The translations under genes and the position numbers were made by a program. Positions 1 through 64,000 of a stretch of 64,000 nt of DNA are shown in pieces. Below the pieces are notes generated by a model that made no database searches, was not told where the DNA came from, and saw nothing but the letters and a program-made list of their open reading frames with translations. Within the stretch, counting starts at the first letter, position 1. Every line of letters starts with the position of its first letter. The DNA is from Mangifera indica (lineage: Eukaryota; Streptophyta; Magnoliopsida; Sapindales; Anacardiaceae), in contig NC_058156.1 of NCBI RefSeq assembly GCF_011075055.1, positions 5,952,001-6,016,000 on the forward strand, given 5' to 3'.

Positions 1-580
1 GAAAATTTTATCTCTTTTTGCCCCCCTAAACTTTAAAAACTAAAATTTTCCCTCAGCCTAAGTTTTAAAAAATGGCAGTTTCAACCTAGAGTTTGGTTTT
101 GAAATCTCCGAAGACCGTTCTGGCTCCATTGCCGACGACTTCTCCCTCCCGAAGTAGCCTCTCCTTCCGACGAATGCTTTCCTCCCATTTGGAGGCTTGA
201 TCGACGTCAGAGACGCCTTGGGAGACGAAGACGAAGCCGTCGTCTTTGTCTGGGAAGACGATCGTCTTCCTAGAAGAAGACCTCTGGGAAGACGACCGTC
301 TTCCCAGATGAAGACAACGACTTCGTCTTCGTTTGGGGAGACGAAGAACTTCGTCTTCCCCGACGAAGTTCTTCGTCTCCTAAGGCATCGATCGAGCCTC
401 CAAATGGGAGGAAAACATTCGTCGAAAGGAGAGGCTGCTTCGGAAGGGAGAGGCCATCGGCAATGGAGCTAGAATGGTCGTCGGAGATTTCAAAATCAAA
501 CTCTAGGGTGAAACTGCCATTTTTTAAAACTTAGGCTGAGGGAAAATTTTAGTTTTTAAAGTTTAGGGGGGCAAAATTAG
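1..580. mobile_element. Foldback / long-TIR MITE-like element with nested hairpins
   Basis: The two halves are inverted copies of each other. The left arm (about 20-205) contains CCCCCCTAAACTTTAAAAAC, GGCAGTTTC and CCTCCCATTTGGAGGC, and each reappears reverse-complemented in the right arm (about 384-566). Arm length is near 190 bp with few mismatches. The centre (205-383) is built from GACGAAGACG-type units that form smaller palindromes. These are an 18-bp perfect palindrome at 253-270 and 19-bp arms at 337-355 and 362-380 around a 6-nt loop. The open frame across the centre (197-472) follows from this GC-rich repetition and I do not call it a gene. The left terminus may lie outside the window and no target duplication could be set. 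The element class is inferred from structure only. Confidence 0.75.
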
Positions 581-1865
581 ATTCTATTTTAGTTTATTTT
601 TAATATTATAGCAAAAATGATGATTTTACCCTTACCACCATTAGGGTTTTGTTAAATCTAACCGGTCATGGGTGAGTGTTTGGTGTTTCTATAGTTAAAG
701 ATGGAAACTTGAGAAAACATCAAACCTTAGGTAGGAAATAGTCGTTTGGCCCATCAAAAAACTCTATATGTGAAAAATATCAATTTACGCCCTTATAAAA
801 TTTCTACAACAGGTCCAATATTTTTTGCCCCCTTATCAATTTTTTAATCTTCAATAACCCCTACAGTTTAAAAAAAGTCAATTTCCCCCCACCCACGGTT
901 TTATGTAAAATTTTACACATACCCTCATGGATTTCCCCCGTTTCCCTCTGGCCCTAATATTTTGAAAAAGCTAACCCCCCCTTACCTATGGGTGATCTCT
1001 CCTCCCTATAAGAGAATTCATTTGGTCCGTGGGATTCACTATTCCCACAGACCCGAGCGTCGATAACTCTGACACATTTTTCAATCAAAAATCGTCGTTT
1101 CTACCTCCAATTTTAACACAAATCAAATCTACACATCCGATAACACAAAACCCTTTAAGAATTTTTGGCAAAACAACCAAAAATCAAAACATTTTATGTA
1201 TTGTTCAAAATCGGAACCCTAAAAAGTTAAACTATAAAATTTCTCTCAAATCTCCATAATTCTAACAATAAATTGATTCAAACAAAAGTAGGGATGATGT
1301 ACTAACTTTTTTTGTCATTTTCAATCATCGAAAAAAGCAAAAAATCGACAAAAAAGATGAAAATTCATGCACCTGTGGAAGACCCGTGGGAGACCCTTTT
1401 TTCTTTGGATTTCAACAGTGAATCTATGGGAATTATATAAAATTCTTGGTTTATATATGGGGATAGTTTGGTCATTTCACAAAAATAGGGCATTTTGGCT
1501 TAATCTTGGTAATTTTAGTCATTTAATTTAATTTCCCAATTTACTAACAATTGAACATACTTTATAACATAATTTGACAAATATTAATAGTATTTTAATA
1601 TAGCTTTCAAAAGTATGGTAGATGTATAAAAAATTAAGTTAATGTTAGAGTTTTTCTTTTCTCAAGCGATGTAGTAAATATATAATGTGTAATTCCCATG
1701 TCAAACCAATTGATACCAAAAATCTCAAATCAAACATGAGTTTAAGGGTCTTTATTGTCTTCCTCTCTCTCTCTCTAGATACTTTTTAAAAACAAAATTG
1801 TGAGCCCGATAAAGCAAAAAACATATAATACTTTGTAACTTTAAATCCCCCAATTGGGAGGATTG
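581..1865. other. Non-coding AT-rich stretch, possible MULE-type terminus near 1436-1546
   Basis: No gene is supported here. The segment 1436-1546, read on the minus strand, starts GGGAAATTAAATTAAATGAC and runs on with short runs ending in CCC. This resembles the MULE ends at 50602 and 63511, so it may be the end of a small non-autonomous MULE. A matching left end was not found with certainty. A short CT microsatellite lies at about 1761-1776. The open frame at 1029-1259 is low-complexity and unrecognised. Confidence 0.3.
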
Positions 1866-2108
1866 TGTTAATGTCAAAATTCCATATCGAATAGAATCCA
1901 AGGATCCGTTAAATTTTTATTTATTTGTTATTTGGACCTAAATATTGATAACGATATACATTGAATGTTGTCAACATTTTGGATAAAGACCATATTATAA
2001 AATATAATAGACACAATATAAATAGATTAGGATCCTCAGACTAAACCCTAACTTTTATTTACATCATTACTCATACCCCATTATTGAATAATTGTGAAAG
2101 TTTTTTTA
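1866..2108 (+). repeat. First part of an old copia-type LTR, split by a later insertion
   Basis: The sequence begins TGTTAATGTC, the TGTTA start usual for copia LTRs, directly after a purine-rich stretch (TTGGGAGGATTG). A TATAAATAG-like box lies near 2011-2020. It is cut at 2108 by the minus-strand element 2109-6287 and continues at 6288. The two parts add up to about 400 bp. Being an LTR is inferred from the ends and from the PBS-like sequence that follows the second part. Confidence 0.45.
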
Positions 2109-2597
2109 TAAGATTTATTTTGCATAAATTGAATAAAATAAATCAATCCTAAATCCACAGAATCTACACACAGGTTATAAAATACTGAATTAAATTTTAG
2201 GGTTTTAAGAATACTTAGATCACCCTCAAAATTGAATTCATAAAACGTCTCAAATTACCTGTCAAGATCATCTCTCAATGTGATTTGGTTTTTCTACTCT
2301 AGAAACCTTTCTGAATGATAGCTTTGAATGTATAAGCTATATTGTAGGTATACTACATTAGGTTTTAGAGGAGGGACCTAGCCAATTTAGAAATGGTTAA
2401 TTAATCTCCATGAAGGTCCAATAAATTTCAAGGTCCACACTTATACTGTTTACCAAGATCACAACTTTTAAGTGTATTAAACTTATCTATATTGATCACT
2501 TACACCCATTTGTAAATTGGCATTGGACTATTTAATTACTTGATTTTATTAAACTAAAACATAATTAATGTTAGCACACATTAGAAAATTTCGAACA
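2109..2597 (-). repeat. 3' LTR of the minus-strand non-autonomous element
   Basis: This is the 489-bp copy nearest the polypurine tract. It matches 5799-6287 along its whole length; shared words include GATTTATTTTGCATAAA, GTCTCAAATTACCT and AAGCTATA. It ends at the purine tract at 2598. Confidence 0.8.
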
Positions 2598-2607
2598 TTC
2601 TCTCACT
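2598..2607 (-). promoter_or_regulatory. Polypurine tract of the minus-strand element
   Basis: On the minus strand the bases read AGTGAGAGAA immediately before the LTR start TGTTCG. This is the usual place for the plus-strand primer of reverse transcription in copia elements. Confidence 0.6.
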
Positions 2608-3189
2608 TAGGCAACATTAATTATTTTTATGTTATTTTAAGAAAAAGAAAACATTTTTTTATTCTCGAGTAATCAACATTTTTAACCTTAAGTAGCCATT
2701 ATTTTAGAAAACAAAATAGTTCAAAAGTAAATTGATTAGATTGAAGTCAAATGTGAGACTTATGGTGCTTTTTAAACTTCAATAATTACTTATCACTTTT
2801 TGATTTATTCATTACCGCTATACGTTGTTAGAGTTACATCACTCACTACATTAGTATCTCCAATATTATGAGACATTTCAGTAACCTTAGAGTAAACCTA
2901 CAATGAGGTAATTAATAATGGCTTATTTATGGCTAGCAACCTTAACCTAATGGATTTCTCTACCATATAAATCCTTTTGTTCAATTGAGCTGTTATCTTT
3001 GAGCTTGGGTGGTTTATTAACTCGTTAGGCCAAAACTATATCCTGAATCAGCAGTACAAATTCAAATTTTATCTGTAACTTTTTAAAGTTAGAACCAATC
3101 AGGGTCTCTATTATAGTATTATTATTATTATTGTTTACAATAATCAATTCTGTTAAAGATGAAATGCAATAAACAATATCATTGACAAT

Positions 3190-4215
3190 AAATAGCTTGA
3201 AAACCTTATAAGCTATTAACCAAAAGGGTTTCAGACGCATCATCGTATAATTATCTTTGGGTAGAGAATACAACACTAAATTAGGGCCCTCAAGCATAAA
3301 GTTACAAATAAGAAGAATAAATAACTTTTGAAAAGTCTATCACCTTTAGACAGATAAACCCCTTAGATTACTACTCTTTATCACACTAGAAGAAAAAACA
3401 TATATCAATTGAAAATTCATACCCACCTTTGGGTGAATTGAAATTTTCACGATCAATATTATTCTACAATCACCTTATGCAACCATCATTTTTATACATA
3501 AAATAACCACCTTTGGATAGGAAATTATATATATCAAAACTCAATAAATGCACTGCTTTAACGATTGAACATTTTGACAGCTTAAAATAATTTTTACTAA
3601 GACTAAATAATATTATAAAAATTAAGATTTCATGAGATATAATACCGAATTATCTTTGACAATCTTAATTAGATATTGCAACAAATTCATTTAAGCAATA
3701 ATCAAAGTAGCTTTAAAACCATATAAGCCACACCTTATAGGGACTTCTGGTGCATCATCATTAAATCACCTTTCGGCAGAAAAAAGGACATGTTTTTAGG
3801 ATCCTAAACACAAGGTTATATAAGTCATATGAAAACCTTCAGAATATATAACTTTTGAAAGAAATATCACTTTTGGACAGATAAAACTTTCTATACTATT
3901 GTTCTTCCTCTATGTAATATGAAAGTATATATCAATTGAATAAACCCAATCACCTTTAGATATATTGAGTTCTCCACGACCAATGCATTTTCAAAAATTA
4001 ACTTTATGCAAAAAAAAATGAAAAATGTATCATTACCAAAGGGAAAATTTTGTAAGCCTTAATAATGGACCACTTTGGTGATTACATTATGAAAACTTAT
4101 AAAATATTCTAATGATACTAAATATTACTATTTTAATTAAGATTTTATGAGACACGATACCTTATTGTCTTTGACAATCTTTCTTAAAATTGTTATATCT
4201 AATCCAATAAACAAT
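3190..4215. repeat. Tandem repeat of about 525 bp, two diverged units
   Basis: Words recur at a constant offset. AACTTTTGAAA occurs at 3323 and 3850, TATATCAATT at 3401 and 3928 (both 527 bp apart), and CTTTGACAATCT at 3654 and 4169. The units are strongly diverged but collinear. The array lies in the part of the interior nearest the 3' LTR. The adjoining 4216-5798 shows no gene; it is rich in CACATG/CATGC words around 4440-4990. Confidence 0.65.
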
Positions 4216-5798
4216 AATTTTAACTTTATGTGGTAACTCAACCACACATGACAAAATGGATACTAAAATTTACCAATTCTAATAATAGGAGAGTATTTTG
4301 TGTCATAGTATTTAACCTAAAATTTAATTTACCTTCAAATGGAGACCTACAAAGACCTCATATTTCTTTATATGTCATCCCAAGCCATTCATGTGCAACT
4401 ATAATTCCATGTACGTTATGGATTGTTGCTTGCCTTTAATGTGATCTCACTCATCGTCACAAGTCTTTATTGTTCTTCACATGCTACCTTAGGTTTTTAC
4501 ACACTCTAACGAGCTTAAATAACCTTTCACATGCATATGCATACCTCAGGAAAACTTTACAACATTATCACTTCTTCTCACGCATTGATGTGTTCAAAAA
4601 TCCTTTATGCTCACACATTACTAGAAAGCATTCACACATAATTACATTAGCTACTTAATATAATACACCATTTACATGTATTGACATGTTTTTGAAAGAC
4701 CCTACATGTTACTTGCACCCACCATAAGTTTACATGTGCCTACAAATGTTGTCAACAAGGGCTCACGCACCGAAGGAACCCATCCATGCGTCTCATGGGT
4801 AACTAGAACAGTTCCACGCACTCAAACACACTTCCAAAAGACTGTCACGGGCTTCCAATACAGTTCATGCTTTTACACACGCTTCCAAACATGCCCCACA
4901 TGCTCTCATGCTTGAGCTACAGTGATCACATGCTTCCAAACATGGATGCAGCCTCTCCACACGCCTGCATGTGCGAGACACACTTTTAGGACATCTTCAC
5001 GCACATGATGATCATGCACCTTGGGTTGTGTTTAGTTCAACTAACATTAGGTCAGGTTTGTAGGTTGTTATTCAACCCGTTGACTTTGACCAGATTGGAC
5101 TCAATCTATTTAATATTATGGGTCGGGTCACTGAGTTTCCCCAACTAGGTTGCGAATCAACTTCGGTAAACAAATAGTCAGTCTTTGATCGTCCAATCAG
5201 TTTCTATGGAGAGGAAAATTCACCTATAAGGACTTTAAAGGCTATTTCGATGTTGAACTTACACTGAAAAGCGATGATAGAAACTTGATTCGCAACCTAA
5301 CACTGACAACATTATATCGCCTTCTTCAGCCATTGTTTCAGTTCATGGTATTGGGGTTTTTATTGGGCATGAGCAACCGGTTCACGACAATGGTACCACT
5401 GTTGCTTTAGCTAGAAGTTCGTCACAATTTGTGACAAAATGGAGAGAAAGGAAAAAATAATAATAATAATGATAACTTGCAGTTGTTTGGACTTAATTTC
5501 GACCAAAATTTTTGTCTCAAGTCAAAAAATCTTATTCCAAATTGAAATTCAACCAAACAAGCATTCAATCAGGGATTATTGGATTCTAATTCCAAATTTA
5601 GGGGTTCAATTAGAAACCCGAATGTTATCTTAGAACCCTAATTGCAATAATTCCATTTTAGATTTCAACTAAACCTTGATTTTAGATTTTCAATCATATT
5701 TCTAGATATTTAAACCCTAATTTTAGAATTAATAAATCATGGTTTCAATTATGAATTTTCAGATATCATAACCTAATGTGTATTGCTTTGATGATACA

Positions 5799-6287
5799 TG
5801 TAAGATTTATTTTGCATAAACTGAATAAAATAAAACAATCCTAAATCTACAAGATCTACACACAAGTTTAAAATACTAAATCAAATTTTAAAGTTTTAAA
5901 AATACCTGGATCATCATGCAAATTCAATTCATAAAGCGTCTCAAATTACCTACGAGATCACCTCTTGACGTAATTTAGTCTTCTATTCTAGAAATTTTTT
6001 TGAATGACAACTTTCAATAGATAAGCTATACTGCAAGCATAGTGCATTAGGTTTTGAAGCAAAGACCAAACTAATTTATAATAGGTTAATTAATTTCCCA
6101 TCAAGATCTAATAAATCTCAAGACTCATATTTATGTTGTCCATCTAGATAAAAATTTTTAAGTATATTAGACTTGTCTTTATTAATCACTTAAACTTATT
6201 TGTAAATTGGTATTAGACTATTCAATTACCTAATTTTATTAAACCAAAATATAATTAATATTAGAACATATCAAGAAATTTCTAACA
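5799..6287 (-). repeat. 5' LTR of the minus-strand non-autonomous element with a degenerate PBS
   Basis: This is the second 489-bp copy. On the minus strand it starts TGTTAGAAATTTC and ends in CTTACA. The bases just inside (5783-5798, minus) read ATGTATCATCAAAGCA, a poor match to the initiator-Met tRNA primer site TGGTATCAGAGC. That fixes which LTR is the 5' one, with modest certainty. Confidence 0.75.
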
Positions 6288-6448
6288 TTTTTCTCTGTGA
6301 GTGGGTTCTACACATGAAAACAATCAACCGTGTAATATTATGCTATTATAGATTCAAGTGTGCTTCTGTAAATATGTTTTCTTTTAAGATTTGACATAAC
6401 GGCCTGATTTGGTGAATTTATATATGTCTCACTATTAAAATTTTAACA
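6288..6448 (+). repeat. Second part of the old copia LTR, ending in AACA
   Basis: This continues the LTR broken at 2108 (CTCTGTGAGTGGGTTCTAC and onward) and ends TTTTAACA at 6448. If the young element at 6455-12835 is removed, the next bases read ATATGGTATCAC. That looks like the start of a tRNA-Met primer site, as expected right behind a 5' LTR. Confidence 0.5.
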
Positions 6449-6466
6449 TATGGTTGTTAGTTTTTC

Positions 6467-6526
6467 TTTCTTCATGGCTTCATGCATGGTAACTGCTTTC
6501 TTCATGGCTTCATGCATGGTAACTGC
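6467..6526 (+). repeat. Perfect 2 x 30-bp tandem duplication in the LTR U3 region
   Basis: A 30-bp unit containing CTTCATGCATGGTAACTGC occurs twice back to back, and the same duplication is present in the 3' LTR at 12407-12466. Partial inverted copies (GCAGTTAC, TTCATGCAG) follow. Repeats of this kind in U3 often hold enhancer sites, but no specific factor is claimed. Confidence 0.9.
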
Positions 6527-6657
6527 AACAGTTACTTCTTCATGGGATAATGGTAACTGCTTCATGCAGTTATTTCTTCATGATGTAATGGTCTGTAACT
6601 CCCATGCATAACTCCACAAGTTACGTAGCATTCTTGATGGTAGAATGCTTCTTAAGG

Positions 6658-6667
6658 CTATAAATAG
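6658..6667 (+). promoter_or_regulatory. TATA box of the copia LTR promoter
   Basis: CTATAAATAG stands about 55 bp before the first downstream ATG (6713), which places transcription start near 6690. The same box is in the 3' LTR at 12598-12607, where it could drive read-out transcription. Confidence 0.7.
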
Positions 6668-6712
6668 GGTCCCTGGGTGAGCTTTTTTAACACTGAAAAC
6701 ATACACCATTCT

Positions 6713-6800
6713 ATGAGAAAAAGAGATCACCTGGAAGACGAAAGTTTACAACAATTTCCAGAGGATTATTCTACATCAAATCGTCAAGCAATGGCTGGAG
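6713..6800 (+). CDS. LTR-encoded first exon of the gag reading frame
   Basis: An open frame starts at ATG 6713 (MRKRDHLEDE...) and contains a second in-frame ATG at 6791 (ATGGCTGGAG). It stops one base into a codon at the donor GAG|GTTAGT (6800/6801). Joining it to the acceptor TTTGCAG at 8021-8028 continues the frame directly into gag (MAG + VIQPVNFSD). The 26 codons before ATG 6791 contain no stop in either LTR copy. The first exon therefore adds 29 codons, or only three if translation starts at 6791. Seen: the frame and splice signals. Inferred: that the splice is used. Confidence 0.65.
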
Positions 6801-8028
6801 GTTAGTGTTTAATATTCCGTAATTTAATTTTGGTTTCTATCTTGCATACTCAGTATATATATGCTTAGATAGAGACCATATACATGATTCTAACATTTGG
6901 TATCAGAGCTTTTTTATGCCTCTGCCTTGCTTTGATGTGTTAAACATGCATAATTTTATGAAATCCCGAATTTCTTTAAAGAGAGAAAGTTGGTTGTTGG
7001 CATTTTTTGAATAAAATTTTTATTTAGATGAATTCTACATCAAAAACTGAGAATTTTGATATATGGAACGTCAAAATCAGAGTTTTGTAGGCTAATTTAG
7101 AGTTTAAAATTGTATACGGGTCTGTCGACCCGAATCTTGACCGGGCTAGAGGTCAGGGACGATCTTCAGATGACATGTCGTTCATCTATTTTATTAAAAT
7201 GTAAAATTTTCCTTCAGTTTCGTGTCTTGAACCCAGGCCACAAGGCACCAGGTTCTGAGTAAGACACTTGCCACTCAGCCAGTTTCATTTTCGTTGAAAT
7301 TTTGGGACATCATACATTGTTATATGCTTTAGTTTTAGTTGCCATGAATAATAACTTTGTTAGGGTTAAGTGTGAATATTTTTGGCCTTAATAAAATATA
7401 TTTTTATAATATGTGATTGCCAAAATTATTATTATTAATTTTAATTGGATAATTTAAGTTTCATTTATCCAATTTTTAGTGTTTATTAAATAATTTAATA
7501 ATTATTTATATGATTAATTTTATGCATAATTTTGGTTTAATTGAAATTATACTTTAAATAATTTCTTAAGGATTATATGCATAAAATTAAATGTCATGTG
7601 ATTAGTATAATATTTGATTGATCATAGAGTAGCCACAGCATCTTTGATTATATCAAAGTTATACATTAAGTATCATGGGATCACATTTAGTTATATGACA
7701 TCAATTGTAATTAATCAATATAAGTATGATAAATTTTATCCCACAGGAATTTTTATTATATTTATGTGATTAATTAGGATGAAATAACAAATTATTTTTT
7801 GTAATCTACCCACAGGAATTAAGAAAAGGAATATAATTTGGTAGTTTTATCATACGGTTTATATATTTGTAGATAAACCTATTTAAATTAAAAACTTAGC
7901 CCACAGACAGTTTTTATGTTATATGGTTTATATATTTAAAGCATGTTTATACATTGGTAGAACATGATATTAATTTTGATAGCTTCAAATTTAGTGACTT
8001 AAGCGTATATGTTAATATTTATTTGCAG
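6801..8028 (+). other. Predicted intron between the LTR exon and gag, containing the leader
   Basis: It runs from GTTAGT at 6801 to ATTTGCAG at 8028 (1228 nt), is T- and AT-rich, and contains the end of the LTR and the primer site. There is no open frame and no recognisable domain. Spliced RNA would lack the primer site, so only unspliced RNA could act as genome. A run at about 7218-7280 (TTGAACCCAGGCC...) resembles a Pol III B-box and is common in copia leaders. Confidence 0.6.
6898..6909 (+). promoter_or_regulatory. Primer-binding site, initiator methionine tRNA
   Basis: TGGTATCAGAGC lies two bases after the LTR end. It is complementary to the 3' end of plant initiator tRNA-Met, the standard minus-strand primer of copia elements. 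Confidence 0.93.
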
Positions 8029-8872
8029 TTATTCAACCTGTGAATTTCTCTGATAATGTATGTGATGTTCCTATTTTGAGTGGTGACAATTATAAAATTT
8101 GGAAGGAGAGAATTCTTCTCCAATTAGGGTGTATGGACATTGATTATGCTATTAGGAAGGATGAACCACCTACAACTACAGAAACTAGCACTCAGAATGA
8201 AATTGCCCTGTATGAACGTTGGGAGCGATCTAATCGCTTGAGTATGATGTTCATCAGGACACGCATATCTGCTAGTATTCGTGGTTCAATCCCTGAGTGT
8301 AATAATGTCAGGCAATTACTGAAGGCTATTGATGAACAGTTTGAGTCTTCAGATAAAGCACTTGTCAGTACTCTAATAACAAAGTTTACATAATGAAGCT
8401 CACTAGTGTTAAAGGTGTGTGTGAGCACATCATGCAAATGAGGGATTTTGCAGCTCAACTTAAGGCTCTTGAGATTGAGATGTCTGAATCTTTCCTGGTG
8501 CATTTCATTCTAAATTCTTTTCCACATCAATACGGACCTTTCAAAATCTCTTATAACACACATAAGGAAAAATGGTCAATCAATGAACTTCTGACCATGT
8601 GTGTTTAAGAGGAAGGAAGGTTATTGATTGAAAGGAATGAAAGTGCACATATGGTTACACAAGGGAATAAGACGAAAAACCAAGCTAAGTATAAGGGAAA
8701 GGATAAAATATTCAATCAACCCGAATTTAAGAAGGAAACCAAATGTTTTTTCTGTAAAAAGAAAGGACATGTCAAAAAGGATTGCATTAAGTTTAAAACT
8801 TGGCTTGAAAAGAAAGGTAATCCAATCTCACTTGTATGTTATGAATCTAATATGGTTGATGTTTGTCATAAC
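8029..8872 (+). pseudogene. gag: Copia gag (capsid/nucleocapsid), broken
   Basis: The reading frame enters at the acceptor and reads VIQPVNFSDNV, then the UBN2/gag-polypeptide region with W-K-E and LGCMDIDYAI. The frame changes at about 8391, where one base appears to be missing, producing a TAA at 8391-8393. The correct frame resumes at 8393 (MKLTSV...). An in-frame TAA at 8606-8608 interrupts it again; the family normally has a glutamine codon there. The nucleocapsid zinc knuckle C-x2-C-x4-H-x4-C is intact at 8744-8785 ([14 protein letters not shown]). Gag would form the virus-like particle and bind element RNA. The frame is still open enough to show that the breaks are recent. Confidence 0.93.
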
Positions 8873-11800
8873 ACTTGGTGGATTGATTCTGGTTCTACAA
8901 TCCATGTTTCAAATACCTTGCAAGGCTTTCTAAACCAAAGGAAGTCGATGGCCAGTGAACAAAACATCTATTCAGGAAATAAGATGCGTTCACATGTGGA
9001 AGCGGTCGGAACGTGCAGATTAGTTTTAGATTCTGGTTTTGTTTTGGATTTAGAACGAACCTTTTATATTCCAAGTTTCTCTAGAAACTTGATTTCTGTT
9101 TCAAGACTTGTACCCTTTGGATTTTCCTTTACATTTAATGAAACTGCATTTAGTTTGATTTATAAATCTGTAGTTGTGGGAAATAGTACATTGTTTGATG
9201 GTTTGTTCCGAATTCATTTACAAAATAATGTTTCATTTAATTTGATGCATGTTCAAGATAATGTTGGTATTAAAAGAAGTGTTATGAATGAAAATTCCTC
9301 TATATTATGGCATCGGAGATTGGGACATATCTCCATAGAAAGAATTAAAAGGTTAGTGAATGATGGAGTACTAGATACTCTAGATTTTACTGACTTTGAT
9401 ACTTGTGTGGATTGTATAAAGGGAAAACAAACCAACAAGTCAAAGAAAGGTGCCAAGAGGAGTTCAGACATATTAGAAATCATACATACAGATATTTGTT
9501 GTCCTGATATGGACGCTTATGGTCAAAAATACTTCATCTCATTTATTGATGATTATTCACGATACATGTATCTCTACATGCTCCATAACAAGAATGAAAC
9601 ATTAGATGCCTTTAAGGTTTTCAAGGCAGAAGTAGAGAAACAATCTGGAAAACAAATTAAAATCGTGAGATCAGACAGAGGTGGAGAATATTATGGTAAA
9701 TACACTCATGATGGACAAGCACCTGGTCCATTTGCAAGGTTTCTTGAAGAAAATGGGATTGTTGCCCAATACACTATGCCTGGTTCTTCGGACCAAAATG
9801 GTATAGCGGAAAGAAGAAACCGAACTCTATTGGACATGGTGCGGAGTATGCTTAGCAGCTCTAATCTTCCTAAATCACTGTGGGTAGAAGCTCTTAAAAC
9901 GGCAGTGTATATATTGAACCGAGTTCTAACCAAGGCTGTTTCTAAAACACCATTTGAGTTATTTAAAGGTTGGAAACCGAGTTTGCGACATATACGCGTT
10001 TGGGGATGGCCGTCTGAAGTAAGAGTTTATAATTCACATGAAAAGAAATTAGACCCAAGGACTATAAGTGGTTATTTCATTAGATATGCCGAAAAGTCTA
10101 AGAGTTATAGATTTTATTGTCCATCACATAGCACTAGAATAGTGGAATCTCGAAATGCAAAATTTCTTGAAAATGACTTAATCAGTGGAAGCGATCAATC
10201 TCAGGATTTAATTTTTGAGAAAGATCATTCAGGTACTCAACCACCCATTTCGAGTAAAAGATTGGTTGTTATTTACAACACCCCTCAAGTTCAAATGGAT
10301 GTTGAACAACCAATCAATGAAGTTCCACAAGTTGCTGATAATACTCTAGTAGATCAAACTGTTCAACAACCTTCAGATATTGTTGAACCTCCAGTTGTAC
10401 ACTCTACTCCACAAGAGGATAGTGTTACAACATTAAGAAGATCAACTAGAATGAAGAAATCAGCTATTTTTAGTGATTATATAGTGTATTTACAAGAAAT
10501 TGATCATAATTTAGGAGCCGAAGATGATCCTGTTACGTTTTCACAAGCAACGGATTGCAATAAATCTATTTTGTGGTACAATGCTATAAAAGATGAGATG
10601 AAATCTATGAAGAGTAATGAAGTCTGGGATTTTGTCAAGTTACCTAATGGGGCAAAGGCCATTGGGTGTAAATAGGTCTATAAAACAAAGAAAGACTCAT
10701 TAGGTAACATCGAGAGATATAAAGCAAGACTCGTTGCTAAGGGTTTCACTCAAAAGGAGGGAATCGATTATACGGAGACCTTTTCTCCTGTATCTAAGAA
10801 AGATTCTTTTCGTATTATAATGGCATTAGTAGCCCATTTTGACTTAGAATTGCATCAAATGGATGTGAAAACGGCATTCCTCAATGGAGATTTAGAGGAA
10901 GAGGTATCTATGAAACAACCTGAAGGATTCTCCTCTAGTGATGGTGAGCAATTGGTGTGCAAGCTTAGAAAGTCCATATATGGATTGAAACAAGCATCCC
11001 GTCAATGGTATTTGAAATTCCATGAGGTTATCTTTTCATTAGGTTTTGAAGAGAATATCATGGATCAATGTATATACCAGAAGGTCAGTGGGAGTAAAAT
11101 TTGTTTCCTTGTTTTATATGTGGATGATATATTACTTGCAACCAATGATAAAGGATTGCTTTATGAGGTGAAACAATTTCTCTCTAAAAACTTTGATATG
11201 AAAGATATGGGTGAGGCGTCTTATGTCATTGGCATTAAGATTTATAGGAACAGACCTCAAGGCATACTAGGTCTATCTCAAGAAACCTATATCAACAAAG
11301 TTTTAGAGTGATTTCGGATGAAAGATTGTTCACCAAGTATAGCACCAATTGTGAAGGGTGATAAGTTCAATTTGAACCAATGTCTTAAAAATGAACTTGA
11401 AAAGGAACAAATGCAGAACATTCCCTATGCTTCAGCTGTTGGAAGCCTTATGTATGCTCAGGTTTGCACAAGACCTGACATTGCATTTGCTATTGGGATG
11501 TTAGGAAGATATCAGAGTAACCCAGGTATAGACCACTGGAGAGCTGCAAAGAAAGTGATGCGGTACCTTCAAGGGACCAAAGAATACATGTTTATATATA
11601 AACGGACTGATAATTTAGAGGTAGTTGGTTACTCCGATTCGGATTTTGTCGGTTGTGTTGATTCAAGAAAATCAACATCTGGATATATTTTCTTGTTTGC
11701 CGGCGGAGCCATATCTTGGAGGAGTGCCAAGCAGTCATTGATTGCTACATCTACCATGGAGGCTGAGTTCGTTTCTTGTTTTGAGGCTACATCACATGGT

Positions 11801-12097
11801 GTATAGTTGAAGAGTTTCATATCTAGGCTTAGGATTGTGGATTCTATTTCTAAGTCGTTAAAAATTTATTATGACAATTCAGCTGCTGTTTTCTTGGCTA
11901 AAAATAATAAAAGTAGTAGTCGAAGTAAACATATCGACATTAAGTATTTAGCCATTAAGAAACGTGTAAAAGAAAATAAAGTGGTCATTGAACACGTTAG
12001 CATTGAATTGATGATTGCCGATCCTTTGACAAAAGGCATGCCACCAAAAAGTTTTAAGGATCATGTAGAGCGAATGAGAGTTAGTCTCATGTTGTAA
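8873..12097 (+). pseudogene. pol: Copia pol: protease, integrase, reverse transcriptase, RNase H, broken
   Basis: One frame holds all domains. The protease has the DSG active site in [10 protein letters not shown] (near 8880). Integrase has the HHCC finger (WHRRLGH ... CVDC, near 9308-9417) and the catalytic D, D, E: HTD, SDRGGEY, and [11 protein letters not shown]. Reverse transcriptase has YVDDILLA (11116-11139). RNase H has GYSDSDFVG and TMEAEF, then RSKHIDIKY and DPLTKGM near the end. Three in-frame stops break it: TAG 10673, TGA 11309 and TAG 11804. Each lies where one transition from a normal codon (Trp, Arg, Trp) would produce it. The final stop is at 12095-12097. Catalytic residues seen are all present. 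Confidence 0.96.
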
Positions 12098-12385
12098 TAG
12101 TGATGGGAGTTAGTTCCATCATGTGATTTGATGTATATACATTTTCTATAATAAAATTATTCAGTTTTTCAATTGATTAAGTTTTCTCATTTTATGTGCA
12201 CATTTTGGTTGAGAAAATAATCAAATTTGGACCTAGAATAAACATAAGGTTTATTCATTAAGATATAGAGGAATGAATACATCGTGATACATGGAAGATA
12301 ATACTCGTTCTTAGAGGACTTATCGCCATGATTCGTGTATTTTATTTCTTTACTTCAGTATGTGGATTGATGGGTTACAGACCAA

Positions 12386-12394
12386 GTGGGAGAA
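12386..12394 (+). promoter_or_regulatory. Polypurine tract of the young copia element
   Basis: GTGGGAGAA lies immediately before the 3' LTR start TGTTAG, the usual plus-strand primer position. The 12098-12385 stretch between pol and this tract has no open frame of note. Confidence 0.9.
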
Positions 12395-12835
12395 TGTTAG
12401 TTTTTCTTTCTTCATGGCTTCATGCATGGTAACTGCTTTCTTCATGGCTTCATGCATGGTAACTGCAGCAGTTACTTCTTCATGGGATAATGGTAACTGC
12501 TTCATGCAGTTATTTCTTCATGGTGTAATGGTCTGTAACTCCCATGCATAACTCCACAAGTTACGTAGCATTCTTGATGGTAGAATGCTTCTTAAGGCTA
12601 TAAATAGGGTCCCTGGGTGAGCTTTTTTAACACTGAAAACATACACCATTCTATGAGAAAAAGAGATCACCTGGAAGACGAAAGTTTACAACAATTTCCA
12701 GAGGATTATTCTGCATCAAATCGTCAAGCAATGGCTGGAGGTTAGTGTTTAATATTCCGCAATTTAATTTTGGTTTCTATCTTGCATACTCAGTATATAT
12801 ATGCTTAGATAGAGACCATATACATGATTCTAACA
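12395..12835 (+). repeat. 3' LTR of the young copia element
   Basis: It is 441 bp and identical to the 5' LTR except at four transition sites. It repeats the TATA box, the ATG leader (from 12653) and the splice donor after ATGGCTGGAG (12731-12740). Transcripts starting here could therefore add an LTR exon to downstream sequence. Confidence 0.97.
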
Positions 12836-13824
12836 ATGGTATCACTACGATTTTTGTCAGATTTTGGAAGAAAGAAAAAACTATAGTTTTATAATTAGTT
12901 TACATGAAAATTCGGATTTAATGATTGGTAATTTATGGAATCATTCACAGAGTGGTTAAAAAGTAATTAAAAATTGTTATTGCTTTTGTTTGTCGACTGA
13001 GCGGTATAAGTGACTGTAATTATTGAATTTGTTGATCATGATTCAACATCACGATGATTTAATTGGTTTGATTGTATATAGCTAGGCTGATTTATAATTG
13101 TTGAAAAGTAAATGATTTGATGTTGAATTGGTTTGATGAATTCAATTGTACTGCTAAGGGTTTATTTGATGGAACAATTTGTGGGTTATATAGATTTATA
13201 TTTTCTTTGTCTGTTTGTTTGTTTTTTAGGGTTAAAGTTTATGCTATACCTATATCTCTCTTAATTATAAAATAAGCCAATTAAATCATAATTTTTTGAT
13301 TGGCCCTTTGGTTTGACTATTTTAGAGTTTTTGAGTCAAGATATGATGGCTATTCAATTGGGTCATTCAAATTGGTTTTTTGTATCTGACCCATACAGAT
13401 TTGGCATAGCTTTGATCTACTAGACTCTATTCATATTAGACCCAAATCTATAGAGAATAAAATTATTTATTATTTTATTATACGTACACATAAACTTCTT
13501 TATTTTGTAATTTTTATTTCATTTTTCAGTATAAATTGAAATAATATATTGTTTAAATAGCCTTTATTATATACATTTATTTTGATTTTTGTGAATGTAA
13601 AATAAAAAATTGCATAATTTATATCTAAAACTATTCAAATAATAATGAACACAAAGGTTGTTTTTTTTCATAGAGTTTAGGTATATGAGGTAATACATAT
13701 TATTATTAATGCATTGCATGAGTAATTATGAGTTTTCTTTTGTTTTGCATATCTTTATTTACTGTTTTGAATCATTACTGTCACTAACTTTGTAAAATGG
13801 AAAGAACATATTATCATTGTACTT
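12836..13824 (+). pseudogene. Leader and gag start of the old copia element
   Basis: Immediately after the target duplication the sequence reads ATGGTATCACTACG, a decayed primer site that joins to the old LTR end at 6448. The following 900 bp is AT-rich leader without open frames. Near 13784-13824 the bases translate as T-N-F-V-K-W-K-E-H, the start of copia gag (compare W-K-E-R in the young element). The LINE at 13825 then interrupts. Gag resumes at 14696. Confidence 0.55.
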
Positions 13825-14695
13825 TCTTTTCTTTTTTTTAACGAGTAAATGTGTATAAAACAGAACAAGGGGACACTTAAGTGAAGAACTGAAGCCAACC
13901 TAAGCTCGACCAAACCTAAGGCAGGCCAGCAAAAAAACTACAACAGACAAGCCAAGAACAAGCAAGCCATTCCAAGAAGTAAGAGAGCTTCCCATAACCC
14001 CGGCAAAACATAAGCAGCAGAAACAAAACAAGATGCCTCCAGGAAACGCACACCAGCCAGAAACACAAAGGAGCAAAGGGCTTCAGCAGAGAGACTGCCA
14101 ATCAAGCAGTAGCGAAGCACCAGCAACAGGATAGCCAGAGAGCAGAGTAAAAACAAAGAGAAGCTCAAATACAAAGCAGGGAGATGCAGCAGAAGATGCG
14201 CTGGAAAACTCCATCAAACCAGAAGAAGAAACCATGCCGAAAACACCAAACTGACGAGCATAGAGCAGGATCTAGCAGCTGACCTCTGGAAGATGCACAC
14301 TGGAAGCAAGCAGCTGGACAAGGAAACAAAAACTGGACCAGGGCGATAGAAAGCAGGCAAGGCAAGAAACTGTGGAGAAGCTTGGCAGCAACACAGGCCG
14401 AACAACACTAGAAAGAGAGCAACAGGAAAATGCAGCAAGCAACAAAATGAAGCACAGGACTAGAAACAGCTGGAGGCTGGACTTTAGGAAAAAACCGCTG
14501 CCACAAAATGGGCAGAAAGAGACCACCAGGCGCAGATGCAGCGACGGAGAAAAGTTGCTAGCACAGAAAGACCATCCATGGGGTAAGGAGAGCCAGCGCA
14601 GACTTGCAACAAGGGACCAACCTGAGCAGGAAGAAGAACACAAAAAAACTGTAGGAGCAAAACCAGCCCACAGCACCAAACACGAACAAAAACCG
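13825..14695 (-). mobile_element. 5'-truncated LINE (L1-type) 3' end
   Basis: The plus strand here is strikingly poor in T and rich in A, G and C, unlike its surroundings. On the minus strand it ends TTTACTCGTTAAAAAAAA, a poly(A)-like tail at 13832-13839. It is flanked by near-duplicates of the old gag sequence (TTATCATTGTACTT at 13811-13824, TTATCGTACTT at 14696-14706), as a LINE target duplication would be. Minus-strand open frames are rich in Cys, Leu, Phe, Trp and Ser and match nothing I can name. They probably represent the tail of ORF2 or the 3' UTR. The class is inferred from tail plus duplication. Confidence 0.6.
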
Positions 14696-16200
14696 TTATC
14701 GTACTTGGGTGTATGGATCTAGACTATGCAATTTGGGTTGAGCAACCTCCCATTCTTACTAAAGATAGTACAACTGAACAAAAAAAAAACTTTATGAAAA
14801 ATGGGAGTGTTCAAACCACGTAAGTCTTAACATAATGAAACACTTTATTCATGTTTCCATTAGAGGATCAATGCTTGAAGAAGTAATTGCATTGTAGAGC
14901 AGTTCATTGGATCAAAAAAGGTAGAAACAAATACGCTTCTTAGCAAGCTTGTTTCAATGCAGTACGAAAGCAAAAGGAATGTAAGAGAGTACATTATATA
15001 AATATCTAATCTTGTGACTAAACTAAGGGCGCTAAAGCTATATTTGTGTGATGACATTCATGTGCACCTACTCTTCATCTCTCTACTTGTACAATTCAAC
15101 CATTTTAAAATTAGCTATAATACTCCAAAGGAAAAACGGAGTCTAAATGAGCTTATTGCTCAATGTGTGCAAGAGAAAGAGAAGATTGAAAGTGCTTATT
15201 TAGCAACCTCTTCTCATGTAAATACACATGAAAAGAAAAGAAAAATAGATAATAAATTAGGTAATGGAGTTGGAATGCTAGGACTTCATAACCGAAGGTG
15301 CAACAGAAACTTGATAAAGGTATCAATTGTTTCTTTTCCAAGAAAGTTGGTCATATAAAGAAGGATTGTTCCAAGTATGATAAATGGCCCACCAAAAAAA
15401 ACGTAAACTTCTCAACTTTGTTTTTTTGAAGTTAATTTAGCTATTATACCAATGCACGCTTGATAGATAGGTACAGGTGTAACTGCTCACATAAGTGTTA
15501 CTATGTAAGATTGTCTAAGGAGTCAAATGCCAAATAATACTAAAAGATTTATCTATGTGGGAAATGGCAACAAAGCTCTTGTGGAGGCAATTGGATTATA
15601 TAGGTTATATTTAGAATTTTGTTGATATATGAAGTTAGATGAGACTTATTATGTATCGCCAATTGGAGGGAATTTAATTTCTATTTCTTGTTTGGACATA
15701 TTAGGTTCCTTTTATTCTTTTAGGAATGGCAAATTTAATCTTTTTCAATATTCAGATATTGTCAATACAGGTAGTTTGATTAATAATCTATATAAACTTA
15801 ATTTGCATGTCTTACATATGAATGAAACCTTGCATGTAAGTGATTAGGGTATAAAACACAAAGTGATTAATGAAAATTCTTTCATGTTATGGCATAAGCA
15901 TTTTGGAACATATATTAAAACAAAGAATTGTAGGGCTTGTGTAAGAATAAATTCTTAATTCCATTTCTTTTTCAGATTTTGGTACATGCATTAAATGCAT
16001 TAAGGGAAAACCTACAAACATGAAAAAATTAGGTGCATATAAGAGTTTAAATTTCCCGGAAGTAATACATAGTAATGTGTATGGGTCATTCCTTATGACA
16101 TCTTGGAATGGTTAATAGTATTTCATTATTTGTATAGATGTTTATTCTCGTTATGGGTGTTTGTACTTCATAAATAAAAAGTCAAAATCATTAACATAAG
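14696..16200 (+). pseudogene. Old copia element: gag, zinc knuckle, protease region, integrase start
   Basis: Fragments in shifting frames match the young element. Near 14703 LGCMDLDYAI occurs, and near 15105-15150 a stretch (ISYNTPKEKRSLNELI) parallels its gag C-terminus. The zinc knuckle near 15328-15372 has lost its second Cys (CFFSKKVGHIKKDC). The protease-integrase spacer (GGNLISISCLD) is at 15629-15847, and the integrase finger half C-IKCIKGKPTN is near 15985. D-VYSRYGCLYF near 16138 belongs to the integrase core. Many stops and frameshifts show great age. Confidence 0.8.
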
Positions 16201-16745
16201 AATTCCTATTTGCTACTTAACATAGGTGTAAACAATCCAATGCATAGGGATTATCACCTATTGTTGCTACTTAATACATGGTACTCAGTTACTTTAGTAA
16301 TTTGTCATTTATTACTTGCATTACCTTGTTTAGTTTATTATTAATAAAATATTACAATAGTATTCTATTACTAATGATGATATAGCAGGTAATATAAGTG
16401 ATAATCCGATTACCACCATCACCATAGATATTAAAATATTACTAAAGTAATTTTAATTGTATTATAATTATATTTTTATTTATTAATTTTTAAGATAAAA
16501 ATAACCTCATTTTCAATTAATAGAACAATTAATATAAAAAAATATTTTAGAATAATTATACCCTAGAACATTTAAGTAAAATAATATACTAGTATTTTTT
16601 TATTATCCTAAGCAAACACAATAATTATTTATGTCTACCACATTTTATCAAACATAGTGATAATTTATATCTAATAATCTTCTAAATAATCTATTTTCAA
16701 AGTAATCTTTCAATTTTAGTGATAAAACATTACCCAAACCAAACG
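16200..16745. mobile_element. AT-rich MITE-like insertion inside the old copia pol
   Basis: Copia similarity stops near 16200 in the integrase and restarts near 16746 at the spacer before reverse transcriptase. Part of this gap may be a deletion. On the minus strand the right end reads GGACGTTTGGTTTGGGTAAT, a style of end common in plant MITEs. A clear inverted copy at the left end and a target duplication were not found. There is no coding potential. Confidence 0.35.
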
Positions 16746-17184
16746 TCCTCTTAGGGTATTCCTAAAGAGGAACATGTTTCTAGTCGTGTGGAGGAATCAT
16801 AATAACCTTAACAAGATGTTCCATTGTGTAGATCCACTAGGGAGAGGAGATAAGCAATTTCAAATGATTATGTTGTTTATCTCCTAGAGCATGAGTTTGA
16901 TATAAGATTAGAAGATGATCCAATATCTTTTAGTCAAGACGAAAAAAGTGCTAATGCCCAAAAATGGATAGATGTCATGAAAGATGAGATAAAATCAATG
17001 AAAGATAATGACGTGTCCGATTTTTCAAATTTCTCGAAGGAGTGAAATTAGTTGGTTACAAATAGGTTTTCAAAATCAAGTGAGATTTAAAAGGCAATGT
17101 TGAAATATGCAAAACACATCTTACCACAAAATGTTTTACTCAAAAGGAAGACATTGACTATAAAAAGACTTTCTCTCTAGTTTT
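16746..17184 (+). pseudogene. Old copia element: start of the reverse transcriptase region
   Basis: The bases translate in patches as DDPISFSQ, W-IDVMKDEIKSMKDN, GYK, then ER-type and EDIDYKKTFS-like motifs, matching 10520-10790 of the young element. It is cut at 17184 by the gypsy LTR start and resumes at 45918. The base run GTTTT at 17180-17184 pairs with GTTTA at 45918-45922 as target duplication. Confidence 0.8.
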
Positions 17185-19459
17185 TGTAACACCCATAGGT
17201 AAGCTTAAGGGCATTCTAGTCTTTTTTTCTTGCTTTTAATTGAGCTAATTAATGTTTTTCAAAGTGCTACAGGTTTGTCTATAGGGTATACACTTTTGTG
17301 TATCGTTAGCAAGTTTGAATTTCTCAGATAAGATTAGAATTGCGACAAGATCGAGTATTGTCTTAGTTGTATGACATGACACATGCCTGTGTAAAGTCCA
17401 TACATATCTGTGTGTCGCGTCAATGAGGCAAAAATAAAAGCTTGTTTAACCTATTTTTTTTATTATTGCTTCTATCACCTAACTACATTACAACTAGAAC
17501 AAAGAGAGAATAGAGTTTTGGTCACTAGAGAGGAGCTCGGAGCATTGGAAAAACCATAAGCCATGCCAATGTTTTACTTAATCATCAAAAGTCAAGTAAG
17601 TTGACCTTTTGGCTTGATATCTAATGAGAAAATATTGTTGATCATTTGTTGCATAACTATGATTATTTAGGATATTTCAGGTGTGTGAAAATATGTTTTA
17701 TACTTGATTATTTAGACTATATGATTGACTATTATGTTGGATTATTTAGATTGTACGATTGGCTATCATAAGTGGCATTATTATTAGGTTATATCCATGA
17801 TGAGCTTTTGTTTGTATATTGATAATGAATGGGCTGGTTATTATGAAAAAGTGAAAGTATGTGTGTGTTGTCATGACTTCAAGGATCATAAAGTATTTTT
17901 GATAAGTCTGTTCTTATGATGAATGAGAAATATTGACTAAACTAATGTATTGGTGTTGTGAATAGTTAGATAGATTAAAACCTGCTTTATAAGAATATTA
18001 ACCATGATATAAGATATTGATTGTGATCATATGTATCCTAGTACTATAAACTATCCTAGGATGTTTACATGTGTTGAAACCCTTGTGTGAAAATGGATGA
18101 CCAAAATTAATCGAAAAAGCATAGAAAAATGGTAGTCATAGTGATCTCCAAATCGTGATACAAGATCGTGTATGGCCTCATACACGTTTATGTCTCCTTA
18201 GTTTAAAGTAGGAAATTTCATAATTTTGCACACTCATTCGGAGGAAAGGCACACACGGTCATGTGTGACTTTCCAAAAGTAGATGTTATGCTAAAAAAAG
18301 AGGCATATAAGGGTGCACCTTAGGCACGCACCTGTTTAGTGAAAATACTATTTTACCTTTAGTTAAAACATGAAAAGGGAGAGCAAGAAGAAAAAGTAAA
18401 GAATAAGAGACTCTAGTAAAAAGGACAAGATAGTAATAGTTAGAAAGAGTACTCGACTATGTGGAAGATGGCATATTACCCCAACCACGTTGGATCCGAG
18501 TCAAAAATAAAAAAATTAAGGAAAATGATTTATATCTAATTAGCCATTAGCTATATGTAAGAGTGGCAAGATACATGAAAGCAATAGGGTCAGATACCTA
18601 TGAGATGCATCATGCACTCAATGTCAAGACACATGACCACTCAGTTCAGTTCAGGTGTGCATGTTAAGGTATTATGGCTTTTTAGTTCTTCCTCACATAG
18701 TCAGCAAGATGCATTATATATATACCATGGTAAAGGCTATCCTAGAATGGTTTAGACTATTTTTTCAATTAGCTTATGTGATAAAGGAAGCGACTGCTAT
18801 CAGATTTTCCCATTTGACCAAGGTATCCTAATTAGCTAGCCTAATAGACTGTATGACATACGTGCAAGACATGACAGATAGTGATATGTAAGGTATCTTA
18901 TGTTTTTACTAGGGCATCAAATATGCTAATTTTAGCTTAGGCCTTGGTAATCTTTATGAATAGCCCATGTTAGGGCACGAGGGTTATAAGTTGTGACCAT
19001 ATCTAAATTCAAAAATGGAACACTAGGTTTATCAGTTTATATGTGTATTCAGGGTGTTAAGATGTCACTGGCTTACTGAGTGTTTTCACTCACATGTTTG
19101 TTTTTACTATTTTGCATGTATAGGTGAGTAGAGGGGCATGTGAAGAAGCTAATGGTCCAGCTGAGCAGTTGTATAAGGGTGAAAGGCAAAAACATCATTT
19201 CTAGATTTTTCCTTGTTTTGTAATTGTGTTTTAGTTATGCACATTATAAATTTTTAGTCATTTCTTTTCAGACACGTTACTTGTAATAATGTAAGTATTT
19301 ATTCTAAATTAAGGTATTTATTTAGATTTCACCTTTTTGCATGCTTAAGTATTTATCATTATGCATTAAATTACAAGGCTTTGAATAAAGTAGTCCAGTC
19401 GTGCACATCTCTTCAGGTCTTATTCTAAATAAGGATATGTATCTAGGAGGGGTGTTACA
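17185..19459 (+). repeat. 5' LTR of the plus-strand gypsy element
   Basis: It begins TGTAACACCC and ends GGGGTGTTACA, followed by a primer-like site. It aligns along its length with 43664-45917; for example GAGTCCATACATAT, GTGTGTCGCG and GCATCAAATATG occur in both in the same order. Pairs of short inverted words of ACACGNNCGTGT type recur through it. Confidence 0.88.
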
Positions 19460-19463
19460 TTTA

Positions 19464-19475
19464 TGATATCAAAGC
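19464..19475 (+). promoter_or_regulatory. Degenerate tRNA-Met primer site of the plus-strand gypsy element
   Basis: TGATATCAAAGC differs at two positions from TGGTATCAGAGC and lies four bases after the LTR end. Confidence 0.7.
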
Positions 19476-19899
19476 ATAATCTTGGTACCCAAAAAGGTGT
19501 TAAGTTTTGGCTGTGTCTAAAACTACATAATAAAGTTAAAGAAAGCAATCCTTCATGTAGTGTTGACCACCCTTACATGTTTACCGCTATAAATATAATA
19601 AACCTACATTCAATTAAAGTATTATGTGTGCCTGAATCATGATCATATTTTAGGATAAAGAGATATAACAGGTTAATCAGGGATGCCCTAAAGGCCCCCA
19701 ATCAAGAGAAAAGCCAAGCTAAGGCTTAAGGACAAGCATACAATGTGTCAGTTACATTATCAGTAGATAGTAAAGCTATATGATAGATAGTTAAAGATAT
19801 TTTTAGGTATAACTGAAAGGCATCTCAGAATGTTCGACACTAAGTTCATGTCTTACCGATGTTAAAGTAGCCTCTAATTATGGAAATATCACCCCAATA

Positions 19900-20866
19900 A
19901 GATAGATTGGGCATGAAGCTAACCAGAGTAGAGATTGTGGGTAGTAGCAAATATCAGGCTCACCTTAATTATAATCTAGTAGGTAGACACCAACTTTCTA
20001 ATTTTAAAAGTAGTATAGTTTCAGATGGGTTACTAGTCGAAGAATGGCTAAAAGTAGTAAAAGACGTTTATGAGATTTTAGATCATGATAGATGTAAATG
20101 AGATTTAGTATGTTAGATTCTTGCTAAAAGATGATACAAACGTATGGTGGCGGATGCAATGAGGGACACGTCAAATGTTGAAGATGACTTAGGTTAATTT
20201 AATATGGGTTTTTGAGAGAAAGTACTTATATGCAAACATTCTTTATATGAAGGCCCAAAAGTTCCTTCATTCAAGACAGAGCAATATGATAGTAAGAGAG
20301 TTCTCTACCAAGCTAAAATTTTTAGCCAAGTATGCTTTTGGGTTGGCTTGTTTAGATTGACGTAAGTTGGAGGATTTCCTCAAAAAACTGAGGTTAGAAA
20401 TCACTAAGAATGTTATGATAAGATATAATCTTCCCAAATCTTTATTAGAAGCTGTGGGCAGAGCTTTAACGTTTGAGGCCATGAAACAAGGAATAGCCAA
20501 AGAGAAGGGGTTACCAAACCCTCCAATGTCAGTAGCCCATCCTAGAGATGAGATCATATAAGTTCAAATGACAGCTAAGATAAAGGCAATAAAGACTCTA
20601 AAGGCAAAAGGTCATACTAGCCTAAAAATAAGAAAAACTTAATGGGTAAGAAATAAAGGAAAGAGGATTAACTAAGGTATGATGATCATTTTACTTGTCA
20701 TAGATGCAAGTGAAAACATGTCAGAGAGTATCTTTCTAATCAAAAGGTAATTTATAAGTGCAAGTAGCTTGGCCACTTTGCCAGACAATGTATAGCCCCA
20801 GTAGCATTAACCTCATTAGAGTAGATAGTTTGGAAAGGACAGGCTCGAGTGCATACAACCATTTAG
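19900..20866 (+). pseudogene. Gypsy gag remnant with zinc knuckle
   Basis: Readable patches include VEEWLKVVKDVYEIL (near 20032), then the retrotransposon gag core with VREFSTKLKFLAKYAFGLA in a shifted frame (near 20290-20350), and NLPKSLLEAV (near 20430). A zinc knuckle follows near 20755-20795 (YKCK, stop, LGHFARQC). Frames change several times and stops are frequent. The minus-strand tandem interrupts it at 20867. The stretch 19476-19899 is an untranslated leader without recognisable content. Confidence 0.75.
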
Positions 20867-22650
20867 TGTAATAGCCCTTTTCAGATATATATCCCTATCT
20901 AGAATATGACTTGAAAAGATATGCACAATTAGACTACTTAATTTAAAACTTTGTAATTTAATGTATGATTATAAATTCTAAGGTATGTAAAAAGGTGTGA
21001 TAAGAAGATACTGAAATGCCTCATTTATTAATATTCATAGATAAAGGTGTCTGAAACTAAATTGAAATAACATTGGTGCATAAATAATTATAAAATCATA
21101 ATTAAACATTTGAAAACATCAATATCGATGAATCTAAATAAAATAACTAATACACTTTTCACCTTTATGTATTTGCTTACTTGGCCGTTAGATTCCCTGT
21201 TATTCACCTCTACCTATAAAATAACAAAAAAGAACTCATGAGTGAAAACACTCAATAAGTCAATGACCTTACGACACCATGAATACTCATAAAATTGATA
21301 AACATGGCGTCCTAATTACGAATCTAAGTGTGGTCATAACTTGACACTCTCATGCTCTAACATAGGCTATCTACAAAGGTTACAAAGACATAAGTTGAAA
21401 TAGATTCATTTGATGTCCTAGTAATAACATAAGACATCTTATATATCACTATTTGTTGTGCCTTATACACATGTCATACGACCTATTGGGCTAGCTATCT
21501 GGGATATCTTGGTCATATGAGAAATAATCCGGTAGTAGTCCCTTCCTTTATCACATAAGCTAATGAAAACTGTTGTCTAAACTATCTTAGGATGACCTTT
21601 ACTATGGGTACATATGTGATGCATTGTGCTAACCATATAAAGAAATATTTGAAAAGCCATAATCCCTACTATGCATACCTATAAAAATTGAGTGGCTATC
21701 TGTCGTGATATCGAGTGCATAATATATCTCATGGGTATCCAACCTTATTATTTTCATGTATCATGCCACTTATGCACATAGTTTATGGTTATCTAGATGT
21801 GAACCACTTTCCTTAACTTTTTTTTATTTTTGACCCATATATGACTCAATCAGGGCTTTGTGTTATCTTCCACAAAGTTGGGTTCTTTTTCTAGTTCTAT
21901 CTAGCTTATCTTTCTTATTAAAATCTCTTATTTTTTCCTCTTTCTTCTTTTTCCCCTTCCTTGCATTTGAACTAAGGGTAAAATTGTCTTTTAACTAGAT
22001 ACACAAGTGTGTGCCTAAGTTGCACCCCCGTGTGCCTCTTTTTAAGTGCGACATCCTTTTTGGAAAGTCACACATAGACATGTGTCCCATACTACACAAT
22101 TGTAATACTCTCAGGTATGTTTTAGAGGCATTTATGTCTTTTGACCATGTTTTGAGATATTTCCAATTTTAAATATATATATATATGTATATATAAAGAA
22201 TTACAAAAAAGATAAAGATAAAGAGATAAATATGCATATAAAGAAAGAAAAGACAAAAAAAAGAAACTTCAAGCCTTTTTCCATCATCTTTTCCCGTCTA
22301 TTCCAACAGCTAGCCTTCTTTATGTTGTTTTCTTTTGTTTTGTGAAGAAAAACAAAGGAATTGAAAGGGTTTTGGAAGATAAAATAAGAAGATAAAAAAA
22401 GGAAGAACTTTGGAAGCCTTTGTGGTTTTGGTGATAAAGGAAGCAAGACCAGAAGGAGGGAGCCAACTTGCAAAGATTGACTTGAAACAAGGTAAGGGGT
22501 GTTATCCTTAGTATGTTTCATATTTTATGCTTTTGGTTCCTTGGTTCTACGTTATAAATGATGATTTTGAAGTTGAGAAATGTTGTTTTGCCATTTGGAG
22601 TATCCATGTGTGTTAATTTGTTCATGGCAGAGAGTTGGGTGATATTTACT

Positions 22651-23220
22651 GTTTTGCCACTAAATTCGTCCTACGTTTTGACTGCCTTATCAGATGAATC
22701 ATGCGTGCTATTATAGCTTGTTGGAAAGATATTTGAATCCTCTTTTCAAATATATATAGTTTGTACGAATTAGAAATCATTTGGACTGTTAAATTGTATG
22801 AACAAAAGGACTGCCTTACCAAATAAATAGTAAATACAGTTTTTGCTACTGATTTCGTCCCACATTTTGACTGTCTTATCTGATGAATCATGAGTACTAT
22901 TAGCTTGTTGGAAAGCTCTTTGAATCCTTTTTTCAAAGATATATAGCTTGTATGAATTAGAGATTTTTTGTACTGTTAAATGTTATATAAACCAAAAAGA
23001 CTGTTTTACCCAAACAAATAAGAAATACAGGTTTTTGCCACTGAATTCATCCCACGTTTTGACTGCCTTATCGGATAAATCATAAGGGCTATTATAGTTT
23101 GTTGGAATCTCTTTGAATCCTCTTTTCAACGATATATAGCTTGTATGAATTAGAGACCGTTTGGACTGTTAAATTGTATGAACAAAAAGACTACCCTACC
23201 AAATGAACAGTCTCGTGAAC
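22651..23220 (+). repeat. Three tandem copies of a 190-bp unit within the solo LTR
   Basis: The unit begins near GTTTTTGCCACT and contains GTTTTGACTGCCTTATC, GCTTGTTGGAAAG and GACTGTTAAATTGTATG. Copies begin at about 22651, 22841 and 23032. They are diverged by substitutions and small indels but clearly collinear. Confidence 0.85.
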
Positions 23221-23237
23221 AATATTTCATAGTTTTT

Positions 23238-23340
23238 GGAAAGAAAGAAAGAAAGAAAGAAAAAGAGGAGAGAAAGGAAAGGAAAGAAAGGAGAAAAAAA
23301 GAAAAAAAGAAAAAGAAAAGAAAGAAAAACAAGAAAAGGA
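23238..23340 (+). repeat. Polypurine (GAAA/GAAAGG) microsatellite
   Basis: About 100 bases consist only of A and G apart from one C, mostly GAAA, GGAAA and GAAAAA units. Open frames on both strands here are repeat artefacts (Lys/Arg/Glu-rich or Phe/Ser/Leu-rich) and not genes. Confidence 0.9.
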
Positions 23341-25061
23341 ATTTGGGGCTCAAGATTCAGGGGTCGTCTCAAGAGTATAGTCTGGTGAGTTATGAATAGT
23401 TTTAAATAGAAGCAAGATTAGTAAGATATAATGCACGCATGCATGCTATGAACTATGAGGGGGCACTTTACACTATACCGCATACAGTAAGGCACGTCTG
23501 TAGTAGGACATAGACCCACAGTAGGGTCCACTCGCAATAGAGCATGCTTGTAGTAGAGCATAATTCAGATTCAAAAATGGTGTAGTAAGAGAAAGGAAGA
23601 GAGCTCGAGCTTAGAAAAGTGTCAAATCTCTATAGTCAATTTCCAAAAGGCATCAAATAGACACAAGATAGGACAAAGTATGACATAAATAGTAAAGAAT
23701 GAACTAGATTATTTCCTCGATTTCTTATGGAGGTTATGATGTGAGGTTGAGTCCCGAAAGTAAGTTAGAACAGAAAAGGAGATAGTTAATTTTTTTCCCT
23801 TACTGAGTGTTCTTATCTCTCACTTTTTTTTCTTTCATGATTGGAGGTATGGGTAATCGAGGTAGTTGCGAGGCAGGGTTAGGTTAGCGAAGATAGACCC
23901 AGGCTAGGTTGGTTACCTATGGTTTTTGTTACATACATATGATACTGTTGATTTTTGGCTCTATTCAAATAGTTGTATAGTTGTATCTAGGGGCATGTAT
24001 ATGATTACTCCATGATTTTAGATGTTTCAGATGAGTTTTCATATAGGATATATACATTTTTTGTTCGCTTCTAGATTTTCAGTTTTCTTAGAATAATTTC
24101 TAAACACTTTTAGTGATGCATTCATTTTAAAGTATTTTAAAAAAAATAGATGCTCCGGATATTAATTCGTAACATTTCTTCTTTGATGTATAGTACTTCT
24201 AGGGAAGGATGTTACAACAGTCGTATATGGCTTTCTTCAGAACGAGGGCACAAAAAATATAAAATTCCTTAATTTAAACTAAAGACACATGGACATGTAT
24301 GAGGCCATATATGGTTATGTATAATGATTTGAAGATTGCAAAAACCTATGAGTTCTACTAATTCTAGTGAACCTCTGATGATTCCGACACATATCACTAT
24401 ACAGAAAGAATATCTAAGTATCCTAAACATGTTTTATTAATTAATTGCACACAAAATCACTTAACATGATGAATCATTGACAATATCATCTTGAAACCTT
24501 AAGATATCATATAAAATCAATCTATAACATTTATGAATGAATATAACAACATATAGGCATACTACAAATATTGAATACTTATCATCTTATCATGTATCTA
24601 CCCTGAAATCATAACTTTTCATTAGTAATATTAACCTAATTGTGAGCATGCTTGTTTAGCAGTGAGAAGGAAAGACCAACTTACTTGTTTTCTAACGTAT
24701 AAACAATTCTTCGAATGGCTAGAATGATTTTTGGTGATTATTCTGACGATTGTAAAACTCTTCTCTCGCTACTCTTTCATTTGTGGGCGACTAGGTGTGA
24801 AAAGAATGAAAAAAATTAGGTTTAACGCACTTTTATTTTTTCATGTTGAATAAAATACATAAGTGTATGTCATGTCGCACAACTAAGGCAATACCCGATC
24901 TTACTGTGATTCTTATCTTATCTGATAAGTTCAAATCTGTTGACAATATACAACCATGTATACCCCTATAAATAGTTGTGTATCCTCTGGAAAACATTAA
25001 TTAGCTCAATTTAAAATGGGGTTATATACCTTTATTAATTAAATTACCTATAGGTCTTACA

Positions 25062-28000
25062 ATCCTCCCCCTTGTAAGAATTTTATCCTCAAAATTCAGT
25101 CAAAAAGTTATGGGAACCTCTATCTCATATCATGCTTGACCTCCTACGTGGCCTTCTCAACTTGGTGATTTCTCTATAAAACCTTGACTAAGGGAATTTT
25201 TCTGCATCTGAGCTTTTTAACTCGCTTATCTAGGATATGAATTAAGTGTTCCTCATACACCAAATTATTCTCGATAATTGCTTAGTAGCTATTATTGTAT
25301 GCAAACTCCATCAATGTCAACATATCTATCTAACTTAATTTTCAATCTAGATAACAAGCTTTCAACATATCCTCGATCACCTGGTTGACTTTTTAAGTCT
25401 GACCATCGATCTAGGGATAATAGGTTACATTTAATGCTAACCTCGTACCAAAAGACCTTTGTATATTCTATCAAAAAGCCAAGACAAACCTAGTGTCTCG
25501 ATAAAAAACTATCGTCTTGGGCACCCCAAATAGCCTAACTGTCTCTTTAACATATATCTGACCCAATTGATTTATACTCATGGTGTCTTCAACTACAATG
25601 AAGTATGCTAACTTGGCGAATGGTCAACTATAACTTATAAAGCATTAAATCATCCTTTGAGCCTCAATAATCCATCAAGATGTGCTCTCATTTCCACTCT
25701 AGCATATTAAAAAGTTGTAATAGTCTTCGTAATTTTCGATATTCAGTGGTAACTTGCTAACATACTAGACACCTAGCCACAGATTCTACTATATCATTTT
25801 TTATACCTAATTACTAGAAAGATCTTTTCAGATCCTGATATATTTTTACACTCCTAGGGTGAGCAATGTAAAGGGAATTATTTACCTTGGAGAGAATTTT
25901 ATCTCTCAAACTTTGGTCTCATGAAACACATGTTTGACCCCTAATTCTTAGAATACCTTTAACAACATTGAAATCTACCTTATTACCTTTGATGATTCTC
26001 TACTTTAATTAGACACACCAATCATCTGATACTTGGGTCATACGAATCTCATCTAAAAAAGTCGACTAAATTTACAAGCCTGTCAAATACTCTTGATTAC
26101 CTCTATCTACTCTCTCACGAACTTCTGTAGTTACTCTCAATGAGTGATAATCTATGATAAAACTACTTTTCTACTTAGAACATCTATAACTATGTTGGTT
26201 TTGCCTGGGTGGTATTTGATTTCACACTCATAATCCTTCGCTAATTCTAACCACCGTCTTTGCCTTATAATGAGCTCCTCTTAGGTAAAGAAATATTTGA
26301 CACTCTTATGATCCGTGTATATATTACTCTTGACCCTATATAAATAATGTCATCATATTTTAAGAGCAAACACAACAATTACTAATACAAGATAATGTCT
26401 GGGGTACTTTTATAATCACTTTATCCCTCTGCATCAAAACTACTCCCAAACCCTGATGTGAAGCATTTATGTACAGGTCATATTTTTTTCCCTCTATCAG
26501 CAAAGCTAAGATAGGAACATTTGTCAACCTCTTCTTTAATTCTTTAAAACTCTACTCGTAAGCATCTGATCATTTGAAAGGAACAACTATGCTAGTTAAC
26601 TTTATAAGCGATTGAACTAATTTGGTGAATCCCTCAACAATTCATTTGTAAAACCCCAAGAAGCTTTTAACCTCTTTTACTGTCTTAAGCTTTTGCCACT
26701 ATAATATAACCTCAATTTTATTTAGGGTCAACTGAAATATCATCCATTGAAACCACATGTCCTTGGAAAACCACTCTGTCTAACTAAAACTCATACATGG
26801 AAAACTTGACATATAACCTGTCTCTCCTTTAATCTTTATAACACAAGCCTCAAATATTATTGTTGACTCATTGAGTCATTATACTCTTATTTTGATGATA
26901 ACAAACTAATATGTCCCTAAACATATTAACTAATGATTTTTACTTGAGTGTGAGTTTAGATTGCAAGAATTTATCGAATGCACTTGAAGAAGTTTCAAGA
27001 TGGAAATGAAAGACAAGACTCAAGTAAAGAATTCTTGAAGATTTGAAGTAAAACTCAAGTTTAGGTAGACATGTTTGTAAATTTAGAGCATTCGTTTTGA
27101 TTAGAATATTTATTTGCATGGGATAGCTCACTTGAAAACTCATTTTTATATCTTTCACATTTTGGGTTAAAATGTCGTTTTTCAAACTTATTGGGTTAAG
27201 TCAATTTTTTCACTAAAGTTTATTAATTCATTTAAAATGATAAAGTTTTGTGAACTACATTTTCATATCTAAAAGTTGGTTTTGAAAGAATTTTCAAAAA
27301 TGGGTTAAATTGTCACTTTTCAAAGTTTTAGGGGTCAAATTGTGATTTTTGAAAATTTATAGGGTAAAATGTAATAAAATTTGGTCAACCGAATTTGACC
27401 GATCAAATCAGCTTCTGAATTGTCCAGAAGCCATGAATTTTGGCTTCAAAAATTCGATCAATCGAATTAAATTCGATCGACCGAATTTTAGTTTGAATTT
27501 TTCTAACGGCTAGTGCCACGTAAACTCCACGGAAGTGCCACGTCACATTCAATTGACCGAATTACATTCGGTCGATCAAATTGTGCATTTTCTGGAAAAC
27601 TAAAACAGCTATCTTTGTGCACAACGGTAACTTTCCTTATTTTCCTCTATATAAACTCAATCAAATTCGTTCGAAAAGAACTTTTGCCATCAAAAACTTT
27701 CACATATTTGAGAACAAATTAATTTTGAGCTATTTACTTGCAAATTCTTCTCTCTAATCAAAACCCTTGCTCATACACTTTGTAATTTCATTTGCATTGG
27801 GTTGTACTAAGCTTTAACTTTCATATACACTCTTGAGAGAAATCATATTTCAATTTCATACTAAAATTCATATTATAAAAGAGTGAGGTTCACTTTTGGA
27901 GAGATTAGTAAATTTCTTGTGAGAGAAATTGAGTTTCAACATTTGTAAAGGTTAATAGCACCTTGGAAGCTATTTTGGTTGAGGTTTTAGTCAACCAAGG

Positions 28001-30668
28001 ATTAGTGAAATACTCCAAGGGAGAAAGCTTGGAGGAGTGGACGTAGGTCGGATTGAGCCGAATCACTATACATCGCATGTTTGATTTTCTCTTCCCTTAA
28101 ACTTATATTTTATGTTATGTTATTTTGATTGTATTGATTATTTGAAATATTTTAGTTATTTTCATACATTGGATTAAAAAATAGGCAACATTATTTGATT
28201 TGAATAAATTGCTTTAATTCTCAAATTTGGTAAAGATAGTTTTAACGTTGCCTAATTCACCCCCCCTCTTAGGTCATTCGATCCTACAATTATATATGCT
28301 TCTATTGAGTCTTAAAGTACACAATGGTGTTATCTATGAACTCTATTAAGAACCTGTCTAGGCAATCTTGGAACACCTTGTTCATTAAATTCATAAATAT
28401 TGATGGGACATTGGTCAACCCAAATGGCATAACCACAAACTTATAATGACCTTATCTAGTTTTGAATGTTGTCTGGGGTATATCTTGCTTAGTAACCTTG
28501 ACTTGACGATAACTTGACCTTAAGTTAATCTTGAAGAATACTGAAGTTTCTTTAAGTTGATCAAATAAGTCATCTGTCCTCCAGAGTGGATATTTATTCT
28601 TCACTATATCCTCATCGATCTATCTTTCTTTTTACAAATATGATTATTGCACCCCATGACGAGTGGCTCGAACAGATGAATCCACTATCTAGTAGTTCTT
28701 TAAATTATTTCTTTAGCTCTTATAATTCTATTAAGGCTATTTTGCACAGAACTTTAGAAATTGGCACTGTGCCCAGGGCGAGCTTAATACTAAACTTCAT
28801 CTCTCTCTTTGGTGCTAACTTTGAAAAGCTATTAGGGAAAACATTTGGAAATTCTTACACCACTGAAGTATCCTTCACACCCGAGATTGTCTCATCTGAT
28901 TTGTTTACTATATATGTCAAATATACTATACACCTTTTATTCAATATTTTTTTAGCTTTGATACTGCTAATCATCATATTGAAAACTTGACCCCTTCTAA
29001 AAGTGAATTGTTCTCCACTATCCAGGCTGAACCAAACCTTTTTCTTTTTACAGTTTATCTCTACCTATATTTGTTCAAGAAGTCCATGTAAAGTATTATA
29101 TTGATGTCTAACATGTCCATCACAATCAGGTTAACTACCAACTCTTGACCTCGTAGAGAAACTATCTCTCTAATTAACAAGTGACTACTAAGATCTTTGT
29201 CCCCATCTGGTGTTATTTACTGATCTATAGAACAGTTAAGAGCTTTACCCCAATCTCTCTATTATGCTTCTAGTAACAAAACAATATGTGACACTAGAAT
29301 CAATTAAAACATAAAGAGGACAACTATCACTATTGTCAAGTTAGCCTTAACCTAAGTCTAAGTGGCTACATCACTCGGGCCTATACTCCCTCATTTGTCT
29401 ACTCTACCAGGGTTAGCATTACTAGGGTTATGCACTATCTAACAAAATGGTCAAGTTACTTGCACTTGTAACATACATTCTGACATGTCTTTATCCACAT
29501 CTAGGGCAAGTAAAGGGATCCTCTCGCCTTGATTGATCCTCTCTCCTTTATTTCTTGACTGGGAGGTTTATCTTGCCCCTAGGATCTTTGTTATCCTCAT
29601 CTTGGTTGCCACTTGCAACCATCTAACTCTACCTATGAACTGAGGCTACTAGTATAGGCTGATTTGGTATCCCTTTTTCTCGGATCATCTTTTGCCTCAT
29701 GACCTTTGATCTCAATGTTTTACCCAAGGCCTCTAATAATGATTTGGGAGGATTATCTCTCGTAATGACATCATTGGTGATATCTAATCTAAGTTCACCA
29801 AGAAATACCTCTAACTTGCCTCAGTTTCAGCTAGTTACTCCTAGAACATACTTGGCTAATGAGTTCAACTTAGTAGAAAATTCCCTAACATATTACCTTA
29901 TCTCAGATAGAGGAACTTTTAGGCCTTCATATACATGATATCTATAGATAAGTACTCCCTCTCAAAGACCCATATGAAGTCAACCCAAGTCATCTTTGAT
30001 GTTTGATAGGTCCCACATAGCGTTTGCCACTATCCTTTTGAAACATCAGTAAAAGGCTAGCAAACTGAATTTTGTCTACATTCATCATGACGTAAATCAT
30101 CATAATGTCCTCAACTAGTAACCTATCTAATATGGTTTTGCCTCTAAAGTTAGAAGGTTGGTGTTTACATACTAAACTATAGATAGAGTGAATTTGATCT
30201 CTATTGCCACCTATTGTTTCTACTATGTCCTATTGAGGTAAAATTTCAATAACTAATGGTTACTTAGGCATTTGTAAGGCATGCTTCTATATTTTGTCTT
30301 AGGATATCCTTCACTATCCATCAGATAACCTCACTATCTATTAATGGCATAACAAATGCACTGGATGTTTGTCCTTGAGCTTCTGTTTAGCTTCTCTCTT
30401 AGTTAGAGAACTCTAGGGTATCCTTAATCAATCTCTTAGATCTCTTTATCCTGAAATAAAATCTTGACTATGACACATAAAATCCTTTAACTCAATACGT
30501 GTTTATTATACTTATAGTGATAGTCGTATGGGGGTAGTCAACGTTGTATGATGGTAGTCAACGCTATATGAGGGGCTATTTTCCTTACTTAACTCTGTTA
30601 TTCAATTTCAAACACTTACTAACTAAACACCTTTTCTAAGTACCAAGATTATGCTCTAATACAATAAA
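25062..30668 (-). pseudogene. Gypsy interior 1: integrase to gag, minus strand, decayed
   Basis: Reading the minus strand from 30668 gives a primer-like site (TTGTATTAGAGCA), then gag with a match to the NLPKSLLEA block of the plus element (around 29700-29780) and a zinc-knuckle region near 29430-29500. Protease and reverse transcriptase follow (29350-28300, continuing at 26860-26400). RNase H is at about 26350-26150, with an LA-K-Y-ECEIKYHPGK-N type motif. Integrase runs to about 25250. A solo LTR at 26861-28288 splits the reverse transcriptase. There are many stops. Plus-strand open frames at 28586-28990 and 29699-29938 are shadows of this region. Confidence 0.78.
26861..28288 (+). mobile_element. 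Solo LTR of a SIRE/Maximus-like copia element
   Basis: It starts TGTTGACTCA and ends GATCCTACA, with a perfect 5-bp duplication ATTAT at 26856-26860 and 28289-28293. The body has features typical of SIRE-type LTRs: ATTTTGATGATAACAAAC near the start, GGAGTGGACGTAGGTC near 28034, and CACCCCCCCTCTTAGG near the end. At 1428 bp it has no internal domain, so it is a solo LTR. It splits the minus-strand gypsy reverse transcriptase. Around 27380-27600 short words such as TCGATCGACCGAAT recur in both orientations. Confidence 0.9.
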
Positions 30669-31303
30669 TGTAACAACTCTCTCCAAATGCATACCCTTAT
30701 CTGGAATATGACTCAAAGAGATGTGCATAACTAAACTATTAATTTAAAACTTTATAATTTAATGCATGATCAAAATTTCTCAAGCATGCAAAAAGGTGCG
30801 ATATGAAAATGTTGAAGTGTCTTATTTATTAACATTCATAGATGAAGATGTCTAAAATTGAAGTGAAATAATATTGATGCATAAATAACTATAAAATCAT
30901 AACTGAACATTTGAATACATGAATATAGATAAATCTAAATAAAATGACTAATACACCCTTCACCTTTGTATAGCTACTCACTAGACCGTTGGATTCCCCA
31001 CATGCCCTATTTCTCACATCTACCTGCAAAACAAAACAAAATAGTGCTTGAGTAAATACACTCAATAAGTCAGCGACCCCATAATATCCTGAATACTTAT
31101 AAAACTGATAAACCTAGTGTCTTATTTGTGAATCTGTGTGTGGTCACAACTTGACACTCTCATGCTCAAACTTAGGTCATTTACAAAGGTTACTAAAGTT
31201 TAAGCTGAAATCGACATATTTGATGTTCTAGTAAAAACATAAAACACCTTATGTGTCATTATCTGTTGTGCCTTGTACATATGTTATACGACTTATTGGA
31301 CTA

Positions 31304-32648
31304 TGATAACGTCAATAATTGTTATTATTTTGATTTCTAATTCCCTTATGTTGTGTAAGAATTCAATTCAATCTAATGGAATTATTTATTTTTTGCACTT
31401 AAGAAGCTTTGAATATTTTTGGAGTAAGTTAGGCCAAGAAGTCTAAAATTGAGCAAATTTACGAACCAACAAAAATCCGTGATACTGACTAGGCATGGGC
31501 ACGTGAAATGACGAAAGTAGAATTCAAAAATTAAATTTGGACGTCTAAATCAGCTAAAAAAGTTCACAAAATGTCAAGATTTGCTTCCTAGAAAAGAGAT
31601 AATTATTAGCTGAAAATAGGGATTAATTAAGATAGATAAGGAAGAATATTTTTGGAGAAAGGATATACATTAAAATATATATTTTTCCTTTCTTTTTTGA
31701 AAGATATATATCACATTTATTTGGCTAGATTAAAAGATTATGATTGATCTTTATTTCTAGATTTGAGTAGAGAGAAAATATATATATTTTTATTTTTAGT
31801 TTGTCAGGATTATTCATCATTGTAATTGGAAGATTAGAGAGCTAAATATGGTTTACAGTGGATGAATATTTTCTCTTGGTTGAAGGGATCTGAAACCATG
31901 GAACGATAATGATTGTGAGATTAAGTTTTGTTTTTTAATGCATCTTTTAATTATTCAATTATTGATTATCTTTCTGAATTATTTTTCATGATTGTGTTGG
32001 TTGATTACTAAGGCGCGCGATTAATTTATCAATTAATATCATCTACTACTAGTTTAGGTGCTGAATCCGTAATTGTTCAATTCATCTAATTGAAATGGCA
32101 ATGAAGATTTATCGTTTGCTGCATCAAAAACTGTAAATCCTAGGAAAATAATCAACTAGATTAAATGTAATGTCATACGCTTGTGTTGTCTTGCTTTGTT
32201 GGTATTTCTAATTCATAATGCTATTATTTAATTAAATTCAAGATCGTGTCTGAATTATTAATCAATAAAGGTTAATTGGAATACATATTTTTGGTTAACT
32301 AATAATAAGAAAGGATAGGTAATTAATACCGCAATGAATATTTGAATAATTAATTTGATATTTTTGGTATCGATATCAATCGTAGTTCATTGGTAGATGT
32401 GACCGTAAACCAAGGTTTGTTAAATTGAGTAATTCCTTTCAGTGTACTTCACTGAATTTTTATTTATTTATTTATTTACAATTATAATTCATGTTCAATT
32501 CAAATTCTCTCTTATTTCCTTGTTTTGATTGATTTGTAACGACATATTAATTAAAACTCTTTGAGGGAATGATCTCTACTTTCCTTTACTACATTTTTGT
32601 TGTAGGAATTTAGGATTTTAATTTGAGTGTTAATGATAACACTTACCA
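31304..32648. mobile_element. Solo LTR-like insertion, class uncertain
   Basis: LTR A reads continuously across this point while LTR B is broken. The insert begins TGATAACGTC and ends ACTTACCA, a TG...CA pair. Its flanks are GACTA (31299-31303) and GGCTA (32649-32653), consistent with a 5-bp duplication with one change. The 1345 bp is AT-rich and has no coding potential. Ending in TG...CA with a 5-bp duplication points to an LTR, but no family was recognised. Confidence 0.6.
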
Positions 32649-32767
32649 GGCTAGTTATCTGGGACAACCTGGTCACACGAGGAATAATCTAGTAACAGTC
32701 TTTTCTTTTATCACATAAGCTAATCAGAATTAATATCTAAACCATCCTTAGATAACCCCTACTATAG

Positions 32768-32983
32768 ATAGGGCTAGACCGAACTAAGTCTATTCGAGCT
32801 CGGCTCAAACGAGCCCAAAACAAGCCAGCCCTATAAAAGGTCGGTCGAGCTTGAAATGAAATAGCTAAATTCGAATGGAGTTCAAGCTTGGCTTCTACGA
32901 GCTCGACGAGCTTGAGCTCGAACTTGAGCTCTGCTATATATAAACCGAGCCGAGCTCGAGCTCGGCTCAGCTCAAATCTAGCC
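32768..32983. mobile_element. GAGCTC-rich MITE with short inverted termini
   Basis: It is absent from LTR A and C at the same place. Ends read GGGCTAGA on the left and, reverse-complemented, GGCTAGA on the right. The interior repeats GAGCTCG and CGAGCTCGGCTC in both orientations, so it can fold. Flanks CCTACTAT and TTAACTAT suggest an imperfect 8-bp duplication, as hAT elements make. The short open frame over it is an artefact. Confidence 0.65.
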
Positions 32984-34369
32984 TTAACTATGGGTACATA
33001 TGTGATGCATCATGCTAATCATGTGAAGAAATATCTAAAAAGCCACAATCCTTACCATGTATACATGAATAAACTGAATAGTTATACACTTTGGTGTCGA
33101 ATGTATGATATGGGTGTCCAACTTTATTGTTTTCACATATCTTGCCACTTATGCACGTCATTGGTGGTTATCTAGAGCTGAACCACTTTCCTTTTTTTTT
33201 TTTTCCTTTTTTTTTTTTTCATTTTTGACCAAGATCTAACTTGGTTGGGGTCTCGTGTCATCTTCCAAATAGTCAAGCATTCTTTTTAGTTCTATTTGAC
33301 TTGTCTTTCTTACTAAAGTCTCTTATTGTTTCCTCTTTCTTCTTCTTCCTTTTCCTTGTGTTTGAATTAAGCGTAAAAATTTTTTTTAACTAGATAAGTA
33401 GATGTGTGCCTAGGATGCACCCCTGTGTGCCTCTTTTTAAGCACAGTGTCTAGTTTTGAAAAGTGGCACATATACGTGTGTCCTATACCACACAGTTGGA
33501 TATGACTTTTCTTAGAACGAGAGTGTAAAAATTATAGAATTTCCTAGTTTAAACTAAAGACACACGGGTGTCTATGAAGCTATACACAATTGTGTATTGT
33601 GATCTGGAGATTGTAAAAACCTACAAGTTATATTAATTTCGATGAACCTCTGGTGATTCCAACATATATCATCATACATAAAAAATATCTAATCATCTTA
33701 AACATGTATTATTAATTAATCATACACAAAATCACTTAACATCATAAATCATTGATAGTATCATCTTTAAATCTTAAGATATTAAACAAAATCAGTCTAT
33801 AACATTTTTGAACGAATATAACAACATACATACATGTTACAAACAGTGAATACTCATTATCACATCATGTATCTACCTTAAAATCATAACTTTTCGTTAC
33901 AAGTATTAACCCAATTGAGAGAATGCTTGTTTAACCATCAGAAAGAAAGACCAACTTACTTGTCTTCTGAAGAACAAGTCATTCTTCACATGGCTACAAT
34001 GATTTTTAGCGACCAATAGCTTATTTATGGTGATTGTAAGACTCTTATCTCACTACCTTCTTATTTATAGGTAATTAGGTGCGAAAAGAATGAAAGAAAC
34101 TAGGTTTAACACTTTTTTATTTTTGTCTACTGGATGCAATACACAAGTGTGTATAGACTCTACATGGGCATGTGTCAGGTTACACAACTAAGGTAATACT
34201 CGATCTTATAGTGATTCTTATCTGATTTGATAAATTCAAGTCTATTGATGATACACGACCGTGTATACCTTCATACACGAGTATGCATCCCTTTGGAAAG
34301 CATTAATTAGCTCAATTTAAAACAAGAGAAAAAAATTAAATTGCCCTTAAGCTTACTGTGAGCTTTACA

Positions 34370-37300
34370 ATCCTCCCCCTTATAAGAATTTCGTTATCGA
34401 AATTCATTTGAAAAGTTATAGGAATCACTGTCTTATTTCGTGTTTGACCTCTCATATGGCCTCCTCAACCTAGTGATTTCTTTATAAAACATTGACCAAG
34501 GGAATTTATCTGTATCTGAGCTCTTAAACTCATTTGTCTAGGTTTTGAACTGGGCACTTTTCATACACCAAATTATCCTCGAGCTCGACATCCTCAACTC
34601 TAAACAAATGGGTTAGATCACTAATAAACTTATGCAACAACTACATATGGAACACATTATTAATATGATCCATGATTGTTGGTATCGCAAGCCAATAAGC
34701 AACTATACCTACACGTTTAAACACCTTAAATAGTCCTACAAACCTCGTTGCTAACTTGTCTTTCTTATTGAATCACATAACATGTTTATAAGAAGCTACT
34801 CTAACAAACACCTTATCACTCATACTACACTCAAGATCTTGTCTCATCTAGTCTGAATAACTTTTCTAACGGTTTTAAGTGTACTTCATCCTCTCATTTA
34901 TCACTTTGATATCCTCAATCATCATCTGGCTTATCTCTGGTCCCAAAACCTAAGTTAAGGTATCTCTTTCTCTTATCTTATTTCAATCAATAGTGATCTA
35001 CATCTCCTGCCATATAAGGCCTTATATAGAGCCATCTTGATAGTCACCTGGTAGTTATTATTGTATGCAAACTCCATCAATGGCAACACATCTTTCTAAC
35101 TTACTCATCGATTTAAGTAACAAGCTCTTAATATATCCTCAATCACTTGGTTGACTTTTCAAGTCTAATCATTGGTCTAAGAATGATAGGTTCTACTAAA
35201 TACTAACCTCATACCTAAGGACCTCTATATACTCTGCCAAAAAGTTAAAATGAACCTAGTTTATCAATATGAAACTAACATCTTAGGTACCCCATGAAAC
35301 CTAATTATCTCTTTAACATAAATCTAACCTAATTTATCTGTATTCATGGTGTTTTTAATTATAATAAAGTCCGCTGACTTGGTCAACCAATCAACTATAA
35401 CCTACAAAGCAATAAATCCTATTATAACCTTCGACAATCCACCCATTAAGTCCATTAAGATGTGTTCCCATTTCTACTGTGGAATACTAAGAGGCTATAA
35501 TAGTCTTTTAATGAGTTATGATGCTCAGTCTTAACTTGTTGACACACTAAACACCTAACCATAAATTCTACCATATCCTTTTTCATACTTGACCATTAGA
35601 AAGATCTTTTTAGATCTTGATACATTTTTACACTCTCAGGGTAGGCAGTGTAAAAAGAATTATTCACCCCAAAAAGGATCATGTCTCTTAAACTCTAGTC
35701 TCATGGACACATACTCGACCCCTAATCTTAGAATACCTTTAACAACATTGAAATCTACCTTATTACCTTCAACAACGTTTTGCCTTAATTTAACACACTA
35801 ATCATTTAATACCTAGGCCATACAAATTTCAACTAGAAAGGTTAACTGAATCTATAGGCCTACCAATTGTTTGTTCTATGACTACCTTGATCTTTTTTAT
35901 CACCAACTCTTACTATAACTCTTGGTGAGTGGTAATCTATGATAGAACTACTTTTTTTACTCAGAGCACCTTTAACTATGTTAGCCTTGCCTAGATGATA
36001 TCTGATCTCACATTCAAAATCATTCACTAACTCCAACCACCGTCTTTGTCTCATATTGAGCTCATTTTAGGTAAAGAAATACTTAAGGCTTTTGTGATTC
36101 GTTTATATATTACTTTTGATCCCAAATAAATGATATCATCATATCTTAGTAGTAAATACAATAATTGCCAACTTAAGGTTATGTGTGGGGTACTTGGTCT
36201 TATAATTTTTGAACTAACAAGAGACATACACTATCATTTTACTCTTTGTATCAAAACTGCTCCCAAATCTTGATGTGAAACATCTATGTATAGGTCATAT
36301 TCTTCACCCTTTATCAGCAAAGCTAAGAAGATAGTATATATGTCAACCTCTTATTAAATTCTTGGAAACTTTGCTTATAGGCATCCAACCATCTAAAAGG
36401 AATATCCTTGCAAGTTAACTTTATAAGTGGTCAGGCTAACTTAATGAATCCCTAAACAAATCACTTGTAATAACCTATCGACGTGACGAAGCTTCTAACC
36501 TCTTTTGTTAACTTAGGCCTCCGTCACTCTAATATAACCTTAATTTTATTAGGGTTAACTAAAATGTCATCTATTAATACCTCGTGTCTAAGGAAAGTCA
36601 TTTTGTCTAACTAGAACTCATACTTGGAAAACTTAGCAAAGAATTGTTTCTTTATTAATCTCTATAGCCCAAACCTTAGATATTGTGCATACTCCTCTTG
36701 GGTCTTGGAGTACACAATGATGTCATCTATAAATAACATCTAGACATTCTTAGAATGCTTTATTTATTAGGTCCATAATTACTGTTAGGTTATTACTCAA
36801 CCCAAATGGCATAACCAAAAACTAATAATGTATGTATCTGGTTTTGAATATTGTCTTAGGTATACATTACTCGACAATCCTGACTAATGGTAACCTAACC
36901 TCAAGTCAAACTTAAAGAATACCAAAGCTTTCTTAAATTGATCAAATAAGTCATTTATCCTCGGGAATGGATACTTATCGTTCATTATTACATTGTTTAA
37001 CTTTCTATCATTTATATAAATCCTTATCGGTCCATCTTTATTCTTTACAAATAGAATCAGTACACCCCATGACGAGTGGCTTGGTCAATGAACCCACTAT
37101 CTAACAGCTTTTTAAACTGTTTCTTTAGATTTGATACTTTTACTAAGACCATCTTGTAAAGTACTTTAGAAATTGGCACTATACCTAGGGTGAACTAAGT
37201 ACTCAACTCCACTTTTCTCTCTAGTGCTAGTCTTATAAGACTATTAAGGAAAACATCTAAAAATTCTTGCATCACTAGAGTATATTTCACACCCAAGACT

Positions 37301-38389
37301 TTCTTATCTAATTTGTTTACTATATATGCCTAATATGATATGCACATCTTACTCAGCATTTTTATAGCTTTAACACTGCATATCATCATAATGAGAACTC
37401 AACCTTCTTCCATAGTGAACCACTCTCTACTATCTAAGCTAAACTAAACCTTTTTCTTTTTTAAGTCTATTTATTCCTCATATCTACTCAAGAAGTCCAT
37501 ATTGAGTATCATAGTGAAGTTTAACATGTCTATCACGATCAGGTCAATGTTAACTTTTGATTTCCTAAAGAAACTATCTCTCTAATCATGACATCTATGG
37601 TAATATCTGATTTGAGTCCACTAAAGAATACCTCTAACTTGCCTATATTTGAGTTGGCTACTCCCTAAACATACTTAGCCACAGAGTTCAACTTAGTAAA
37701 TAACTCTTTGACTGACATATTGCCTTGTCTCAAACAAAGGAACTCATAAGCCTTCACATGCATGATATATGTAAATAGGTAGTCACTTTCAAAGACTCAT
37801 ATGAAGTCTGCCTAAGTTATCTATGATACTCAACAAGTCCTATATAACGTCTACCACTATACTTTTTCATCATCCTTAAATAAAAGGTTGACATACTAAA
37901 TTTTGTCTACATTTATCATGGTGTAAATTCTCATGACATCTTTAAGTACTTCTAACCACTCACCAAATGGTAACCTATCTGATACTGCATTGCCTCTGAA
38001 GTTAGGATGCTAATGTCCTATTGAGTCCAAATCTCGATAACTAGAGGTTGTTTAACACTTTTATGTGTCTCTATATTATCTCAGAATTTCCTTTACTATT
38101 CGTCAGATAGTTTCACTGCCTACTAATGGTGCAACTGATGCGTCAGATACCTATCCCTAAGCGTTCTCCTAACACCTCTCATGGTTGGGGAACTCTAGGG
38201 CATCCCTAATCAATTGTGACTAAGGCACTTAAAATACTTTAACTCAATACACGTTTATTATACTTATAGCAATAGGTGTACAGAGGCAACCAATGTTTCA
38301 TGAAAAGCTACTTTCCATCTCTATTATATACTTGACACTTATTAACTAAACACCTTTTTCAGTACCAAGTTATGCTCTGATACCATAAA
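34370..38389 (-). pseudogene. Gypsy interior 2: integrase to gag, minus strand, decayed
   Basis: Read from 38389 on the minus strand: a perfect primer site, then gag (about 38150-37560), protease, reverse transcriptase (about 37150-36450) and RNase H. The RNase H has the clear motif R-RWLELVNDFECEIRYHLGK at 36054-35990 and continues to ALSKK. Integrase follows (about 35850-34600). The order matches interior 1. It is about 4.0 kb, like interior 1 without its insert. Frames are broken throughout. Confidence 0.8.
38374..38385 (-). promoter_or_regulatory. Perfect tRNA-Met primer-binding site of interior 2
   Basis: The minus strand reads TGGTATCAGAGC four bases inside LTR C. It proves the minus orientation and that LTR C is a 5' LTR. 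Confidence 0.92.
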
Positions 38390-40394
38390 TGTAACAACCC
38401 TCTCCAAATATATACTTTAACCAATAATATAACCTGAAAAGACATGCACAACTAGACTACTTAATTTGAAACTTCATAGTTTAATACATGATCACAAATT
38501 CTCAAGCGTGCAAAAATGCGTGATTAAAAGATATTAAAGTACCTCATTTATTAATATTCATAGATAAAGATGTCTGAAATTGAATTGAAATAATATTGGT
38601 GCATAAATAACTATAAAATCATAATTGAATGTCTGAATACATGAATATAGATAAATCTAAATAAAATGACTAATATGCTACTCATCCTTATATAGCTACT
38701 TAATGAACCGATAGATTCCTTACGTGTTCTACTACTTACCTCTACTTGCAAAACACTCAGTAAGTTGGTGACCTTACAACACCTTGAATACTTATAAAAC
38801 TAATAAACCTAGTGTCCCATTTACGAATCTGGGTGTGGTCACAACTTGACACTCTCGTGCTCTAACATAAGCCATCTATAAAGGTTAACAAGGCCTAAGC
38901 TGAAATTGACCTATCTAATGCCTTAGTGAAACCATAAGATACCCTATATGTCATTATTTATCACGTTTTGTACACATTTCATATGGTCTATTAGGCTAGC
39001 TATCTGGAAACCCTGGTCACATGAGGAATAATCTGGTAATAGTCTCTTCCCTTATCATATAAGGTAATCAAAATTGTTGTCTAAACCATCTTGGGATAGC
39101 CCTTACCATAGGTATATATGTGATGCATCTTACTAACAACATAAGAAAATATCTAAAAAGCCACAATCTTTATCATGCACACCTAAATAGACTAAGTGGT
39201 TATGCATTTTAACGTCAAGTGCATGATGTACCTTATGGATATCCAACCCTATTGCTTTCACATATCTTGCTACTTATACATACAGCTAATAGTTATCTAA
39301 ATGTGAACCACTTTCCTTAACTTTTCTAATTTTTTACCTAGATCTGACTTAATCGAGGTCTCATGTCGTTTTCCACATAGTCGGATACTTTTTTTAGTTA
39401 TATTTGGCTTGTCTTTCTTACTAAAGTTTCTTGTTCTTTCCTTTTCCTTCTTTCTCATTTTCTTTGCATTTGAACTAGGGGTAAAATAGTCTTTTAACTA
39501 GATACATGAGGGTATGCCTAAGGTGTAACCATGTGTGTCTCTTTTTAAGTGTGACATCCACAATCGTATATGGCTTTCCTTAGAACAAGCATGTGAAAAT
39601 TACAAAATACCTTAATTTAAACGAATGATACATGGGCATGTATAAGGTCTATTGGTTCTACTAATTTAGGTGAAACTCTAATGATTCCAACACATATCAT
39701 TATATAGAAATAATATCTAAGCATCTTAAACACGTTTTATTAATTAATCACACTTATAATCTCTCAACATCATGAATCATTGACACTATCATCTTTAAAA
39801 TTTAAGATATCATACAAAATCAGTCCATAACATTTGTCAACGAATATAATAACATATAGGCATGTTACAAACATTGAATACTTATCATCACATCATATAT
39901 TTACATTGAAATCATAACTTGTCATTACAAATATTAACCCAGTTGAAAACATGTTTGTTTAGCCATGAGAAGGAGAGGCCAATTTACTTGTCTTCTAAAG
40001 TACAAGCAATCTTTCGCATCGCTATAGTGATTTCTAACAATCAATAGATTTTTTTTTATGATTGTAAGACTCTCCTCTCACTACTCTCTCATTTAGGGAT
40101 AGTTGGTTGTGAAAAGAATGAAATAAATTAGGTTTAACATGTTTTTCTTTTTGTTTGTTAGACGTGGTACACGGGTGTGTGTAGACTCTACACAAGTGTG
40201 TGTCATGTCGTACAACTAAGGCAATACCCATTTATGTCACAATTATTATCTTATTTGATAAATTCAACTTTGCTAACGATACATGACCGTGTAAACCTCT
40301 ATACATGGGTGTATCCCTCTAGAAAACATTAATTAACTCAATTTAAAACAAAAAAAAGACTAAAATGCCCTTGAACTTACCCATGAGTGTTACA
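38390..40394 (-). repeat. LTR C (5' LTR) of the minus-strand gypsy tandem
   Basis: Plus-strand ends are TGTAACAACC and GAGTGTTACA. It is 2005 bp with no insertion. It aligns with LTR A and B and, in reverse, with the plus-strand element's LTRs. Confidence 0.88.
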
Positions 40395-42130
40395 CTCAAA
40401 CCCATACCAAGGTTAGCCCAACAGTAATGACTAGCCAGTTAACTTTCACTCTTGTCCTTTATACACATTGATTGACTCTAGTGTTATGCACTATTTCATT
40501 GCCAGTGGCATAGTAGAGAAACTAAGGCTAAAGCCCACAATTGTCCCATAATTCAGTATAGAGATGCCAGATGGAGTATAATCCCTAGTAACCATATGTT
40601 GATTGGTAAGATTGTTTCTTTAGAAAGTTAAAAGATAGGCATGGACCTGATAGTAATGGACATGCCTAATTTTGATATGATACCTGGTATGGACTTCTTA
40701 AGCATACATGGATAAAGACAAACTACAGAAAGAAAAAAGTCTAGTTCAACCTGGATAATGGAAAACAATTTACCTTTTGAAAAGGTTAAGTTCTCAATGT
40801 GATGATCGATAGTATCAAGGCTAGGAAAATATTGAGAAAGAGGTGCATAGCATACTTGGCGCATATAGTGAATAGATCAAATAAGGCAATCCTGGGTGTA
40901 AAAGATAATCTAGTAGTAAAAAACTTTCTAAATGTTTTCCCTAACAGTCTTCCAAGGTTAACACTTAAGACAGAGGCAGAGTTTAGTAATGAGCTAGGCT
41001 TCGGTATAGTGCCAAATTCCGAGGCAGCATAGAAAATAACCCCAACTAAACTACAAGAGTTGAAGAAATAGTTACTTGTCATGAGGTACACTGATCCAAT
41101 TTGTAAAAAAGAAAGATTGATCGATGAAAATGTGCATCAACTATAAGGAGTTAAACAAAGTAATAATAAAGAATAAGTACCCACTCCTAAAGATAAATAT
41201 ACCCAAAACCATATTTAAAACTAGATATATGCATTTTGAGTTTGTAGTTATGTCATTTAGGTTTATTAATACCTCAGTAGTATTTATAGACCTTATGAAT
41301 AGAGTTTTTCAAGATTTCCTAGACAAATTTCTGGTAGTGTTCACAAATGACATCCTTGTATACTCTAAGACTCAATAGGAGTATGTACAACATTTGATGT
41401 TTGTGTTGCAGAGTTAAAAAAGAGCTAGTTGTATGTTAAATTCTGCAAGTGCAAGTTTTAGCTAAACATAGTGGTTTTTTTTAGACATGTGGTTCTAATA
41501 GATGGTGTTTCGATAAATCCTAGTGAAGTAGAGGCAGTAATAAAGTGGTAAAAGCCCAAGACAACTAAGAAAATAAGGAGTTTCCTTCAACTGACATATT
41601 ATTATAGGCAGTTTGTGAAAGGTTTCACCACGTTAGCCTGACCACTCATAGAGTTAACTCATAAGTATGTTCTTTCAAGTGGTTTGATGTTGAGAGTAGA
41701 GTTTTCAAGAGTTAAAGAAGAGGTTGACATCAAGTCTCATCTTAGCCTTACCAACAGAAGTTGAAGAATATGATCTCTTTACAAATGTCTCACATCAAGG
41801 ATTGACAACAATTTTGATGCAAAATAGTAAATTAATAGCATACACCTTTTACCAGTTGAAAGATTATAAGACTAAGTACTTAACACACAACCCTGAGTTA
41901 ACAATCATTATGTTTGCTCTTAAAATATGTAATATTATTTGTATAAGTTAAGAGTAACATATACAAGGATCATAAGAGCCTTAATCATTTCTTTACCTAG
42001 AAGAAGCTTAATATGATACAAAGGCAGTAGTTATAGTTAGTGAAAGATTATGAGTGTGAAATAAGATACCATCTAGGCAAGGCCAACGTAGTTACAGATG
42101 CTTTAAGTAGAAAAGTAGTTTTATCATAGA
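40395..42130 (+). pseudogene. Plus-strand gypsy: gag end, protease, reverse transcriptase, RNase H
   Basis: The frame shows FIASGIVEKL (protease region, near 40495), then MIPGMDFLS (near 40680). The linker A-K-LRKRCIAYLAHIV at 40799-41032 leads to reverse transcriptase with [11 protein letters not shown] and [17 protein letters not shown]. The catalytic box reads [11 protein letters not shown] (near 41333-41365), with Asn where the first Asp is expected. The palm is shortened, because the segment between the PLL-KI and PKT-F blocks lacks the usual first catalytic Asp motif. RNase H follows (LIAYTFYQLKDYKTKYLTHN at 41840-41900; VKDYECEIRYHLGKANVV at 42040-42095). There are many stops. Confidence 0.85.
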
Positions 42131-43651
42131 TTACTACTTACCAAGAGTTACAATAGAGTTGGTGAGAGAATAGATAGAGGTAATCACAAGGATGTTTACA
42201 AGCATGTAAGTTTAATCATCCCTTTTGGATGAGATTTGTATAAGTTTTGTATCAAATGATTGATATGCCCAGTTGATGCAAAAAGTTATCAAAGGTACCG
42301 AGCTAGATTTCAGTGTTATAGAAGGTATTCTAAGATTTAAAGATTAGGTGTGTGTTTCCTTAAATCAAAGTTTGAGGGATAAGATCCTCACCAAAAGGCA
42401 TAGTTTTCTTTACACTACTACCCTAGGAGTGTAAAGATGTATTAGGATCTAAAAAGATCTTTTTGGTGGTCAGGTATAAAGAAATATATAGTAAATTTTA
42501 TAGCCAAGTTATTAGTGTGTTAACAAGTTAAGGTTGAACACTAGAACCATCAAAACTACTACAGTTTTTTAGTATTCCAAAGTAGAAATGGGAACACATC
42601 TTGATAGACTTTATGGTAAGATTGTCGAGGGTTAGAGAAGGATACGATGCTTTATAGGTCATGGTTGATCGATTGACCAAGTTAGTGTATTTTATTACAG
42701 TTAAAGGCATTATAAGTATGTATCGGGTTTATGTTAAAGAGATAGTTAGACTTCATAGGGTGTTTAGGATAATAGTTTCATATTAGGACACCAAGTTTCT
42801 CTTAACTTTTGGCAGAGTATGTAGAGGTCTTTGAGTATGAGGCTAATATTCAGTACAATTTATCATCCCCAAACAAATAGTCAGACTAAAAGAGTTAACC
42901 AAGTGATCAAGGATATGTTGAGAGCATTTATCTAGATAGATGAGTAAGTTAGATAGATGTGTTACCATTGATGAAGTTTATATACAATAATAGCTACCAA
43001 ACAACTATCAAGATAGCTTTGTATAAGGTTTTGTATGGTAAAAGATATAGATCATCATTGCATTGGGATGAGATAGAAGAGAGAGATGCCCTAAGTTAAA
43101 CTTTGGAACCAAAGATGACCCAAAAGATGATTGAAGATATCATATTTATAAGAGAAGGGATGACATAGGCTTAAGACTGTTAGAAGAGTTATTCAAACCA
43201 AAAGAGATGTTATCTTGAGTTTAGTATAGGTGATAAGGTATTCATTAAAGTAGCCACCTACAAGTATGTTATGAGATTTAATAAGAAAGGCAAGTTAGCA
43301 TCAAGGTTTCTAGGATCATTTGAGGTGTTGAAGTGTGTAAGTAAGGTTATCTACCAACTTGGATTACATTCACAACATGTTCCATGTATCGTTGCTGCGT
43401 AAGTATATTAGTGACTTGACCCATGTGCTCAAAGTTGAAGATGTCAAGCTTAATGATAATTTGGCACATAAGAAACACCTAGTTTGAATCCTAAACAAGT
43501 GAGTTAATGAGCTCATATGTAGAAAGATTCCCTTATTCAAGGTTCTATTAAGGAATCACCGAGTTAAAGAGGCTGCATAAGAGGTTGAGCAAGATATGAG
43601 GCAGTGGTTTCTATAATTTTTTTAATAAATTTTAAGGACAAAATTCATATA
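42131..43651 (+). pseudogene. Plus-strand gypsy: integrase and chromodomain-type tail
   Basis: Integrase fragments in several frames include W-W-IKKYI-FIA-like finger remnants (near 42460), W-WEHILIDFMV (near 42585, first catalytic Asp), YDAL-VMVDRLTKLVYFI (near 42650) and a DTKF motif near 42788. The tail V-T-KYVMRFNKKGKLASRF-GSFEVL (near 43250-43330) is the conserved post-integrase block of chromoviruses. A purine-rich stretch AAGATGAGAGGAT leads into the 3' LTR. Confidence 0.82.
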
Positions 43652-43663
43652 AGATGAGAGGAT

Positions 43664-45917
43664 TGTAACACACACAAGTAAGCCAAAGGGCATTCTAATC
43701 TTTTCCCTTACTTTTAATTGAGCTAAGTAATGTTTTACAAAGTGATACACGTTCTTGTATAAGGGTAAACACAATTGTGTATCATTTGCAAGTTTGAATT
43801 TTTCAAATAAAATTAGAATTGCAATAACATTAGATGTTGCCTTAGTTGTATGACATGACACACGCTTGTGTAGAGTCCATACATATTCGTGTGTCGCGTC
43901 TAGGAGACAAAAATAAAAATGCATTTAACTTATTCTTTTTATTATTTTTCCTTTCACCCAATCACATCGTAACCAAAAAGCAGAAAGAGAAGAGAGTTTT
44001 GGTGAAAGAAGCTCAGAGCACATTAAAAACCATCAGTTATGTCAACGTTTTGCTTTTGGAAGTCAAGTACATATGACTACTTTTTAGCTTGTGAGAAAAT
44101 ATCATTGATTGTTTGTTGCATAACCATAATTATTTAGAATATTATGGGTATGTGAAAACATGTTTTACGTTGGATTATTTAGACTATATGATTAACTATC
44201 ATAATTGGTAGTATTATTAGTTGATTCATGAGTTTTTTGTTTGTATATTGATAATGAATAGGTTGGTTAATATGAAAGAGTGAAAGTATGAAAGTATGTG
44301 TGTGTTATGATGACTTGAAGGATCATAAAGTATTTCCAATGAATCTGTAGTTATGATGCATGAGAAAGATTAACTAAACTGATATTTTGGTGTTATGAAT
44401 AGTTAGATCAAAACCTGTTTAATAAGAATATTGACCATGATATAAGGTCTTGAATGTGATTATATGTGTGTTGGTGCTATAAACTATCATAGGATGTTTA
44501 GATAAATGTATTGAAACCCTTGTATGAAAATGAATGACCGAAATTAATCAGAAAAGCATAGAAAAATGGTAAACACAACGATATCCAGATCATGACACAT
44601 AGCCATATATGAACTCATACATGCTCGTGTGTCCTTAGTTTAAAATAGGAAATTCTACAATTCTTGTGACACATTTTTAGAAAAAACGCACATAATCATA
44701 TGGTATGAGACACATGTCTATGTGTGACTTTATAAAAATGGACGCTGCATTTAAAAAGAGGTACATAGGGGTGGCCCTTACGCATACACTCGTGTAGTTA
44801 GTGAGAAGACTATTTTACTTTTAGTTAAAGCATAATAAGAAAGAACAAAAAGAAAAAGGAAAGAATAAGAGACTCTAGTAAAAAGGACAAGATAGTTATA
44901 ATTAGAAAAAGTATCTAACTATGTAGAAGACAACATCTAACCCTAACTGCGTCAAATTTTTGATAAAAAATTAGAAAAATTAAGGAAAGTGGTTTACATT
45001 TAGTTAAACATTAGCTATGTGCAGAAGTGGCAAGATACATTAAAGGAATAGGGTTGGATACCTATATGATGCATTATGTAATCGACACTAAGGTGTATAG
45101 CTACTTAGTTTACTTCAGGTGTGTATGGTAAAGGATTGTGGCTTTTTAGTTATTCCTCACATGGTCAGTAAGATGTATACCTATTGTAAAGGCCATTCTA
45201 GGATGATTTAGACAATAGTTTTGATTAGCTTATATGATAAGGGAAGAGAGTGCTACCAAATTTTCTCGTATGACCAGGGTATTCCAATTATTTAGCTTAA
45301 TAGGCCATATGGCATGTGCTCAAGGCACGACAGATAATGACACATAAAGTGTCTTATATTTTCACTAGAGCATCAAATATGTCAATTTCAACTTAGCCTT
45401 TAGTAACCATTGTGGATGGCCTATGTTAGGGCACAAAGGTGTCAAGTTATGACCATATCCAGATTCACAAATGGAATTCCAGGTTTATCAATTTATATGT
45501 GTATTCAAGGTGTCAAGAAGTTACCAACTTACTTAAGGTTTTTAACTCATGCATTTATTTTTATTGTTTTGCAAGTAGACGTAAGTAGCAAGGCATATGG
45601 GGGAGTTACATTCCAACTGAGCAATTGCATTACAGTGAGGGGCAAAAACATCATTTCTAGATTTTGCCTTGCTTTTGTGTTTGTGTTTCAATTATGCACA
45701 TTATAAATTTTTAGTCATTTCTTTTCAGACACATCATTGTAATAATGTCATGAATATTTTATAAATTGAGGTATTTATTCAGATTTCACCTTTTTACATA
45801 CTTGAGTATTTATTATCATGCATTAAATTACAAGGTTTTGAATACAATAGTCCAATCATGCACGTCTCTTCGAGTTATATTCCAAGTAGAGGTATGAAAT
45901 TAAATAGTAGTGTTATA
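43664..45917 (+). repeat. 3' LTR of the plus-strand gypsy element
   Basis: It starts TGTAACACAC and ends TAGTGTTATA (2254 bp). It is collinear with 17185-19459 but clearly diverged, so the insertion is old. After it the old copia reverse transcriptase resumes. Confidence 0.88.
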
Positions 45918-46045
45918 GTTTAATTACAAGACTCTTTTGCAATCATTATAGCACTAGTTTCCCATTATGATTTTAAACTTCAATAAATGGATGTAAAAAT
46001 TACCTTTCTCAATGGTAACATTGAAGAAACCATATATATGATGTA
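45918..46045 (+). pseudogene. Old copia reverse transcriptase, continued after the gypsy insertion
   Basis: The bases read Q-DSFAIIIALVSHYDFKLQ, then MDV-I-FLNGNIEETIYM. This matches the young element at 10801-10910 ([34 protein letters not shown]). It follows directly on the sequence broken at 17184. It ends where another LTR begins at 46046. Confidence 0.85.
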
Positions 46046-48825
46046 TGTAACACCCTCCTCTAAAAGTAGTGCTTTCTAGATGGAGATGTCATACATTTAG
46101 ACTATTTAAGCATGCATTCACTTTTAATCTTAATCATTCATACTAAAAAATTTCATCATAGACATCAAAATTACTAAAATACCTTTATATTAATAATACG
46201 TGGAAACATAACAAAAGATGTCCATAAACAAAAATTATACATCATCCAAAACAAAAAAATGTAAAAGGTAGCTAATATGTTAAATAAAAGTCACTTTAGA
46301 GTCTAAAAATAAAATTCACATAATCATGCGTGATAGAAATGTCCATATATAGCCTTTACTCTTACTAACCACTACTGCACCGCAGATGCTATAATCACAT
46401 GTATCTATGTTGGACCCTAGGTGTTTTGATGATAATAAAAACTAAGTAAAATTATCTAACTTGTATATAGTATGAATTTTTTCATGACCAAATTGGATGA
46501 AAGTTTAAAAATGCAAAGGTTTCGGGTTAGTATGCTTATGGAGAACATGTGAAGACCACCTAGAGCATAAAGGATTTCGTACGCCTTGGCTTAAGAAATT
46601 AGATGTCTTAGACTTGATAAAGTATGCCCATGAAAGACCAATGCAGTCTTAGTGTTTGTCTTGTGTACACCTAAGCCCAAGTGCATGTGCACCAAGGTTT
46701 TAAACAATGTTCATCAAGGTTTGAGTACATGTACACCAAGGCCTCAAGTATTGTACACCTAAGCTTAGACTAATGTACACCTAGGTTTGTGCTATGTACA
46801 CCTATGCTTCAAGCTTTTTTTAGATGGTATGACTCCTGTGAGGAGAGTTTTTAGGAGCAGAAGAGGAGATTGATATAAGCTTCCATATTGACTTTGTTGA
46901 TATGACATTAATATAAACGCATCACGTTAGGGTTTGGGAGCAATGTTAATGTAAAGACGTAAAGTGATAACATATGTCTTTCGTTAGTTAAAGGATTATG
47001 AGACTCGGTACTCAACACATGACCTTAAGTTAACAATGATTGTGTTTGCCTTGAAAATTTGGCGATATTATTTGTATGGGGTCAAGAGCAGTTTTTACAC
47101 ATATCACAAGGGTTTAAAATATTTTTTTCACTTAGAATGAGCTCAATATGAGTCAAATTTGGTGGTTAGAGCTAGTAAAAAATTATGACTATGAGATTTG
47201 ATACTGCTTAGGTAAAGCCAACGTGATTGTAGAGCTTTAAGTAGAATAGTAGTCTTGTCACATATTACAACTCATCGTGAGTTACAACAAGAGTTGCTGA
47301 AAGAGTAGATTAAGATAATTAAATGGTAGTTGGTAAGTTTACAAATTTAGTTTACCCTTTTGGATAAGTTTTGATAGCCCAAACAATAGATAATTAATAT
47401 GTTATGATGAGTCATAGAGTTGCCAAGGGTACAAAGGTTGATTTTGGTGTAGTTAAGGACATCTAAGAGGATAAGTTTATGTTCCTTAATATCAGAGTTT
47501 AAGGAACACGATCTTTTCAGAGGTACATAATTTTCTTTACACTGTTTACCCTAAGAGTGTAAAGATGTATCAAGATCTAAAGAGATTAGTCTGGTGGTCA
47601 AGTATGAAAAAAGATATTGCTGACTTTTGGCTAAGTGTTTGATGTGATAACAAGTTAAGATAAAGCATCAAAGACCATCAAGATTATTGTAGCCTCTCAG
47701 TATTTCCAAGTGGAAATGGGAACACATCTGATGGATTTCACGCTTAGATTTAGTTACAATGCTTTGTAGGTAATTATGGATAGAATGACCAAGTTGGCAT
47801 AGTTTATAGTAGTCAAGGATATCGTGAGCATATATTAGCTGGGTTAGTTGTATGTCAAGGAAATATAGAGTACCCAGAAAGATAGTATATGATAAAGACA
47901 CTAGATTCATCTCAGCCTTCTTGTGGAGTTTATAAAGATCCTTGGGTACAAGGTTGACTTTTAGTATAATCTATCATCCCTAGATAAATAGACAAATTGA
48001 AAGGGTTAATTAAGTGATCAAGGACATGTTAGCAAGTTGGATTTAGGTGTTACCTTTAATAAAGTTTGATTACAATAATAGTTAATAGACAACTATCTGA
48101 ATAGCTCTATATAAGTTATTTTATAAGAGAAAATGCAAATCACCTTTGAATTAGGATGAGATAGTAGATATTTGGAATGTCAATTGTTTTCACAAGAGTA
48201 TTAGATATGTTAAGTTCAACTTAGACCTTAGTCATCCAAGATGACATTGTCTATATATAGAGCGCACAAGGGTGTTAAGTTGAGATGGATAGGTATAGAA
48301 GAATGCTAAAGAAACATCCATTAGTAACCATATAGTGAGATAATGAAGGAACACCAAGTTTATAATATGTTATGTGTGGAGTGTTAAGAGGTCACATACT
48401 TACTTAATATTTTTTACTCATGTGTTCCTTTTATCTAGTTTTCCAAGTCAAGGTGAATAACGAGACATGCGGGGAAGTTAGTGGTTCAACTTAAGCTACT
48501 GCATGAGATTGAGAGGCATATTCATCATTTACAATTTATGTTTGAGTTTTATGAGTTTATGTATTCATTTTCAAACTATGTTGTTACTTATGCATTATTT
48601 ATTATGATACGAATTTCAAACATATAATGTATGGATGATGCTTGTGGATTAATTATTTATAAAGTTATTTAGTTTATCTATATATTGCACCTTTTTACAC
48701 ACATATGTGGTTAAAATTGTTAAATCATGTTGTATGTTCATTGTGGTTAAGGAAAAGTTCAAGTTGTATATGTCTCTTTAGGTTATATTCCATGCAAGGG
48801 GATGTACTTAGAGGGGGGTGTTACA
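46046..48825 (+). mobile_element. Rearranged, truncated gypsy element with LTR fragments in opposite orientations
   Basis: The left end (46046-46405) starts TGTAACACCCTCCTC and matches the reverse of a gypsy LTR 3' end. A SIRE-like LTR start (GTTGGACCCTAGG, ATTTTGATGATAATAA-like) lies near 46409 and leads into a minisatellite. From about 46830 plus-strand gypsy RNase H is readable (FALKIWRYYLYG near 47050), then integrase (V-RLVWWSSMKKDIADF near 47580). The integrase breaks off near 48180 into the second half of an LTR that ends GGGGGGTGTTACA at 48825. Flanks ATGTA and TATGT are inconclusive. It is a mosaic of at least two elements. Confidence 0.6.
46664..46816 (+). repeat. Minisatellite, seven copies of a ~22-bp TGTACACCWAGG unit
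   Basis: Units start at 46664, 46686, 46709, 46730, 46752, 46774 and 46795. The core is TGTACACCTAAG, with variants TGTGCACCAAGG and TGTTCATCAAGG. It lies in the SIRE-like LTR fragment. Confidence 0.85.
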
Positions 48826-50601
48826 TATGTCATGTTTTAATACTAAGAATAATTAGCATTTCTTTATCTATTTCTATGTGTGTATGTGTGTATATATGTG
48901 TTTAAGGTACAAATGTGACAAAAGGATAACAGGTAGTTTGATCATGACTTTATAAGCATATATAATAACCAATCTAGAAACATCATTAACTTTAGCATTA
49001 TCCTGGCTAAGGAATAAATAATGTGATAAGACTATCATTGTGTTGAATAACCATATTAGAAATAGTGATAGATCTCATTGTCAAGGTTATTTATGACAAC
49101 ATGATATAATACACGGATGCATGTTAACTGCATGTTCACCAGACTAACCACTAAAGGATTTCATATAGATGGTAACTCTAATGTTTATGGAATAGGTCCT
49201 TTAATAAATGATGGTATATGTAATCTTTAGACTTGAGATTGTTAAAATGTCTCATGCACCAATTGACCTAGTTTGACAGTAGTCTAACATAACCTTTTTG
49301 TTAAGACTATTAATGCAATAATTGTTAACTATATTGAAAAGTGTATCAAAGCTATGGTGGATCGAAATAAGATTCATCACTCCTAAGTAAAGAAGAAGAT
49401 ATATTAGGGCGGTATTTGATAGATGACTATGTCTAATTAAATCTATAGTCATAGTGGGAGGGTTGACGCCCAAGTCAAATAATATCTAGTTATTACTTCG
49501 GAAGTCAAAAGTCAAGTGCATCTAAGGTTGACATTGTTTTCATGTCTTAACCTTGATGAGATATCAACATGGTAAAAAGATTTGATTACACTATAAACAT
49601 ACCTTTGAAAGGTATAATTAGTTTAACGGTGATTTAGTATTTATTAGAAGACCATGATATCTTACTAGAGGTTACTCATTGTTCGTGAATAAAGGATGAT
49701 TAGTTGTAAATTAATCACAATTTTATTTATTATCAACTAAATAGAGAGCCTATAAGTCATACATAATAAAAGACAGTCCACTAAAACTAAGAAAGTTTGA
49801 TTTAATTATATATAAAGTGAATCACATAGGGTTTACCTGTTTGGTTCTATTGCCAATTTTAATTATAGTTATAAAGACCAACTTAAAATTAGTATCAAAG
49901 CCTAAAGGTTCCTGATATTATACATACAATCCACTTTGGATATTTTTTTTATTTGTTTTTTATCACATGATTATAAATAATTTGTTGATAATCATGTTAT
50001 ATAATTCGATTTGTTCAATACAGTGTTTTGACTCTAGGTCATTAATTTAAATGTGTATTTTTTGAATTTTTATATGATAATCTATAGCCCACAAGAATTC
50101 TACTCAAGATACACCTCCAAGTAAGCTTAAGATGCCCACTAGCAATCAAATGTTTCCTATCTAATACTTTGCTAGAAAAAATAAAGTCTCCTTAGATCGA
50201 GATAAACATTGCACTCCTGTCAAAGAAAAATATCATCTAAAATCTTTACAAATATTCTTATATCATACATAAAATAGGAAGATATTTTCACATACCTAAC
50301 TAGTATTTCTCTAATATTTATAATATTCATTTTTGTTTAGATTGAAATGAGAATGTATTTATTATAATCTAAAAAAATTGGAATCTTAAACTTGTCAGTT
50401 TGTAATTTTCCCTCTAGAAATCCTATAAATATACAAAGAAATGAGAGAAGGGAGCATGAGAGTTCATTCTAGACATTGAGTTATCATAACATTTTTGTTG
50501 TAATATCCATGATCTACTCAGCTAATTGAAACGTCTATGTTTATAATATAGTTAATGATTATAAATCATGTATTTTTGCTTCTTTTCTTGATTTTATAAA
50601 T
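48826..50601. other. Unclassified decayed retroelement sequence, no gene
   Basis: No open frame or domain is recognisable. A GT/AT microsatellite lies at 48876-48900. TTAGTATCAAAGCC near 49889 resembles a tRNA-Met primer site, and CCTATAAATATA near 50422 resembles a TATA box. Both are isolated and no LTR pair was found. Confidence 0.4.
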
Positions 50602-50690
50602 GGGAAATTAATTAATTTGACTAAACTTGCTGGATCAAAAGCGAATTTGCCTAAACTTTTTGAATGTAAACGAAAATACCCTATTTCATT
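50602..50690 (+). repeat. Left terminal inverted repeat of the MULE
   Basis: Words GGGAAATTAATTAATT, AATTTGCCTAAACTTTT, and later GTGAAGACAAAA recur in the same order at 63511-63612. The reverse of the first part is at about 58085-58168. Confidence 0.7.
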
Positions 50691-50844
50691 GTGAAGACAA
50701 AACTGCCCTTTTTGAAAAAAACGAAGAAAAAGAATGAAATTTCCTTTCTAGCCACATGAAAACGCATATTCGGACGCACAATTTTGTAGACACATGACTA
50801 ATTTTCTCAAGCAAATTTGGCGACCTTTTAGGTGATCAAAATGG

Positions 50845-52269
50845 ATGAAAAGGTTAGTAAAACAATCCTTGTCATATTTTTATGCATTTTAGTATAAGAT
50901 CGAGTCGATTGGATATAGTGTTTGGGTGTTTAGACTTAGGGTATAGATATGAAATATTTGATGAAATTGCTTGATTTATTAGTGTTTTGGTTTAATTTTC
51001 TTAAGACTTTTGCATTAGATTAGATGTAGAGTTGATTATTGATGAAACGAAGTTTGAGTGGTGAAATCTCACCATACAAATTCGATTGTCACTACGTAAA
51101 GTTTTTGTTCATCATACAAATTCGTGTGGTGAGATTTCTTGGAGATAAGGATGTATCGTGCATTTTTCAAATTCTTTGGACCACACGAATTTGTATGGTC
51201 GAGGACTAAAATATGAGTTTGTAAACAACAAATCGTGTGGTGGACCAAAATAGGCTGACACATGAATTAGTGTCATAAGGGGGGGAAATTGTGGTTTTTT
51301 GAAGTTTCCCTACCACACGAATTTGCATAATGGGTGTTAGGGCAGAATGATATTTTTAAATTATGGGTGTTTTCTGATATTTTCCATTTGAGGGAGCAAA
51401 TTGAAAATTTTCCATTTTATGGTTTTTTTTTTTAAGTGTAAAATTCAAATTTATGATCCGTTTTTTAGAATAATGTATCTATATTAAGAATTGACTTTTT
51501 TTTAATATAAAATTGATATAATTGTAATTTTATTATTTTACAAAGAGCTTCGCTAAAGAGAAAAAAGGATGATAAAAAGGGTGAAATAAGATTTCCTATC
51601 GAAAAACACTTTAAAGCTCAAGTTACTACATATGGGTATAGAGATATGGGAGCTATGATTAAGAAAATATTGATAGAAAGGCAATTAAAAATGTTTCAGC
51701 GTACCTATTTTGGGCACTTCCTTGACCTTAAGGATAGCCGATTCAGTAAAATGTTAGTGTACTCCTTTATCCTAAGAAAGATAAATAGGGTGAACCTGAG
51801 TAATGAGTATTGGTTTAGAGTTAATGAGGCTGATGTCAGATTTAGCCTGTACAAGTTTACCATTATGATAGGTCTTCAATTTAGTTGATTGTTGGATATT
51901 AATATGTATCTTCTATCAAAAGCCATATAGAGAATCCAACATACATATTTCCACGGGTATAAGTTAGTTACGTACGTCAAGCTAAGTAACACTTTCTAAT
52001 AGAGGCCTTTAGAGGAGGATGACAATGCCATCAAGCATATATCATCGAAGTCTCTTCTTATACCCTCTGCCACCAAGTGCACGTCAGATGATCCTTACAC
52101 CATTGGACAGGGTTTTTTCATGCATTACTTTAATGTTGCATTGGCTCAATGGGGCAATCTTATCTTAGATCGGATGACTCTTATAGAGGATAAGATTATT
52201 TATATGAAGGATAAGATGACACATATAGAGGACACACTGACTCATCTCTACACAGATACTATTGTACAG
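50845..52269 (+). pseudogene. DUF1985 part of the MULE-borne peptidase gene
   Basis: A start ATGAAAAG (50845-50852) ends at a donor GTTAGT. Joined to the acceptor ACAAAG at 51545, it continues in frame as M-K-R-A-S-L-K-R-K-K into the DUF1985 domain. The domain reads FGHFLDLKDSRFSKMLVYSFILRKI, NEYWFRVNEADVRFSLYKF and IMIGL (51706-51880). A stop at 51886 and later frameshifts break it. A further open stretch (about 52088-52269) ends in a heptad-like coiled coil (MTLIEDKI, MKDKMTHIEDTLTHL) and a donor CAG|GTAAAA. DUF1985 is a plant domain often joined to Ulp1 peptidases inside MULEs; its function is not known. Confidence 0.75.
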
Positions 52270-52519
52270 GTAAAAAAGTTAATGAAAATTTATTAGACAC
52301 TTTAATTTAATATACAAACATGTAAACTCTACAATAATTGTATATGTTGTTATAGTCTCCTTATGATGATAATGATGGATCGTTAAGGCAGGTCTCATTT
52401 TCACTTCTCCATCTATATTTGAGATAAGTACTAAACTGCTAAAGTATCTTAGAGGTGATATTTCAAAAATACTTTGATTATCTATTAACTTATGATTATT
52501 GATATTGTCACATCGTTAG

Positions 52520-53503
52520 TTTTTTTATGAGGGACCATTAAAGGAGGATCTTATATTGACTTTTGTTCTGACAATCAAGGTAAGTACAACGTTAATTGAA
52601 TACATTATAATATTTTTTTAAACACTTTGATTAGCTAATATATTTCAATAAAATATTCGATTCCCTATTAATTTGTACATGTCAATTTTGTGACTGTGTC
52701 CCAAGGTTGATAAGTTCGTATTGAAAAAGGATCCTTATTGACATTTATTCTGACAGTCGAGATACATACAACGTCAACTGTATACATTATAAACTTTGTT
52801 AAATACTTTGATTAACCAATATAAAATGTTAATATTGTTACAAGATATTGGTGATGATGGATCATCCCATAAGAATTCCCCATCATTGCCTTCTTTGATG
52901 GTTGAGGTAAGTACAATATCATTTGTATATGTTATATTTGCATTCAACATTCGATTTTCAATTCCCTGTTAACTCATAGTTGTCAGTATTATGATAGTAC
53001 CCTGGGATGATGAGGTTGTATCAAAGGGGATCTTATATTGATATTTGTTTTTACAGTCAAGGTAAGTACAATGTTAATTAAATACATTATAATATTTGTG
53101 AAACATTTTGATTAGTTAATATATTTACAAATGTTAATATAATTACAAGATGTTGGTAATGAGGGATCATCACATGAGGGTTCCCCATTAACACCTTTGA
53201 TAGTTCAGATAAGTACAACATCGTCTATATATGTTATATTTGAATAAAAAATTCAATTCCCTATTAATTCATAAATGTCAATATTATGACAATGCCCCAA
53301 GGTTGATGAGACCACCTTGAGGGAGGATCCCATATTAACATCTTTTCTGACAGTCAAGGTACATACAACGTCAACTATATACATTGTAATATTTGTTAAA
53401 CACTTTGATTAACTAATATAAAATCTTAATATTGTTATAGAACATTGGCGATGATGGGTCATCCCATGAGGATTCCCCATTATCACCTTCTTTAATTGTT
53501 AAG
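52520..53503 (+). repeat. Tandem array of two alternating small exons, period ~298 bp
   Basis: Exon type B (57 nt, coding VDETTLREDPILTSFLTVK in the best copy) ends at 52579, 52761, 53061 and 53358. Exon type A (59-63 nt, coding IGDDGSSHEDSPLSP in the best copy) ends at 53208, 52906 and 53503. Most copies stand between an AG and a GTAAGT or GTACAT. Donors after 52761 and 53208 have decayed to AT. The intron sequences are also copied. Order is B, then B-A three times. Both full exon lengths are multiples of three, so added copies would keep the frame. Confidence 0.72.
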
Positions 53504-54419
53504 GTAAGTACTCAGTGATTTGATTAGTTCATAAGTGAATCATATGTGGTTATTCACTTTTTGTCTATCATTATAACATGATATCCGATTATTTTATCTC
53601 AACACCCTACGTAAGGGTAAAAAGGTGATTGATATTGCTTATCAGGTAACAAGTTGATTAACATTGCCTCTCAAGTAACGAATTGATTAACATTACCGCT
53701 TAAAGGAATGATGTGATTCAGATCTTACCATAATAGGAGATAGTTCAGGTATACAAATTTCATTAAGGCTTTCATTATATATTAAATAAATGAATAGTAC
53801 ATTATTTTTTTTTTTTATGTATTTAACACTAGTCAGTCCAAAAGTCTGATATAGCTAATTTGACCTCTTTTGAGAATTTTCCAGTCATAACTCTTGCTTT
53901 ATAGAAGCTATTTAAATAGATTTAGAAATCTCACGAGTTAGTATAATTTTAAATGGCATATTATTTGTTTTTGTATAATAGTTTTGCTTATTCGTAGCTC
54001 ATACATAAATCCGTTGAAACCAAGGGTCCAATGGATGAAGTCTGTTGTGCAGTTTCGAGGATTGAACATAAGGAAAATTTCAAGAAATGATATAATGAAC
54101 CTAACCTCTTTAAAAAAAGAGAGAGATGTACAACATAGGGATAAAGAGCAAAATTGTCTTTTGGGGTATAGTGATGGACACATCTTGATAGCTATCTGAC
54201 GAGGTGAATTCACTTCATCAATTAATTTAGTTTTTTAATATATAATGTCATTGAGATGTGTGATCATGTTATATTATCCGTATTTACAACACATGAATTT
54301 TTTTTTTTTGGATTATTACATTGGTAACAACATGACATTATAAAGGAGTTCCATTAGAATTAGACAACAGTTCTGGTCTGTCTTGTTGCACATCTCCCTC
54401 ACAAGTATGTCGTATAGAT

Positions 54420-54940
54420 GGAAGATCAAGATAATTACAAGTTTCCTCCACTTTTCACAAGACTAGTTGATACGAATTATCCCCTTGACTTATATTTGAA
54501 ACCTTGGGGTGTGGTGGATAAGGATCGAATTCAATAATCAATTACCTTATGAGGATTAATTAATTAATAACCATTCAAGTAAAGTCTCTTAAATGTATCT
54601 TGTCAATGTAAGTAGATTTTTATCCGAATAAACTTTGACAATACACATAAGGTGGCAAGCGTTGTGGATTTTAAAGAGTGGACAACCAAAATTTATGACT
54701 CGTTACAAAGTTTTACTATTGACCTGGAGATGTTTAGTACAAAGATATTAGGGCATACTCCATGGAACGATCCATTTACATTGCATAGGGTAGTGGTTAC
54801 ACCGCAACAAATGCCCCTATCAGATAATTGTGGTGTGTTCATGTTACGCTATTTCGACTGTTTGGCGCTTGACTGACCTTTATCCTTTGAGGTCGAGGAT
54901 TAGATACACCTACGCACGTGCTTAGCCACATATTTTCAGG
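54420..54940 (+). pseudogene. Ulp1-type cysteine peptidase domain (C48 family), MULE-borne
   Basis: Readable parts are YPLDLYLKPWGVVDKDRI (54477-54530), then after about 115 bp the catalytic core. This has His (CAT at 54646, in H-K-VASVVDF), Asp in KIYDSL (54694-54705), Gln in PQQ (near 54804) and Cys in [13 protein letters not shown] (54823-54861). These are the His-Asp-Gln-Cys residues of SUMO-type peptidases. The region between the two parts is not open, and the usual Trp after His is Lys. It would remove ubiquitin-like modifiers if active; this copy is broken. The stretch 53504-54419 is AT-rich and unrecognised apart from an unassigned open frame at 53984-54199. Confidence 0.8.
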
Positions 54941-55429
54941 ATATTGATTGATTTTTATTTTATATGCATTTATATATTTATATATGTTTATTTATTTATA
55001 TGTTTTATGCGTTAGTATGTTCATATGTTTGTGTATGTATTTATATGTGTTTGTCCTTTATATAGTTACTATAACTGCTCAGTCAAGTCAATAACAAATT
55101 GTGAAAAATAGATATATGAAATCAACATTGACATATATAACAATTACAATTACAAACTTTACAAATACATTAACAAGTATAATTATAACTTTTGTAGATA
55201 AAATTAACAAGCATAATCACAAATTTTATATATAAAGTAACAAGTACAATCACAAATTTTATATATAAATGAATAAGTATAATCACAAGTGTAGTTATCT
55301 TCAGCCTTTCTTTTTAGTTGTTGAACTTGATGGTATAGATCTAAGTATTGGAACAAGACTCTTCCAATTTTGTCTTGTATGCTCAGGTTTTTGACATCAA
55401 CTACAAATCTATTGTTCAATAACATTACC

Positions 55430-57265
55430 TTATGAAGGACGTCTGTTTTTATTCGATAGATGACCCATGTGAGCACAATGGAAAAATAGTGGATGGATAA
55501 TATGTGCCTCCTTTGTATGCAACCATTTTGATTAATCCTCTAATTGATTGATAGCCTCTATGTAAACTACACAGTAAAATGTGATGTTGTAGTAAGGATG
55601 CACCCATTGAACACAAGTGATAAGGTTCATATATCTTGTTATGGAGATGACATGTGTGCAAGGAATCTATGATAGTTGAAAATTTTGACATGTACATGCT
55701 TGCTTCGCAAGGTCAACCATACTATCATATTGGCCACTACCCAAATAATTGGTGTAGATATCTACCCTTTAAGAAGGCAATATCAATACAAATTATTATG
55801 CAAATATGTCAATGGAATGCACAAATACTACAATCTAATGTTGTGTAAAAGTATTTAAATCATTCTTGCTCATTCGTTAGTGTATACGTTACAGTCCCCA
55901 AATTACAACGTACTAAATTGTAACAATACTCTAATAACAACATAAACAACTCTTCTAGTGTGGCCTTCAATGATTGAAGTGTCTAATTTCTTGCTTGTTA
56001 TGCTTGTGCATATAATATATCAATTTTATATCAGTCGGTGATGTCCACAATGATCTCCTTAGATGGATACACATGATCAATCAATATAAATCTTAACCTC
56101 AAAATTGATCTTAAAGCTCAGACCCTCACTTGCTTATAATGAGACATTATCTAATCTCTAGGACATGTGTGTTGGCTATCAAAACAATGTACTAAATTGT
56201 AACAATACTCTAATAACAACATAAACAACTCTTTTGGTGTGACTCTCAATGATTGAAGTGTCGAATTTCTTCCTTGTCATGTTTATGCATATGATATATC
56301 AATTTTATATTAGTCGACGATGTCCACAACAATCCCCTTAGATGGACACACACGATCGACCAATATAAATCTTAGCCTCAAAATTTGTCTTAAAATTTGG
56401 ACCCTCATTTGCTTATAATGAGACATTATCTAATCTCTATGACATGTGTGTTGGCTATCAAAATAATGTAGTTCAAAATTGTCACTTTCTCCAACCTTGT
56501 TAGCCTGTGCACGCCAATTACATTATTGATTACGACATTTAACATCCAATCTAATTGTATCTGACTTGTGCACTTTAAACCGATATCCTTTTTAAAAGCA
56601 TCTGAGTTATCGCATCAATGACATATTGTTTACTTAGAAATAAGGTACTAATTTTTGGATAATCACCATCTCTTTGTACTCTTCAATTTGTGGATGTAGA
56701 TGTGGATGATTGGTCATGAAATTTAGGTAACTGATAAAATGTATCAATACGAATATTCCTGACATCAAGATTTGTTTGTAGGAAACTACTTATACCTCTA
56801 CTCTCATAATTAATATGCGTCTTCTCTTTGAACTTCGATTCCCCAATGGGATTATCATGCATAAACTTTTCATCAAATTTATTCCAATCTATAAATTTTT
56901 CTTCGTTATCACGAACAAATTCTTCTACACTATACAATACATCAACCTGAACATCATTTAAATATGAGAAGTCTTTCTTAGAAAATTCTTGTTTCAGAAT
57001 GATCCTGATATTTTAAACCCATCCAAAACCAATCTCATGATTTTGTGGATAACTACTTAGCTTATCACCTTATAAACCCTTATCTGTCTATTGAACCTTA
57101 TAACTATTATCATTAAGTGTAGTTGTTATAAAAATTGAAACATATTCTTTAAAGAGGTTAGACAAACCATTAAGAACCTCAACATCTTCATCATTTGAAA
57201 TTTCAACAGGGATGCTATTGTCAAGATGTCTTAGTCTTATGCTTATATGAATGTTGTTTACCTTC
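55430..57265 (-). pseudogene. mudrA-like MULE transposase, minus strand, internally deleted
   Basis: Minus-strand reading gives an acidic N-terminal region (VEISNDEDVEVLNGLSNLF near 57215-57150; LYSVEEFVRDNEEKF at 56945-56890). The MuDR DNA-binding block follows (RFKVHKSDTIRLDVKC ... CNWRA-A near 56590-56500), then the LLEYCYNLVR...GTV block (near 55930-55880). The start of the catalytic core follows (FKYFYTTLD...CIDIAFLKGRY near 55835-55745), and then directly the SWIM zinc finger CTCQNFQ...IPCTH (near 55690-55650) and the tail W-HPYYNITFYCVVY (near 55590). Most of the DDE core between CID and SWIM is missing. Stops are frequent. It converges on the peptidase gene. Confidence 0.8.
55911..56470 (-). 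repeat. 279-bp tandem duplication inside the transposase gene
   Basis: TACTAAATTGTAACAATACT occurs at 55911 and 56190, and the following 279 bases are repeated with scattered changes. The unit covers the transposase segment from the HTC-like motif to LLEYCYNL. It is therefore a partial gene duplication and not two elements. Confidence 0.9.
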
Positions 57266-58176
57266 GATCTATATTACACTTTTCACTCACTATTTAGATT
57301 AATCTCTCGAATGTCGTGTGTTCTAAAATTTTAATCAATTTTCTATTATTGCAAACATATTTTATTGTATTGTCACCCATTTCTATCCATTCCCCTCATC
57401 CCCCTCTCTCGGTATCTAATTAAAGCATATTCTATTATTTAGATTAATCCTACAATGACGTATGAAAGTGTACAAAAATAATCAACATAAATAGCATGAC
57501 CAAAAATACTATTTAAGGATTTGTGTTACATTATTTTAATAAGTTCGAGTTTCATGATTTTATTTTTATTGTACGATTACACATTTTTCATGATTCTACT
57601 ACATATTATAACGGTTAATATACTCTAAATAATTTGATACTAATTTCAGAAAATATTACTTTACCTCGATATCATCAAATATCATTTTACCCTTAAATAT
57701 TATCTAATATCTCTAACACCCTTCATTGTAAAATATCATTTCATCATTTACTATTATAATCACAAAATACCCCCTATAATTTTCTGCTATTTTATTTTTT
57801 AGACACAATTCTAAGTTATTATATAAGACACTATATATAATTGAATTATCGATAAAAGTAATAATGTTGGAGTTATAGTATTTATAAATACTTCAATATC
57901 ACAAGCTTTTTCCTCTCGTTCGAAATCATGATCACGAACTTTTTTTTTTCTCTTGAAATCTCTTTCGAATAATGATTAAAATTGTATATGTTAAATGATA
58001 AAAGAGGAGTTATAATTTATATAAAATAAAAGAACAATAGTTTTACTTTTTTTTTTTGGATATTTAGTATACTTTCGTTTAACTCTTTTAAAATCGGAGT
58101 ATTTTTGTTTAAACCATAAAGTTATGAATAAATTTTTTAATGACCCACGAAATATAGGTAATTTAATTAATATCAC

Positions 58177-59200
58177 TTCATAAACATCAAAATCCTTTTA
58201 AATTCTAACCTTGCTTATTATTTGCCTATTTTGCACTGTATCCATTAGTTATGGATTGATTTTGGATCAACAATGGTATATATTAAACATTATATATATA
58301 TATATATATAATTTATTATATTTTTATTAAAATTATTATTTTACTGATAATATTAAATATATATATATATAATTTATTAGTCAAATTCAATTAAAAATTT
58401 TAATTAGAGTCAAGAATAAAATTATCATTATACTAATAATATTAAATATATAATTTATTATATTTCTTTTTCAAATTTTAAAAGAGTTAAACAAAAATAT
58501 ATTAAATATCCAAAGAAATATGAGGGTGAAATGAACTGGTGGCAAGTGTTGAGGCTGAAATATAATTTTTTAAAAATGAAAAACTTTTTAGTAATAGATA
58601 AATTTGTTAGTTTTTAAAATATAATAAATTATATATATTTATAATTATTATTAAAATAAAAATTCTACTTTTTAACTCTAATTAAAACTTGTGATAAAAT
58701 TTCACTCGTGCGGATGATGATACGTTGAAATTTTAGAGCACCTAGGTGGATCAAGGCTTTTCGGGGTGAAATGGACCATGAATTACGTTCGCTAAAAGGT
58801 CGATGTCAAGGAGATGGAGAGGATTTTCGGTCACTATATTTAACTCCATTTGTCAACAGACTTCCGCGCTCACCAATTTGACTTCTGTGCATAATAAATA
58901 TTCAAGCCTATTGCTTTTTATTTTTTAAGTTAAATTATAACTAAATTTATTGAATTAATTTTTATTAGATCGATATATTGTTTTTTGAAATACTTTTTAT
59001 GTAATTTTATTTATTTATTTTTTATAATACGTATAAATTCTTTTATAATTAATAAGTTTGTAAAGTAAAAGGTTAATAACAAAATAATTAAAAAAAGAAG
59101 CAACTTATTTAGAATATTTATCAAAATTATAAAAAAACACAAACATAGAAAAAAAAAATAAAAGAAGAAAGAGACTTAAGTCAGTTACACCAATCCCAAA
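58177..59200. other. AT-rich spacer with microsatellites and a small inverted repeat
   Basis: There is no gene. (TA)n runs lie at about 58290-58311 and 58357-58373. The words AATATTAAATATATA and AATTTATTATATTT recur as diverged direct copies at 58350-58465. A 40-bp segment at 58479-58520 (AAGAGTTAAACAAAAATATA...) is an inverted copy of 58050-58092, just inside the MULE right terminus. 58730-58860 is less AT-rich and may be distal promoter. Confidence 0.55.
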
Positions 59201-59276
59201 GAAGTTTGGACATCAGACGGTGTATAGAAGCAACAGCAAACTAGTAAAAGTGAAACTGGCCGTAGCCTCACACTTG

Positions 59277-59285
59277 TAGGGTTTT
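59277..59285 (+). promoter_or_regulatory. Telo-box-like element upstream of the RGG gene
   Basis: TAGGGTTTT lies about 190 bp before the start codon. AAACCCTA/TAGGGTTT boxes are common in promoters of plant translation and ribosome-related genes, which suits this gene family. Function is inferred from motif and position. Confidence 0.4.
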
Positions 59286-59385
59286 TAAGATTAGGTTTAG
59301 CTTTACTTTTGCTTCTCGGCCGCATTGGCTAGCGTTTCTCTTACTTTCCATTTTTCTTCGATTTTTCTTTTAGATCGACTCTTAC

Positions 59386-59406
59386 ATGGCGTTTGATAAT
59401 CAATAA
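59386..59406 (+). CDS. Possible short upstream ORF in the 5' leader
   Basis: ATG GCG TTT GAT AAT CAA TAA lies 60 nt before the main start. It matters only if transcription begins before 59386, which the sequence cannot show. Confidence 0.3.
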   Translation: MAFDNQ

Positions 59407-59466
59407 GGGTCCATTTTGTTCTAAGTCCAATTTTAGTCTCGGTGGTTTACACACTTACTCATAGCA

Positions 59467-62188
59467 ATGGCTACAATGAACCCCTTTGATCTACTGGGTG
59501 ACAATGATAACGAAGACCCAAGTCAGCTCGTATCTGTTCAACTGCCAAAGCTCGATGACAAGCCTAAGAAACCTGCGTCGGCTCCTCAAGGTAATTCTGC
59601 TGCTAAGCCGGCGGCTAAGTTTCCCACCAAGCCAGTCCCTCCCTCCCAAGCTGGTGAGCTTACTCCACTCTTTTTGTTTCTATTTTGGTTTTTGATTCTT
59701 GTTTTTGAATTCTCTTTACGTTAATACTTTTGTTGTTGGTTGCTTGTGGAAGTGAAAGTGGAAAGAAAATTAAAGTTTTTAGCTTTTTGTCTTTTATCTT
59801 TTATTTCGTAGTAGTGATTTGGATTTGTGTCTGGTGTCAGTTAAGTGTTAGCTACTTTCAGTATGTCAATACTTGTTGTTTTGACTATGTGCTTATGATA
59901 GGTTGAAGTGTTATAATTGCATTAATATATGTGGTGTTTGAAGTTATCGATATTAGTTTTCCTGTAACTGTATCGTTTCAATTTGTGCTATGTAATAAAG
60001 CAATGAATCCAAAGAAAGGAAAATCAGTATTTTATAAAAGAAGACATTGGACTATTAGGGGCAAAGACTTAGCTGAGTAGTCTTAAATATCAATTTTTGG
60101 TGCTTGTTCAGTTTCTATTATATTCGTTTGCTGACCTTTTCTTGACTAGTGAGGGATTCAAAGCCTGAAGGTGGCCGTGGTGGGGGCCGTGGTGGTGGAC
60201 GTGGTTTTGGGCGAGGAGGAGGTCGTGGCTATGACCGAGATTCAAGAAACAATGACACATTCGGTGGCAATAATGGATTTTCTGGTGGAGACAGACCCTT
60301 TGAAGAGGGAGGAGGAAAGCCATCTGAAAGACGTAGCTATGGGGCTCCTCGTGGTTCATTCCGTGGCGGTCATCGTGGTGGCTTTGGCGATGGAGAATCG
60401 GGTGATGGTGAACGTCCTCGAAGATTGTTTGAACGTCGTAGTGGGACTGGGCGTGGGTTTGTATTATTTAAACTGAGATGTTCATCTGCAGCTACCCAAT
60501 AGATTAACGTAATCTCTCTTTTTTTTTCTTTTTATGTCATTTATTGATTTTGTATGTTTTATCAGCAATGAGATTAAACGTGATGGGGCTGGTCGTGGTA
60601 ATTGGGGAACTCCAGCTGATGAAATTGCACCGTGAGTGTTTTGTCCCTCTAGCAGAACAAATGTTTTCAGGCAGTTAATTGATTTTTATTCTTTTATATG
60701 AATGGTCCTGCTTATATGTATTTTTAATTTTCTTGCTAATGTAAGGGAGACTGAAGAACCTGTTGTTGAAAATGAGAAGAATGTGATTGCTGACAAGCCT
60801 GCTGGTGAAGAAGAGTCCGGGGATGCCAATAAGGAGAATCCTGTGAATGAGCAAGAAGAGAAGGAGCCTGAGGAAAAGGCACATTGTCTTATTTGAACAT
60901 TCTTGGTTGCTTGTCTTTCAACCTTTTCTGCTGTTGGTTATTTATAAATTATAGATTTTATAACTAAAATTAATTGGGATGCCCTTAATCAGTGTATTCC
61001 TGTTCTAAAGAGTATAATATCAGTGCTTTATTAGCATGTTTCAGTGTATGAGCAAAGGTAAATTAAAATATTAAGGTGATAAGAACTTATGTTGTGGATT
61101 ACACTTTTTGTGAGGCAAACTGTGTTAAGTTTTAAACTTTTGTTTACTTTGATTTTGTTGAATTACTGAAATAATCTTATCATATTTTTCATGCTCAAGA
61201 ATGTTTAGTCATGACTTCTTAATTTTCGCTTTAATTCATTTTTGTGTAGGAAATGACTTTGGAACAGTATGAAAAGATTCTTGAAGAGAAGAGGAAATCT
61301 TTGCATGCCTTGAAGACTGAGGAAAGGAAGGTTGACATGGACAAAGAGCTCAAGTCCATGCAACAACTTTCAAGCAAGAAGAGCAATGATGACATCTTTA
61401 TCAAACTGGTAAAATCACTACTATTATGTACCTGTTTTACATTTTTGCCAGTGTATTGACCTGGTAGCTTCTTATTGTTAGGGTTCTGATAAGGACAGAC
61501 GCAAGGATGCCGCTGATAAAGAAGAGAAAGCTAAAAAGGTTTGTTGGAAACAATATTTAACAAAATAAGTTTGATTGTAATTGCTATTTTCTTTATGAGT
61601 GATTTTATAATGTTATTAAATAAGTTTGATTTGTAATTGCTATTTTCTTTGGGTGATTTGATAATGTTATTAACCCTCAACAAACTAATGTGGTTTCTCT
61701 AAATTCTTCCCACAGTAAGTGAATATAATATAAAGATTTACTTGCCAAATCCTTCACTATTGTTTTATAAGAATTAATGATAATTAATATATAAGTTGTG
61801 GCAATTAAATAGTGTTGATTGCTTTTAAATTCTCTAGTATTTGCATAATTTTGTTCTGTTTTTGGCTTCATCCTTCTGTCTTCTTGTGACTTCTTTAGTA
61901 TTTATAAGTGCACCTCAATATTGAAGACCTTATTTGTGTTGCTTAGTGTTTCTGATAATATAGAAGTTACAGTCCTGTCTAATGAAATGCATAATTTGAT
62001 TTTTGTAGTCTGTTAGCATAAATGAGTTTTTGAAACCTGCTGAAGGAGGGAGGTACTATAACCCTGGCAGTCGTGGTCGAGGTCGAGGCCGTGGTTCAAG
62101 AGGTGGATATGGAGGCTACTCCTCCAGCAATGTGGCAGCCCCTTCTATTGAGGATCCTGGGCATTTTCCCTCGTTGGGAGGCAAGTGA
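59467..62188 (+). CDS. RGGA: RGG-repeat RNA-binding protein (HABP4/SERBP1/Stm1 family), RGGA-like, 7 coding exons
   Basis: Exons: 59467-59653, 60150-60456, 60566-60631, 60746-60878, 61250-61408, 61482-61538, 62009-62188 (1089 nt, 362 residues). All phases join. The N-terminus has the Stm1-type NPFDLLGD motif (residues 5-12). An RGG-rich tract covers about residues 68-90 (GGRGGGRGGGRGFGRGGGRG). The HABP4/PAI-RBP1 core follows (NEIKRDGAGRGNWG, then an acidic E/K-rich linker and MTLEQYEKILEEKR). A second RGRGRG tract lies near the C-terminus, which ends APSIEDPGHFPSLGGK. The family binds RNA and the ribosome in cytoplasm and nucleus, and plant members are tied to stress responses. All introns have GT-AG ends except intron 4, which appears to use GC (60879-60880). 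No premature stop is present. It is a host gene between two MULEs. Confidence 0.95.
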
Positions 62189-63510
62189 AATGTTATCACA
62201 GCTTCAGTACACTCAGACGTTTTCCCGTTTGGAATCTTGTGATAACTATTCAAAGAGTTGAATCAAGTCAGTTCAAAGTTAATTCAATAGGAATGATATT
62301 TCCTTCATCAAAAGAACCATCTTTAATGTTAAGTCTTCATGAGTGTAAATTTTAGATATTTACACATGTTTTAAGTTTTGATATGCATGCATACTCTTTT
62401 TTCCTCAGTTTAAATTATTAGGTCATATGGGTCATTATATTGTCTTGAACTGAGTAGCGGTATCAGTTTTGGTTTAGTAGGGTTTTAGTGTTGTTGAATT
62501 TAAATTTAGGCACTCTGTTGTTTCTTATGCTTTTTTTTTTGTTAATGCACCTAGAGAAATGAATTCATTTTTGTTGGCCTTTTTCCTTTCGTAAGAGATT
62601 AACTTGTAGTGTGGGTAGAATAGGAATTTTATCTTTTGAAAGAAATTATTATCTACCTTTTTTCAACAACACTTACAAAACCGATTTTATGTTGAGCTAT
62701 AAAAGGGTTGAATTCTCTGTGTGAGATCAAGCTGAATCCATATCTAACCGAACAAGGAAATATGTACATGGAAGTTACAGTTTGCTACCTATAACATTTG
62801 ATAGGCCTGGGGGATAGCAATTTAGATTAGGCATGATCGGTGTCAGGCTACTTTGTTGAAAAATCGCAGGGGCTGGTCGGTTTTGGTTCTGGTTTAAGTT
62901 TTAATTGTTGGCTTTCGCACGCTGTTCTTATTGCTGAACAAAATCTCTTCCCTTTACCACCTCCAACTCAAAACCGGCATTTGTTTTGGATGTTTGCTCC
63001 GTTATTCTCCTTTATTGATTACAACTATAAGCCTGTCACTCAATTTACACTTAACAATCATCCTCTCGCACCTCTCCCATAACCACCTCCTATGCCCCGC
63101 CCCTTCCACCAAAAGACCCTCCACCTTTTCGACTGAGTCCCTTGAAGGGATCTATGGACAACCTTCATGTCAATGGCTTTCAAACGATAGTCCTCTCACA
63201 AATCAATAAAAGATTCAATGGCTTGTCCGTCAGAGTCTTGAAACCTTCAAATCAGATTGAAGTTTGGTGGACGAAGAGGTCCTCGCCACCTTCATCCGCA
63301 GTTATAAATCTGAACCTTTTTAGACACTGAACCATTAAACTGTACCAGTGGTTCTTTGAGTCTCAACCGTTAACCTTAAAGGTTTTGGAAGATGAGTTAT
63401 GGTCTTGAGAATGAAAGCTTGGATGGGCAAGGATGGAAGAAAGTAAAATAAAATACAAAAAAATAATATGATTCTTTTTTTATTCTTAAAGAAAATGACG
63501 ATTTTGTTTA
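62189..63510. other. 3' UTR and downstream DNA with unassigned open frames
   Basis: 62189 to about 62530 is probably the 3' UTR of the RGG gene: T-rich, with no strong AATAAA. A T-run lies at 62531-62540. Between 62840 and 63330 base composition is richer in C and three overlapping plus-strand open frames of 62-92 codons occur. None shows a domain I recognise, and splice or codon evidence is lacking, so they are not called as genes. Sequence from 63420 to 63510 is A-rich. Confidence 0.5.
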
Positions 63511-64000
63511 GGGAAATTAATTAATTCGCCCAAACTTTACAGGTGAAAAAAAATTTGCCCAAACTTTTATAATTTAAACAAAATTATCCTATTTTCCCGT
63601 GAAGACAAAAAAGCCCTTTTAGAAAAAATTAAAAAAACAGCTGCATTTCCTCCTCTAGCCACACGGAATCGTGTATTCGAGCCCACAAAATCACAAACGC
63701 ATCAACTAATTTCCTCTTGCAAATTTCGCAACTTTTCCAATGAAAAGGTTAGTAAAATAATTTTTATCATGTTTTTATACATTTTGGTGTAAGATTTAGA
63801 TGATTTGATGCGGTATTTGGGTATTTAAACTTAGAGTTTCGATTTGAAACATTTGATGAAACTGTTTGATTTGTGTGTTTGAGATTAATTTTCTTAGAGT
63901 TTTTACGTTAAAATTGATTATTGATAAAATAAGATTTGAAAAACGAAGTTTGGGAGGTCAAGTCTTATCACACGAATTCATGAGATGAGATTTCTTGAAA
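63511..64000 (+). mobile_element. Left end of a second MULE of the same family, running off the window
   Basis: It starts GGGAAATTAATTAATTCGCC and aligns over its visible length with 50602-51140. Shared features are the terminal repeat, CCTATTT...GTGAAGACAAAA, CTAGCCACA, the start ATGAAAAG followed by GTTAGTAAAA (63740-63757), TTTTTATRCATTTTRGT, and the AYACGAATTC/GAGATTTCTTG stretch at the edge. The remainder of the element, including any peptidase or transposase gene, lies outside. Confidence 0.85.

Follow-up and report, generated by a model that had tools for sequence, protein, structure and literature searches.

Putative splicing from a donor in the LTR would supply the Gag start codon and remove the primer-binding site in a mango element of a widespread plant Ty1/copia group

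In a 64-kb window of Mangifera indica DNA (the whole stretch analysed here, 64,000 nucleotides) we found a 6.4 kb Ty1/copia element, spanning 6455-12835, whose Gag frame appears to begin inside the LTR and to be completed by splicing. We consider it likely that a widespread plant Ty1/copia group starts Gag on a small first exon, which in this element lies in the LTR, and that splicing removes an intron holding the primer-binding site (PBS) and splits the RNA into a messenger and a genome. A stronger claim, that throughout the seed plants this group makes Gag only from RNA lacking the PBS, with translation and replication strictly separate and the leader mistaken for an untranslated one, seems to us evenly poised between true and false.

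The element has the TG...CA LTR ends, short target-site duplication (TSD), PBS and polypurine tract of a Ty1/copia LTR retrotransposon (Table 1), and its integrase lies 5' of a copia-type reverse transcriptase (rve within 8624-10672, RVT_2 within 10820-11308). The window's own gag piece gave no Pfam match, and the copia-type domain Retrotran_gag_2 was matched by 15 of 23 aligned relatives. Transcription probably starts near 6690, as predicted from a TATA-like box. This copy is defective: gag goes out of frame after 8390 and continues in a different one, and pol consists of several open pieces, so no normal Gag-Pol can come from the copy itself. The two LTRs of this broken copy differ by four substitutions in 441 nt (6528, 6583, 6773, 6820) and point to a young element. 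Across 6400-12900 there was no Rfam match at the gathering score. In the U3 part of the LTR (6466-6526), the 31-nt stretch CTTTCTTCATGGCTTCATGCATGGTAACTGC is present as two head-to-tail copies that share one base.

Table 1. Features of the copia element in window coordinates, and gene models from other plants with foreign sequence joined at the gag acceptor (a slash marks a splice joint).
Feature	Position	Strand	Details
5' LTR	6455-6895	+	441 nt, TGTTAG...CTAACA; TSD ATGGT at 6450-6454
TATA-like box TATAAATA	6659-6666	+	read from sequence
Upstream in-frame ATG	6713-6715	+	T at -3, A at +4
Putative conserved coding part of exon 1, in LTR	6791-6800	+	ATG GCT GGA G, M-A-G plus first base of split codon
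Exon 1 end with donor motif ATGGCNGGNG/GT	6791-6800/6801	+	read directly
Proposed leader intron, GTTAGT...TTTGCAG	6801-8028	+	1228 nt, 40.6% T
PBS TGGTATCAGAGC	6898-6909	+	within the proposed intron; presumably initiator tRNA-Met type
Exon 2 start, Gag N-terminal part	8029-8390	+	frame lost after 8390 in this copy
Further Gag, other frame	8393-8641	+	tblastn with P0075; frame break in this copy
Zinc knuckle CX2CX4HX4C (by eye) and integrase part of pol	8624-10675	+	Pfam Pol_BBD, gag_pre-integrs, rve, SH3_retrovirus
Reverse transcriptase fragment	10820-11311	+	Pfam RVT_2, 2e-43
Pol end	11318-11806	+	open frame without Pfam match; presumably the RNase H part of pol, by position
Polypurine-rich tract AAGTGGGAGAA	12384-12394	+	adjoins 3' LTR
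3' LTR	12395-12835	+	441 nt; same ATG-donor cassette at 12731-12740; TSD ATGGT at 12836-12840
Nyssa models, foreign N-terminus and split codon NCN			P0025, P0052, P0152, P0183, P0211, P0215, P0217
Castilleja models, foreign N-terminus and split codon NCN			P0154, P0218, P0221

An open frame in the LTR runs from ATG 6713 (MRKRDHLEDESLQQFPEDYSTSNRQAMAG), with a second in-frame ATG at 6791, up to a strong donor, GAG/GTTAGT, at 6800/6801 that is itself inside the LTR, and an acceptor, TATTTATTTGCAG (TTTGCAG/), ends at 8028. Joined, the two give ...QAMAG-V-IQPVNFSDNVCDVPILSGDNYK, that is MAG/V/IQPVNFSD, an exact run into gag. An earlier note on this DNA had described the LTR frame and both splice sites, and we found them correct to the base. 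It had also held that, without splicing, gag has no ATG start before its conserved domain; the gag frame is open from 8016, the first in-frame ATG past the acceptor lies at 8133, within that domain, and the list of open frames gives GTG 8040 as its first alternative start. The loss of the primer site from spliced RNA, likewise proposed there, agrees with the PBS at 6898 falling inside 6801-8028. Without splicing, the LTR frame reads MAGG and then a stop, because the donor letters GGTTAG form a codon and a stop codon. Frame and donor recur in the 3' LTR, where a single residue differs (T to A).

Between 6690 and 8030 there is a single AGGTNNGT donor (at 6799); donors of AGGTNAGT strength are not rare in the 64 kb as a whole (11 on the plus and 3 on the minus strand). 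TTGCAG occurs once in 6801-8060 (ending at 8028), but the same interval has 11 looser [C/T/G]CAG sites. The 6690-8030 interval contains 31 ATGs, 29 of them within the proposed intron, whose T content of 40.6% compares with 21.6% in 6690-6800 and 31.8% in 8029-8390.

The MAG/V joint predicted from the window matches the N-termini of plant gene models, an agreement between predicted proteins by which splicing is well supported. We searched with the leader-free gag piece 8031-8390, a query unbiased as to the leader, and sorted the proteins by source label: ncbi, uniref and eukprot entries counted as gene-model type, and those with only ena, lgn, jgi or src labels as ORF type. Among the best 120 of 625 matches, M[ATVD]G stood at the joint in 21 of 53 gene-model proteins and in none of 67 ORF-type proteins (Fisher p = 2e-9, with related sequences that are not independent), and 12 of these 21 models read MAGV, as the window predicts. 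Two more searches (best 120 of 2356 and best 120 of 135) used queries that hold MAG starts and are biased towards MAG. Pooling all three gave 221 listed proteins, with M[ATVD]G at the joint in 41 of 112 gene models versus 3 of 109 ORF-type proteins. The 41 joint-start models comprise 26 MAGV, 8 MAGA, 3 MTGV, 2 MVGV, 1 MAGG and 1 MDGV; by listed name they cover 27 genera, nearly all eudicots, with one monocot (Typha) and one entry, PITA_11797, that we take to be Pinus taeda. Relatives thus carry M-A-G and a split codon at the gag boundary. The motif was absent from the other 71 of the 112 gene models, 33 of which have no upstream residues and 38 other residues; among those 38, P0002 and P0044 read the intron, and P0054 (MARV) and P0061 (MTEA) look like variants. 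Gene models can derive from protein similarity and may copy each other's start. Relatives were compared as proteins, and the position of exon 1 in the LTR comes from both LTRs of the window element. One ORF-type protein, P0001 (ena, on an 881 bp contig), shares 97% identity with the window's gag piece across 98% of that piece and is probably, to judge from this identity, a very close copy from the same or a sister species.

The acceptor can be followed in proteins that read into it from upstream. In the window, unspliced read-through gives YLFAV/, from TTT GCA G/TT, and ORF-type proteins that extend upstream mostly read ..FAV/, ..YAV/, ..CAV/, ..FAA/ or ..FVV/. We scored a CAG or TAG acceptor as in phase when the residue before the split codon could come from NCA or NTA and the split residue from GNN. 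This was so in 45 of 50 upstream-reading ORF-type proteins of the leader-free set (best 120 of 625) and in 71 of 81 from all listed sets, where 10 do not fit, with a background of 0.108 per position in the gag body. Residues upstream of the acceptor are rich in F (0.194 vs 0.036), as expected if the end of a T-rich intron were being translated. Together, the in-phase fit and this excess of F mean that the same acceptor has been kept in the same phase in many plants, and the residues before it in relatives appear to read like a T-rich intron end rather than like protein.

Three proteins labelled 'lgn', P0128, P0134 and P0135, read MAGV unbroken on contigs of 1415, 1629 and 1225 bp, and P0135 represents 45 member sequences. 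The other ten of the 13 'lgn' proteins comprise four with other upstream residues and six with none; P0014, P0056, P0066 and P0144 have intron-like ends (e.g. FDAV/, FAV/), so the 'lgn' source seems not to splice in silico. From our reading of the label, 'lgn' presumably stands for assemblies built from public reads, RNA among them. Spliced RNA would be the best explanation of contigs in which the joint is already present, and a DNA retrocopy of a spliced transcript would have the same appearance.

The gag acceptor also seems to be joined to other sequences. In 11 gene models from Nyssa and Castilleja the upstream peptides are unrelated to Gag, and in 10 of them, according to the annotations, the split-codon residue is A, S, T or P (Table 1); the exception, P0149, joins elsewhere. 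Since these four residues are all NCN, the gag exon sets the second and third bases and the joined exon supplies the first, a pattern that a real phase-1 acceptor would give. Four Vitis gene models are ambiguous at the split codon. Some of the foreign N-termini at the gag acceptor belong to models named WUSCHEL, F-box or ubiquitin-like. The Nyssa and Castilleja joins could be either exon capture or an annotation artefact.

The comparison of N-termini supports the core of the earlier splicing model, a Gag start in the LTR with removal of the PBS, and moves its start codon, which had been placed at ATG 6713. That ATG is not conserved, as 38 of the 41 joint-start models begin at M-x-G itself and the remaining three (P0131, P0139, P0163) carry extensions that, by eye, resemble neither one another nor the 26 residues of the window; we rejected 6713 as a conserved start. 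One alternative makes Gag extended from ATG 6713 the main product and gives the 29 residues encoded in the LTR a separate function. It can draw on these three extended models and on the 29 codons being open in both LTRs, but the sole LTR difference within the exon alters an amino acid, and ATG 6713 is close to the presumed cap and in a poor start context (ATG 6791 has G at both -3 and +4). We hold this alternative to be very improbable. We conclude from the conserved N-termini that ATG 6791 would be the ancestral and main start of Gag and that the conserved coding in the LTR would be ATGGCTGGAG, three and a third codons; the 29-codon frame from 6713 is perhaps a local extension translated at a low level, and an N-extended Gag isoform from it is possible.

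That frame and splice sites merely coincide in the window element is an idea to which we give almost no credence. Dinucleotide shuffles were scored for a AGGTNNGT donor anywhere in the LTR part that is presumably transcribed, an ATG in any frame that stays open up to that donor, a YNCAG within the 130 nt preceding gag, and a fusion in frame. Under these loose rules, which were set after the real sequence had been seen and make the figures rough and indicative, an in-frame joint between LTR exon and gag arose in 3 of 5000 shuffles of both parts, in 16 of 5000 when the LTR part alone was shuffled, and in 368 of 5000 when the intron tail alone was shuffled and the LTR exon kept, so that the acceptor alone is weak evidence and leaves some room for coincidence. 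The conservation data are stronger evidence for the joint than these figures: it predicts MAGV, the start of many gene models in other plants. Coincidence, strongly disfavoured by the shuffles and by the gene-model N-termini, was rejected. We regard as unlikely, though less so than either of these two readings, that splicing is only an option which tunes the level of expression, with unspliced RNA also giving Gag-Pol from GTG 8040, by internal entry or from an ATG like that of MQPANF. The gag frame is open upstream of that GTG, and BARE1 and EVD, both Ty1/copia elements, splice partially (PMC3735527, PMC8892269). In some relatives, grapevine included, the first residue of exon 2 is M (MQPANF..), and an unspliced start is therefore possible there, but this M is not general, the residue being I in the window and V, L or S elsewhere, and the 29 ATGs between donor and gag, together with the lack of an in-frame gag ATG before 8133, speak against translation of the unspliced RNA.

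The preferred reading, with Gag started on a spliced first exon, suggests the following mechanism. In the window element, the start-codon exon would lie inside the LTR, between the presumed transcription start and the PBS. The spliced RNA would be exported as the Gag(-Pol) messenger and translated mainly from ATG 6791, with scanning past the poorly placed ATG 6713, and, with the PBS removed, it would offer no priming site for reverse transcription. Unspliced RNA would retain the PBS and be packaged as genome, and it would be unable to make Gag because of the immediate stop and the 29 further ATGs, so that the donor would serve twice, as splice site and as stop of the unspliced frame. Splicing would thus divide translation from replication. 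The earlier note likened this to what retroviruses do, a loose comparison: most retroviral major donors lie 3' of the PBS, and donors upstream of it, in R, occur in foamy viruses and HTLV/BLV.

We also searched DNA collections and inspected the rest of the window. No gag relatives were found in the viral contigs or genome contigs collections. A DNA pattern of start, donor and PBS had no match in viral contigs and two in genome contigs, about the number expected by chance; both, L001 (1124 of 3423 bases read) and L002 (2301 of 8000 read), were judged to be bacterial chance matches. Another copia gag-pol, older, broken and akin to the first, lies at 14683-17024, its pieces showing ~30-55% protein identity; no LTR pair was found for it, and it was rejected as an independent test of the joint, its gag N-terminal region being degraded. 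Diverged direct repeats (71-72%) pair 32979-34356 with 39097-40380 and 30225-31288 with 38013-38983, and a PBS-like site, TGGTATCAGAG, lies at 38385 on the minus strand; the repeats of the 32979-40380 area and this site are perhaps older LTR elements or a duplication. The window further holds a small copia reverse transcriptase fragment (45928-46073), a tandem pair of 279-nt units that are 89% alike (55905-56462), and an inverted repeat at 2-590 with 203-nt arms, 91% complementary and 183 nt apart, perhaps a foldback element.

It has long been asked how a single retroelement RNA can serve as messenger and as genome. If the proposed splicing is true, this plant group would have an old solution to the dual-use problem, with the separation encoded in the element itself and open to inspection in genomes and RNA data already available. 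Each LTR, solo ones included, would be a portable cassette of promoter, ATG and phase-1 donor that could supply host genes with a first exon, and LTR donors together with the gag acceptor could explain some TE-derived gene models. Annotation would also be corrected, as 'untranslated leaders' would become introns and Gag N-termini would change.

Among known systems, yeast Ty1 has its Gag start codon in the LTR and no splicing, one RNA being both translated and packaged; the window element shares the start within the LTR (6791 within 6455-6895) and would differ by splicing. Foamy viruses and HTLV-1/BLV have their donor 5' of the PBS in R, and rice tungro bacilliform virus splices a short leader ORF to a downstream gene, but these belong to other families, join other genes and do not start gag in this way. 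In BARE1 of barley and EVD/ATCOPIA93 of Arabidopsis, splicing yields separate RNA pools (PMC3735527; PMC8892269; PMC12786077); their intron is placed at the gag end or 3' of it and gives a Gag-only RNA whose start codon is independent of splicing, whereas the proposed intron of the window element (6801-8028) precedes gag, starts within the LTR and would take the PBS with it. Ogre, a Ty3/gypsy element, shares the completion of a coding frame by splicing, but its intron is placed between GAG-PROT and RT (PMC6317226), not before gag. Spliced copia isoforms were reported from long reads of sunflower, mostly shortening the RNA to Gag alone (PMC7730604), and of triticale, mostly Gag-only (PMC7765848); a leader intron may be compatible with those reports, whose exact intron positions are in figures. 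According to a 2005 paper an intron upstream of gag was known in no LTR element, and a 2025 review calls plant LTR elements generally intronless, with Ogre and EVADE among the notable exceptions (PMC12786077).

The open-licence literature that we covered, PMC7175516 and PMC4535378 included, yielded no account of an LTR exon spliced to gag or of a spliced leader before gag in copia elements; an earlier description in subscription papers, outside this scope, is possible. Noble, a grapevine copia family, is described as having an 'untranslated leader' of 269-695 bp that begins with the PBS TGGTATCAGAGCC (PMC2576258). This is the same PBS as in the window element, and the main text of that paper does not mention splicing. 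The soybean Ty3/gypsy element Diaspora also resembles the window element, with splice donors predicted within its LTR, acceptors predicted around the gag start, and a long leader (PMC1142308).
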